From: Hydractinia symbiolongicarpus
Lineage: Eukaryota; Cnidaria; Hydrozoa; Anthoathecata; Hydractiniidae
Reading direction: 5' to 3'
Assembly (NCBI RefSeq): GCF_029227915.1
Contig: NC_079880.1
Location: 18,248,001 to 18,312,000 of the forward strand
DNA: 64,000 nt
Within the stretch, counting starts at the first letter, position 1. Each line of letters begins with the position of its first letter. The position numbers were made by a program, and so were the translations under genes. The notes beneath the pieces are model-generated. The model saw only the letters and a list, made by a program, of their open reading frames with translations, had not been told where the DNA came from and ran no database searches. Shown here in pieces: positions 1 to 64,000 of this stretch.

Positions 1-772
1 TAAAATTTTTCGCTTGCGAACCTAGGGGACTCAGTCCCACGCTCCGCAACACTTTCTATATTGATTTCTATTGAAACAATTTTTATATTTTTTTTTATCT
101 AAGTGTCATGTATATATAAAATAAATAAATCTACATGCGTTCTATGTTGTTCTTATACAAGATATGCAAGATATAAAAAAATCATAAAGAAAAGCTTTTG
201 TATTTAAAAATCCTTTTTTACAGGGATATCCATTACGTCATATTATCTGAACAATAGGGCCTATAGTAGCACAGGGTATGAAGGAGGACTGTTTGAAATT
301 TAGAATGATTAAACAACACCACGAATTCTAAAAAGTTTTCTATGAACATCTACCTGATTTGACATAATGGATGCAGCTAAAATCTTGCGCAAAAATACAC
401 AAAGGAAATTTTTCCGACATTTTTTAAATAGGACAACAAAATAATCCAAGTTAAGTTCGGCACATTTGTGAAAAATGGCCATGACGCATCAGTAACAGTA
501 AGCACAATTTAAAAATTTGGCCTACCTCTGAAACATTTGCAAGCCGCGTGAATCTGATATAAAAATAGCCTATGCAATTACTTATGGTTCGAACTTCGAA
601 ATTTGCTGTCCTATCTGCACATTTTTTAATTAAGATTGAGCTACCGGTTGCATGCACTATGGCCTTAATGTAAAAATATTGTTAGAAAGTCATAGAAATC
701 ACACAGGTTAAGTAAATACGTCATTGAATCATTTGTTAAGTTGTATACTTGAAGAAAACATTAATAACTTAC
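1..772. other. AT-rich stretch, no gene recognised
   Basis: No exon or repeat could be supported here. It lies downstream, in gene orientation, of the last recognised anosmin-like exon, whose end is a splice donor. It is therefore probably intron, with further exons lying left of the window. Confidence 0.4.
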
Positions 773-2752
773 ATAATGGCTTCGTTGTAAGTATAAGCTT
801 CGCTCTTTGTCCCCTTAAAAGTAACTTGTGGGCGCGTGAAACAGCAAAAACCTTGATTTGATACGTTGTGTTCGCCTCCACCTCATTCAGGACGGCGAAT
901 GTTCTATCAGCTGGAACGTTGATTGCATAATTCAGTGACACTGATGAGAATGATTTGGAAGGTATTGTCTTGAAGTAGACAACACGATATTTTTGGAGTA
1001 CGCCATCTAAAAAAAATAAATCAAAAGGTTTATTATGGCTAATTAAGTCGCTAACTTTCTCAAAATTGAAAAACAATTTGAAAGAATGATTTTAAAATAC
1101 ACAAGTTCACCGGAGAACAGCTTACGAACTTTCTTTAGACGCAAGATTTCATTAGAAAAAATAGTAGGAATGGACCATCACTTAAAGAGGAATAATTCCA
1201 ATTTAAAATGATATGTTAAGCATAATGAAAAAAAGAAGAATACGAAACCATTATTTTTCTTTAGAAAAAAAGAAAAGTGAAACCAGCCAACTACTAAATG
1301 TGATCACTTTAGTTGGACAACGTTTTTCTCTGATCAGGTAGTTGACTTAGTTAGTTTAATTCTCCCCAGGAGTACTTTATCAACTTATAAATCAAATAGC
1401 CGATTATTCTTTTTAATGTCAAAACGGCATCTGAAAAACGTTGGTATGCATTTTCTATGTTGATTGAATTTTAAACGTCACTTTCCCGCTGGACGTGATT
1501 TTGACGTTAGTGAGTAATTTTCAAGTGTTACCCTTAAAAAATGCAAATTAAATAGAATGTCAAACTTTCGTAAAAGAAAACAAAAACAAAAACGATAAAT
1601 TTGCTTTTAACGAATATTAGCTCAAGAAGAACCATTTACCTATTTTAGCGGGCGAACTCCATGTTAAGAGCGTTCGTCTTTTACCATTGTCGAGTTCAGA
1701 AATGTTTATATGAAGATTCTGCGGTCTGCTTGGTCTTTTAAATGGCAGCGGTAGCTTAATGACCTGACTCGGCTCACTATATCCTGTGTAACCATCCTCA
1801 GACACAGCTGCAACACGAAATTGATACCACGCACCAGCATGTAATTCTTTCAGCTGGCGATGCAGCTTTGGAGTCTAAAATTTGAAGATCCTTCTGTGTC
1901 AATAGGGTAAAGTTACTAATCCCACGCATGTTTTTCGCTGGTTGTAAGCTGCTCTCTCTTTAAAAAGTATTGACAATACTGCAGAGATCAGTTTCAATCG
2001 GTAAAAATAGAAAAACATCTTGGTATAAAAAGGCCAAGCTGCTCAACCTAATCCAAGTTATAACATAAACCAAATGTTACCTGACCAGCAGGCTCCCAAA
2101 ATGAGAAATAAGTTTCTTTGTAAGACTTCATAGAGTATCTACTCTCTATTACAAACTGTATTCCGAACCGTTTAAATGAGCTTCGCCTTTTTATCATACG
2201 CCAAGTCAGCATGCAAGTTTCAGAGTCGACATGATCAGCACGAAGATCAACAGGTACTGAAAAAGGAAGAGACCGTATGTATGACAATCTATAGTATGAA
2301 GCACAGGTTCGTATGCCTATCTATAGAATGAAGCGCGGGTTCGTATAAATGATTATCCACAGTATGAAGCACAGGTTTGTATATATCATTATCTATGAAG
2401 CCGCAGGTTCGTCAATATATAGCTAGTCCTTGCAGGTAACCAAAATGAGCCGAAATTGCAATAATTTTTTCGTGTTTACATGTAGTTCACATGCACTATA
2501 CCTTTGTGAACATGCGCAATAGCTTTAAGGAAATTTCCTTCGTCATTTGTGTTATGAATATCATGCCAGTAGGTAGCAGGAAAAACTTACCATCTCTGTT
2601 TTCTTTAAATGTTGGCGGTACACACACTGTTTTTTTGTGTTCTGTTACGCAACATTTCTCATCTACTGGACATTCCCAATCGTGAAAACATAGATCGACC
2701 ATCAAATACTTAGGGACATTAACAGCTGCTGGACAACTTCCAGACTTCCTTC
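773..2752 (-). CDS. Anosmin-1-like WAP and fibronectin type III protein, partial gene
   Basis: Four minus-strand exons are visible: 2752-2591, 2256-2081, 1874-1640 and 1006-773. All have AG/GT borders, and the phases match (1, 0, 1, 1), giving about 269 codons in one frame. The first exon encodes a WAP (four-disulfide core) domain with its cysteine pattern, including CPVDEKCC and a final VCVPP. Exon 2 plus the first half of exon 3 form one FN3 domain, with a core Trp, a YQFRVAAVSEDG strand and a closing SEP. The second half of exon 3 plus exon 4 form a second FN3 domain. WAP followed by FN3 repeats, each split over two exons, is the layout of anosmin-1 (KAL1), a secreted heparan-sulfate-binding matrix protein. 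The signal peptide and Cys-rich N-terminus (right of 2752) and later FN3 domains (left of 773) were not found. It could also be another WAP-FN3 matrix protein. Confidence 0.72.
2288..2412. repeat. Short intronic minisatellite
   Basis: About four degenerate copies of a 30-40 bp unit containing 'agtatgaagcacaggttcgt'. It sits in the intron between the WAP exon and the first FN3 exon of the anosmin-like gene. Confidence 0.6.
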
Positions 2753-4097
2753 CTGTAAAGAAGAACACCACTAGACACCAAAGCTTTAGTTTAGGGGTTT
2801 GGGATCGTCTTCTAGTTAAACATAACCGAGGACTGATGTTGTTACTTTTCTAGTCCTTTTCTGACTGTGTTCTATTTTGTTCTTGAATGCAACAAATTCA
2901 AAAACAAATCTTGTTTTAACATAGGATTTTGTAATTGTCCTCTTTTATTTTACCTTGAAAACATATCAATAGAAATCATGGGTACGAAATTGTCACGCAT
3001 GCTATCTGCTCAACTTATCTGGCGCTGGCAGCGAGAAAACGAAAGTTCTCCTGGCTTGTCAGTTCTGCTTTTTAAATAGCTGTGTTGAACTAAGGTCGTT
3101 TTGGAGGACAATTAATTTAATTAATTGTAATTAAGTTAATTTTGGAGGACAGTGAGATGTATAAAAACGTAATAAGTTATTTTTTAGCTACCCAGTTGGC
3201 ATTTTTTTTTTTTAAATTTTAAGAGGTGACACAACTCAACGAGTTCATTTTATGGTGCACTTCCTGTTCCCTTGGTATTTAGGTGACTTTAATGACATTT
3301 ACGTGGCAAGGTGAACATTCGGTTTTTAAATTATACGCAAAAACTATTTTCGTCATGCTTCTCAGATTTTTTTCTAATTAACGATCTTGTTGTCGAAAGT
3401 TACCTAATGGTCACAAGAAGTGAAAACCCACTTGCATACGCATACAGAGTTTCAGCAAAATACAAGCAGAGAAAAAGTGTGATTAACGGATTGAGCTGAA
3501 TGTCACCAGCCTAATTCAGCTAGAGAGGCAATCGCTGCTCAACAGCAAAAGAAAAATATTTAGATTGTGTACTATATACATTTACAGCAAATTATTTTAT
3601 GTGTGACATGAATCAAGATACTTGTAATTTTACTGCTTTCTAGTTGTGCTTATTTAAACACCCGGTACTTGCATTTCATGTCTCCATGTACATTGTTTCT
3701 ATGCATGCTGCCAGACTGCTAACTGCCCATGTTTCTTGTTAATTCTTATGGTTGTCTTCCAAAAAAATATGTAATGCAACAAGATCATGTTGACGGGGTT
3801 GCTTAAAGTGGCAATAATAATGCGTTGGAACTTATTATGGTATGCCACACCTCAAAGTACGTCTAAAGTTTTTGCTACATACCGAAGAAGACGGATTTCT
3901 GCATAGTTACATAAAAACGAAAGGAAAATTATACGTTTTTTTTTAATATCTATTTTTAAACTTCCTGTTACCTGCAGTAATGACGTTTTTAAGAAACGCG
4001 CATGAATCATGACATGTACTGATGAATGGGTAAACATGGCGCGATTCCTAAGAAAAAAATATCGGAAATAAAAACATAGAAAAATTGAAAGTCGTAA
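2753..4097. other. AT-rich stretch, no gene recognised
   Basis: This should contain the 5' exons or upstream region of the minus-strand anosmin-like gene. No signal-peptide exon could be identified. A short palindromic AATTAATT-rich patch lies near 3112-3140. The short ORFs here have no recognisable domain. Confidence 0.35.
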
Positions 4098-4208
4098 CTA
4101 GTCGTTAGCCCGTGGAAAAATCCACGGGTTCGCCCGTCTTTTTTATACCGTAAAAGGTTCCATTTTGCGTGACACCCGGACAGACGTATACGGGTATTAT
4201 TATATAGA
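4098..4208 (-). mobile_element. Non-autonomous mini-Helitron, 111 bp
   Basis: Read on the minus strand it starts with TC after an A, and ends with the hairpin CCCGTGGA-TTTT-TCCACGGG, then a few bases, then CTAG before a T. These are the terminal hallmarks of Helitrons (5' TC, 3' hairpin plus CTRR, insertion between A and T, no target duplication). The same ends recur many times in this window. Confidence 0.65.
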
Positions 4209-5873
4209 TAGATAGAAATCGATGCGAATAAAAAGTTTACTTCAGTTTGGCAGCAAAAGTTAATGACAACTGCCGCAAACTTTAATTTCACATGTTTTTA
4301 TAAGCAAGTAGAAATCTTTAATCAAGCCTAAGTAACGATTCTTGTAGGGTTCCCAAAAGAAATCAAACCATGAATAGGCTTACGACATGCTTATTAGAGT
4401 AACTTCTATTTTTATAAATTTAAAAGAAAATACACTAGAACGATTTACAAGATTAGGCAATATGCCTAGAAAAATGTCCCTATCTAAGCACGTATATGCT
4501 TATAAGCGTTTTACTTTTGCAAAATTAGTTTATGAAGTATCTAATCTTGCGTGATTTTAAATTCAATTAGAGTCAATGTCCTCATTTTTCGCCTTATTTA
4601 AATTTTTCAAGCTGCATGTTGTTATTTTTAACTATTGGTGAAAGTGGAGAAAATAACGCATTGTTTGGTACTTCATTGTACCTCTTGTTAGAGAGGAAAG
4701 TAATGTCGTTTTATTAATTTTTTTATAGAAGTGGAAAAAAGCTGCAGCACCTGAAAGAAAACTAATTTGGTACAGAAAACAGAATGGACGCTTTTGTTCA
4801 ATTTGTATCTCTTCATTAGAAATCCTTATATTGTATTCAATCACAAGTGATGAGAAATGATGTTATTATTCCCATTTACTGCAGAATCTAGTTGCATTAT
4901 TACACGTTACGAAACCCTAACTGGACAATTACTTACACAGAGCTGGCTACAGTCAAATCTTGCTGTAAGTATCAACTGGTTAAAACAAACTCTTTGACAC
5001 TAAAAAAAGAGAGTACAATAATTTATTTTGTCGGAACAGGCAATCTTTGAAATAAGAAAAAAGGTGTAACCCAATACTTATACACAAATAAAAATACTAA
5101 GTAAATAAATAATTGTTCTTACAGTTACGTAATCATTGCTGAAAAGTATTTTTCAATGCAAAACTGAACTGAAAAATATTTCACGCAATTCAAAATTACG
5201 AAACAACAAAAGCAATTTAACGCAATTCTACAAAATACCTGCAAAGTTATTTTTACCCCAAATAGGACATTTAGCAAAAAAAAAATACATGAGCAGAAAA
5301 ACAACATACATGGCGACTTCCATCTCTTTTTATTTCAAGTGTTTGCAAACAGATATAGTTTTCGCATTTTAACATCATTACCAGTGAAAACTTACTTAGG
5401 TTTCCACCTCTCCATTTACGTTTTTGACGTAGACCAGTACGTTGTTTTTGTGTATTTTTCTGACCAGATATCCTATTCAGGGCATAATTTTTAAAAATTT
5501 ATTGGTTAATTTCCAGAATTGCGGCAAATTATTTTTCGACTTTCGTGCGGACCCAAATAAATCATTCTATTAGATATTATCACCGCGTCTGCGATATTTC
5601 TGGGTTATGTTTCATCATACCTCTTTACACATATGATCTTTGTGTGTGCACTTTAATGGCCTCCATTTCCACTTTCCACGTTCACGACTGGAACTATCGA
5701 TCAAGTACTAAATTACAACATCAAAACGACAGCTGTGAATTTGCATTCTTTAATGCTTCAATGCATACAATAAAATCAATCTATAACAAACACCAACGGG
5801 ATCTTTAAAAACTGTCAACTTTAGAGAGATGTCTGCCAAATAAAGGGCCTTGCCAAATGACAGTATAATATTA
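4209..5873. other. AT-rich stretch, no gene recognised
   Basis: Only short ORFs without recognisable domains, and no repeat unit could be defined. Nothing here can be supported as a gene. Confidence 0.4.
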
Positions 5874-6446
5874 CTAGTCGATAAGGCCCGTGGAAAAATC
5901 CACTCAGGCAGGATAACAGAAAACAACCGTCATTTAAATTTAGCTGACGTCCGCCGAAACGTGTCAGAACACAATAAAATTTTTTTTCATGAATTTGTAT
6001 GCCTGTTGCCTTCATCGTATAGATCTTGAAACGCTGATCAAGAAAATGTATAGGATCATGTACTTTTGACAAAGGGTTGCATAGATATTGGGGTTTGAAG
6101 GTTTTTGGATGACGTCATCAACCCGTCCATTCCGAAACGGATTTGGGGACCTAGGTTTGGGAAACTTACCCAAATTGGTCCCAGGTGGTCCCTAGTTACC
6201 CACGCGATGAAAAATAATTGACGTCACCACCTCGTTTATAAGTTATTTGGCCTCAAAGTTTTAAGTGCACTGTAATGGCTTTGCTAATCTTAATTAACTT
6301 TTCTTTGACGTCAATACTAAAGTTTGGTACATTACAGAACAATTTTATAGGCTGTTTTTTATAGAATTTGTTAAAGAACATTGTAAAGAATATAATACAC
6401 TTTGCAAAAGTGACAGAAAGACAGAACTGGCGTATTATTATATAGA
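5874..6446 (-). mobile_element. Helitron-like unit 1 of a tandem array
   Basis: Minus-strand element of 573 bp. Its 3' end carries the GTGGATTTTTCCAC hairpin and CTAG. Its 5' end is TCTATATAATAATACGCCAG followed by CTGTCTGTC repeats. It abuts the next unit directly at CTAG/TC. The interior has conserved blocks (around 'ttgatgacgtcatc' and 'gttgccttcatcgtatagat') shared with the other units, and no coding capacity. Confidence 0.65.
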
Positions 6447-7180
6447 CTAGTCGATAAAGCCCGTGGAGTAATCCACTTAGGCAGAAGGACAATGGAAAAA
6501 TAGATAGTTTTAGATTTTTTGCTGACGTCAGCACAGCAAATTCAAAATAACTTAATCGAGAAACTTGTTTTCATGTTTCCTCCATTGTGTAGAGCTTACA
6601 CTGCTGATCAAGAACATGTATATGATCGTGTGGTTTTGATGAGCGGTTAGTGAAATATAAGGGTTTAAAGATTTTGCTGACGACCCGTCAAAACCCAAAA
6701 TTTTTTTTTAGAAATTTGTATACCTGTTGCCTTCATCGTATAGATCTTGAAACACTGACCAAGAAAATGTATAGGATCATGTACTTTTCACAAACGGTTG
6801 CAGAAATATTAAGGTTTAAAGGTTTTTTGATGACGTCATCAACCCGCCCATTTCGAAACGGATTTGGTGACCCAGGTTTGGGAAAATTACCCAAATTGGT
6901 CCTAGGTGGTCCCTAGTTACCCACGCGGTGAAAAATCATTGACGTTACCACCTCGTTTCCAAGTTATTTGGCCTCAAAGTTTTAGGCGCACTGTAATGGC
7001 TTTATTAATTTAATATACTTTCCTTTGACGTTAATATTATTTTAACGTTAAAGTTTGGTAAATTACAGAACAATATTATGGGCTATGTTTACAGAATTTA
7101 TCAAAGAAAATAGTGAAGAATATAATCCACTTTGCAAAAGTCACAGACAGACAGACAGAACTGGCGTATTATTATAGAGA
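6447..7180 (-). mobile_element. Helitron-like unit 2 of a tandem array
   Basis: Minus-strand unit of 734 bp with the same termini as its neighbours. It is longer because an extra internal module lies near the 3' end (6480-6690). This suggests a composite of two related subfamilies. Confidence 0.65.
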
Positions 7181-7756
7181 CTAGTCGATAAGGCCCGTGG
7201 AAAAATCCACTCAGGCAGGATAACAGAGAAAAACAACCGTCATTTAAAGTTTGCTGACGTCAGCACAGACCTGTCAGAACATAAATAATTTTTTTTTTTA
7301 GAAATTTGTATGCCTGTTGCCTTCATCGTATAGATCTTGAAGCACTGATCAAGAAAATGTATAGAATCATGTACTTTTGATAAACGGTTGCAAAGATATT
7401 AGGGTTTGAAGGTTTTTTGATGACGTCATCAACCTGTGCAATCCGAAACGGATTTGGGGACCCAGGTTTGGAAAACTTACCCAAATAGGTCCCAGGTGGT
7501 CCCTAGTTACCCACGCAGGAGATGACGTCAATTATTTCCACCGGTTTCCAAGTTATTTAGCCTTAAATTTAAAAGTGCAATGCAATGGCTTCACTAATCT
7601 TAATATACTCTCCTTTGACGTCAATATTTGCTTAACGACAAAGTTTGGTAATGTACAGAACAAATTTATAGGCAATGTTTTATAGACTTTGTCAAAGAAA
7701 TTTTATCCACTTTGCAAAAGTGACAGACAGACAGAATTAGCGTATTATTATAGAGA
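7181..7756 (-). mobile_element. Helitron-like unit 3 of a tandem array
   Basis: Minus-strand unit of 576 bp, short form like unit 1. Both borders are CTAG/TC junctions with neighbours. Confidence 0.65.
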
Positions 7757-8343
7757 CTAGTCGATAAATCCCGTGGAGTAATCCACTTAAGCAGAAGGAC
7801 AATGGAAAAATAGGTTTTTTTAGTTTTTTTGCTAACGTCAGCAGTGCAAATACAAAATAAATATATTTTTTTAGAAATTTGTATACCTGTTGCCTTCATC
7901 GTAGAGATCTTGAAATGCTGATCAAGAAAATGTATATGATCATGTATCTTTGACAAACGGTTGCAGAGATAAAGGTTTAAAGGTTTTTTGATGACGTCAT
8001 CAAACCGTCCATTCCGAAACGGATTTGGGGACCCAGGTTTGGAAAACTTACCCAAATTGGTCCCAGGTTGTCCCTAGTTACCCACGCGGTGAAAAAACAT
8101 TGACGTCACCACCTCGTTTCCAAGTTATTTGGCCTCAAAGTTTTAAGTGCATTGTAATAGCTTCACTAATCTTAATTAACTTTCCTTTGACGTCAATACT
8201 ATTTTATCGGTAAAGTTTGGTAAATTACAGAACAATTTTATAGGCGATGTTTTATAGAATTTGTTAAAGAAAATTTTGAAGAATGTAATCCACTTTGCAA
8301 AAGTGACAGACAGACACAGGGAACTGGCGTATTATTATATAGA
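7757..8343 (-). mobile_element. Helitron-like unit 4 of a tandem array
   Basis: Minus-strand unit of 587 bp with the 3' hairpin and CTAG at 7757-7760 and the 5' TC end at 8343. It is highly similar to unit 5 over the 5' half. Confidence 0.65.
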
Positions 8344-9093
8344 CTAGTCGATAAGGCCCGTGGGGTAATCCACTTAGGCAGAGGGACAATGGAAAATAGG
8401 TTTTTTTAGATTTTTTGCTGACGTCAGCAGTGCAGGTACAAAAAAAATTGGGGAAGTTTAGTTTATTCGTTGCCTGTACTGTGCATAGATTGAAACGCTG
8501 ATGAGAAAAATGCTTATTATCATGTGCTATTGACGAATTCGACAAACGCCTAAGGAGATATAAGGTTTTAAAAATTTTGCTGACGTCAGCAATGAACCGT
8601 CAAAACCCAAAATTTTTTTAAAGAAATTCGTATACCTGTTGCCTTCATCGTATAGATCTTGAAGCACTGATTAAGAAAATGTATAGGATCATGTACTTTT
8701 GGTAAACGGTTGCAGAGATATTAGGGTTTGAAGATTTTTGATGACGTAATTAACCCGTCCATTCCCAAACGGATTCGGGGACCCAGGTTTGGAAAACTTA
8801 CCCAAATTGGTTCCAGGTTGTCCCTAGTTACCCACGCGGTGTAAAAACATTGACGTCACCACCTCGTTTCCAAGTTATTTGGCCTCAAAGTTTTAAGTGC
8901 ATTGTAATGGCTTCACTAATCTTAATTAACTTTCCTTTGACGTCAATACTATTTTATCGGTAAAGTTTGGTAAATTACAGAACAATTTTATAGGCGATGT
9001 TTTATAGAATTTGTTAAAGAAAATTTTGAAGAATGTAATCCACTTTGCAAAAGTGACAGACAGACACACGGAACTGGCGTATTATTATAGAGA
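8344..9093 (-). mobile_element. Helitron-like unit 5 of a tandem array
   Basis: Minus-strand unit of 750 bp, long form like unit 2, ending the array. Its 5' TC end is followed on the plus strand by T, as expected for an A/T insertion site. No Rep/helicase ORF is present in any unit, so all are non-autonomous. Confidence 0.65.
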
Positions 9094-10333
9094 TTATACC
9101 ATCTTTCATTCGGAATAAGTAAAATAAAAATAAAAATTACGATTCTTCTTTGTCATAGCAAAGACAAATGTTGCCTTAAGCGAAATATGGAAACTTCTGA
9201 AGATTAATTGTTTGATATCACCGATTGTTGAGCTTGTATGGTATGAGGAAACGTTAATTCTAACAGTTGATGTACATTGGAATCTTAAAATGATGTCCTA
9301 CATGGAGAGATGTCTGCTATAATGTTCTTGTTACATGGATATTTTGTTATGGGAGTTAGATGGTTATTTTAACTTGTCGTGGAAAAAGTGTAAGGAAGCT
9401 TCTTTTAGGAAGTTCAACTGTGTAAGCAACATCATGCGCTTTTTATTGTTGTTAAAAAAAGTTCAACATATTAATATGAAAGTACGTTACTTGAAATTGC
9501 TTACACTCTCAACTGATCGAAAGAAGGAAATCGAAGCGCTGAGTTTCTATATGTGTCACTCAGACTTTGTTTAAAGTTTAAATCGAAAACATTTGCCCCT
9601 AATGAACCACAATATAAAGCGACCAAACTTTTCGCACAAAAAAAAATCTGAAAAAAACTTACTTTAAAAGTGGACAGCTGACAGAGTCAATCAACCTTTA
9701 CAAGATAAAACGGTGAGTAATTGAATACACGAGAGTATTTACATACTCACACACGTTCTGGAATAATTCAAGATGAGTTTTTTTAAGAAAATAGTAGAAA
9801 ACTTTAATTCGGCCCTGTTTCAGTTTGTCAAGGTTCTCATTGCCATTTTTCTTGTTTATAAACTATTCATTTATCTTTACCCTTAAAAATAACCCTCTTT
9901 ATTTAATGCGCATAATGTAATTGGAATTGTCAGTAGATTATCGCCTTGTCATAATACATAAAAACAATGAAATGCTGCTGAAATTTTATTAAAATTCCGA
10001 GCCAGTTCTGGTACTACAATTTGACATTTGAGCATTTAAATATTAGCTATTTCCAGTAGGAATCAGGAACTAACTTGTCTAATTTTACTGATGCAAAGAA
10101 TCACTGGTCTATTTTGCTAGTAAGCAACCTTCATCAATTTTGAAGTGTTACAAATGCTCCTTGCAATGAGGATGAAAACACGTGGAAGAAACCACATATT
10201 TGATTGGATAGATAATTATTTGAAAAACGTTATTAAGAATAGCTTTTAGTAGGTATGTTTTCTGGAAACGGAATTAAACGCTCTCATTATTGGTTTACTT
10301 TAATATGCTGCAGCTATTTAGACATGTTTCTAT
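9094..10333. other. AT-rich stretch, no gene recognised
   Basis: No repeat or coding signal could be supported. The ORF at 9335-9574 (79 residues) has no recognisable domain. Confidence 0.4.
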
Positions 10334-10498
10334 CTAGTCGTTAACATGTGAAAAATTCTACCGGTTCGCCGGACCATTAAAATTCCACGGGAATTTATCC
10401 TTCAAAACAAAGTGGATAAAAATATTTTGCACTTTCTGTTTATGGTACGACATTATTACCCGAGCACAGACAGAATACGGTTATTATTAATATAGAGA
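10334..10498 (-). mobile_element. Diverged mini-Helitron, 165 bp
   Basis: CTAG at 10334-10337 and a GA (minus-strand TC) end at 10497-10498 before a T. It shares 'cagacagaatacggttattattaa' -type 5' sequence with the 47.5-48.0 kb copies. The 3' hairpin is degenerate. Confidence 0.5.
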
Positions 10499-13400
10499 TA
10501 AATGTAATATTCATAATCCTCATTGGAACAGAAAACAATCTGTGTACCGAACTCAACCTCGTCCCCAGGGCCTTTTGCTTTTTGACATTGAGGCCAGGAG
10601 CGAAAATAACCCTGGTACAGGCGGGTGAGCTCTGTAATGCGATTGGTTTACACATTACATTGATGATTTATTCGCGCGAAATACTATAAAGAAATTACTA
10701 TAAAGATGGCAGATTTTATTACAAAAACATTAAAAGATTATGAGAAATGTTCACAAAAAGATTGACTAAAAAGCGGTGAGCTAAACAGTAAATATTTTTA
10801 TAAAGGATGTTATTTTGGCAGATTTCCATTGACATTTTGAATTAAAATTAGGGTTCTTTTTAAAGCTTTGTTAAAACATGGCAATTTTTGGCTGGATGAG
10901 AAAATAAGACATCTATCTTGCTAACATGTTTGTACATAGACAGGCGTAATAAGCCATTACTAAATAAAATTAATTCTTATTTTTATTTATAATTTCACTT
11001 AATAAACAGGTGCTCTTCCAAAAGTGTAGTTTTAGCCAGACCAGCTAATGTATTTAAAATAACCGATATGACTACTTAACAACAAGTTCAAAGTTTTGCT
11101 AGCAGACAAGGAGTGTTACGTAATTATTGAACGGTCCCTATCTATACAATATATAACACATTTAGGTGATAAAAAGGGGAATAGTCTCTCCTCTTGGGTC
11201 AAGCAGTTACATTGCTAAGAAGCCTTTCTTGATCACAAGTTTCTTAGCTGGTTATTTTTTAGCACCTAGCACTTTTATTTTACCAACACAGTTCGGAAAA
11301 TTAGAACCAGACCTCGATCCTTCGGATCATGTTTATCAGTAGTGAATCTATGCTAAAGCGCGTTATATTGCTTTTAAACGCAGGATATATTGCTTCCAAG
11401 AAAACTTTTGACATAAATCCAACTGGGAAAGTTGCTAGCTGAGGGAAGGGAAATGAAGTGATCGCAGCGTAGTGTAGATATAAGGACTAAAGGTTGCTAA
11501 AAAATATGCTAATTTTGACCCAAATAAAAATCTGTATTATCAACTGGGTTGCTTATTATATTGGAAACATATTTTCTACTCAGCTTTCCAACTATTTAAG
11601 CCAGCTTTAGTTTTGTTTTTTATTGACTATATAACTAGCTAGATGCCTAAGACTTACTTTTTTTTCCCAAGGAGGTACTCGACTTGTAAAATATAAAAAC
11701 TAGACAGTAAATTAAGCTATAGGTTGTCTTGTATCAGCACATTCCAACAAAATCAGCTCTATCTAATCACACGCTACCCCATTTTGTTCATTAATAATGC
11801 TTTTAAAAGACTTTATCGCTATAAAATACTGTTTCAGATGAATAAATAATAACCTGGTTTAAAATAAATCTTTCTAAGATCATGCGGTAAAAAACATCAA
11901 AAACAAAAATACACCGTCTTGGACTTGTGAAGAAGGGAGATTCGATCAAGCTGCTTTTACTAGCCGTAGAAACTGTAACAGCGAGACAAATCAATAATTA
12001 TTCATATTCTGATTATAAAAAGCGGTAGACTGTACCACGGTCTTGTTTAGCCAACAAGTAAGCGATAGCGGCTTTGAACTATTTATTGCTAAAACGAAGG
12101 CGATAATTATACGACATCTGAATTATATAAGGCCTTATACCCCATTTACACCTGTGGTTTTTACAAAACCATGTTTTACAGGGACGGGGGAGCGGCTTAG
12201 TTATAGTGGTAGATTTTGAGATTTTAGTGACAATCAACAAGCGAAGCGAGTTGCCGAAATAGCTGGGTTCCAGGGAGCGCTTTAGCCCCCAAGATGGAAA
12301 TCAACACATATTTAGAGCCCTAAAACACGCAAGACAGCTATTTTTTATGCAGTTATAGAGACACTTATTGGCAAAAATTATTACTTAGCAAAAAAGTCCC
12401 TGTTTTACATATACATGCAATGTTTTTAGTGAAGCCAGTTTTGATAAACGTAGTTATAATTTCGTGTTTGCTGGGTTTTGAACTTTAGGTTGGAATGGTA
12501 CACGACTTTTAATGAAAACCAGTTAATTAAAAACTAGCTTAAATCAAACCAGCTTTTGGCGTGCATAAAGACACGACTTTATATTGAGGAAAAGCAAATC
12601 TAAAAGTGCTTTTTTAATGCTTCTACGCGTTTTTTTATGCAAAAGCATTAACTCACTTGCAGTGGACCAAAAACATAATGGTTAACATATAAACAAACTT
12701 TTTCAGAGAAAAAAATTTATAACTTTTCCTTGAAGGAAACATATATGGACAAAAAATTTCATTCGAGGAAAAACAACAACATGAGAAAAGCGATTAAAAC
12801 TAATACACTCTTGCGTTAACTGACTGGTTGAATTAATTTATTTTGTAGCTTTCTTTTTCGTGCTAAGGATTCTCTCGTGCAATTGCAACACCAAAACCTT
12901 TGTCACAATCACATGATAAAATCCTTCTGTGACCACAAAAGATACTGCATGCACAAAGCGTCAATATGAAAGTGGCGTGTGTAAAAAGTATTGTCATGTA
13001 CGGAGTACTGCATGATGTCATGTGTGTGTTTTCATTGAGATTTATCTTCATGGTGATTTTCGGCGCAGAGAATTTAATAAAAGTTGTCATATCTATAACT
13101 ATCGCTAATAAAATCAATAGAATTGTAATCTTCCCTGATTATTTCACCATAACGTAATTACATTAACGAGCTGGTTTATATTAACAACAACAACGTGCGG
13201 CTTCTCTCCCAGATTTATGTTGAAACTTAACAACCAAACTTAGCTATATGACGACAAAAATTTATCAAATTGTAGGAACTTGAACTTGAACAAATCTCAC
13301 AACAGTGTGGATAGCGCATGAAGATAAAAGAAGAAATAAACTTTTGTAAAGTCTAAAGAAAAAACGATTGTGGGTAACAATTTAAACCCACAGCTACCAC

Positions 13401-14409
13401 ACGTGGATTTGTTTACAAAAAACTCAAGTAATAGCTTTGTGTTGAAAAAGGTATTTTGCAGAACACGTGTCAGCGGCAAGAAAATAAAAAAATCATTTGA
13501 TTTATATAGCGGACATTTTAACCTGTATATTATATTGATGTCTAGGATAATCCTTTTTAATTAACTTAATGAAAACCTATGGTCATTCATACACTCGCAC
13601 GTTCTTACCCAATTAAACAACTTACGAGAAACATTAAAAGTTACGCTAGGCGCTTGGAAACACGTGGCTAAGTATTGTAAAAATTTCAGATAAATAAACG
13701 TGGCAGATAAAATTTTCTTTGAATATATTAAGCTTTACCTTTGTCAAGCATCTTGCTTTACATCTTGCGCTTGCAAATACGAAACTGTTTACCGTTAGTG
13801 TGCTAAACGAAGCATGTACCGACAAAATTGCTAACATAAAAACAAACCAACAGTCAACCATCCTGAGATATATAGAACTATAGTTTATGGATTGTGCCAA
13901 AGTTTTTATGTTTGCTTCTCATATCCTTCCTGCGAGAGAAATTAGACTAATTTGTGCCTAGATCTGAGACTGAATATAAAAGATCTGACCATGGAATCAT
14001 TATCCGTGAAATACGCTTTCTAATTTTATTCGATTAAGGAATTAAGCCTCCTCCGTTGTTGATTTTTGAAGTACTTGTTGTGCACAGAAAAAACCGTAGG
14101 AGAAAAAATGTACCTTAAAGACGTTCAAAATTACGTTTTGTTTTTTGTACTAAAAAATACGGTTGTATGTTTATTAATATTGTATTGACGAACCGTCATA
14201 AATCAAAATGTTATACCTTCCCATTTTAGTTGACATTAAAATATTTTTGTCTCGCTACCTTTTCGGTCTCGCTGTTGAATTATGGCAAGTCGGCGTTTTA
14301 ATGCGCATCGATAGTAGAAAGTATGTATGAAAGTGGAACAAAATGAAAACCGATATGTGATACTGTAAATAATTTAAATAAATAAAAGCCGTTTACTAGG
14401 TATTTTTCG
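10499..14409. other. Long AT-rich stretch, no gene recognised
   Basis: Nearly 4 kb with no ORF showing a domain and no clear repeat. The ORFs (10440-10655, 11803-11994, 12863-13157, 13646-13900) are short and have no recognisable content. I see nothing supportable here. Confidence 0.4.
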
Positions 14410-15927
14410 ATGCGTGATAATAGAAAACACCTATCTACTACGATGCGTGATAATAGAAAACAACCATCTACTACGATGCGTGATAATAGAAAACACCTAT
14501 CTACTACGATGCGTGATAATAGAAAACATCCATCTACTACGATGCGTGATAATAGAAAACACCTATCTACTACGATGCGTGATAATAGAAAACAACCATC
14601 TACTACGATGCGTGATAATAGAAAACATCTATCTACTACGATGCGTGATAATAGAAAACAACCATCTACTACGATGCGTGATAATAGAAAACATCCATCT
14701 ACTACGATGCGTGATAATAGAAAACATCCATCTACTACGATGCGTGATAATAGAAAACATCCATCTACTACGATGCGTGATAATAGAAAACATCTATCTA
14801 CTACGATGCGTGATAATAGAAAACATCCATCTACTACGATGCGTGATAATAGAAAACATCTATCTACTACGATGCGTGATAATAGAAAACATCCATCTAC
14901 TACGATGCGTGATAATAGAAAACATCCATCTACTACGATGCGTGATAATAGAAAACATCTATCTACTACGATGCGTGATAATAGAAAACAACCATCTACT
15001 ACGATGCGTGATAATAGAAAACATCTATCTACTACGATGCGTGATAATAGAAAACATCTATCTACTACGATGCGTGATAATAGAAAACATCCATCTACTA
15101 CGATGCGTGATAATAGAAAACATCCATCTACTACGATGCGTGATAATAGAAAACATCTATCTACTACGATGCGTGATAATAGAAAACATCCATCTACTAC
15201 GATGCGTGATAATAGAAAACATCCATCTACTACGATGCGTGATAATAGAAAACATCTATCTACTACGATGCGTGATAATAGAAAACAACCATCTACTACG
15301 ATGCGTGATAATAGAAAACATCTATCTACTACGATGCGTGATAATAGAAAACATCCATCTACTACGATGCGTGATAATAGAAAACATCTATCTACTACGA
15401 TGCGTGATAATAGAAAACATCCAATTACTACGATGCGTGATAATAGAAAACATCCATCTACTACGATGCGTGATAATAGAAAACATCCATCTACTACGAT
15501 GCGTGATAATAGAAAACACCTATCTACTACGATGCGTGATAATAGAAAACATCCATCTACTACGATGCGTGATAATAGAAAACACCTATCTACTACGATG
15601 CGTGATAATAGAAAACATCCATCTACTACGATGCGTGATAATAGAAAACATCTATCTACTACGATGCGTGATAATAGAAAACACCTATCTACTACGATGC
15701 GTGATAATAAAAAACATCCATCTACTACGATGCGTGATAATAGAAAACATCCATCTACTACGATGCGTGATAATAGAAAACACCTATCTACTACGATGCG
15801 TGATAATAAAAAACATCCATCTACTACGATGCGTGATAATAGAAAACATCCATCTACTACGATGCGTGATAATAGAAAACATCCATCTACTACGATGCGT
15901 GATAATAGAAAACGTCTATCCACTACG
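14410..15927. repeat. 33-bp minisatellite, 46 tandem units
   Basis: The unit is 'atgcgtgataatagaaaaca' followed by a 7-base variable zone within the remaining 13 bases. There are 46 uninterrupted units with almost no indels, and differences are confined mainly to the block read as cacctat, catctat, catccat or caaccat. The unit is divisible by three and lacks stops in several frames, so long ORFs of 11-residue repeats open on both strands. This is a property of the repeat and not evidence of coding. A partial unit with a changed end follows at 15928. Confidence 0.95.
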
Positions 15928-15959
15928 ATGCGTGATAGGTATGGAAAAACATTACCGTT

Positions 15960-17500
15960 CGAAAATATATTTTGAGTAGAACTACAAAGTACTTTTGAGT
16001 GTTATCTCAAATAGCTTTTGGGGTGATAATGCAGAAATACGACATTTTTCAGTCAAATATTTTACTAAGTTAAGTGTCGAGAGCAAGAAAGTGGAATTGA
16101 AAAAGAAGTGTGATATATTTGTGCTGTCCGAATCTCTCATATAATAAAGAAATGTTTAATTGCACACGTTTTTTTATAAGAAAAGTGACTTTTGATAAAG
16201 CCATTGAAGTCTATAAATATAATAAAAAATGGGTATAGATATCAACAAGCTGAATGATTAGCTGCAATTTTTGACAGACAGCCCAATATTCTTATGGAGT
16301 TTGTTGAAAAAAACCTTGTAGACATTAAAGTTTATGATCTGTGAAGCAACAAAGACGTCATTTGTGAAAGCTTGAATGGCTAGAAAAAACCCAGCGGGAA
16401 CAACATTTTTTTTGTTGAGTACATGTGAGTGAGAGCTGTCTTAATGATCGGCAGAAGTAATAATATCCTCACTCAATGCAATAAAAGATTTCATATCAAA
16501 CTTAACCGTTGTAACTTACGATGCCTATGGGATTAAAATTAAAAGAGAAAAGAGAGAAAATTAAAGTCCAGACATATCAAATATTAATTTTGTGTGAACA
16601 AAAACAAAAAAATCATTGCTCGCCATTTTGCATTGATGATAAGATGACGAAATGGCATGCTGCAATAACAATACTTGTCTTAAGGCAGTCTTTAAGTAAT
16701 TTTAAAAATAATATTATAAAATATGCATTGGTTAGTTCGACTAAATTTACACAGTACAGGCATACCTCGTTTAAACGTCGTATATTTTTCCAGTTCTTTA
16801 ACTATTGCAGAAAATTATCTTACTCGCCTGGAGGTTTGTAAAATAATTTTCTGTAATAGTTGAAGAACTCGAAAAACTCGAAAAATATACGCTATATTGC
16901 ATTCGACGCTGTGCGATAAGGAGGACTTCATGAAATAAAGTGAGCCGAACATCAATTTGGTTGATAATTCAGTTTACACTATTTTATCAAATACGAGAAC
17001 ATATTTATTCTCGAAGCCAAAGCGCTAAGTGTCTGTGCAATAAAATGAATGTTGAAAATTTCGATAAAAAAGATAAAAAAATTCATTAGCTCACTAGATA
17101 TTTTTTTAGTGATTAAGTCATTTGGGTGACATTTTGAAATACGTACTTCCAAGCGACATTTTTTTCCCGTGGGATTGAATAGATCAATTTTAAAGCAGTT
17201 TTAAAGCGTTGATTTCTTAATCATATTTTCCCTGCCACGAAATTTAATCTTTAATTGCTTCGATAGTGTTCTCACAATTTAGTTTAGTTGCTTTTATCTT
17301 CACCTAAAGCTTTTTTTTCTATCCTAACAATAAAACTTCAAAGATGCACTTATTGTTTACCAAAAAGGGTATTTTACATTATTTCACTTTACTTCATATT
17401 GGAAACTTTTCGAAATAACATGAAATAAGAACTCATGTTCAAAAAAATATTTTACCAGTATACCGTGTGTGTGACTGTGTTTTTTCTTTCAACTGAAGTT
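15960..17500. other. AT-rich stretch with one foldback
   Basis: No gene is recognised. The only structure noted is the inverted repeat at 16780-16890, listed separately. Confidence 0.4.
16780..16890. repeat. Foldback hairpin, arms of about 40-48 bp
   Basis: Left arm 16780-16818 and right arm 16843-16890 are inverted copies differing by a 9-base insertion (a repeated 'ctcgaaaaa') and two substitutions. The loop is 24 bp. It may be a small palindromic element or a structured transcript precursor. Confidence 0.6.
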
Positions 17501-17835
17501 GTAACAAACTCTTACGCACTCCACACTGATGTGCCTGTACTATGCCTTATGTTCGTGTTACTCCGGATTAATTCTTGAACTTTCGCGAAATAATGTTGTC
17601 CGCTTGATTTTGCTATGATGGGGTAACAACATGTTGTAAAACGGTGTTTTTCTTTCTTTCTTTTTTGAAAAAAACATATTACACCCGAACATACTGTATA
17701 CTTGTACTTAAGCGCTTCACCTGAATGTGCAGCACAGTATACGGCTTTTATAAGCGCTCAGCTTGGCATTTAACGCCGACTTACACAGTTACTTATGGCT
17801 TAATCCGGAGTTTTGACTCTGGATCCCCTGGCTAG
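17500..17835 (+). mobile_element. Helitron-like element, 3' portion
   Basis: It ends with an imperfect hairpin (TCCGGAGT 17804-17811 with ACTCTGGA 17816-17823), a short spacer and CTAG (17832-17835) followed by T. The body is related to the 24.8-25.8 kb element, sharing the 'tttgctatgat' and 'gtaacaac' blocks and a 3' 'cacagttacttatggcttaa' -like block. The 5' boundary is not determined. Confidence 0.55.
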
Positions 17836-20560
17836 TCCCTATTATAATAAGTCATATTTTGTTGCTTGTGCGCGAAAAACAACGAAATAGCAAAAGTGGG
17901 GAGGGCTCTTTCAGGTGTAATAACTTTCTCACAACTTCAATGTACCCCGTCCAAGTAATACTGTCACCCAGCAATTTTTTTTTCGGAATAGGATTCCATG
18001 GCATTCGCAAAATTGATCGCATGATTTCAGTTGAAATAAAAACACAAGTTGCAGCCTGTCGTTACCCTCTTTAACTAGCACAGCTAGCAATGTTATTTTG
18101 AGTAATAAGTTTTCGTCAGAATTTATCGTCAGTAAAGACACAGACTACTGTTTGTCGTTACAAAATGTAGAGGAATGCCTCCCATTGAATCAATAAACTT
18201 TATTGAGCAAGTTTATATGACTGTAAAACATGTAGCTAGGTAGCTGAATTTAACAAATGCAAAAAATAAATAATATTTGAAAATCTTTTTTGCAGTCAAC
18301 TATAATTGGCTAATGTTATAATCGAAAAAATACAAAGTAAAAAGAGTAAATAATTCAAAACCAGAAATCAGAATTCTATCAAATATCCAACAACATATAA
18401 GATAATCTACTCGGCATCCGCCATCGTTCCGATTCCTTGCAACCGTTCCCCTCGCAAAAGTAATATCAACAAGGACACCTAAAACAGTTTTAGACCCGTT
18501 CATTAAATAGAATATATATCGCAGTTTTCCAATTAGCTTATTCACGCGCAACGCGAAACTTTGGCGATATTTTCAGAACAACCGCTTACGAGACACAATT
18601 TTGTACCTAAAGATAAACGGGGGTTACCATTTATGACATGACCGACTTATGGTTTAAATAACCCCCGTTTCCCCCACTTTTTCCTGATAATTATGGATTT
18701 CATGTTACAAACATAGAGACTGCGCGTAGATGTTTACTTCTCTGATCCTTCTGAATCTTACTTTCTTTTATGTCAAGTGGCGCAACTCCCTAGCAACTAT
18801 GTTAATAAACTATGTTAAGAAGTTTTAGTCTCTAAACCCACCGAACCCACTGGATTGTTTGGAAAGTTCTTTAACTTCTAAATTACTTTGTTTGTTACAA
18901 AAATTATTAAAAAAAAAGAAACAACAATGCTTCTACAAGCATAGAGATTAGAAAAAGACGCTTGAAGCATCACTTATCGAAAAAACCCTACAAAATCGTT
19001 AAAGGAGAGGCGAACAAGAAACTATTTTGTGGCAGCCAGAAAATAAATTTTAAGCGAGAGAAAAATAAATATAGATTTCTAAATCCTAAAATCTGCTAAG
19101 ATAACTACTATAATGCCAAATAAAAACTATATTTCACGACTAACTACCTATATATCTTTCTAACAACATTTTTACAGAAATTCCATTGCTGTATGGCGTG
19201 AAAATAAGTAGGTTTTAAATGTACTTTTTAGTAAACATCAAACATCTTTAACTTGAGATAATCAAGAATATTTTACGTACTATAGTAGTAACAGCAGGTT
19301 ATAACCTTCGTTTAAACTTCTTTAAACTAGAAATATCTGTCATAACCAACAACAATATTTTTTTCATGTTTTGAGTCCCTTTTCCACAACATACTACCAA
19401 CTTCGAACGATAAAGTTTGTTATCATGAGATGGCTCCAAATTTGAATAAATATACAGACCAGAAACCTTCAATTACGGAGTTTCATACCGCGCAGGTCTG
19501 GGAGCTAGCGAAGCGCTTTGTAGGGACAAATTTTTGGCTTGTTTTCATTTGTCTCGATCGCCCAAATAATTTTCATGGTCAGTTTTCCACAACTATTCTG
19601 GTTAGTGCTGCGAAAAGAGGCAGAAATGCAAAATCCTGCCTGATGTTTCTTTAATTTTTTACTTTAACTGACGTTTTGCTTTTTAATAACACATTTAAAT
19701 GGTGTTGCTAACCATCTTTGTGGTATATTGACATGGGTAAGATGTTGGAATCAAAGAAAACTTAAACTACTGACTTTTATAGTGAGGCAAGAGAAGACAT
19801 AATGTTTATGTTGGTTTTAGGGGTTAGCTTCCTGTTGCCAGCTAGCTACATATACCATACATTTTGTGTTGTGAGGAATAAAGTAATGGTTAAAACGGAA
19901 CACTATTCTATCATTATCAGTGCAGTTGGCAAGAAGAAATAAAAAATACAGCTAGCTATAGACAGACTTAAGGAAGTTTTTTTACAGTAAGCTATAGCTA
20001 GCTATATATGGATCTGCAAGTTTGACATGGATTAACGTGGAAGAGCATTTAATAAAGGATTTATTTGCAAAGTATAGCTAACTGGTTATATAAAGAAGAG
20101 CACAGATGAAATCGATTGAAAATAAAATACACACTTCAATATAATGACTGACTGGCGAAAATATTTGACGAAAACAGTTAAAGTCACTAAATTTGTTTAA
20201 AAGGTTATTTTCCATTAAATTTGTTTATTTTAACCACAGTATATTATTTTAATTTATATTTCGCAGCGGTCGATACTTGTACTTTACAGATTAAAATTAT
20301 TTCAATGCAAAATTGAGGCGTAGCAATTTTTAAAGCTAAATTGGTGTTCGAACTGCACTGTTTGATGTTTTTTGAAGTTGAGTGATATTAGAAATGAGTT
20401 TTTATGATCCTATTTTTAGCATCTGGGTACTTGCCCACCTATTTATCTGATTACTGTATGAATAAGGCTACGATATATATGAGTGACCCAGTGTGACCCC
20501 TAGCTAACAAAAACTACGAGACAAATACAGCCGGTTTTTTGAGAATTTTTAATTTGGTTT
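17836..20560. other. AT-rich stretch, no gene recognised
   Basis: No gene is supported. It contains a short inverted repeat (AACGGGGGTTA at 18615-18625 with TAACCCCCGTT at 18659-18669) and clusters of TAGC-rich sequence around 19850-20010. Confidence 0.4.
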
Positions 20561-20674
20561 ATAAAAAATGTGGGTAGCTCTGCGTATCTTTCTTCGTGGC
20601 GTGGTTTTCTTCGACTCGTATCTTTCTTTGTGGGGTGGTTTTACGTTTCGTGGAGTCGTATTTGCGTTCGTCGC

Positions 20675-20763
20675 GGCGTATTTCACTTCGTGGCGTATTT
20701 CACTTCGTGGCGTATTTCACTTCGTGGCGTATTTCACTTCGTGGCGTATTTTACTTCGTAGCG
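20675..20763. repeat. 17-bp minisatellite
   Basis: About five tandem copies of 'ggcgtatttcacttcgt'. Degenerate relatives extend left to about 20585. The three overlapping ORFs here arise from the repeat. Confidence 0.85.
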
Positions 20764-21205
20764 ACAAATTTTTATGCTTTTTTAACACGAAATTACTTAA
20801 TTCGTGTAGCGCTTACAAGAAATCCAAGTCACATGAATAAAGTGCGGTAAAATAAACTAAACCTGTTTTAGTTTAGTGCTAAAAATTATATTCTATTTTC
20901 AAGTTAGTTTTACATTTGTGATTATGAAGAAGTATTATGTGTTGTGTAAGATTTTTATGTAATAATTTATGTTTATGCAGTTAGTTTAATACAGTTAGCT
21001 AGCTAGTTTAGTGGGGAAGATTTTGAGAAAAAATTTAAAGAGCTAGCTAGCTACACATGCACGACTCAATGTTTCAGCAATGATTTTATAAAGTTAAATT
21101 TAACTGTCAGACTCTCCTCTAAATTACTCATGCTGTATTACAATATTGCGTGATAAATTTTGCAGGACATATATTTTGGCAAATTTGCCAAATTCGCACG
21201 AATAA

Positions 21206-22026
<821 letters not shown>

Positions 22027-22080
22027 CTGAAGAAAGGCAAAAACAACGACCTTGCAATTGCCGGGATAAGTCCCAGTGTC
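22027..22080. other. 54-bp palindrome spacer
   Basis: The spacer between the inverted Penelope-like arms. It continues the coding frame of the right-hand copy upstream (the CNCRDKSQCP segment, part of the Cys-rich zone before GIY-YIG). The right copy therefore reaches about 54 bp further 5' than the left one. Confidence 0.8.
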
Positions 22081-22660
22081 CACTGAATGGTGACTGTTTA
22101 GCTGCATGCATCATCTACAAAGCGGAAGTCAAATACGTAGACAAGAAGGAATTTTACTACGGATTATGCGAAGGCGAATTTAAAGAAAGGTTTAACAACC
22201 ACAAAAAGTCCTTTCGACACGAGAAATACAGAAACGAAACCGAATTGTCGAAATTAATTTGGAGATTAAAAGACGACGGAACAGACTTTGAAATCTTATG
22301 GAGTATTGAAAAACGTGCAATGCCGTATAAGACAGGAGCGCGCACGTGTGACTTGTGCCTAACAGAAAAAATAGCAATTGTACGAGCTGAACCGAAGGGA
22401 CTGTTAAATAAAAGAACAGAACTTATCAACAAATGTCGCCATCGCAACAAATTTACTTTGAAATGGTTGAAATGAACTGTAACGAACAATGTATTTATTT
22501 GTTTTATTACGTTTTATCACGTAATTAAAAGGTTTATACTTTAGTTAGTACCAACTTGTATAATTTGTATCATTTGCCTGAAGATTGCTAAGAAGCATGA
22601 AACTTTAAGTAGCAAAATTAATGTAGTTTTTTCTTGAAAACAAAACATAAAAATAATATA
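22033..22660 (+). mobile_element. Penelope-like element copy, right palindrome arm (5'-truncated)
   Basis: Plus-strand copy. The open frame runs through 22475 and encodes a Cys-rich CNCRDKSQCPLNGDC segment, then a GIY-YIG-type domain (KEFYYGLCEGEF, KSFRHEKYRNETELSK, ARTCDLCLTEK, NKCRHRNKF). A 3' UTR with a hammerhead-like motif follows. The copy has no reverse transcriptase, so it is a dead 5'-truncated insertion. The frame is open from 21993, but the first residues derive from the left copy and the junction. Confidence 0.85.
22573..22616 (+). ncRNA. Candidate hammerhead ribozyme (right Penelope-like arm)
   Basis: Stem I is tttgc (22573-22577) with gcaaa (22612-22616). The core CTGAAGA is 22578-22584. 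Stem II is TGCT/AGCA with an AAGA loop. GAAA is 22599-22602. Stem III is ACT/AGT around TTA. The predicted cleavage follows the A of GTA at 22611. The order and all core bases fit the type I hammerhead consensus. The position 10.1-11.1 pair is U-U instead of the usual G-C. Confidence 0.5.
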
Positions 22661-22715
22661 ACTGCTCTGTTACACATTGAGCACTCTGTTGTAATTTGTG
22701 TTAAAATTACTTCGT

Positions 22716-23637
<922 letters not shown>

Positions 23638-24050
23638 GGGGGGGGGGGGGGGGGGGTCACACTAGAATGAAGCATGCTTAGTATAAAAATAAAGCATGCT
23701 TTGCCTAAAGCAAGTTGCAGGTAACATCAAAGGGAGAGTTGTAAACAAAATTTAATGCGTTATTCTCACATACGAATAAACTTTCACTTTCATAATACCC
23801 GCTAAAAATCCTCACTTTAATACTCAAATATTTGTACATAATTTTTTTTCTATTGTTTTATGCACTTATTTGCAAAAATAAAAAGTGCCTCGAAGCACTC
23901 TTTATTTTTTCTTTGTTTAAAGCAAGTAAACATAATTTAAAAGGCATTTTAATAAAGCAAAAATGCGTTCACATTATTAAGCACGCTTTAAATCGTGCTT
24001 TAAATTGATAGCATGCTTTTAAAATTCTAGTGTGAACCCCCCCCCCCCCC
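23638..24050. mobile_element. MITE-like element bounded by G and C runs
   Basis: Starts with 19 G then TCACACTAGAAT, and ends with ATTCTAGTGTGAA then 14 C: terminal inverted repeats of about 30 bp including the homopolymers. AAGCATGCTT-type palindromes lie just inside both ends. There is no coding capacity at 413 bp, so it is a non-autonomous DNA element. No clear target duplication was seen. Confidence 0.65.
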
Positions 24051-24085
24051 ATTGAGAGCAAAAAATTTTCATTATTTGTGGTATA

Positions 24086-24240
24086 TCTCTTTAATAATAG
24101 CCGTATTCCGTCTGTCTGTCTGTGTGTCCGCGAAAGCCGCGTCCCGTAACGGAAACACGAAATTTTGTAAATTACGCGCCGATACCAAATGCGATATATT
24201 TTTACCGACTTTGTTTTGACCGCTCGCTCGTGGAATACCA
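24086..24240 (+). mobile_element. Truncated Helitron-like element
   Basis: The 5' end TCTCTTTAATAATAGCCGTA after an A, with CTGTCTGTCTG, matches the 5' ends of the 47.6-48.0 kb and 25.8 kb copies. No 3' hairpin/CTAG end is found, so the right limit is approximate. Confidence 0.45.
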
Positions 24241-24779
24241 TTCACAACGCCTGATTCTTTAAAAAAAATCAAGATTTTCGCGACCAGAAAGAATCCAAGA
24301 TCTTCGCGGAACGAAGGCCATTTTGATAATGGTCGTGTTTGTGGTCAGTGTGTGAGGTTTGTAGGCCTGTTTGACTTTTTTATCTTCTAAAAGCCTTATA
24401 TATTTGTAATATTTGTTTTCTGTATGTTTTCAATGTTAGGATAAATATATTGTCACGTTTTTTAGCCACGTACAGATCTTAAACGCACCAGTTTTAGTAT
24501 CTTTGGCTAGGAACGAAGATTAGCTAGCTATAGCTACTAGCTAGCTAGAGCCTCACTTATTGCTATTCTGTTTGGTATAAGAGCTTTTTATCCTAGCCAA
24601 CATTTATTTTTATGTTGAGGCTGTGGCTATTTAGCTAGCTCCTTAAAAAGTGAAAGTATAAAAATGCAGTTTGGCTACAACAATATTCCTAAGCAATATA
24701 TAATTTTTATGCTAAATGCAGTTAGCTAGCTAGGTATAGCTACATATTTTATTATTTTTCTTCAAACTTTTTCTGCAAA
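24241..24779. other. Stretch with TAGC-rich clusters
   Basis: No gene is recognised. Several AGCTAGCTAG clusters occur at about 24520-24550 and 24720-24745. Confidence 0.4.
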
Positions 24780-25759
24780 TGAAATGGCTGAGCGATTGTT
24801 TTGGCTGGACGAGTAACGACAGGCTGTTCCCTGTGTTTTTATTTAAACCGAAGTTGCAATGAACATTTTTGGAAAAGGGTAATACGCCTTATGCGCCTGT
24901 TTAACTGTGTTTAACTGTACTAAGCGGTTAGCCCAGTGTTAAAAACAGACTGTTTTTTGTAAAAGGCTGTTACGCCTATGGGCATGTACAACACCGTTTA
25001 CCTGTATATACTAAGGTCAGCCCACCACTGTGACAATTAATTTTTAAACTTTCTTGAGAATCACACCTGGACTAACCGCTCAGCCCTGTGTCTGCGAGAA
25101 AGTTTTTTTCAAAAGGGTATTATTCCTATACGCTGTACAACACGGTTTAACTGTACTAAGCGCTCAGCCCAGTGTCACGATTAATTTTTTAACTTTTAAA
25201 AAGACTTATTCCACAAAATAAAATAATATTGACCGATTGTTTTTGCTATGACAGGGTAACAACGGTTTGTAAACTCTGTTTTCATGTCAGCTATTGTTGC
25301 GGGAAAGTAATTCAAAAAAAATATGTTACAGTCGCACACTATAATGGTGTATGCGCTTAACTTGATTTACGCCTGTGCAACACGGTTTAACTGTACTAAG
25401 CGTTCAGCTCAGTGTCACGATTAATTTTTTAACTTGCGCAAAAAGTTATTTCGCAAAATGAAATAAAATTGACGATTGTTTTTGCTATGATGGAGTAACA
25501 ACACTTTGTAAACTCTGTTTTTATATCAGTTATCGTTGGGGGAAAGTTATTTTTTGAAAAATGTGTTACAGTCGCACACTATAATGGTGTATGCGCTTCA
25601 AATGATTAACGACATACTGTATACCTGTACTAAAGCGCTCCACCTGATCGTGTGGGACAGTTTACGGCTCTTATTAAGCGCTCCACAGAGTGTTCAATGC
25701 CGGATCACACCTTTACTTGTGGCTTAACCCGGCGTTTCGACGCCGGGTTTCCCGGCTAG
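24780..25759 (+). mobile_element. Helitron-like element with internal repeats
   Basis: The 3' end is textbook: a perfect 10-bp stem AACCCGGCGT/ACGCCGGGTT (25726-25749) with a TTCG loop, then tcccgg and CTAG (25756-25759). The body contains at least four diverged internal modules centred on 'tttaactgtactaagcg' and 'agtgtcacgattaatttttt'. The 5' limit is approximate and there is no Rep/helicase coding. Confidence 0.6.
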
Positions 25760-25902
25760 TCTCTTAATAATAGCCGTATTTCGTCTGTCTGTCTCTTTGC
25801 GGACCCCCCGCTGAGTTAGAAAATGATGTTACGGAAACACGAATATCAAATACGATATATTTTTATCCACTTTGTTGGATTTTTTCCACGGGCAACGACT
25901 AG
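25760..25902 (+). mobile_element. Mini-Helitron, 143 bp
   Basis: Begins TCTCTTAATAATAGCCGTA directly after the CTAG of the preceding element. Ends with a CCACGGGCAACGACTAG terminus at 25902 followed by T. It is a tandem CTAG/TC junction in plus orientation. Confidence 0.65.
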
Positions 25903-26595
25903 TTGCTTTAATAATACTTTAATATGATCAATTATGACTTTTTTAGAAGGAAAAATAAGAAAGTAGAATTACAATTGATCACATACCGTGACGAGCCGAA
26001 CTAATAATATTTTCCATATAAACCATGAAAATAAAACTCACTGGGAAAGCAAATATTGACATTGAGTGCACCACACGTTACTATATAAACATTCTAGTTC
26101 ATTATTTCTTTTACAGTTCAACTTTCTTTTCTCTCCCTACAGCGTATGATATTTATACAAACCTTAACAGAAATATTATTATTCTACTTCGGCCGTTTTT
26201 TAAACTGACTTTTATAAACACGACGTGATAGAGCGAGAAAAATTATATAATGTGAGTGACAATGACAGAATATGAGAACTACTTGTAAATAAGACATAAA
26301 TAAGAGAATCAGAGTTCTCACTGTCTTAAGTTATTGTTGCAGTTGTTATTGGTGGTGTTACCAACATTGCTTCTATGGGTTATTTTATACATTTTACATC
26401 TTATTTATATCGTCTGAAAAATTTCTGCAACGGCTTATATTGATGCTTAACTCTCGCGAAAAAAGTTTAATTTTATATGAAAGAGCTTGGAAAGTCTAAG
26501 AAATTTTATATTATTTTAAAAAATCTTGATTGGTTATTAAGATCGTGGAGTTAGAATTTCTACTAATTATGTATGACGTCACGAACTAGCTTTGA
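25903..26595. other. AT-rich stretch, remnant repeat
   Basis: No gene is supported. The right part (about 26510-26600, with 'aattatgtatgacgtcacga') is similar to 28975-29060, so both are copies of an undefined interspersed repeat. Confidence 0.4.
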
Positions 26596-26922
26596 GTGAG
26601 GTGTTGTGTTTAACAGTTTTGCCAAGAGTTGAATGTTTTGTGGTCATTGAGTTTAGCTTTTAGAACATTTTCCACAAATTGTTTTGTTTCTTTAATGTGT
26701 TTGGACATTCCAAACACATTAAAGAAATTCATTCATTCCAAACACATTAAAAAAACAAAACACGAAATGAACTTTGAGAAAATAGAAATTCTCTATAGGA
26801 AAAACAATTTTATTAAAAGAAAATTTAAAGAGGCATTAGCGATTAAACAACACAAATCGGATTTATTGAACAAAAAAGATGAAATAAGACGATTATCTGA
26901 AATTTGGGAAAACATATTATAA
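26596..26922 (+). pseudogene. Penelope-like element C-terminal remnant
   Basis: The frame ends with a charged segment (FEKIEILYRKNNFIKRKFKEA, then an IKQHKSDLLNKKDE region) followed by a stop. This resembles the C-terminus after the GIY-YIG domain of Penelope-like elements. No GIY-YIG core or reverse transcriptase is readable upstream. A perfect 19-bp palindrome interrupts the frame near its start. Confidence 0.4.
26687..26727. repeat. Perfect 19-bp inverted repeat
   Basis: Arm tttctttaatgtgtttgga (26687-26705), loop cat, arm 26709-26727. A further direct copy of 'ttccaaacacattaaa' follows at about 26737. Confidence 0.9.
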
Positions 26923-27584
26923 TTTTTAACGACTTTTATTGTTAATAAACGATTTTTATACATTTTATTTTTATCAAGAGAATTTTTAACATTTTGTACA
27001 TGCATGTTGAAAGACGTTTTTAGTTGTGATCTGAAGATGCTCTGACAAAGATCAGGGAGAAAATTTATCAAATTTAATTTGTTATTTATTGCCTTAAACC
27101 CAAGAAATATTTGCTAATTAATTTTCGAAGGTCTCAATTACTTTATTCGCGGGAGGTAGCTTTAATTTTTTAATGTAACAAACGTTTATTGGGGTATTAT
27201 ATATAACCAATGAAGACCAATCAATGAAATACTGTAGAAAACACTCTTTTCGTATTAAACTTTTTTCATTTTTTTCTTATTTATCATTTCGTGAAATAAA
27301 AATAGAGGACACAGTAATCTTAAATACTTGATTTAAATTTAAACGAGAAAATATTGTAATGATGTCACCTTACAGGATTATTTTTCGTTTTATTATTTTT
27401 CAAATTACCTCAAATATTCAAAAAAATTGTCAGAGTAAAAAAATGTTGAGCATGTAAAGAGAAAAACGAATGGCTTGACAAATTATGTTGTAGAACGAGA
27501 TATCAAATGCATTTTTGTTTAAAACCTTGTGACGTTTTTTAGGTTTCCGTAAGTTGTCGATAAACAATAAACAGTTAATTTAAA
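26923..27584. other. Upstream region of the LIM gene
   Basis: AT-rich, with no clear promoter motif. A possible 3' splice site (tttttag) before 27542 could mark a 5' UTR exon of the paxillin-like gene. Confidence 0.35.
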
Positions 27585-29574
27585 ATGTCGACTAAGCTCT
27601 TAGTTGTTGTTGAAAATTTGGACACAATGTTGGACACACTTGAAGATAAACTCAAATCGGAGAATGAATACAAAGATAATAACCTTGATTCTATGTTGGT
27701 AACATTAGAAGAGAGATTGAACAAAGATGGTGTAGCGACTACATATAAGGGCATATGTGCTTCCTGTGAAAAACCAATACACAATAAAGTTTGTCACGCT
27801 TTAGGGAAATCTTTTCACCCCGACCACTTTGTTTGTTCGGTTTGTCAAGTGGAACTCTACAATAAAACATTTTATGAGCGCGAAGGACGTGCGTATTGTG
27901 AAAAAGACTACCAGAATCAATACGCTCCTAAATGTTTCGCCTGTGGTGAACCTGTAATTTTTGTAAGTCTTGGTTTTATACAGTTATTTATATAGGTCTT
28001 ACCCATGTACAATATTTAAATTTTATGATAAATTCTGAGATATATCGAATTATTAATTGACCACTATTTTTCTTTTTTAAAAAAGAAGCAGAAAGAGCTG
28101 CCTCTTTCAAAGATTTGTCGTTGTTCAAACCTAACTCATTTTTCTCTTAAATTTACCTTGTCTTTAGTTGTGTGTGACCTCTGACAGCCGAACGTGGCAT
28201 CCAGAACATTTTGTTTGCGTGGAATGTGGAAAACAATTGAACGAAGAAAGCGGCTTTCATGAGGTAGGCAAACAATTTTACTGTGAGAAGGATTACAAGA
28301 ACCTATTTGCACCAAAATGTCCTGGATGTAACGATTACGTCATGGGCATGGTTGCGAACAGTTGCTGGCATCCAGAGTGTTTTAACTGCTCGGTAGGTTG
28401 TTATGTATATTTAGTACAAAGACTATTCGTAATACCGATCGTTAACCTCACATAATATATCTTTTAAATTAAAAGGAAAATTGGTATGAAATTTTTAAAA
28501 TAAAAAATCCAAACTTTTAACACAGGCAAAGTTACTGATGAAGGGGATTCTAGTTTCGTTTAACTTAAACTGAGGACTTTCGTAAGACATCATCGCTTCG
28601 TTGAATTATTTGTTTTGTATGTATAGCGTCTTTATTTTTCTACTGGGGTCCTAGTTCAGTTGTGCGAACAAAAGTTGTGCGAGCACAGCAATCGCTCAAC
28701 TGGACAACCGCCTAAGATATCAATGCTATTCTCATGCTAAGCGCTAATTAGAAAGAATAGATTCATACTTTTGTAGTCTCTGGCACGACTCGGACGGGGT
28801 TTTAACCCCAAGACCTCCTGCACTGGAAGTAAACGCTCTACACAAGACTACCAGCCGGTAATAAGATCTTCAATCAACCTTTTCGGTGGCTAAATAGTTT
28901 AAAGCTTACCTTCCGTGAAAAATCAAGTTAATTTCATATGATAGACATTGAAAAGTTGGCTATAATTTGTTTTTTTTAAAAATTCTAGATTGGTTCTTAA
29001 CGATTTTGACTAAGAAGTTTCACTAATTATGCGTGACGTCATGAACTAGCTCTGCGAGAGTGTTTAGTTACTATAATTATGCTCAATAATAGTAAACACA
29101 TGTTATAGACCTGTTTCTTGACGTCATAATGTGGCATAATTAGCGCTACTTTCAAGACAAATATTTGGAGAACCAATGAAGATTCCTAGAGATAACTTTC
29201 AAAGGTCTTTCATATGAGCTCCCCTTTTTCTTGCAAAAGGTTAGCTTAAGCAAAATTCAAAACTTTCTATTCAATTGTTAATCTTTTCTTCAATATTCCA
29301 GGAATGCGGCATATCACTGGAAGGCCGCAATTTTTTCGAAAAAGATGGAAAACAATATTGCGAAACACATTACCGTGCAAGACGTAGTTCAGTTTGCAAA
29401 GCATGCAACCAACCGATTTTACATCAATGTATGACAGCATTGGGTGAAAAATACCATCCAGAGCACTTCACATGTTCGTTCTGTAAGCAAGAGTTAAATC
29501 ATGGTACGTTTAAAGAAAAGAATGGAAAAGCGTATTGCAAGAGATGTTATTTAAAAACATTTGGACGTCATTAA
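27585..29574 (+). CDS. Paxillin/leupaxin-like LD and four-LIM adaptor
   Basis: Three exons: 27585-27962, 28168-28392 and 29302-29574. All junctions are phase 0 with GT/AG borders, giving 291 residues. The N-terminus (about 56 residues) has two LD-type leucine motifs, LDTMLDTLEDKL and LDSMLVTLEERL. The second leads into LIM1 as the last LD motif of paxillin does. Four LIM double zinc fingers follow, each with CxxC, HPxHFxC-type and CxxC pairs, at residues of about 60-111, 119-171, 178-228 and 237-289. LIM2 and LIM3 are each completed across an intron. Paxillin-family proteins are focal-adhesion scaffolds whose LD motifs bind FAK and vinculin and whose LIM domains target adhesions. This form is much shorter than paxillin and lacks LD1-LD3 and the tyrosine-rich region. 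It could be a leupaxin/Hic-5-like paralogue or an isoform with an internal start. Confidence 0.88.
28781..28862 (-). repeat. tRNA-like SINE head in LIM-gene intron
   Basis: On the minus strand it shows a TGGTAGTC... A-box-like start and a GGGTTAAAACCCC B-box-like arm with flanking complementary bases. This is the appearance of a tRNA-derived SINE. It is not a functional tRNA because the arms are incomplete. Confidence 0.4.
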
Positions 29575-29999
29575 CGTGATGGCAAGTTTGATTATCGTCT
29601 GCTGAAACCGTCATTTAAAACATGGATTTGGTTGATACTCATTTACAGAGTTTTAGTGTAGCTATATGTAATGATTTCGATCACCATTTTATGTCCGGTT
29701 AATATTCGTATACGTTATTCGGTAAATTTTTTTCGCCCTTGATTTTTATTCTCGACGGCAGAGCTTAATACAAATTACATTTTACTCATGTTGGCAAGAT
29801 ACTCAAAAAGCGGGTTGACTAGACGATTCATTGCTAGCTTAACAACTTTTAAAGAATATTTATTTACAGAAAAGTAAACACGTTTATTTTCCTTTGATGT
29901 AGCGGAAAAAGTCTACACTGACATCAATGCTTTTAATAAGATCAGTGAAGCTATTGCATTGCAGTTTTTAGTTTAAGGTCTAATAACTTGGAAGCAGGT
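29575..29999. other. 3' flank of the LIM gene
   Basis: Probable 3' UTR and downstream DNA of the plus-strand LIM gene. AATACAAAT-type AT-rich sequence is present but no definite polyadenylation site could be assigned. Confidence 0.35.
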
Positions 30000-30310
30000 G
30001 GACGACGTCTCCTGCCTAGGTTACTAAGGACCTTCTGGGATAAAATTTAGAACAATCTCATAAGCTGGGTCAATCCACACGTTTTGGAACCGAGAGGTTG
30101 ATGACGTCATTTAAACCTCAATATCTATGTAACCGTTCGTCGAAAGCGTGCAATCCTATACATTTTCTTCATCGGCGTTTCAAGCTTTATGCAATAAAGG
30201 GAGCATGTAAATCAAAAAAAAAATTTGTTTATCGGAGGGCCATTGCTCACTTTATTAAAATATAAATGTGAGAACCATTCTTCTTCAGCCTAAGTGGACT
30301 TTCTCCCATA
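30000..30310 (+). mobile_element. Decayed Helitron-like fragment
   Basis: It carries, in reverse orientation, the internal blocks of the 5.9-9.1 kb units ('gatgacgtca', 'aaccgttcgtc', 'ctatacattttcttc'). It ends near a 'cctaagtggac' block equivalent to their 3' region. The terminal hairpin and CTAG are not preserved. Confidence 0.45.
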
Positions 30311-30920
30311 ATACAAAGAAATGTTCCATTTTTGTATAAGACTTTTAACTCAAAAAGTAAACTGAAATTCTCGTATCTTCTAATAGACCTTTCCCGAATT
30401 TCCTAATTACGCCAAACTTAATTAAAGAGGTCCATACTAAAATGATTCTGATCCCTAAGTTCCTTCTCCAAAGGTAGAACAAATTACCAAATTTCGTAAA
30501 AACTTCTGCGCCTTAACTGGGAGCTGAAATTTACGGTCAAACCCTTTATTTAGACGAGCTTTCTAAGAATCTTCAAAATAATTATTCTTTTTTAATTAAA
30601 ATATAATCCCACCAGAATATTATATTACTCTACAAACTTTAGTTTGGTCATGATAATGTGATATTCTATCTGAATATCCTTTTTTAAGGAGTATAAAACC
30701 ATTATTGAATTTTGGATGACTTCATAATTATTATAATTTATAAAATTCAGGAAAGGTGGATTGGCCAGTAAAAACTTGTATATTGTAGGGACATATTAGT
30801 CACCGAATTTTCCATAGTTTCAACCGTCTCTTTAAAAAATAATGTTGTTTATGCATTTTTATCGATACTACTAATCTTTTCTTAAATTGTGACGTGAATT
30901 TGTAGACAGGATTCATATCC
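30311..30920. other. AT-rich stretch, no gene recognised
   Basis: No feature could be supported. Confidence 0.4.
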
Positions 30921-30959
30921 ATGTATGTATGTATGTATGTATGTATGTATGTATGTATG

Positions 30960-30989
<30 letters not shown>
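30921..30989. repeat. (ATGT)n microsatellite
   Basis: About 17 perfect ATGT units. A second array lies at 31731-31811 on the other side of the 44-bp minisatellite. Confidence 0.97.
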
Positions 30990-30990
<1 letters not shown>

Positions 30991-31027
30991 TATTATAATT
31001 AGTTATATTTTTTATTTTTTAATTGCA

Positions 31028-31540
31028 AAAGGTCCCACAAAACTGCCTAAGTTACATTTTCATACTTGCAACTGGTCCCATAAAATTCCTACGTTACATT
31101 TCCATACTTCATAAACGGTCCCACAAAACTGCCTAAGTTACATTTCCATACTTTTTAAACGGTCCCACAAAACTGCCTCAGTTACATTTCCATACTTCAT
31201 AAACGGTCCCACAAAACTGCCTAAGTTACATTTCCATACTTCATAAACGGTCCCACAAAACTGCCTCAGTTTCATTTCCATACTTCATAAACGGTCCCAC
31301 AAAACTGCCTAAGTTACATTTTCATACTTGCAACTGGTCCCATAAAACTTCCTACGTTACATTTTCCTACTTTCAAACGGTCCCATAAAACTGCCTAAGT
31401 TACATTCCCATACTTCATAAACGGTCCCATAAAACCGCCTAAGTTACATTTTCATACTTTCAAACGGTCCCATAAAGCTTCCTACGTTACATTTTCATAC
31501 TTTTAAACGGTCCCACAAAACTGCCTTTGTTACATTTCAC
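31028..31540. repeat. 44-bp minisatellite, about 11 copies
   Basis: Units contain 'ggtcccacaaaactgccta' and 'gttacatttccatacttca'. The 44-bp spacing is regular at 31116, 31160, 31204, 31248 and 31292. Diverged copies continue to about 31720 (ggtcccaaaaaactc). Confidence 0.9.
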
Positions 31541-31730
31541 ATGCTCCTCAAAAATGCAGTTTTCTGGGACCACGTTAAATCGTATTATATAAATTTTGAA
31601 AAGTACTTACTTTTAATCAGGATGACGTAAGGAGTAATTTTAACATAAAGAGCCTGCAAAAAAGCCATTTTTTACTGGTCCCAAAAAACTCGCATAGGAA
31701 TGAGGTCCCAGAAAACTCACAAACGTTCCT

Positions 31731-31811
31731 ATGTATGTATGTATGTATGTATGTATGTATGTATGTATGTATGTATGTATGTATGTATGTATGTATGTAT
31801 GTATGTATGTA
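31731..31811. repeat. (ATGT)n microsatellite
   Basis: About 20 perfect units. The ORFs of alternating YVCM or THTYIH residues are artefacts of this repeat. Confidence 0.97.
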
Positions 31812-33719
31812 TATAAAATTTGGCTAACACGTGGAAGTAGTAGAAAAGGTTACTCAAAACAGAGAAAGATGACGACCAGGGTTGATTTACAATATTCTTT
31901 AAATTTGCGGACAAATGTCACATGGATTCAATTTCGAGGATAAATGACACCTCAATAACGGATTTAATTTTGACTGCTTCAAATTTTGGCGGGGACTAAT
32001 TTTGAGAATTTTACAAAAACCGCAAAAACTGCAAAAAATTTAATAATCCACTTAAGGTACGTGATAAAAGTTACAATAAAGAGACTGAACGACGATTTTA
32101 AGAGTCTATTAAACAAGATAACGCGCCTGTTCGAAGTAAAAGCCATAGCTAGATAAAGATATATACACATAAGCTGATTTTCACACTCTTATATGATATA
32201 ACGTTTTAGTAAAGTATTTTAGCTACAACCATCCATAAAATATAGTGAGACAAGGGTGTGAATTTTTTAAGTTCAACGCCACAAGTAATTCAATAGAATA
32301 TTTCTATTAAAAGTAGTACGAAATATTCGCGATTTAACGCTTTTTGTCCATTTCGTCGAATGACTGGACAAGTACTGCCGTGTAAATAATTTTTCAGGTG
32401 TATTGTAGCTTTTACGATGCATCGCTACTCATTCAATGCGAGATTGGGAAAAAGAAGAATAAATATGTATAGAGCTGACATGGAAGATATTACCAACCCT
32501 TAATGTTGCTATTGATAAAAAAATGTTTTAAAATCTTGCAAGTTTGTGTTGAAAACAAAAAGCATATGCTGACGAAAAACTTCTAAAGTCAAATAATATG
32601 GATGACCAAATAGATGGTTTTTCTGATGTTTTTTCATTCATTGATAAGCAATCAAACTTCAATTCAACACTAGATTATTTATTGCAATTGCTGGATAACT
32701 CTACAACCAACCCAATAAAAATGTCAAGTGAGCAATCCACAATTGATTTAGACAACTCTCCTAACTTTGCATATCCTTGTTTGCATCCAACTCAAGAGAT
32801 CAAAAAAGTAGAAAAAAATGACCAACCCTGTAATTATGGCTGGAACGAGTGATCGAAGAAAGAATTTCAAAATAATCTTTACCTGTACACCAAAGCGAAA
32901 AAAAAAATATAAAGATAAAATGCAATGCAACAGTTAGTTTCAACAGAGCAGTCATTTAAAGATGTAATAACACTGGGAATGTAATTAAACCAACCTCTTC
33001 TTTGACTAGATAGTTAGATACTCGACATAAATTTTTGTCAATATCGGACATTTGTTTAAAATAGTGCTGAGTCCTCTATCAAAAGAAAGTTATATACGTA
33101 TAATTTGCTACAGAAAGCGGAGCTGATAGGATAGTACATTCTAGTACTTGAAATAAATTGAAAAATGTGGAGGCAAACAAAAATCAAATATTCAATAGTT
33201 AGCTCTAAACACAGAATTCAGTATAGTAGGTGTCGCGAAATAGAAAAAAATGGGGCCGACACAAAATTGACAGAAAAATAAAAGTCTTTTATGTTGGGAA
33301 ATATCAGCAAGAGATATGTAAAGACATGTACAAAAGAGAATATAAAGTAAGTCTAAATAAACACAATAAAATTAAAAAATTTCAAACATTATTTAAAAAT
33401 TCAACGGTTTCATTTACAATCAAATCACAACACCTGAGTGTCTGACAAAAAGAATTGTTATCTGCATTTGTCCAAACAATTACTGTAAAATGCCACGACA
33501 CAAATGTAGAGTTAGATTTTTTGACCTTGATGCATTGTTGGAGGAAAAAGATATATATTATTCTTCTTATTCTCATTTCGCACGGTTATTTTCTAATGAT
33601 TGCCTCTTGCTTACGAAATAAAAAGATATCTTTTGATTTTTTGTTTTAAAGTAGTATGCAGAATAATAAATATATATAACACTACATTGACATGTTATTT
33701 CGACTCATAACAACATGAC
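31812..33719. other. Stretch with unassigned small ORFs
   Basis: An 84-codon ORF at 32598-32852 starts with an ATG and is acidic and Ser/Asn-rich, with no recognised domain. It might be a coding exon, but no splice partner is convincing. Nothing else is supportable. Confidence 0.3.
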
Positions 33720-34340
33720 AAGCATTTTATAACACAATGGGATTTGCATGCATGCTTTCCACAAAACTGACACAACAACTTCAACGTGGACAATTTTTTA
33801 TGTGACCTTTCCGACCGTCTTTTTCTGCTACAAATTTTGAGACACAAGTATGGCATCTTGACCTGTCGATGGGCTTAACTCACCTGGTTCATCTATACAA
33901 GCTGGCAATGATCCCATCATAGTAGCCACTTTGTTTCTTTGTTTTTAAGTTAGCAAGCTAAAGCATGCAAAACACAAAAGAATCTTGCTTTAGTGGACAT
34001 TTTTATTGTTTAATGCGAATAGAGTTGATGCATTGACTCGAGCTGTGTTGATGATGTATGAAAAGACAACGATGGGCCACCGTCTTAATGTTGGTTTGCA
34101 AGAATACGTTCCAATTTGCTGATCAATTATGTTAGTACCCCCTTTAGTAAAATCGAACGACTTGTGTACGGTTGGTTTCTTATTGCTGTCATTGAAGGTG
34201 GTGACCATAATTGGTTTCAGGGTTGTAGTAGTACATTCTTCTTACCACTTGATGTTTGGACGACGTACGAATTCCTGTTTGAGTTGAACTGCTTGAAGCA
34301 CATTAGATTTCGCATAGCATACCAAGTTTTATCAAGCGAT
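33720..34340 (-). pseudogene. piggyBac-like transposase remnant
   Basis: Minus-strand fragment of the C-terminal part of a DDE transposase of piggyBac type. A segment with HKSFDFTKGGTNIIDQ and RRWPIVVFSYIINTARVNA (frame 34208-33990) is followed, after frame changes, by a Cys/His-rich tail. That tail has an RCHTC then CPR then CxxCGKH pattern near 33870-33740, typical of piggyBac transposase C-termini. Frameshifts and stops show that it is dead, and the catalytic domain is absent. Confidence 0.65.
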
Positions 34341-34740
34341 AGATAGTCACATGGTGCAATTTTTGATGCATTCGTCATTAAAAAGTTCAAAAAATGCTGT
34401 GACTTCTAAAAACTTTCGCCGTTTATTTTGTGTACTTTCGTCGTTAAGAGAGTAGAAGTAGGGATGGGTTCGTTACATGGTTTTAGGTTTCAGGCGTAAA
34501 ACCTCCGCTTCCCTTCCTCTCCCCCGCCACCCCCCGTAAAAATGCACGACTCCATGTAAACTATGTACGGAAATACTAAATATCTTCGCATGCGCAAAAC
34601 CTTCAATAGTATTTGACAGAGTGTGACGAAGGCATCATGCGCAAGTTGAGTAGTGGAAATTCCCTACTCAAAGTTCTGTCCATTTCAGAAAAGATTCGAA
34701 AGATAACATGTGTATATAATAAAGAGAAATAAATTGGTTG

Positions 34741-35430
34741 CAAAATGTTCCGGATCAGTTCAAGACGCAGGAAATGTACAATTGGGCGGTTGAAGCGGAT
34801 CCCGCTCTCCTTGCTTATGTTCCAGATCGATTTAAGACGCAAGGCATGTGCACCAGAGCCGTTGAGGAGTATCCCTTGGTACTCGAGTATGTTCCTGAGC
34901 ATCTCATGACTTAGAAAATGTCCACGAGAGCCGTTGAAGAGGTCCTGGGCTGTTAATGGATGTTCAAGATCTATTCATGACTCAGGAAATGTGTACAAGA
35001 ACCTTTGAAGCGGATCCCCGTATGATCAAGCATGTTCCAGAGCATCTCATGACTCAGGACATGTGGACGAGAGGCGTTGAAGATAATCTCCGTATGATCG
35101 AGCATGTTCCACATCAATTCAAGACGCAGGACATGTTCAATTTGATGGTTGAAGAGGATCCGGAGCTGCTCATGGATGTTTCGGATTGCTTCAAGACGCA
35201 GGAAATGTGTAACAAAGCGGTTGAAAAGGATCCCTTGGCACTCGGGCATCTCATGACTCAGGACATGGCACCAGAGCCGTTAAAGAGGATCCCCGTATGA
35301 TCAAATATTTCCCGGACTGGTTTGTTACTCAGGACATTAGTAGGATCATTGAGCCTGAAGTGCTCGATGCCTATTACCAGAGGAAAGCGGAGAAGGATAG
35401 AATTAAGAACGAGCTGCTTTCGATAACATG
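34741..35430 (+). pseudogene. Broken repeat protein of about 23-residue units
   Basis: Repeats of a roughly 23-residue motif (KTQEMCNKAVEKDPLAL preceded by a VPD/VPE and F/L) run across the region in more than one frame. An open segment spans 34956-35300. Stops and frameshifts near 34912, 34955 and 35290 separate readable parts. The tail ends with a basic segment. I have seen this repeat type in multicopy element-associated genes but cannot name a function. It is the first of several plus-strand genes with the same decayed state. Confidence 0.5.
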
Positions 35431-35530
35431 ACATCCAGACAGAGTTATAGACTGGTGTTTTTCAGAGCACGAAAAAAGGATCTTGAACTATTGTGGAGCT
35501 GAGCAATGGAAAGCGGCAATGGGAGGTAAG

Positions 35531-35582
35531 TTCCATCACTTTATCTTATGTTTCTTTGAAAACATAAGATAAAGTGATGGAA
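35531..35582. repeat. Perfect 23-bp hairpin with 6-base loop
   Basis: Arms 35531-35553 and 35560-35582 are exact reverse complements around ctttga. The right arm overlaps the ATG (35577) of the next small Cys-rich ORF, and the left arm ends the preceding frame. Confidence 0.95.
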
Positions 35583-35771
35583 CAACGATGCGATGACTGT
35601 GAATGCATACTTGACGAGTATGATAGATGCAAAAGTGGACGGAGACTTGTGGTGCAAGGTAAAATTATATGTTGGCATTGTTGTCAAGAGTATACCACAT
35701 ATAATGGAGGCAGCTGCGCATGTTATGATTTAGGTCTGTTACAAAGCGCGAAACTCATAAGCAGATGCTAG
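35577..35771 (+). CDS. Small Cys-rich protein, element-associated
   Basis: About 64 residues with CDDCEC, CWHCC and CACYD pairs, suggesting a small zinc ribbon. No homologue is recognised. Its neighbours are decayed element genes, so it may itself be a remnant. Confidence 0.35.
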   Translation: MEQRCDDCECILDEYDRCKSGRRLVVQGKIICWHCCQEYTTYNGGSCACYDLGLLQSAKLISRC

Positions 35772-35800
35772 TTGAGGTTTTATAATCCTTAAATAAAGAG

Positions 35801-36405
35801 ATGTTGAAGTTTGGAGACAAAACCGTTACGTCAAAGGAATTTTACACTAAAGCAACACCACTAAATATCGAAGATGTGAAAATTGAAAACCTTGTGCTGA
35901 GTGATTCTATTCCAGTAAACAAAGGCAAGGATGGCCGATTCGTGATTGGATATCAGGACTAAGACGGCAACCTATCACCGTTATTGATAAAAACCCCTAA
36001 AAAATCTACTCTCATGGTGTCTCTCAATACAGTGAGGGTTCTGCGTTCACGATGTCGTTTGATCTTGGTGACAATCCTGAATGGTTAAAGAAATACGAGG
36101 AGATATTGAAAACAGTGGAGGATTTGGAGGGACATTGCTTCACCAACATAAGTGTGAAGAAAGATAGTTACATCAACCATAAGCTCAAGGAGTGGGAGGG
36201 TGAGCTTAGAACCAACTTTCATAAGAAAAAGATCCCGCAGGGAGGTTGTGAGTGTACAGCCATCCTAAAAATGGGGAGCATTTATAGACAAGAAAGAAAT
36301 TATTATGTACAAACCTACTTGGAAGAGCGTAAATATAAAGAGGTTGATAGGTATGACGCTTGCTATATTAGTGACTCTGATGACGACAGCTTCGCTGAGT
36401 TGTAG
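35801..36405 (+). pseudogene. Element-associated protein of about 200 residues, broken
   Basis: Begins at ATG 35801 (MLKFGDKTVTSKEFY). It has an in-frame stop near 35960 and a one-base frameshift near 36005, after which the frame continues to a stop at 36405. The second half has a conserved look (NPEWLKKY, KLKEWEGELRTNF, GCECTAILK) and an acidic SDSDDDSF tail. It resembles a protein found in repeated virus-like or Polinton-like elements of invertebrates; function unknown. Confidence 0.45.
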
Positions 36406-36479
36406 TATGTTGCATCACAGCTTCGCGCTTTGCCGGCGTGTAAAGGTTTATATGGTTAAAGCCAACCATAAAAACAAAC

Positions 36480-36770
36480 ATGTACGCACTTCGAAAAGAA
36501 GCAAAATTACTGCATGTTCCTCGTTATTCTACACTAAGTAAAAACAAACTTATTAAAGCAATCCGCAAAGCTAAATATAGAAATGTTTCAACGCAAACAG
36601 ACGGTCCTTATTGCAAACCTTGTGTTGAAATTGCATACGAGAAAAATCTTGAAAAATATTTACAGCAACTCGCTAAAAAATCGCAACGTATAGTAAATGA
36701 TGGAGGCATACAAATCGATGTTGATGCTGATGAGGTAATCGGCTGCGAGATTGATTATACACGCATATAG
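36480..36770 (+). CDS. Small SAP-like protein, element-associated
   Basis: 96 residues. The N-terminal LRKEAKLLHVPRYSTLSKNK then LIKAI has the helix-turn-helix pattern of a SAP DNA-binding motif. The rest is charged and the C-terminus acidic. It is the last plus-strand gene before the convergent minus-strand block. Intact, but in a degenerate neighbourhood. Confidence 0.45.
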   Translation: MYALRKEAKLLHVPRYSTLSKNKLIKAIRKAKYRNVSTQTDGPYCKPCVEIAYEKNLEKYLQQLAKKSQRIVNDGGIQIDVDADEVIGCEIDYTRI

Positions 36771-36950
36771 TTTTATAGGGATATTTTTCCTATAAAACTT
36801 ATACCAGACTATATCGAATAGGCAGGCGGGGAAATTAAGTACCGCTGGCATGCTGTACAGATTGAATTTTTTCATATTTACCTTCCTGCCTCCCTTTTCA
36901 ACTAACTAGGCACGCTCTTGTTCATTGATGTTATTAATGATACGTTTAAT

Positions 36951-37475
36951 TCATTGTTGTATTTGCTCTTTTAATACCATATACCGCCGTTTTTCTTGCA
37001 TTATTAAGCTAAATTCGTGATCATTGATAATGCCATTTTCGATTGCCTTTGTTATAAAATCAACGACCGAATTCAACTTCGATTCGCCCAGTAATCGAAT
37101 TTATTTATGTTTTTGTGATTTAACGCTTAACCTTTTCGAAACATTCCTCAGGCCGGCTTGCCCGAGCCCCGTCGCTTTTGCAATACCTCTCATAGCAATG
37201 CTTAGAGAAGTACCAACGCCTGTTGATAATGCGCCACTTCCAATCTCTGTAGTAATAACGCTTACGCCGAGCAGTCCGTGATTACAATAGCGCACCCAAG
37301 TGCCATGCATCTTGAACTTTTTTGCAAGTCCATCCCGTTACTTGATCTCCTTACGTAGATATTGCTCGATTTCCTCAATTTTTTTTAACCTATAGACCTG
37401 ACTTTCATCCTGCATAGTATGCTCATCCTCTGGTGCACTTGGTAAATTTGGATATAATTTAGTAATATCATCCAT
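36951..37475 (-). pseudogene. Element-associated membrane-type protein with two in-frame stops
   Basis: ATG at 37475. One frame continues to the TGA at 36951-36953 except for stop codons at 37338-37340 and about 37101. The first part is charged (KLYPNLPS, RLKKIEEIEQYL). The middle is Gly/Ala/Ser-rich and hydrophobic (near 37160-37260), like a membrane or amphipathic segment. The end is a charged helical tail. Its start abuts the stop of the next minus-strand ORF, a compact virus-like gene arrangement. Confidence 0.5.
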
Positions 37476-37740
37476 TTATTCTATGAGCAAATGCATTGTA
37501 ATCCCTGTGAACCAAACGTTTTTATCATGATGATATTCGTCACTCAGCCTGAACTCGAGTCGATCCGTCGACCCTTTTAATGGAAGGTAGATCGGAGTCT
37601 CGAAATTCCATGTAAGCATGTCTCCCCAATTATTCAATTTTTTAGTGGGGAGCAAAGCAAGAATTTTTGATTTCTTCCCATCAATTAGGCAATCATCCTC
37701 ATCTAACTGGTAACATCCTTGGTAAACGTCAGTCTTGTAC
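37476..37740 (-). pseudogene. C-terminal part of an element-associated structural-type protein
   Basis: An open frame of about 87 residues ends at the stop 37476-37478, immediately before the following ATG. It contains NWGDMLTWNFETPIYLPL and LEFRLSDEY, a beta-rich C-terminus. The upstream part is cut by the (AAT)n microsatellite. The type recalls C-termini of structural-type proteins in virus-like elements; this is memory-based and tentative. Confidence 0.4.
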
Positions 37741-37898
<158 letters not shown>

Positions 37899-37969
37899 AT
37901 AGTTAATTGGTGGTGCATTTCAGACCAACATTTTTTATCTTTGTATTTCTTTTTTTTCTAGTGGTAACA

Positions 37970-38560
37970 CAATAACATTGTTTGTATTTCTTTTAATGTA
38001 AATAATCGTTGTTTTGAAACACTTTTATTGGTCTTCCTTTGTTTTTCGTTGCTTGTATGGAACTTTGGTCTGAAAGATACCACCAAATAATACATGATGT
38101 TTTTCTTGTTACAATGCGTCGTACAGCGTTGGTCATATTATTTTTTTGTGCATTCACTTGTGAATAAATAAACCCCAATTCACTTTTATTTAATAAACAT
38201 ATAAAGTTTTGGAAAAATTTGTTTGTCCAGAAAATAAAGCGAACTTCTAACGATGCAACACGCGTTGCGGTTTTCATGAGAACGGAATCCAGTGTCGAAA
38301 ATAACGCTTTCTACAGGACCGAAATTTGTAGATATGGCTTTGCTTTTCGACCTTACCAGTTATTGGCCTGGAATTGTCAATGGTATGTGTCAATAATGAC
38401 ATAAAACATGCATTCGTGTGCTCAAAAATGGCTTTTAAAATACAAAACCTAGAACAGTTAGTCGGAATTGCCCCACCATTTAAAACACAATTACATCGGA
38501 AGTTGTCAATGAAACGAAAATCGTTATCGCCATCAAGAACAGTGTATATAGAAGTCAAAT
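37970..38560 (-). pseudogene. Decayed coding remnant, possibly capsid-like
   Basis: Two minus-strand frames (38558-38274 and 38277-37993) follow each other with a frame break near 38275. Short patches in the second frame (around the NAVRRIVTRKT segment) are weakly reminiscent of capsid-like proteins of Polinton/adintovirus-type elements. The match is too degraded to be sure. Confidence 0.22.
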
Positions 38561-39011
38561 TTTATGTGCCCATTCGGGTTCACACCAAGTATCAACAGTG
38601 GCGCAAAGTTTTTGTGACTGTTGGACCCTGTTGGTTTTTTCTTGTGAAAAAGAGTATCTGCTAGGTAAGATCTAATTATTTATTGAATTTCTGAGTAGTA
38701 TATTGTTTACCAAGGTTTCCATTAGTTAAAATTTAGCTGGGTACCTAGTTATGGCTAGCCAGAAGCTAGCTAGGTATCTCTAGTTAGGTTCTGGCTAGGG
38801 CCAGGAGCTAAACAGTTCAAGAAGGAGCAACTGCCATTTAGGCTATTATATGTAGTATATTTAAGCTATGATAGTCTATGCAGGTGATATATCATAATGA
38901 TACCATTGTTTTCATTAAATAATTGCAAATGGTTGCTAAGCTGTGATATTCAACAACCCAAGGAAATAATCAAATATTATTTGGGACCCAACGTCACCAG
39001 CTGAATGTAAC
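38561..39011. other. Stretch with TAGC-rich cluster
   Basis: No gene. AGCTAGCTAG-type sequence lies at about 38730-38800. Confidence 0.4.
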
Positions 39012-40518
39012 TGTTCTGCCCAATCTTAGGACGCTGCCCAATCTTTGGACATAAAATTGCCCAGTCTTAAGACTGGGGTGTCACAAGATTGGGCAAAAGA
39101 CCAGGGTGTCACAAGATTGGGCAAAAGACCATGTTAGGCCCATCCTTGGTGCCTTTTAGATTTTAAAGAAGGGATGTATGTTTTGCCCAGATTGCGAAAA
39201 CGGCCTGTTCACAACCGGGACAGCCGGATTATGTATGCATGGTCCGATTATGTTTTTTCCCTGGTTATCAGCGTTCATAACCCGCTTGATTATGAACGCT
39301 AATATAAATGGCTGGCATTTTCTTCAAACTTTGTAAATTAAACATTCTCTGGAAGATAGCACACCCCTAAAAACTAGACATGGTGAAAGAAAAAAGTGTG
39401 GACGTAATTCTTAGTATAAACTACTCTTGTAAATACATTTCAACATATATACTTTAAAGTAACTAAATTTCACGGAACCTAAATTATTCTTTTTGCAGAA
39501 ATTATTTTGGTGAAAAGTTATTAAACTTGCGAATCCCAAAATTTAGTATTTGCCACGAAATTTTGTTTCATTTAAGAACAACAACAACTTTGCCACCAGG
39601 GCTATTTGCTTGTCAGAAGTGATGACAAATGATATAAAGCAGTCAGCCCCGATTGTATTTGTTTTATAAGTCTCGAATAATATTTAATTGTCATACATAA
39701 GCCGGCCTTTCCCGATTATGTTCGTTCTATAATAAGTGAGAAATAATATTAGACTGTCGTATATAAAATGGCCTGCCCTGATTATGTTCCTTTTATAAGT
39801 GACAAATAATATTTTTTGAGTAATAAATCGGCCCATCCTGATTATGTTGCCCTAATTATGTATTTTCTGCCCTGTTCTTAACCAGGGCAAGCTGCAAGTC
39901 CCAACAAACATTCTCAGGCACATTAAAACATCATATTTTGGGTACTGTTGAATTGACCCAGCCAAATTTTGGACACAGTAGAGTGAAAATCATAGCTAGC
40001 TAGGTAGCTGGTAGAGAACGTGTTATACATTTAGCATTTATATACAGCTTGTAGTAGTGGCTAAATTTTAAAAATAAAATGTTTATATTTATGAAGAATC
40101 AGAAAAATTGTATTCAACCATATTATTAGTTAGCTAGCTGTTAATTTCATTGGATGAGATGTTTAACTAGCTAGCGAGCTGTAGCCAGCTAGTTAATATC
40201 ATAGTCTATAGAAGAAAAACCTTATTAGACTATGCTAATATGGTTGATTAGTTTCAATTTTTTATACATAAAATACATGGTATATATAAATTGTCAGCCT
40301 TCTGATTTTCCAAGAAAAGTTTCAATTTAAAGTTCCTATTAAGAGGTAAATTCTAAAAAATTTATTGTTCTGTTTGTCTTCCACAATTGTTCTAAGATTG
40401 GGCATGTACTTCCATAGATTGGGCAGTCCAGTCTTAAGACTGGCCACCCATTTGTCACTGTCAGAAGATTGGCCTGGCCAGTCTTAAGACGGGGTGTGTT
40501 CCAAGATTGGGCAGAACA
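39012..40518. mobile_element. DNA element with TGTTCTGCCCAATCTT inverted ends
   Basis: Perfect 16-bp terminal inverted repeats (39012-39027 and 40503-40518). Several subterminal copies of 'gcccaatctt' and 'cagtcttaagactgg' lie near both ends. The interior (39640-39850) has about three 65-70 bp tandem units with 'gattatgttc'. No transposase ORF is present, so it is non-autonomous at 1.5 kb. Confidence 0.6.
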
Positions 40519-40792
40519 TAACCCTACAGTGCCACTGATTTTTATGAGAGTAATAAAAGGTTGAATATTCCAGCACCGCACTGAAAATGTTTCTCGGGAC
40601 TCAGCCCAAAAGCTATAGGACATGTTTTTTAGACCCGGGCTGACATTTTCAATCATGAGAATTGCTAATAATAGTTTTCGCACCTGTATTATTGTTGAAT
40701 TGAGATGCTGTGAAAAATGGCTTTTCGATGTCCTGAGAAATGCATAAATTTTTGAACTCTGAAACTATGATAATAGGTCCAAAAACTTTTGG

Positions 40793-41232
40793 CTCTATTT
40801 CATTGGACTGGTTTAAAACCACAGCATACCAGGTTTTGAGATACTCTTTTGATTTTTTAAGAAGTTATGGGACTTTTAATTTTAACCACAAATACGATTT
40901 TATACTGTTATTGAAATTGTTTTGTAAAATTACCACCTTTAGTAATGTTTAAATTCACAAATGATGTCATGGCAGTATAATAAGCTAATTAATAATTGCA
41001 AGCATTTGCATACTCTATTTCATTGGACTGGTTTAAAACCACAGCTTACCAGGTTTTGAGATACTCTTTTGATTTTTTAAGAAGTTATGGGACTTTTAAT
41101 TTTAACGACAAATACGATTTTATACTGTTATTGAAATTGTTTTGTAAAATTACCACCTTTAGTAATGTTTAAATTCACAAATGATGTCATGGCAGTATAA
41201 TAAGCTAATTAATAATTGCAAGCATTTGCATA
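40793..41232. repeat. 220-bp tandem duplication
   Basis: Two copies (40793-41012 and 41013-41232) are nearly identical, with only a couple of substitutions noted. The first copy contains the ORF ending at 40952. There is no recognised coding content. Confidence 0.9.
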
Positions 41233-41655
41233 CGTGCCATTAAAATTAGGTGTTAAGTATCCCCTTTAACCTTTTCCATGAAAATCATAAATGCAGTAAA
41301 TATAGTAAAAAAGCATAGTTAAAAATTTTTATTACGTTCTTTTAAATCAAATTGTTATGTAATTGTATATAATAACAAATTCCTCATGAAGACTCCCAGG
41401 AGCTAAATAATTTGGAAAAGCATTTTTTATATATAGTTTGTTTGATTTTACTGTTGGTATATTACTTCTGCAACTAAAATAAAACACAGGCTACAACAAC
41501 CTGTAAATATCAGATATTTACCTAACTAGTCTAAAATCTCCTAACTAGAATACTATCCTAATAGTATAGTAGCCTAATTTGTTTTCCCTAAATGATGAAG
41601 ATTGGTTGCATATAGGTAATCTTTACTTATATCACTACATAAAGCTTTTTTGTTT
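41233..41655. other. AT-rich stretch, no gene recognised
   Basis: No feature could be supported before the GATA microsatellite. Confidence 0.4.
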
Positions 41656-41657
41656 TG

Positions 41658-42020
41658 ATAGATAGATAGATAGATAGATGTGCATATTTTACATGGCTAG
41701 CCTCACAAATATCGAGGGATATACCCTGTCTATTATTTCCAGGAGGGGCCATGGCTTAGATGGAGAGTCCTAGAGTATTTAATGCTCATTTTGAGCTACG
41801 CAGACCCAATTAGTAGGGCCCACGCTCTACCAGACAACTCCCGGCAACATCCAACGGCCCACACAGTGTGCCATCTCCCCAATTTCCCTCACATGGCTTG
41901 GGTTAACCCGGGGCTATGGTAACATTCACTCGCCCATGTTGAATCGCCGTCAAGAGGAATTGAACCCCGGTCTCCCGCACAGAGTACGAAAGCTATAACC
42001 ACTAATCTACGGCGCCACCC
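41658..42020 (-). mobile_element. tRNA-derived SINE with (GATA) tail
   Basis: Minus-strand element. The head (42020-41945) reads GGGTGGCGCCGTAGATTAGT then a B box GGTTCAATTCC, like a tRNA. The body of about 250 bp is GC-richer than its surroundings. It ends in a short GATAGATA tract at 41658-41680, a typical simple-repeat SINE tail. Confidence 0.65.
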
Positions 42021-43850
42021 AAATGTAATTTATTAACTATGTTTCAGCTGTTCGACAGCCATTCTTAAGTACAAATCATTGGCATAAACAACTATTGCAA
42101 TATTTTTATACAAATAATTGTATATACGACCATATCCGATGATCATAACCTTGGCCTTAAATGGACTGTCCGGTGAAAAATGATTATAAAGTATTATTTT
42201 AAATTATCACATAGAAAATACCTTTCTTTTTTGATATTATTCACTTAATCATACATAATCAAACTTTTTATCGTAGTTGTTGTTAATGCATGGCTTCATC
42301 TTGTTGCTGCAAATGTCGGAAAAGGTCCTGAGTTAAAAATTTAATATGCGTAATTATGCATGTTACGTAAGAACAGTGGTGAAAACATACTATATGCAGT
42401 GAAAGTGTGTAGCGTATTCGGTAGAAAATATAACCCTCCCCCTAGAAGTTAGGTGTTTAGAAACTTATTTTATAAAAAATTTCAATTTTAACCTCTTCTC
42501 TGCAAATTATGAAATGCGATTATTACTATGCCTTCCTGGAACACAAAAATCATGGTATTAGGTTTTCGTTATGAACCGGAAGATTTATAAAATACGGGTT
42601 GCTCCTGAAACACATTGTTTCAAACTCCGTATTGAATTAAAGTTGAAGTGTATATACCCTAAAAATTAATGCACAGCTATAAACCATCTCATTTTGATAA
42701 CATAATTTTGTTAACATATTTTTAGACATTTATACTAACTTTGCGTTATATTTTTTTAGACTGAAGCTTTGAAGTTTTGTGCAGTTTCCTGGTTTGAAAG
42801 AATTGGTAATATTTTAGTAAAAGTTGTTTGTATACAATTTACTGCATCATTTCAAGTTACCATGAAATACTGTAAAGAAGTAACTGTAGCTTAAAGTTCC
42901 TGCTGAGAATTTACAGGCAATCGGTAACCTAATTGTAGGGGAAAGGGTGGGGCAGAGGACAAGAAAATTTTACCACTTATTTCAATTTATTAACACCCCT
43001 CATTAATTTGCGTTCTTCAATAAAAACGTTGTGGAGAACAAAAATATTTATATAAATAACAAAAGCTATTCAATCCTGTAGAGGAAACATTAGCCAATGT
43101 TTACAGTGTCTGATACAAGCAGAATACCTGTTGCACTCTATACATTACCCTCCTAGCCCTCTTCCCCTTGATTTCGGCCCCCTACCCCAACTATTGAGTT
43201 GAAGGAAATTACCATCCCTGCCCCCACTCCCACTCCTTAATAAGCCCCTCCCACTACAATTAGGGTTACCAAGTGTAGTCTTATTTCTTTCATAATACAA
43301 CGTTTTTTTCATAATACAAAGTCAGTAGTGCTGCTAATTAATCCATTGTTACTTTTGCTGCCAAAAATATTTTGTCAATTTTTAATCGGGGTAAAAAGAT
43401 AATTCGTTACTTGGGATGTTTTTTGCTATTACCTTGTATCACTAAAGTAATATAATAATTTTTTATTTTTTAGACATTTTCAGCGTTACACGTTTTATAA
43501 AAGAACACTTGGTGTTCCAGTTTCTTATTTTGGGTACTTTATAAATTTAGTTTTAGTTAATCAAATCTACTAAAATTCCTTTAAAAAATTTCAATACAAA
43601 ACCGTGTTTATTCCAAAATTTCCTTACATAAATTTTGCCTGCAAAATTATTCTTGCTAAAAAAAATCAAACATTGATTCGAATAAAAGTGGATTTCGTTT
43701 CTGATGGCAGTATTCTTAACATAACATTTAGGTGATTTGAAAGGCAAGCCCTTTAAAACGAAAAGTAATTTCTCAATAAAAGACTTTTGATAATAGAACG
43801 TACAATTTATGGTAACTTGAATTTCTATTACTTTTGTTATTGTAGAAAAT
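42021..43850. other. AT-rich stretch, no gene recognised
   Basis: No ORF with a domain and no repeat unit was found. A C-rich patch occurs at about 43140-43260. Confidence 0.4.
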
Positions 43851-43879
43851 GTATGTGTTTGTGCGGTACCTCGTATTCA

Positions 43880-45170
43880 GTGGATACGCCTGTATTTTAT
43901 GCATACACTCGTATTCAATGTAGGCAATTGTATTTGTAGGGAATGTAGGCGCTCGTTTATAATGCAAACACTCGTATTAGTTTTAATGCAAACACTCGTA
44001 TATAGCTAATGCAGACACTCGTATATAGCTAATGCAGACACCCGTGTATAATGCAAACACTTGTGTATAATGGAAACACTGTCGTATATGGCTAATGCAA
44101 ACACTCGTATATAGCTCATGCAGACACTCGTATATAGCTAATGCAGACACCCGTGTATAATGCCAACACTTGTGTATAATGGAAACACTGTCGTATATGG
44201 CTAATGCAGACACTCGTATATAGCTAATGCAGACACTCGTATATAGCTAATGCAGATACTCATTTATAATGCAAACACTCGTATATAAGAAGACACTCGT
44301 ATTTGCTACAGACACTCGTATTTGTTGCAGCCATTGATATTCGTTGCAGCCACTCGTGTTCGTTACAGGCACTCGTATTCGTTGCAGACACTCGTATGTA
44401 GAACCTCGTATTTCAGTGATTCGATTGTATTTAATGTATCCACTTGTATTCAATACAGCCAAATGTATGTGGACAGTTGCAATTAGTATAGACACTTATC
44501 TCTTATTTGTTGCAGTCACTTGAATGCCGTAATTGTATTTGATGAATGAATTTTATTTAATGTTATACTTGTATTCAATGTGTACTCTCGTTTTTTATGC
44601 AGACATGTACTTTATGTAAACACCTGTATTTTATGCAGGCATTTGTATGTAGTAACTCGTATTCCGTTATTACACCAGTAATTAATGTATATACTTCAGT
44701 GCTTCGAATAAACGCCTGAGGCGGTTATTTAAGTTTTCGATTTTTAGAGGGGCGTTTATTTAAGAGATCTCTACATTTTCTATATACATATCTATATCAT
44801 CCATATCGTCAATTATATAATGATGTAGTCCAGCGTTGACCTTATCTTCATATTTATTAAGTGAAACAAGCGTCCCTGTAAAGGAGAAGGCGTTTATTAA
44901 AAGGGGCAATTGATGAAAAAACCTTTAAAAGAGGGAAAGGGCGCGAAAAGGAACAGGGCGTTTAACCGAAGCATTGCGGTACTCATATTCAAGCAGACAA
45001 TGTGTGTAAACACTTGTATTTATGTAGACACTTGTGTTATATGTAGATGCTGGTATTTATGTAGACACTCATATTTTATGCAGAAACTTGTAACTGTGCG
45101 GAATATGTAAAACACTCGTATTTTATGCAGGCACTCGTATGTAGGAACTCATATTCAGGGAGAAAACTGT
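43880..45170. repeat. Degenerate 'actcgtat' minisatellite
   Basis: The core at 43980-44260 has 23-bp units ('cagacactcgtatatagcta' plus atg). It grades into more diverged units with 'gcagacactcgtattt' to about 44700 and again at 44990-45170. The gap 44700-44980 holds an unrelated repeat with 'gcgtttatttaag'. The short ORFs are repeat artefacts. Confidence 0.8.
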
Positions 45171-45190
45171 ATGTGGACACATGCATTTAA

Positions 45191-45635
45191 CACAGAAACT
45201 CGTAAAACTCTCGCAAAAGTTTGTGTTTTTAACCCTAAGCATATCGGATTATATATCCTCCATAACTTCTGATAGCTAAAGCTTCCTAAATGAAATGGAA
45301 ACACAAAGTAACAGTAGGAACTGGGAAAAACGACTAAGTTGCGGTCACAAACGTGACAAGGGCCTGACAGAGGGCGGTTAAAACTTCCTTTATACTTGGC
45401 TATGACTCGCATCAACTTTCGTCAACTCGCGTCAATATAAAAGCGTAAAAAAGTGCTTAATGTAAAGACAGCAGGTGAAAAAAAATTGCCTTCAAATATG
45501 CTTCCAAATGTGAAAATCTTTATTTTGAGTACATATCTTAAAGTTTATAAAATAATTCGCAGAAAAAGACAACCGATAAATTCATATTCTTGCAGAAAAA
45601 AACGAATTCGAGTATATCCATGTCTTTATAGTAAT
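45191..45635. other. AT-rich stretch, no gene recognised
   Basis: No feature could be supported. Confidence 0.4.
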
Positions 45636-45960
45636 CGGGGTGATAGCAAGTTCCGAGGTTGATGTAAAGAACGGGATGATATTAAGGGGTGAGGTTGATA
45701 TAAAGAACGGGGTGATAATAAGTGCCGAGGTTAGTACAAGGACCGAAGGTGATAATAAATGCCGAGGTTGATGTAAGGATCGGGGTGATGATAAGTGCCG
45801 AGGTTGATATAAAGAACGGGGTGATAAGTGCCGAGGTTGATATAAGGATTGAAGATCACAATGAGAACCACGTGAAATAAAGATCGGGGTGATAAACACT
45901 GCCAAGGTTGATAGAAGGACCGAATATGATAATAAGTACCCCGTGTATTATAGGATCGTA
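45636..45960. repeat. 36-bp minisatellite
   Basis: About nine units of 'ggggtgataataagtgccga' plus 'ggttgatataaagaac', with small length changes. The minus-strand 'YQPRHLSPRS' ORFs come from it. Confidence 0.88.
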
Positions 45961-46284
45961 GGTGAGAATAAATGTCGAGATTCTGTAAATGCAAGTAGTT
46001 TGCTCAGATAGTTCCCTGTCGGGCAGGCGAAACAGGGAAGAAACAGTACCTGGTCCTGATGATAAACTGATCATTCTCGTTGTTTGATAACCTACACCTA
46101 TCGTTTTTCTATCGTACTGTTTAATAAAATATTCTTTCTTTAATTGCGTAACGTTAAGCCGCCCTAATTTTTATCGATTTTGCAAGCGTTGATAATTTGT
46201 TTTTTTTATACAAACGGGTTGCTGGAGGAAAAGAAACACAGTAACTCGTTTACCCACAGGCACTATTTCCGCAACTTTATGCTA

Positions 46285-46414
46285 CTAGTCAGTAGCCCGT
46301 AGATAAATCCACGGGTTATCGTGTCCTTTATCTACCGCATTTCGTGTGTTTCACTACTGCAGTGACCATTTTGCGTGACAGACACACTGACGTATACGGG
46401 TATTATAATATAGA
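46285..46414 (-). mobile_element. Mini-Helitron, 130 bp
   Basis: CTAG at 46285-46288, a hairpin arm pair CCCGT...ACGGG, and a 5' end 'cgtatacgggtattataata' then TAGA before T. It belongs to the same subfamily as 4098-4208 and 47508-47636. Confidence 0.62.
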
Positions 46415-46827
46415 TAAATAAGTAACAAGAAAAACCCGTTCATTTTTGGGAGTATTCAAAAAATTTCCGCAGATACAATATTTCGAGAAAGTGACAGAAA
46501 CTCGCACTTTGTGGAAATTATTTCACGTTGCAATTAAACCTTATCTACTAAGATTAGCCGTATAAATAAAAATTGGATCCTGGTTGAGAAAAACAAAAAC
46601 ACAAAATACAGCCTGCAGTTACTATCGCGTAGGAAAATTCACCTGATACTTCCAGTTCACCGAAAACAAAGATGAAAGTTCCATTTAATTGCTAAGTACA
46701 GGTGGCTACGCCTTATGAATTAAATTTACGCATCATTTCCTTCCACCGGTGTTATTACAACTGCTTACTTCAGTAGAACTGTATTTGTATGAATATGTAT
46801 TTTTATCTTTATTTTAGAATTTTCGAC
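46415..46827. other. Upstream region of the recombinase-SET gene
   Basis: AT-rich. Contains the probable 5' UTR or promoter of the plus-strand gene starting at 46828. A possible acceptor (tattttag) lies at 46810-46817, just before the start codon. No promoter motif is assigned. Confidence 0.35.
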
Positions 46828-49800
46828 ATGGAAGGTAGAAAGTCTCTCTGCAGAAATACAGTACGGCAATTAGTTTATGTAACAAGACTATCAAAACAAT
46901 AGTTGTTGTAGTTTTACATAGCCAGATGTTAGTAATGTGTATAAAACATAGCCTATTTACCTATTGCTATGTTAAAAAAGAGTTGTCCGAATTTTTTTTA
47001 AAGTTATGGACTTGACTTGATAACAACGGTTTTGTTTATTATTAGCCTACCATTCAGAAGTACAGTTCTCACGAGTTTGATAACTTGAAAGATGCAGTGA
47101 GAAAAAAGTCACCGTGCAATGTGTTAGTTGGCGTTATTGAAAAAATAATGGCTTTAAAAAATGTTTTGGTTATTAAAGTAGCTGATGGCACTTGTGAAGC
47201 ATTTGTTCGTGTCCAGGAGTACTCCGACAAATTATCCAAATATATCAGCTCTGGGGATATATTGTACCTAAAAAAAATAACTTTTGATGAGGATAAAATG
47301 GGAGAATTTGCCAAAAAATCATTGATTTCGAAACATTCAAACATGGTGTTACCATATCCAGAGCATTGTAAGTAACTCTTAGTAATTTTATTTTATTTTA
47401 TTTATTTATCATTTATTCGGCAAAATTAGGTAGGTGCAAGTATTTCTTGTTTATTAACCATTTATAACGATTTTCAAATTTCTTACGTTTCAAATTTTTA
47501 ATTACTACTAGTCGGTAGCCCATGGAAATATCCCGGGTTCGCCCGTCCTTTTTATACAGCATTGCGTCTCGCTAATTGGGCAGCTAAAATACCATTTTGC
47601 GTGACAGACAAACGTATACGGGTATTATAATATAGACTAGTCGTTAAACCGTGGAAAAATCCACGGGGTCGCCCGTCCTTTATATATCGCATTTCGTGTT
47701 TCCGTAACAAAAAGACAAACAGACGCACGAACACACAGACGGAATACGGCTATTATTAACGAGATAGCCGGTAGCTCGTGGAAAATCCACAGGACCGCCC
47801 ATCCTTTATATATAGCATATTTCGTGTTTCCGTAGCACAACGTTTTTCTCGTGCACAAACAGACAGACGGAATACGGCTATTATTAAAGAGACTAGTCGT
47901 TTACCTGTGGAAGAATCCACGGGGTCGCCCGTCCTTTATATATCGCATTTCGTGTTTCCGTAACAAAAAGACAAACAGACGCTCGAACAGACAGACGGAA
48001 TGCGGCTATTATTAAAGAGATGTGCGGGCATCGTGATCTTAAATTCAGTCGCACGGTAGCACACTTTTAAAAGTCACTTTGTTGGTGTTGCTAATAATAT
48101 GATCGATAAGAGTTTTTGATTTTCTGGTCGGCGAGAATATGTGTTGATTTCGTCCAAACATTTGTAAGATATCTTTGTATTTCATTGTTACTGGGTTATC
48201 GGTGTCGTAAAGATCTATGTTAGACTATTCCGTTTTTTAAAAATTTCTGACAGTTTTGGTGCTTAAATTTATTTAGCTATTCAATTTTTTCACTATCCAC
48301 AAAGTTCAATTGATAAAATGTCCCTAATTACATGAATTTAAGATAATCTTCCGATGTTACTAGGTCAACGGTGCGGAGCATGTTTTTTTATGTATCATTA
48401 TGTCAAAGTTCATATTGTTCAATATAATATAAAATCCATCGAACATTGAAGAAAGTGACTGAGCGTCCTGATGAGCTGTTTTGAGTTGTGTGATTTATTT
48501 TTTCTTTGTGTGTCCAGTAAATGTTTTGATGCGATTGATGAGAACCAGGCCACGGATTTTTCGCTATATCGCCTGACAAAATTATGTTAAAAGTTGCTAT
48601 TGAATTACTGTAATATAAAATGCGTCTGTTTGATCGCTTCAGTGGAGAAAACATGAACATAAAACTTGTCTGTATAACCATAAAACTAGGATTAACTCCA
48701 AAATTATCACACCACCTAAACAGCATCCAATTGTTACCATACATATATCAAAACAGTCAATAATCCAATAAGCTAGTTAACACTTTAACAGGTACAACTC
48801 GTTTAACATATAATGTTTATGTATCCACTCCACATTTACACGTCTGTTACACATCCGATCATCTCTCGCTCAAATTTTATAATGTTTTTAATGTTAACGT
48901 TCAAGCTTTTTAACGTATTGGAGACGTGTTTGAAAAATAACTCACAATATTGTCTTTCAACGTTGAAGCTATCCCATGAATGTAATGCCTTCTTATTCGC
49001 ATTATCCTTAACAATAATATGACAATATTTTTTAGGGAAAAAAATGTTTTATTTCGAACATTTGGAGGCACTTCATTCGTTTATCTACTGCAATTATAAT
49101 ATTGTTAAAAATACATCTGATAACGACGAAAGCGAATGGAGCATCTTTTCCTTTAGCGAAAAAGGTTAGACTATTTCATCAAGGTGTAGTATTGTGTTAG
49201 TCTGAAATAGAAATTTTTTATCTTTTTTTTTTAGATCCAGAGTTCATTATCACAATTGCAGTGAGTTAAATTACTTTGTACTTTTAACCCTACTGAGCGA
49301 AGTTTAGGAAGGGTGGAGGGAGGGGACTTGGAATTCTTTCTGCACATAGCGCTTTATAAGATAGATAAAATGAAGAAAACTTTAAAGAAGATTTTCTTAA
49401 CAAAATATTTCTGAGAGATCACCCAATTCCAACACTTTGATGCATACCGTAAATGCTCGATTAAGCGCCCCGGGCGTTTGTTTCAATGTTGGCTTTTAGG
49501 GTGGGCTCTAGATGGGCAGTAAGTCAAAAAGCGCTTATAACAAAATATCATTTTTCTGTTATGTTAAAGTCTGTTTTAAGGAAACTATATTGGTCGCAAA
49601 ATAAAAAGAACAACGGATATAGATGAAGCAGGTATAAAATAACATGCTTCTGAGCGTAAAGGTTTATGGTTAAATTTTCTCTGCGTCAATAAAATGATAG
49701 CGGATTTTTTAAACAAAAAGGTAGACAAACATTTTGACAAATGTTTTATGATGCATTTTAAATTTTAAAAATACTTGATTAAGTGCGCTTATTCGGGAGT

Positions 49801-52800
49801 GGGAGCTTAATTGAACATTTATGGATGCTTAGTAATAGTTATAATGGATAGTTATAATGCGTTTGCTATAAACTTTGCAGTCCGATGAAGCGCCAGCGCA
49901 CATGGAGGAAATGAATTCAATGCAGAAAGATAACCTGGTAAAAAGATTAACTTCTCCATAATATTTTACAGCGATTTACATTTGTGTTCTTATTAATGAA
50001 TAACTTGTTTTATCACTAGGTTCAAATTCAAGAAGAAGAAAGCACTTCGGAATACGAGCCCAGCTCATTGGATAGTGAATCAGGTACAATTAAGCCTGTT
50101 AGCCTGTTATTATTATGGGCTAAGATTTTAAATTAAACAAAGTCTGTTAAGTTGTCGGCCGTCCAATGAGCTCTGACAGGTTTGCGTACTTGTTTTATAG
50201 ATATTTGTTCTAATTGCGACGAACTTCGAACCTCGACCAACGTTTGCAATGTATTAAGTCCGAAATTGTATTTAATCTTTTAAACATTCTCTCTTTCCTT
50301 GGTTATTTTTCCTTTGCTTTTTTGCATTTAGAAAAAGAAAGAGAAGATCAACATCTTATAATGGTTAGACATTATATCACCCTCTCTTTTAATCTATTTT
50401 CTGTTAAGCTTTTAGCCGGATTTTGTGTTTCACAAGGGAAATTTACAAATTACCCGGGCATATTATGATCAGATACAAAGTTAAGCTAAAAAACTGATAG
50501 GGGACCATTTAGTCCATTGTTTTCTACATAGCTTGAACTATTCCTGTCTACACTTTTGTTTTATTGTCTACTGAAATGTGACTTACTTATTTAGTATCAT
50601 AAAGCTAAGAAGAGAAAACAGTCTGATGTCAACAAAAACACTGCAACTAACAGGAAGGTACAAATGCAATTCTTTTCTTGTTATTGTATCTATTCACACA
50701 AACATGGTCACTAGTATTTCACATTTTAATCTTTTTTATTAGAATGGAAAAAAGGAGAGTGGGAAGATGGAAACATCAGACTCCGAAGAGGACATCTTCT
50801 CTCAACGCAAGGTATTATAAAACCATAACGATGTATTATATATTAAATATATATTTTATATATAATAAATTCAGCTGTTGTGCTCAATATCTGTTGTACA
50901 ATTTTTCGGATATATAGATTTACTGGTTTTTTAGACAAAGAAACTAAGACAAGCAGAGCAAGCTGCGGAGTACCAGCCACAAGACATTATTTGTAAAAAG
51001 CGTGAATTTCAACACCGCTTAAAAAAAAGGAATGCCCCTCTTAGAAAAGTGAAAACCGAATTGCAATTGAAGAAGCAGAGAAAGAAAGTTGAAGAACTCG
51101 TTTCCCAACATTTGGGTTCTGCTGATGCTATAACACAGCACTATCATGGTTTACAAAAAAAGTACTATATCTACAAGTGTTCTGTCTGTGGGGCGTTTGT
51201 GAGCGAAAAATTAAGAAGACACTTACAAGAAAAACATAAATACTCATGGTCGGATGCCAGGCTACAGGAAACAAAGATGCGTGTATTTTTTCTGTGGTGC
51301 AACGCGACAAAACATGAAACACATTTACCGTTGCCGTGTATGGAGTGCAGCGAATGGCATACGAGGTAGAGTTATTTTCTAGCTATCGGAGCTCCTCTGG
51401 GCATCCTCACCCTTGTCAGGTTTATTAGTAACTCTCTTTTCCTATATTGTATGGCTACGATACTTTGTAGCCTTCATATTAATCTTCAATTTAATTTAAT
51501 TTAAAGACGTTTAGTAGTAAAGTAGCAATGTGAAAAAGGCTGTTTTGAACGTTTATTTTTTATTTTTTAATACAAATATTTTATTTTTTACCAAAAACTT
51601 TCCGTTACTTACTTACTGTTAATTCGTGTAGAGCGACCTAGCCGCTGGATACAAATTGTTAACGCCCAATAAGGCGCATTGTGGCACTTTAGGCGGAGAG
51701 GGTGTAGTGGTAGCGCATTTGACTTGTAACCATAAGGTTTAAGGTTTGATTTCTCACTCTGCTCAATTTGAATATACTGTAGTCAGCCCATTTCAGCTTT
51801 TTAATGACCGCTAATTGGCTTGTGTGGCAGGCAAACAAGTTAGAGCAATGCTATACTTATCTCTCGTACTTAGATTTCGAAAAGCGAAAACATCTCATTG
51901 CTTATACTATATTTTAAGGCTAGATCATCATCTCAAACGTCATCCTTTTCATAAACAGATGTCTATGGAAGAAATAAAAGAAACAGTAGAGCAAGCTAGG
52001 GCTGAACATTGGAGCAAAGGATTTGGCCAAAATGGCAGTAAAGTACCAAGTGAGGACAAAGTAACAGAAAAGTTTAAATCTAACCTAAATGTTGAGGCGG
52101 ATGGCGACGATTTTGTGTCAAGATCACAGCCAGTGCCTTTGCAACATGATCATCCAAGTTTGGACTATATTCCGTCAGGATCTTGCCGTCTCACTTCGTC
52201 CAAACGAAAGGAATGGGGTGTAAAACCTGATGATTTTTTTAGTATTTATTTTTCCACAGCTGATGACTTGCTAGACAATTTTCAAGAAGAACTGCTACAG
52301 TCTGGCCATACAAAAGACAACTCAACTCAACATAGAAACCAAGTTGAATTAATATGGACATCGATAAGCAAAGACCTCGTCATGTTTCCTATAAATCCCC
52401 TTTCGAACATGCATTTGTTAAGGGATTATTACCATCGGCCTACATTTAAAACTATTGGCAAAAAGGATGGAGTGCAGGCGAGCACCTTGCGTGCACGTTA
52501 TGGATCTTTAGGAATGTTTTTACAGTACCTCCGACGTAACGAGATTTTTGCTGGAATGAGCAGATTGCAGCTTTCCTCTCTTTCACAATCTGCTAATGAT
52601 TTCAACAAGCAGTTAAACCCGTTGGTGAAGCAGAGAAAGGTCGAAATTAGAAAGAACAAGTGCAAGCAGCTGCTTCGACCAACGCATTTTATCAAGTATG
52701 GTGAGAGCAAATTTGTGCAACATTTGATTTCACAAGTGCAGAAGGGAGTTACAAAGAGGAGCCAATTTACAAGATCGTTTGCTATTCAATTTCGTGACTA

Positions 52801-55800
52801 TTTGATCACCAATTTAGTTATTGGAAACGGATTGCGTGCCTCTAACATTATCGAGCTGACAACAAAGGATGTGGATAATGCTACAGTTGTGGAGGGCTAT
52901 GAAGGACATAAAGTACTTTCCAACTACAAATACAAGACAAGTACAATTTATGGCGAAAAATTCATCGTCGTAAATGACATGCTCTATTTGCAACTTCAAT
53001 TTTTCCTTCGCAATTTGAGATCAATAATTTCAAAAAACCCTTCATTAAAAGTTTTTCTTCCTGCCTCTGGAGCGCCGAAGATGAGCCAAACAAATGTGTC
53101 GGCAAGCTTAACGGCAAGTTTTAAACTTGCAAAAGTTTTATTTCAAAATGAATACCAACGCATTTCATGTACAAGAGTGCGATGTGGTCTGGCAACGTTT
53201 GCTTGTAACGATGGCGGCTTTGAATCAGGTTTTTTTGCGAAGCATTTTATGAAAAACAAAGAACAGACGACGGACATGCACTACAACTTACTGTCGAATC
53301 GCAGACATGCGTTGAATATAGCCATGAAGCTATATGCTTCTTTCAACGGCGTCGATGGAGAGAAAATTACGATTGAACCAAAAGATGTCCATGAAATAGC
53401 CGATAAGCTTAAAAAATCTTCCGGGAATCTGAACAAAGAACAGATACTTCGCTGGTTAAAAAGTAACGATCCACATGTCACCAAAAGCGAGTTGGCTGAT
53501 TTCGAGGAAATGTTAGCTGAGTGTGATCAAAAACCAAGCGGAAATACTTCAAGTTTCTATGGTGCTTCGCAGCAGGTAAACAATTATTTTAAACGTTATG
53601 GTACCTAAAGCCACAAACAAAAACAATAAAAAACAATTATTTTGGCTACTTATTATTTTACTTTTTTTAACTTTTTTTTAAAGATTTATTTTAACCGACG
53701 CAATTGTTTTCAAACAAACTAAAAACTTTTGACTCATAGCTTATTCGCAAAAGTTAAAAAAGTGAAGTACAATACAGTTTAAATGAATTTCCTTAGGAGA
53801 AAGATATTGATTTTATTTCCGTTGCTAACTTGGATGGTACTACCACAGAAAACGAAAAGGTTTGTTTTTACTTAACATACAAGATAACTAGCTGATAAAC
53901 AGTGGTAATAAAACTATCATGATCTTCATATAAACTTTAGCTAAGTAGCGAGCGCAGCTCTGAAGATGGCGACAGTGATAGCGAGAATGAAAGTTTTGTT
54001 AATTCCCACGATGGCAGCTTAGAGGTATAGTCCGCAAACTACATTCTTTTAAAACAAGTTTATATGTTTTGGTTTTACACTTTTAGGCAGGTTAAATATT
54101 AGACACGTTTATAATTTACGCATGTACTTATTATAATCTACCCATAGGAGCAGTGGACAGATAAAAATGTTAAAAACATCAGCAAAAAAGTTTCTACTAG
54201 GACGAAGGTATATTTTGCAATATTTGAAAAATATGTTTAAAAGCAAGACTAAACTTCAGATCACGAAGCAAGCCTTTTGGTTCCAAAGAGGAGTTATTTG
54301 AGGCAAAAATATTTTGACGAGTATATAATCGACTTTTTTTCTATTTTAATGAGTAGACTTAGTAATTCGAAAATATAGAAATATAAATTTATGAGATCGT
54401 TCATGTGAATATCGTAAGCATTCAATAAAAAGTGTTGTTGATTTTTAGGTCGAAATAACATCTGATTCCAGTGGCTCAGATATAGACTGCGATCATCTAC
54501 AGGTAAAGTAATATCTTTAAGCAAAATGTCAATGGGTCTTACAGCTTTTTATAAATTTGATTTCGGTCATCACTTGGTTGCACACTATCCCTACAAACCC
54601 TTGAAACAAACAACATGTATATGTAGTAACCTAGCTTGAAAGCACACAAAAGACATATAGACAGCGACATGATATTTTCTTATACTTATCTATGCTACGT
54701 CTGGATTGTTTAGAGTGATATCCAGGACGTTCTGTTTCAATATGACCAAAGGCGACCAGGAGATCTCATATATGCACGACAAAGTGGTGGAAGGATTGCC
54801 TATTTGATGTGTGCTCACTTTTGTGAGCCATTGATTATCCGAAAGCCATTTGATAATGAATTTAGTGTCGAAACATTTAAAGATGAAGAAGTGGCTTATT
54901 TTATAAGTAAAATTAAGAGCAGTATTTTGCGCAAACATCTGGAAATGTTTACCCCAACGAGTGTTAAATTTTTCGTACTGGCCCTAAGAAGAAAATATTG
55001 GTCTAATGTTAAGCTTAATTTCACAAAATGGAAGAGATTCAGAAAAGAAGGGTCTAGCATGATTCAAATGTGTAAAGATTAGTAAGTTTGCTGCTACTAC
55101 TGTTTTTATATACGTTTTCACTCAAAAGCAGCACAGAATGTGCAAAAACCTAATTTTGAACCCCTGATAAAGTATATACATATTGGCTTTGTTTGAAAAT
55201 TCCTTTTTCTTTCTTTCTAGCAATGATTTTTCTGTTACCTCGGTGAGTGTTTTATATTTATGTTTTACTTTAGAATAAATGGAAAGCCATGTCATACTTT
55301 TTAAATTTTTCTGTTCCCGTACAAATTGTTATTGATATGAAGTTTCAAAGATATTTTAAAGGTCTATCTATATAGAGCTCTCTAGAGAACGAAAAATTAT
55401 AGTGATAAATACGAGTCAGAAAAATACATAGTTTATGACGGTATGTATCTCTTTACGTGTTTTTCTGACAATTCGATATTTAATAGCCTGAGCAAAGAAA
55501 TAAAGATAATGACCTCCATCACACTAGTCAAACCAGCGATTACAAAGAAGAGGTAAAACAAATTAATGCTGTTTTGAAAACAGAGCCTGTATGCATTATT
55601 ACCGACTATCATTATGTATATTTTAGTCAAGTAGCGCCAACCAAGACTTATCGCAAAAAGACAATGCCAAATCTGTGGTCTGCGTCAAGCAAACGAAGGT
55701 AATTTAGATGCAATGAATTTTGAAAAAAAAATATCATTTAAATAAAATCTTACCTAAAAAATCCAAATTATTTTGTGGTTGTAGAACTATGAATTAAGAA

Positions 55801-57731
55801 AGGCTACCGTCTATGTACCACCAACAGTATGCGACACTCCATCATTTATGCATGACGTAAGTGATTTTTTTGTTTGTTTTTATTTGGTTTGGTCTGCGAG
55901 CATACTAGATTGAATAGTCAGAATGACTTTTTGAATTTAGCCAAACGAGGTGAAGCAACAGAATCCAAAAGCATCAGAGGTAATAATATGGTTCTAATCA
56001 TCATTAAGTCATCGAACTACCTTTTTTTCACTAAACACATTCCATTTTGGAATGTTATAGGTTCTCCAATCTTGTAACGACCATTTTACGCGTCCAAAAG
56101 AAGTAAGTAACACGGAGCCGGCATTACACTGAATAATCATGCTGTTTACTCTTTAAATGTTATGATTGTATCAAAAAAAAGTATTACTATTTAGGAACAG
56201 GCTTTGGGGGATGAGCAATGTTGCTTGACAAATGTAGATCCCTCAAGCAATTTCATTTGCAAAAAGATCGACAGTTATATAGGTAGATCGCTAGTTCATG
56301 CAGTCCATAACAAACTCTTCCAAATATCTTCCAATGTGAGCACGCTGGTAATAAAACACTGATCAATTTTGTTGATATTCTAGGCCATGGTGTATTTGCT
56401 TTAAAAAAATTCATACCTGGCGACTTTCTTCTCCAGTATCCTGGAAGTTTAGTGACCGCGGAAAAGGGTGATAAACTGGAAAAATACTATGAAAAGAAAG
56501 GAAAAGGATGCTATCTTTACTTTTTTAATTACCATGGAAAAAAATTATGGTAAGAATTTCGTTGGATTATCAAAAGTACGCTGATGCACCTTTCTACACA
56601 TTTTTTAAATATATTTTTAGTGTGGATGCTACAAAAAACAATCGGTTGGGCAAATTTGTCAATGACAGCCAGAAGTCCTACGCCAACAGCGTAATGAAAG
56701 TAAAGACGTTTGGTGGGAAACCTTTTCTTTGCTTATACGCATTGAAAACTATTGAGAAAGGTTCAGAGATCAGGTAACTATCTCTAACAAAGAAATGTAA
56801 ACAATTAAATCCTGTCATCAATTATTACATTTTTTACAATTTCTATTTCTAGATATAGTTATGGCGAAACTTCTGGTCTGACTTGGCGAAAAATGGTAGG
56901 AGAAATAAAGTTTATTTAACTGTTAAATAAGGCTATCCTTTTCATAAAAACCGTGTTGTTGCTTTGGCCACCTAATACAACCACCACTTTATGTTGCGGA
57001 ATAAATTTACAAAAATTAGCTAATTGAAAATATATAATTTGTCATTAAAATTAATATAAAGTCATTAAAATTTCAAAATATGTTAGTTTTTTTCAAAACA
57101 CATAAGTGTAATTTCCAAAGTAAACAAAAAAGAGCCTGCCATAAATTTGACATCGCACATACCGGACGAACATGCCAGAATATGTGCTTCGGCCATCTAA
57201 GTCTGCAATGCAACAAAAACGTATTGTGCGCACACGAAAATTGCAGTGCGGCGCTTTGCTAACACATTTACGTAATATTTTATTCAGCCTCAGTCTTGAA
57301 TACATTTTTATCACAAATATCAAGTGTAAAGGTACTACAGATACATTTGCGATCATTGTTAAGGACGATAGTTTTTCAGCATGATCAACAATAAAATGAA
57401 AAGTTACTTACTTTTTCTGTACATGTTATCTTGATGAAATTTATCTGATTGTTTCTTCAAATTGTATCGTTTATAGGCAAACTACAAAAGGCCATTTTCC
57501 TTGACAACTCTGGTAAGTAACTCTCATTTGCAATTTGCAGTATGAAGCAACCGCCTTTTTAAACACTTTGTTCTACTTCTTAATTAGGGTAAGATGGATG
57601 AATCAGTAGACGCCAACTTAGAGGTAATCAAGATTTATACCACTATTATTGTGGCAACTAATTCGTGTTATTTAAAAAACTTTCCATTTCCATTTTAGCT
57701 ATCACCTGATCGAGAATTAGATTTAGGTTAA
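46828..57731 (+). CDS. Zinc-finger, tyrosine-recombinase-like and SET-domain fusion protein
   Basis: I join 29 exons into one frame of about 1,465 residues. They are 46828-46878, 47046-47367, 49036-49164, 49235-49260, 49881-49937, 50020-50083, 50332-50363, 50595-50657, 50743-50811, 50935-51365, 51919-53575, 53797-53859, 53941-54024, 54148-54207, 54449-54502, 54714-55081, 55221-55242, 55487-55552, 55627-55698, 55785-55856, 55941-55979, 56061-56102, 56195-56282, 56384-56549, 56621-56773, 56853-56895, 57477-57512, 57588-57623 and 57699-57731. All have GT/AG borders with matching phases. Layout: possible OB-type domain (about 18-125), charged linker, two C2H2-like fingers (353-423), recombinase core (about 700-880), Ser/Asp/Glu-rich linkers, an unknown domain (1055-1177), and a KMT5A-like SET domain (about 1305-1425). 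Inference: a Crypton-like recombinase combined with a lysine methyltransferase, perhaps domesticated. Two adjacent genes remain possible. Confidence 0.75.
47046..47367 (+). other. Exon 2: N-terminal domain, possibly OB-fold
   Basis: Residues 18-125 of the fusion protein. Alternating strands (NVLVGVIEKIMALKNVLVIK, then EAFVRVQEY, then GDILYLKKITF) suggest a small beta-barrel such as an OB fold, found in nucleic-acid-binding proteins. This is a fold guess from pattern only. Confidence 0.4.
47508..48020 (-). mobile_element. Tandem array of four mini-Helitrons
   Basis: Units 47508-47636, 47637-47764, 47765-47892 and 47893-48020 are each about 128 bp. Each has a 3' CCCGTGGA/TCCACGGG-type hairpin and CTAG (lost to a TAG in unit 3) and a 5' TCTCTTTAATAATAGCCGTA-type end. 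Junctions are CTAG/TC. The array lies in intron 2 of the recombinase-SET gene, opposite to its transcription. Confidence 0.68.
48403..48744 (-). pseudogene. LINE N-terminal fragment with 2A-like motif
   Basis: A 113-residue minus-strand frame contains ILSGDIAKNPWPG. This resembles the GDxxxNPGP segment at the start of CR1/L2-type non-LTR retrotransposon ORF2 proteins, which is 2A-like in some of them. The NPGP glycine is replaced by Trp. No endonuclease follows, so it is an intronic remnant. Confidence 0.45.
50935..51365 (+). other. Exon 10: basic linker and C2H2 fingers
   Basis: Residues 272-415. A Lys/Arg-rich helix is followed by YKCSVCG...HLQEKH (C2-H2 finger, from Cys353). The first half of a second finger, CMECSEWH, is completed across the intron by LDHHLKRH in exon 11. 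The split codon (AG/G) rebuilds Arg415 precisely, which supports the intron call. Confidence 0.75.
51694..51764 (+). repeat. tRNA-like SINE head in intron 10
   Basis: GGAGAGGGTGTAGTGGTAGC gives a clear A box. A TTGACTTGTAACC anticodon-like loop (TGT, Thr-like) and GGTTTGATTTC, a mutated B box, follow. It looks like the tRNA-derived head of a SINE and not a working tRNA, as the acceptor stem does not pair well. Confidence 0.5.
51919..53575 (+). other. Exon 11: tyrosine-recombinase-like core
   Basis: Residues 415-967. Box I reads NGLRASNIIELTTKDV with Arg721, the classic G-LR-x-x-E-L pattern. A Lys-rich YKYKTSTIYG hairpin follows. Box II reads CTRVRCGLATFA with Arg836 and Thr at the usual HxxR histidine. 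The C-terminal box reads AKHFMKN...MHYN with candidate nucleophile Tyr870. This agrees with the integrase/Crypton family. The upstream half (residues 420-700) should include the SAM-like core-binding domain. The exon could also read on to a stop at 53608, giving a SET-less isoform. Confidence 0.7.
56195..56895 (+). other. Exons 23-26: SET domain
   Basis: Residues of about 1305-1425. GHGVFALKKF (the GxG cofactor motif, 1311-1313), a GCYLYFFNYHGKKLCVDATK segment as in KMT5A, NRLGKFVNDSQ (canonical NHS replaced by NDS at 1380-1382) and YSYGE (canonical YDYG). KMT5A monomethylates histone H4 Lys20 and other lysines. A short tail without post-SET cysteines follows. Confidence 0.78.
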
Positions 57732-59556
57732 TGTTTCGTTTGTATTTAATGGAAGGTCCGTTTATGTAAATGTTAGATTTCACTCTATATGTTTAGATAA
57801 CTACAGGGTCAGCGGACGTTAATTTTTTCTATCTCTTTAATTTTTAAATATGCTACGCTAAAAGTATTGAACGATATTATTTTTAACTGCCATTTTGTAT
57901 ATTGCGTGTATATATGATTATACTCATTACTGCGTATCTAACTATTAACTTTTAGTTGGTTCTTACAAACTAAGATTTGGATAGTTACAGTACTATTTTA
58001 ACCTAATTTAGTGATAATTTCTGATCTTTGGCGAAACTATAGCGCTGTCCCTGTAAATGTATTTATTCAATCTGTAATCAGTGTTGATTTAAAGATAATT
58101 ATAGTTACGAAATAATTAGCTTGTAATGGTTGCAATGGTTGTTTTGATTATCCCAGTAATAATCCTTTGTAAACAATTATGCAAAACTGCACCATTACTT
58201 TTAGTTCATCTGTAGCCAATTATTGCTTAGTTCTTGTTACACGATAAATTAAAAGACACACAAAATGTAGCATATTTTGGTATTCTTGTCAGCGTAATTG
58301 CTGGGAAACCTTTTCTTTGCTTATACGCTCTTGTTGTTAGTAATTTAAAAAGTGGCGGCTGATCATCACAATGATGGAATTGATCTGGTAGATCTGTGAC
58401 AGAAAAAAAACCTAGAGGGTTTTGAGAAAATTAAAATTCTTTCTCTTCCAAGAAAAGAATTTAGAAGGAAACAACGCAACAAGTGAATAGTTGGATAAAG
58501 CATCAACAAAGAGTAGACTTCGACACATATTTTTAAACCTATTTAAACCTGCAACAATGCTTTTTTTGCATTGATCGAGTCGGGTACTTTGATGGAGTTA
58601 TCACTCTCCAAAGATAAGGCTGGGTGTAATTAAACCCCATTGCCGATTTAACTATTTGGAAAAGATAGTTTACCTCATCTATTATAAAAAGAATAGGTAC
58701 GATTTGCGGATTGTTTAATACTGGTGGATTCATTTGAGATTTCTGGTCAAACACTGGTATGATGGCAATCGCAATGCAAATCAATTGCAGACAGCACAGT
58801 GCGCGATACGGATTTGTGAAGTACTGCACCACTTATTGCGACAAAGTAAAAAAACAATATATGTATATAAAATAAGAATAACAATAAAGTGTAATTTTTT
58901 AGAACTACACCTTCATAGTGTTTTTAGAACAAAAGGATATGTTTTTATCAAAGAAGTTACTGACCATAAAAATGTACCTTCCCCAAATAAACTAATTAAT
59001 GTTTCGCCCAGAAATGCATGTTGTTATGTATTTTAAGAGTTAGCACAAAATCTGAAAAATAAACAGTTAACAACACTTTAAATATTGCATAGTTCTTCCA
59101 GCAAAAAAATGTAAAATGTAAAAAATATTCTTGCAAGGAATAAATTATTGCATGCGGTCCTTCCCCACCAAACTTTACACAAAATGTCAAAATGAACGGT
59201 TTGTGAGGAGTAGATCCGTATTAACAAAAACAGTTTTTTCAGCAACTTGCATACTGTCTTTAACCAAAAAATTTTTTTCACAAAATACAAATCTCATACA
59301 GTAGACTGCTACGAAATTTATATAAAATATTTACAGAAAGTAAAAGCATGGTGTAAAATCTAATTAGAGGGTCCAAGGAGTCTCTATTTATATATATGTA
59401 TATATAGATAACGAGACAGTCAAGTAATCGAGACAAATTTAGGATATGACCGTAGGCTGTCTGGTGCGTTTATCATTATTTCGCACTTTTTAAATTGGTT
59501 ATTCTACTTTGTCTAAGGGCCGGAATATTTCCCATATGAGAAATAAGGCCCTTAAG
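57732..59556. other. 3' flank of recombinase-SET gene, no other gene recognised
   Basis: Contains the likely 3' UTR and a short SET-exon-like fragment at 58292-58327. The ORFs at 58539-58832 (minus) and 58734-59036 (plus) overlap on opposite strands and show no domain. Confidence 0.4.
58292..58327 (+). pseudogene. Fragment copied from the SET exon
   Basis: CAGCGTAAT followed by 27 bases identical to part of exon 25 (from TGGGAAACCTTTTC to TTATACGC), with 18-odd bases missing between them. It lies about 0.6 kb past the stop codon. Confidence 0.6.
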
Positions 59557-60062
59557 GCGGGCTTGCACGTACAGTTTTCTTGTTAAAGAAATCTTTCGAA
59601 ACAAGTATTTCATAGTGTAAGGAGCATTTCGAAATATTTTAAAACATTTCTAAAGTTTTTACCACCTGCTTTCTTCTAAAAGTTTTTTCAAAGGATGCCG
59701 ACATCCTGACTATATCACATGGCGTACTTTCATTCATCACTTTGAGTTTGACATTGTGTATCTTCTAAACAAACGAAGATACGTAATTTTACGAACAAAA
59801 AACACAAACTATAATTGAATTCGATGCAGCGCGTAGATTTCGCAACAGGCAGGCACCATATACGCCAACAGCAGAGGAACAAGGATGGTAAAAAACGTTT
59901 TATTTGAAGTAATATTTCCAGTGAGTAATAAAATGGCACCTGAATTACACCATGACTCAAGTGATTACAAACATTTCGCAATAAAGATTGATATAGTGTA
60001 AAAAGCTTGAAATTTTTCTTTCGAAAGTTTTCTTTAACAAGAAAACTGTACGTGTAAGCCCG
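59557..60062. mobile_element. MITE-like element with about 35-bp inverted ends
   Basis: The left end GCGGGCTTGCACGTACAGTT then TTCTTGTTAAAGAAA is matched in inverted orientation at 60016-60062, with few mismatches. It is 506 bp with no transposase. The internal ORF (60065-59730) has no domain. No clear target duplication is seen. Confidence 0.65.
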
Positions 60063-61051
60063 CATTTACTATATTGTTCTTTTAAGATAAGCGGTTTTTT
60101 TAAAGATAATGCTGAACTACACATTGAAGCATTCCCTCAAAATTTTAAAATAAAGCTTAAATATGGCAAATTTTCGTAAGATGCAGATAATAACGAAAAC
60201 AAATTATTTCGGACTAAATTAAATAACGTACACGATTTATTTCAAGAAAATTTTTGGAAAATTTCCAGAGTGTGAGACTAACGGACTAACGATGAGCTAA
60301 CCATAGTGCGCATAATATGTTAGCCAATTTCAAATTTTGAGCTACGGGTAGCTGATGTATTCGTTTCACGTTCACACTACGGTGCATCGTTAGCTCTTTT
60401 GTAGCCGAATATAATACGAGAAAGTCTTGCTATTATTACTACTTCGAAGAAGACGACGTAGCCTGGAAAGAAAGGAATTATCAATATTACGAAAAAGGAA
60501 ACGACTTTAGGTCAGAAAGGCAGGAAAAATCTTTCACCCTTAACGCCAACTCTTCTCCTTCTTTTTCAAACGTCATTTTTTAATTTTGTAAGCCATTTAG
60601 TTTTAAAACAACCTTTTACAACAAAACATAAATCACTTTGAGCACGATTTATGTCGGCTTCCCTTGAAGAATGCTGAAAGTGAGCTTATCTCCCTGTTAG
60701 CCATAAAATATCAAAAAATCGTGAGAACCAAGGTTAAACGATTTGTTAAGCGGGTCATTGTTCCTCTTTGGTTTCCTTTTTTTTAAACTATACTTGAAAA
60801 ATAATTAGATTAATATAAAAAAATTAGAATTAATGGACATTTTTAATTCTCCGAGAAGTACTACAACATAATTTACCGTACACAGATTTATTTTCTTTGT
60901 TTTTGAAAGGAGCAAAAAATTAACTTTTCTTTTAAGATGTTGCCTTAGGTAAAAAAAAAGAAAAAAAGATTAATGAGACATATCAAAAAACGAATATCAA
61001 TAAAGGTCTGAAATATCCCACCTGTTATTATTACAAGTTTGTTAGACATAA
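60063..61051. other. AT-rich stretch, no gene recognised
   Basis: A loose inverted pair (ACTAACGATGAGCTAAC near 60283 and GCATCGTTAGCTC near 60382) may mark a small degraded element. Nothing else is supportable. Confidence 0.35.
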
Positions 61052-61169
61052 TAATGTCTGAATTATCCCACCGTCTGAATTATCCCACCATGTCTGAATT
61101 ATCCCACCATTTGTCTGAATAATCCCACCATGTCTGAATATTCCCACCATTGTCTGAATAACCCCACCA
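61052..61169. repeat. About 20-bp minisatellite beside (AAT)n
   Basis: About six copies of 'gtctgaattatcccaccat' with small changes, running into the trinucleotide tract. Confidence 0.85.
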
Positions 61170-61170
61170 T

Positions 61171-64000
<2,830 letters not shown>

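Follow-up and report, generated by a model that had tools for sequence, protein, structure and literature searches.

A predicted zinc finger, tyrosine recombinase and SET gene in a putative large mobile element bordered by (AAT)n tracts in Hydractinia symbiolongicarpus

A predicted gene of Hydractinia symbiolongicarpus that joins zinc fingers, a tyrosine recombinase (YR) and a SET domain is likely to be the one gene recognised in a large YR element that was mobile recently. This element would insert into (AAT)n microsatellites, here into the (AAT)n tail of a LINE. It is present in near-identical copies with (AAT)n borders, carries tandem motifs at its right end and an inverse copy at its left end, and contains a conserved YR–SET gene. 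The gene lies in a stretch of 64,000 nucleotides (the window), which was compared with the whole genome of 480.9 Mb in 76 contigs, of which contigs C1 to C15 measure 11.6–42.6 Mb. The features of the window are collected in Table 1.

Table 1. Features of the element, its gene and its insertion target in the window
Feature	Positions	Strand	Remarks
(AAT)n tract, left border, 52 pure units	37742..37897	.	homology of the C2, C6b and C4 copies begins inside
Mobile element, ~23.3 kb	37898..61168	+	borders common to copies C2, C4, C6b and the window
Inverse terminal motif, 11 bp inside left border	37909..37925	-	13/17 match; 0 of 2000 shuffles
Degenerate terminal motif, left end	38068..38084	+	3 mismatches; another at 38461, also 3
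Gene with fingers, YR and SET	46828..57731	+	29 exons, 1,459 aa, rebuilt model
Exon 10: first C2H2-like finger and first half of second	50935..51365	+	53% identical in C14 relative
Exon 11: remainder of second finger and tyrosine recombinase	51919..53575	+	codons R 52835, R 53180, Y 53282
Read-through stop and AATAAA	53606..53630	+	exon 11 reading past its donor
Exon 16: conserved domain, unknown type	54714..55081	+	41.5% identical in C14 relative
KMT5A-type SET, exons 23-26	56195..56895	+	NHS motif changed to NDS
Seven tandem copies of GTCTGAATTATCCCACC, 0-2 mismatches, right end	61006..61168	+	17-bp motif before tract
(ATA)n tract, right border, (AAT)n tail of LINE	61169..61583	.	homology of the copies ends inside
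LINE 3' part, insertion target, outside element	61584..63159	-	RT-like ORF by eye

The predicted gene and its conserved exons

A first-pass annotation had drawn a 29-exon gene with GT/AG introns and in-phase junctions, and an independent rebuild bore this out. In our own reconstruction the coding sequence is 4,380 nt long, is divisible by three and has a single terminal stop. The annotation agrees on divisibility and the stop, and its length of 4,398 nt is 18 nt (6 codons) longer. The codons that it had described as split, those of Arg415, Gly1311 and Cys1366, fall at junctions 10/11, 23/24 and 24/25 of the rebuilt model. The fusion of fingers, recombinase and SET that it had proposed is supported by the Pfam match of the SET domain, the homology of the YR and a relative on contig C14 in which the exons follow the same order. 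A single transcript joining all 29 exons is predicted from the gene model. The zinc fingers were called from their C..C..H..H spacing, as their Pfam matches all lie below the cut-off. An OB-like fold in exon 2 was considered and dropped as a guess without support.

The C14 relative (6053814-6064330, minus strand) is 58% identical to the window in the YR exon. It keeps exons 10, 11, 16, 20, 23, 24 and 25 in order and all on one strand, which argues that the fusion of YR and SET is more than chance. The match of exon 20 is short (E 0.016), and exons 9 and 22 have left only traces (E 13 and 20). Junctions 10/11, 23/24 and 24/25 occupy the same codons in the C14 relative, as do the ends of exons 11, 20 and 25, and the splice sites there look usable by eye. 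The nonsynonymous difference between the window and this relative is 0.267 (pN) in the YR and 0.26 and 0.23 in two SET exons, and the synonymous sites are saturated (pS 0.78-0.98). Comparison of the two sequences indicates that YR and SET are both under constraint. Exon 16 is under less constraint (0.40 nonsynonymous versus 0.93 synonymous), and it has weak matches in a related family of seven copies and at locus L029.

The assignment of exon 11 as a YR rests on homology, because the window protein reaches 16.9 bits against Phage_integrase in Pfam, below the cut-off of 27.1, whereas three relatives that are 42-43% identical to the YR exon pass it (L017, 29.1 bits; L020, 31.8; L015, 28.0). A further relative, L014, scores 15.5 bits and is also under the cut-off. 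R293, K326, K334, R408 and Y442 (numbered from 51959) are invariant in all six aligned YR sequences. A weak alignment with XerD (E 0.07) puts Thr where the active site of a YR normally has its second His, and the position of the third His/Trp, counting back from the Tyr, is Asn. A PDB search with the single YR sequence gave 0 matches, and an AlphaFold model of the YR exon alone had a mean pLDDT of 33.1. A viral or bacterial source of the YR was also considered and set aside; no relative was confirmed in the 80 viral and 274 genome contig stretches tried, both scans starting from two short peptide patterns.

When exon 11 is read through its donor, a stop codon (53606-53608) is followed by AATAAA (53625-53630), so a short YR-only isoform could be made. 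It is therefore conceivable, though unlikely, that YR and SET are separate products of a mobile element, with the short isoform ending at 53608 as the acting recombinase and the SET exons in another transcript. The arrangement in the seven-copy family would agree with this, since a SET match, limited to the second half of the domain, lies about 4 kb upstream of the YR in all seven copies and also at L028. However, the small linking exons of the window gene stay in phase, exons 16, 20 and 23-25 are in kept order in the C14 relative, and all five families read by eye have a splice donor after the YR exon. These points argue for one joined product.

We also consider it improbable that the element is a genuine Crypton (CryptonA) with an acquired SET domain. 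It is a YR DNA element in an animal, and Cryptons have been reported in cnidarians (PMC3212892), but Pfam scans at E up to 1 of the window protein and eight others, seven of them YR-like, gave no DUF3504 match. Animal Cryptons, compared here by description, are moreover described in PMC3212892 as having no terminal repeats and no C-terminal domain. The term "Crypton-like" in the first-pass annotation fits insofar as this is a YR element; it does not fit the missing DUF3504 match, the terminal motif arrays and the SET domain.

Copies, borders and terminal motifs of the element

All 539 residues of the YR exon are identical across four copies on three contigs (C2, C4 and, twice, C6, including the window). 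Substitutions between the four amount to 0 to 0.251% in the compared blocks; two of these, each of about 4.6 kb, cover four copies, and a third of 1.7 kb covers three. Since the copies are nearly identical, activity may be recent, perhaps recent enough to catch in living colonies. The left homology of the C2, C6b and C4 copies to the window starts at 37742-37757, within the tract, and the right homology of the same copies likewise ends within a tract; the sequences past the borders are unrelated. In the C4 copy, homology is lost and regained at about 43701-43765 of the window, as would be expected of an insert. In the window, exactly two AAT tracts have 10 or more pure units, and both are borders of the element. 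AAT tracts also lie at the borders of the other fetched loci, which were chosen near ends (12 rows in all, with one tract split over two loci). One copy of the YR exon on C14 is 97% identical and has three stops; the ends of this degraded copy were sought and not found. A SET relic that is 95% identical lies at C15:7715000. Other YR families share about 42-58% identity with the window exon.

The YR–SET gene is the sole gene recognised in the element, the parts at 37.9-46.8 and 57.8-61.1 kb having been inspected as long ORFs by eye. Reverse transcriptase, as carried by DIRS and other YR retroelements, is absent from the gene product (Pfam), and none was seen by eye in the long ORFs of the element. 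A Harbinger DDE transposase is likewise absent from the gene product (Pfam), with the rest of the element viewed as long ORFs by eye. No structured RNA was matched in Rfam at gathering scores between 37000 and 62000. A retroposed copy is ruled out because all four copies retain introns where blocks were compared. The first-pass annotation had offered two origins for the gene. Its suggestion of a gene of a mobile element agrees with the four near-identical copies and their common borders in (AAT)n, and these same copies contradict domestication as a lone, single-copy gene. Of the searches that it proposed, the one for multiple copies yielded these four, and the one for target-site duplications revealed no classical duplication; (AAT)n flanks the element on both sides.

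The sequence at 61584-62100 occurs at 40 or more places including the window, with 96-100% identity over its length (40 of 658 candidates were scored). Since minus-strand ORFs resembling reverse transcriptase lie next to it, it was read as the 3' end of a LINE. AAT repeats are present at the same end in all 18 other LINE copies fetched, and the window element is therefore placed in a LINE tail. In 13 of these copies the tract is succeeded by other DNA within 150 bases, and in the other five it runs on. Elements are also stacked across one tract: the C4 copy lies beside an end bearing the motif of the C14 relative, and both the C6b copy and an element ending at C4:13424066 lie beside an L015-type left end.

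The 17-bp motif of the right end has 19 exact matches in the genome. They lie at five places, namely the four copies and C3:10426718, where the terminus alone matches. When up to two mismatches are allowed, one strand has 91 matches and the other 70, compared with 44 and 31 for the reversed pattern. A left inverse motif was found in three of three families tested (0 of 2000 shuffles in each), matching at 15/17 positions in the seven-copy family and at 16/17 in the L015-type left end, which was assigned to its type by motif only. The related families have the same end design with different motifs, and end in (AAT)n. The right end with its tract was read directly in six copies of the seven-copy family and located by the pattern in the seventh.

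A genome scan for CCACC-(AAT)n gave 435 matches in total versus 639 for the reversed control, which was thus not exceeded. Because any AAT tract fits this pattern loosely, only places with at most two mismatches were used (56 distinct). The 26 YR loci compared with them are merged homology rows down to E 8.5e-17, weaker rows being excluded. At 17 of the 26, an (AAT)n end is found on the same strand no more than 15 kb downstream, where 0.02 would be expected from density; the opposite strand has none within 15 kb. When the four copies that inspired the pattern are left aside, 13 of 22 YR loci have a downstream (AAT)n end. Among the nine loci without the pattern, L015 ends in (AAT)n by direct reading and most others are decayed. 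A domesticated host YR–SET gene, carried in segmental duplications that broke at microsatellites by chance, would fit the intron-rich and constrained gene but is highly implausible, given exact borders and element-specific motifs common to four copies and families with other motifs that also end in (AAT)n.

For a mobile YR element, the fingers and the YR would bind the terminal motifs, and the YR would exchange strands inside AAT units present in both the element and its target, probably via an excised circle. The SET domain might mark chromatin at the element or at the target, favouring expression or insertion.

Some other features were seen elsewhere in the window. At 14408-15937 there is a 33-bp tandem repeat of about 46 copies (95% match) with three frames open for more than 500 codons. 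Overlapping ORFs of 160 aa on opposite strands at 21632-22475 encode nearly the same protein, which is an inverted duplication; by eye this protein resembles a GIY-YIG-type piece. An ORF at 27579-27995 resembles part of a LIM-domain protein (by eye).

The SET domain and related families

The SET domain scores 41.6 bits (Pfam cut-off 22.4) over residues 1305-1415 of the joined protein, and its 14 best PDB matches are all KMT5A/SETD8 (top E 9.4e-22). It is thus a predicted relative of the H4K20 monomethylase KMT5A. The cofactor motif NHS is replaced by NDS in the window SET and in those of L004, L003, L007, L061 and L069, so its methylation activity is uncertain.

SET follows the YR downstream in the window, L014 and L017 types; none was found in the 3.5 kb downstream of the L015 locus. 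The end of the C14 relative with one mismatch, CCACCAA-AATAAT, is found at eight places (C1:25355723, C4:13424066, C4:35935399, C5:8506212, two on C7, and on C10 and C15). Four of these, on C1, C4, C5 and C15, belong to elements with the L014 end motif in which a SET match lies at a distance of 3.5 kb and no match to the YR was seen; they may be non-autonomous elements that retained the SET. Another multi-copy family, of the L004 type (L004, L005, L006 and L079, on contigs C1, C7, C8, C2 and others), has a KMT5A-like SET with a zf-DBF finger after it (Pfam, 46.6 bits). A (TAA)n end was seen at two of six places tried in this family (C1 and C7), and an AAT tract was absent at the other four guessed ends (L084, L085, L086 and L092); the end on C1 looks like the inverse of the adjacent left end. 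Among 31 SET loci, picked from the 150 SET matches listed, 16 have the terminus pattern, and the other 15 are L004-like with an end unlike the pattern. At least four related SET gene families lie in elements with (AAT)n borders. The recurrence of SET in the L014, L017 and seven-copy families and in elements with the L014 end suggests that it is more than incidental cargo.

Three distant YR-like proteins (L064, L065 and L067) are about 24% identical, with single ORFs of 580-724 aa and finger-like N-termini, and reached no Pfam cut-off. At L083 and L088, arrays of other short motifs lie to the right of (TAA)n and look like the left ends of further families.

KMT5A makes H4K20me1, and Hydractinia has as many as 65 KMT5A-like genes, mostly with an N-terminal SET, of which 22 are activated early; similar expansions are described in Hydra and sea urchin (PMC10368294). 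That study views the embryo genes as a host gene expansion and a possible novel mode of chromatin regulation, and its main text contains 0 words starting with recombinase or integrase. KMT5A/SETD8 proteins are the nearest PDB relatives of the window SET, and the Hydractinia KMT5A-like genes are likened to it by description. Many extra histone methyltransferase genes of such animals may be carried by mobile DNA, the published genes being compared by description. We propose, as a reading that we hold to be evenly balanced, an undescribed group of large animal YR transposons distinct from Cryptons, which reside in (AAT)n tracts such as the LINE tail of the window, have their own terminal motif in each family and keep, as one of their core enzymes, a SET of the KMT5A type. 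On this reading most of the many KMT5A-like genes of Hydractinia, and perhaps of Hydra and sea urchin, including those activated when the embryonic genome is turned on, would be element genes that set histone methylation for the benefit of the element. With related SET families in (AAT)n-bordered elements, the published idea of chromatin regulation by KMT5A-like genes (PMC10368294) becomes testable. Insertion into simple repeats would allow the element to spare genes.

Comparison with known systems

SETMAR, a domesticated primate gene, has a SET domain and a DDE transposase in one protein. The window gene is similar in that SET is fused to a transposition enzyme, but it belongs to a multi-copy mobile family and its enzyme is a YR. 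Starships are fungal YR elements with a DUF3435-type captain. DUF3435 was absent from Pfam scans at E up to 1 of the window protein and eight others, Starships being compared by domain name only.

Animal Cryptons (CryptonA and CryptonI) are DNA elements moved by a YR, for which a circle intermediate has been proposed (PMC3212892). The window element shares with them a DNA element with a tyrosine recombinase. Unlike Cryptons as described there, it is about 23 kb long with arrays of terminal motifs and (AAT)n as target, and its gene has 29 exons and a SET domain. By the general rule given in the same source, YRs exchange strands at short cores between inverted arms that lie 6-8 bp apart, whereas the inverted arms of the window element are further apart. 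HarbingerS and the SET-bearing MuDR of Phytophthora are described as transposons with an acquired SET methyltransferase gene (PMC12730594). These move by DDE transposases, and the window element has its YR in the same predicted protein as the SET. Endogenous nimaviruses have a YR with a C2H2 domain and are inserted in simple repeats such as (TAACC)n (PMC10871703); they are large viral genomes (300-360 kb in pemoniviruses), whereas the window element has one recognised gene and lies in (AAT)n.

No YR–SET element is named in the titles and abstract beginnings listed for the open-access literature searched. YR transposons, SET-bearing DDE transposons and YR viruses in simple repeats are known separately (PMC3212892, PMC12730594, PMC10871703), and in the window element one predicted transposon protein would unite site-specific DNA recombination with histone methylation.
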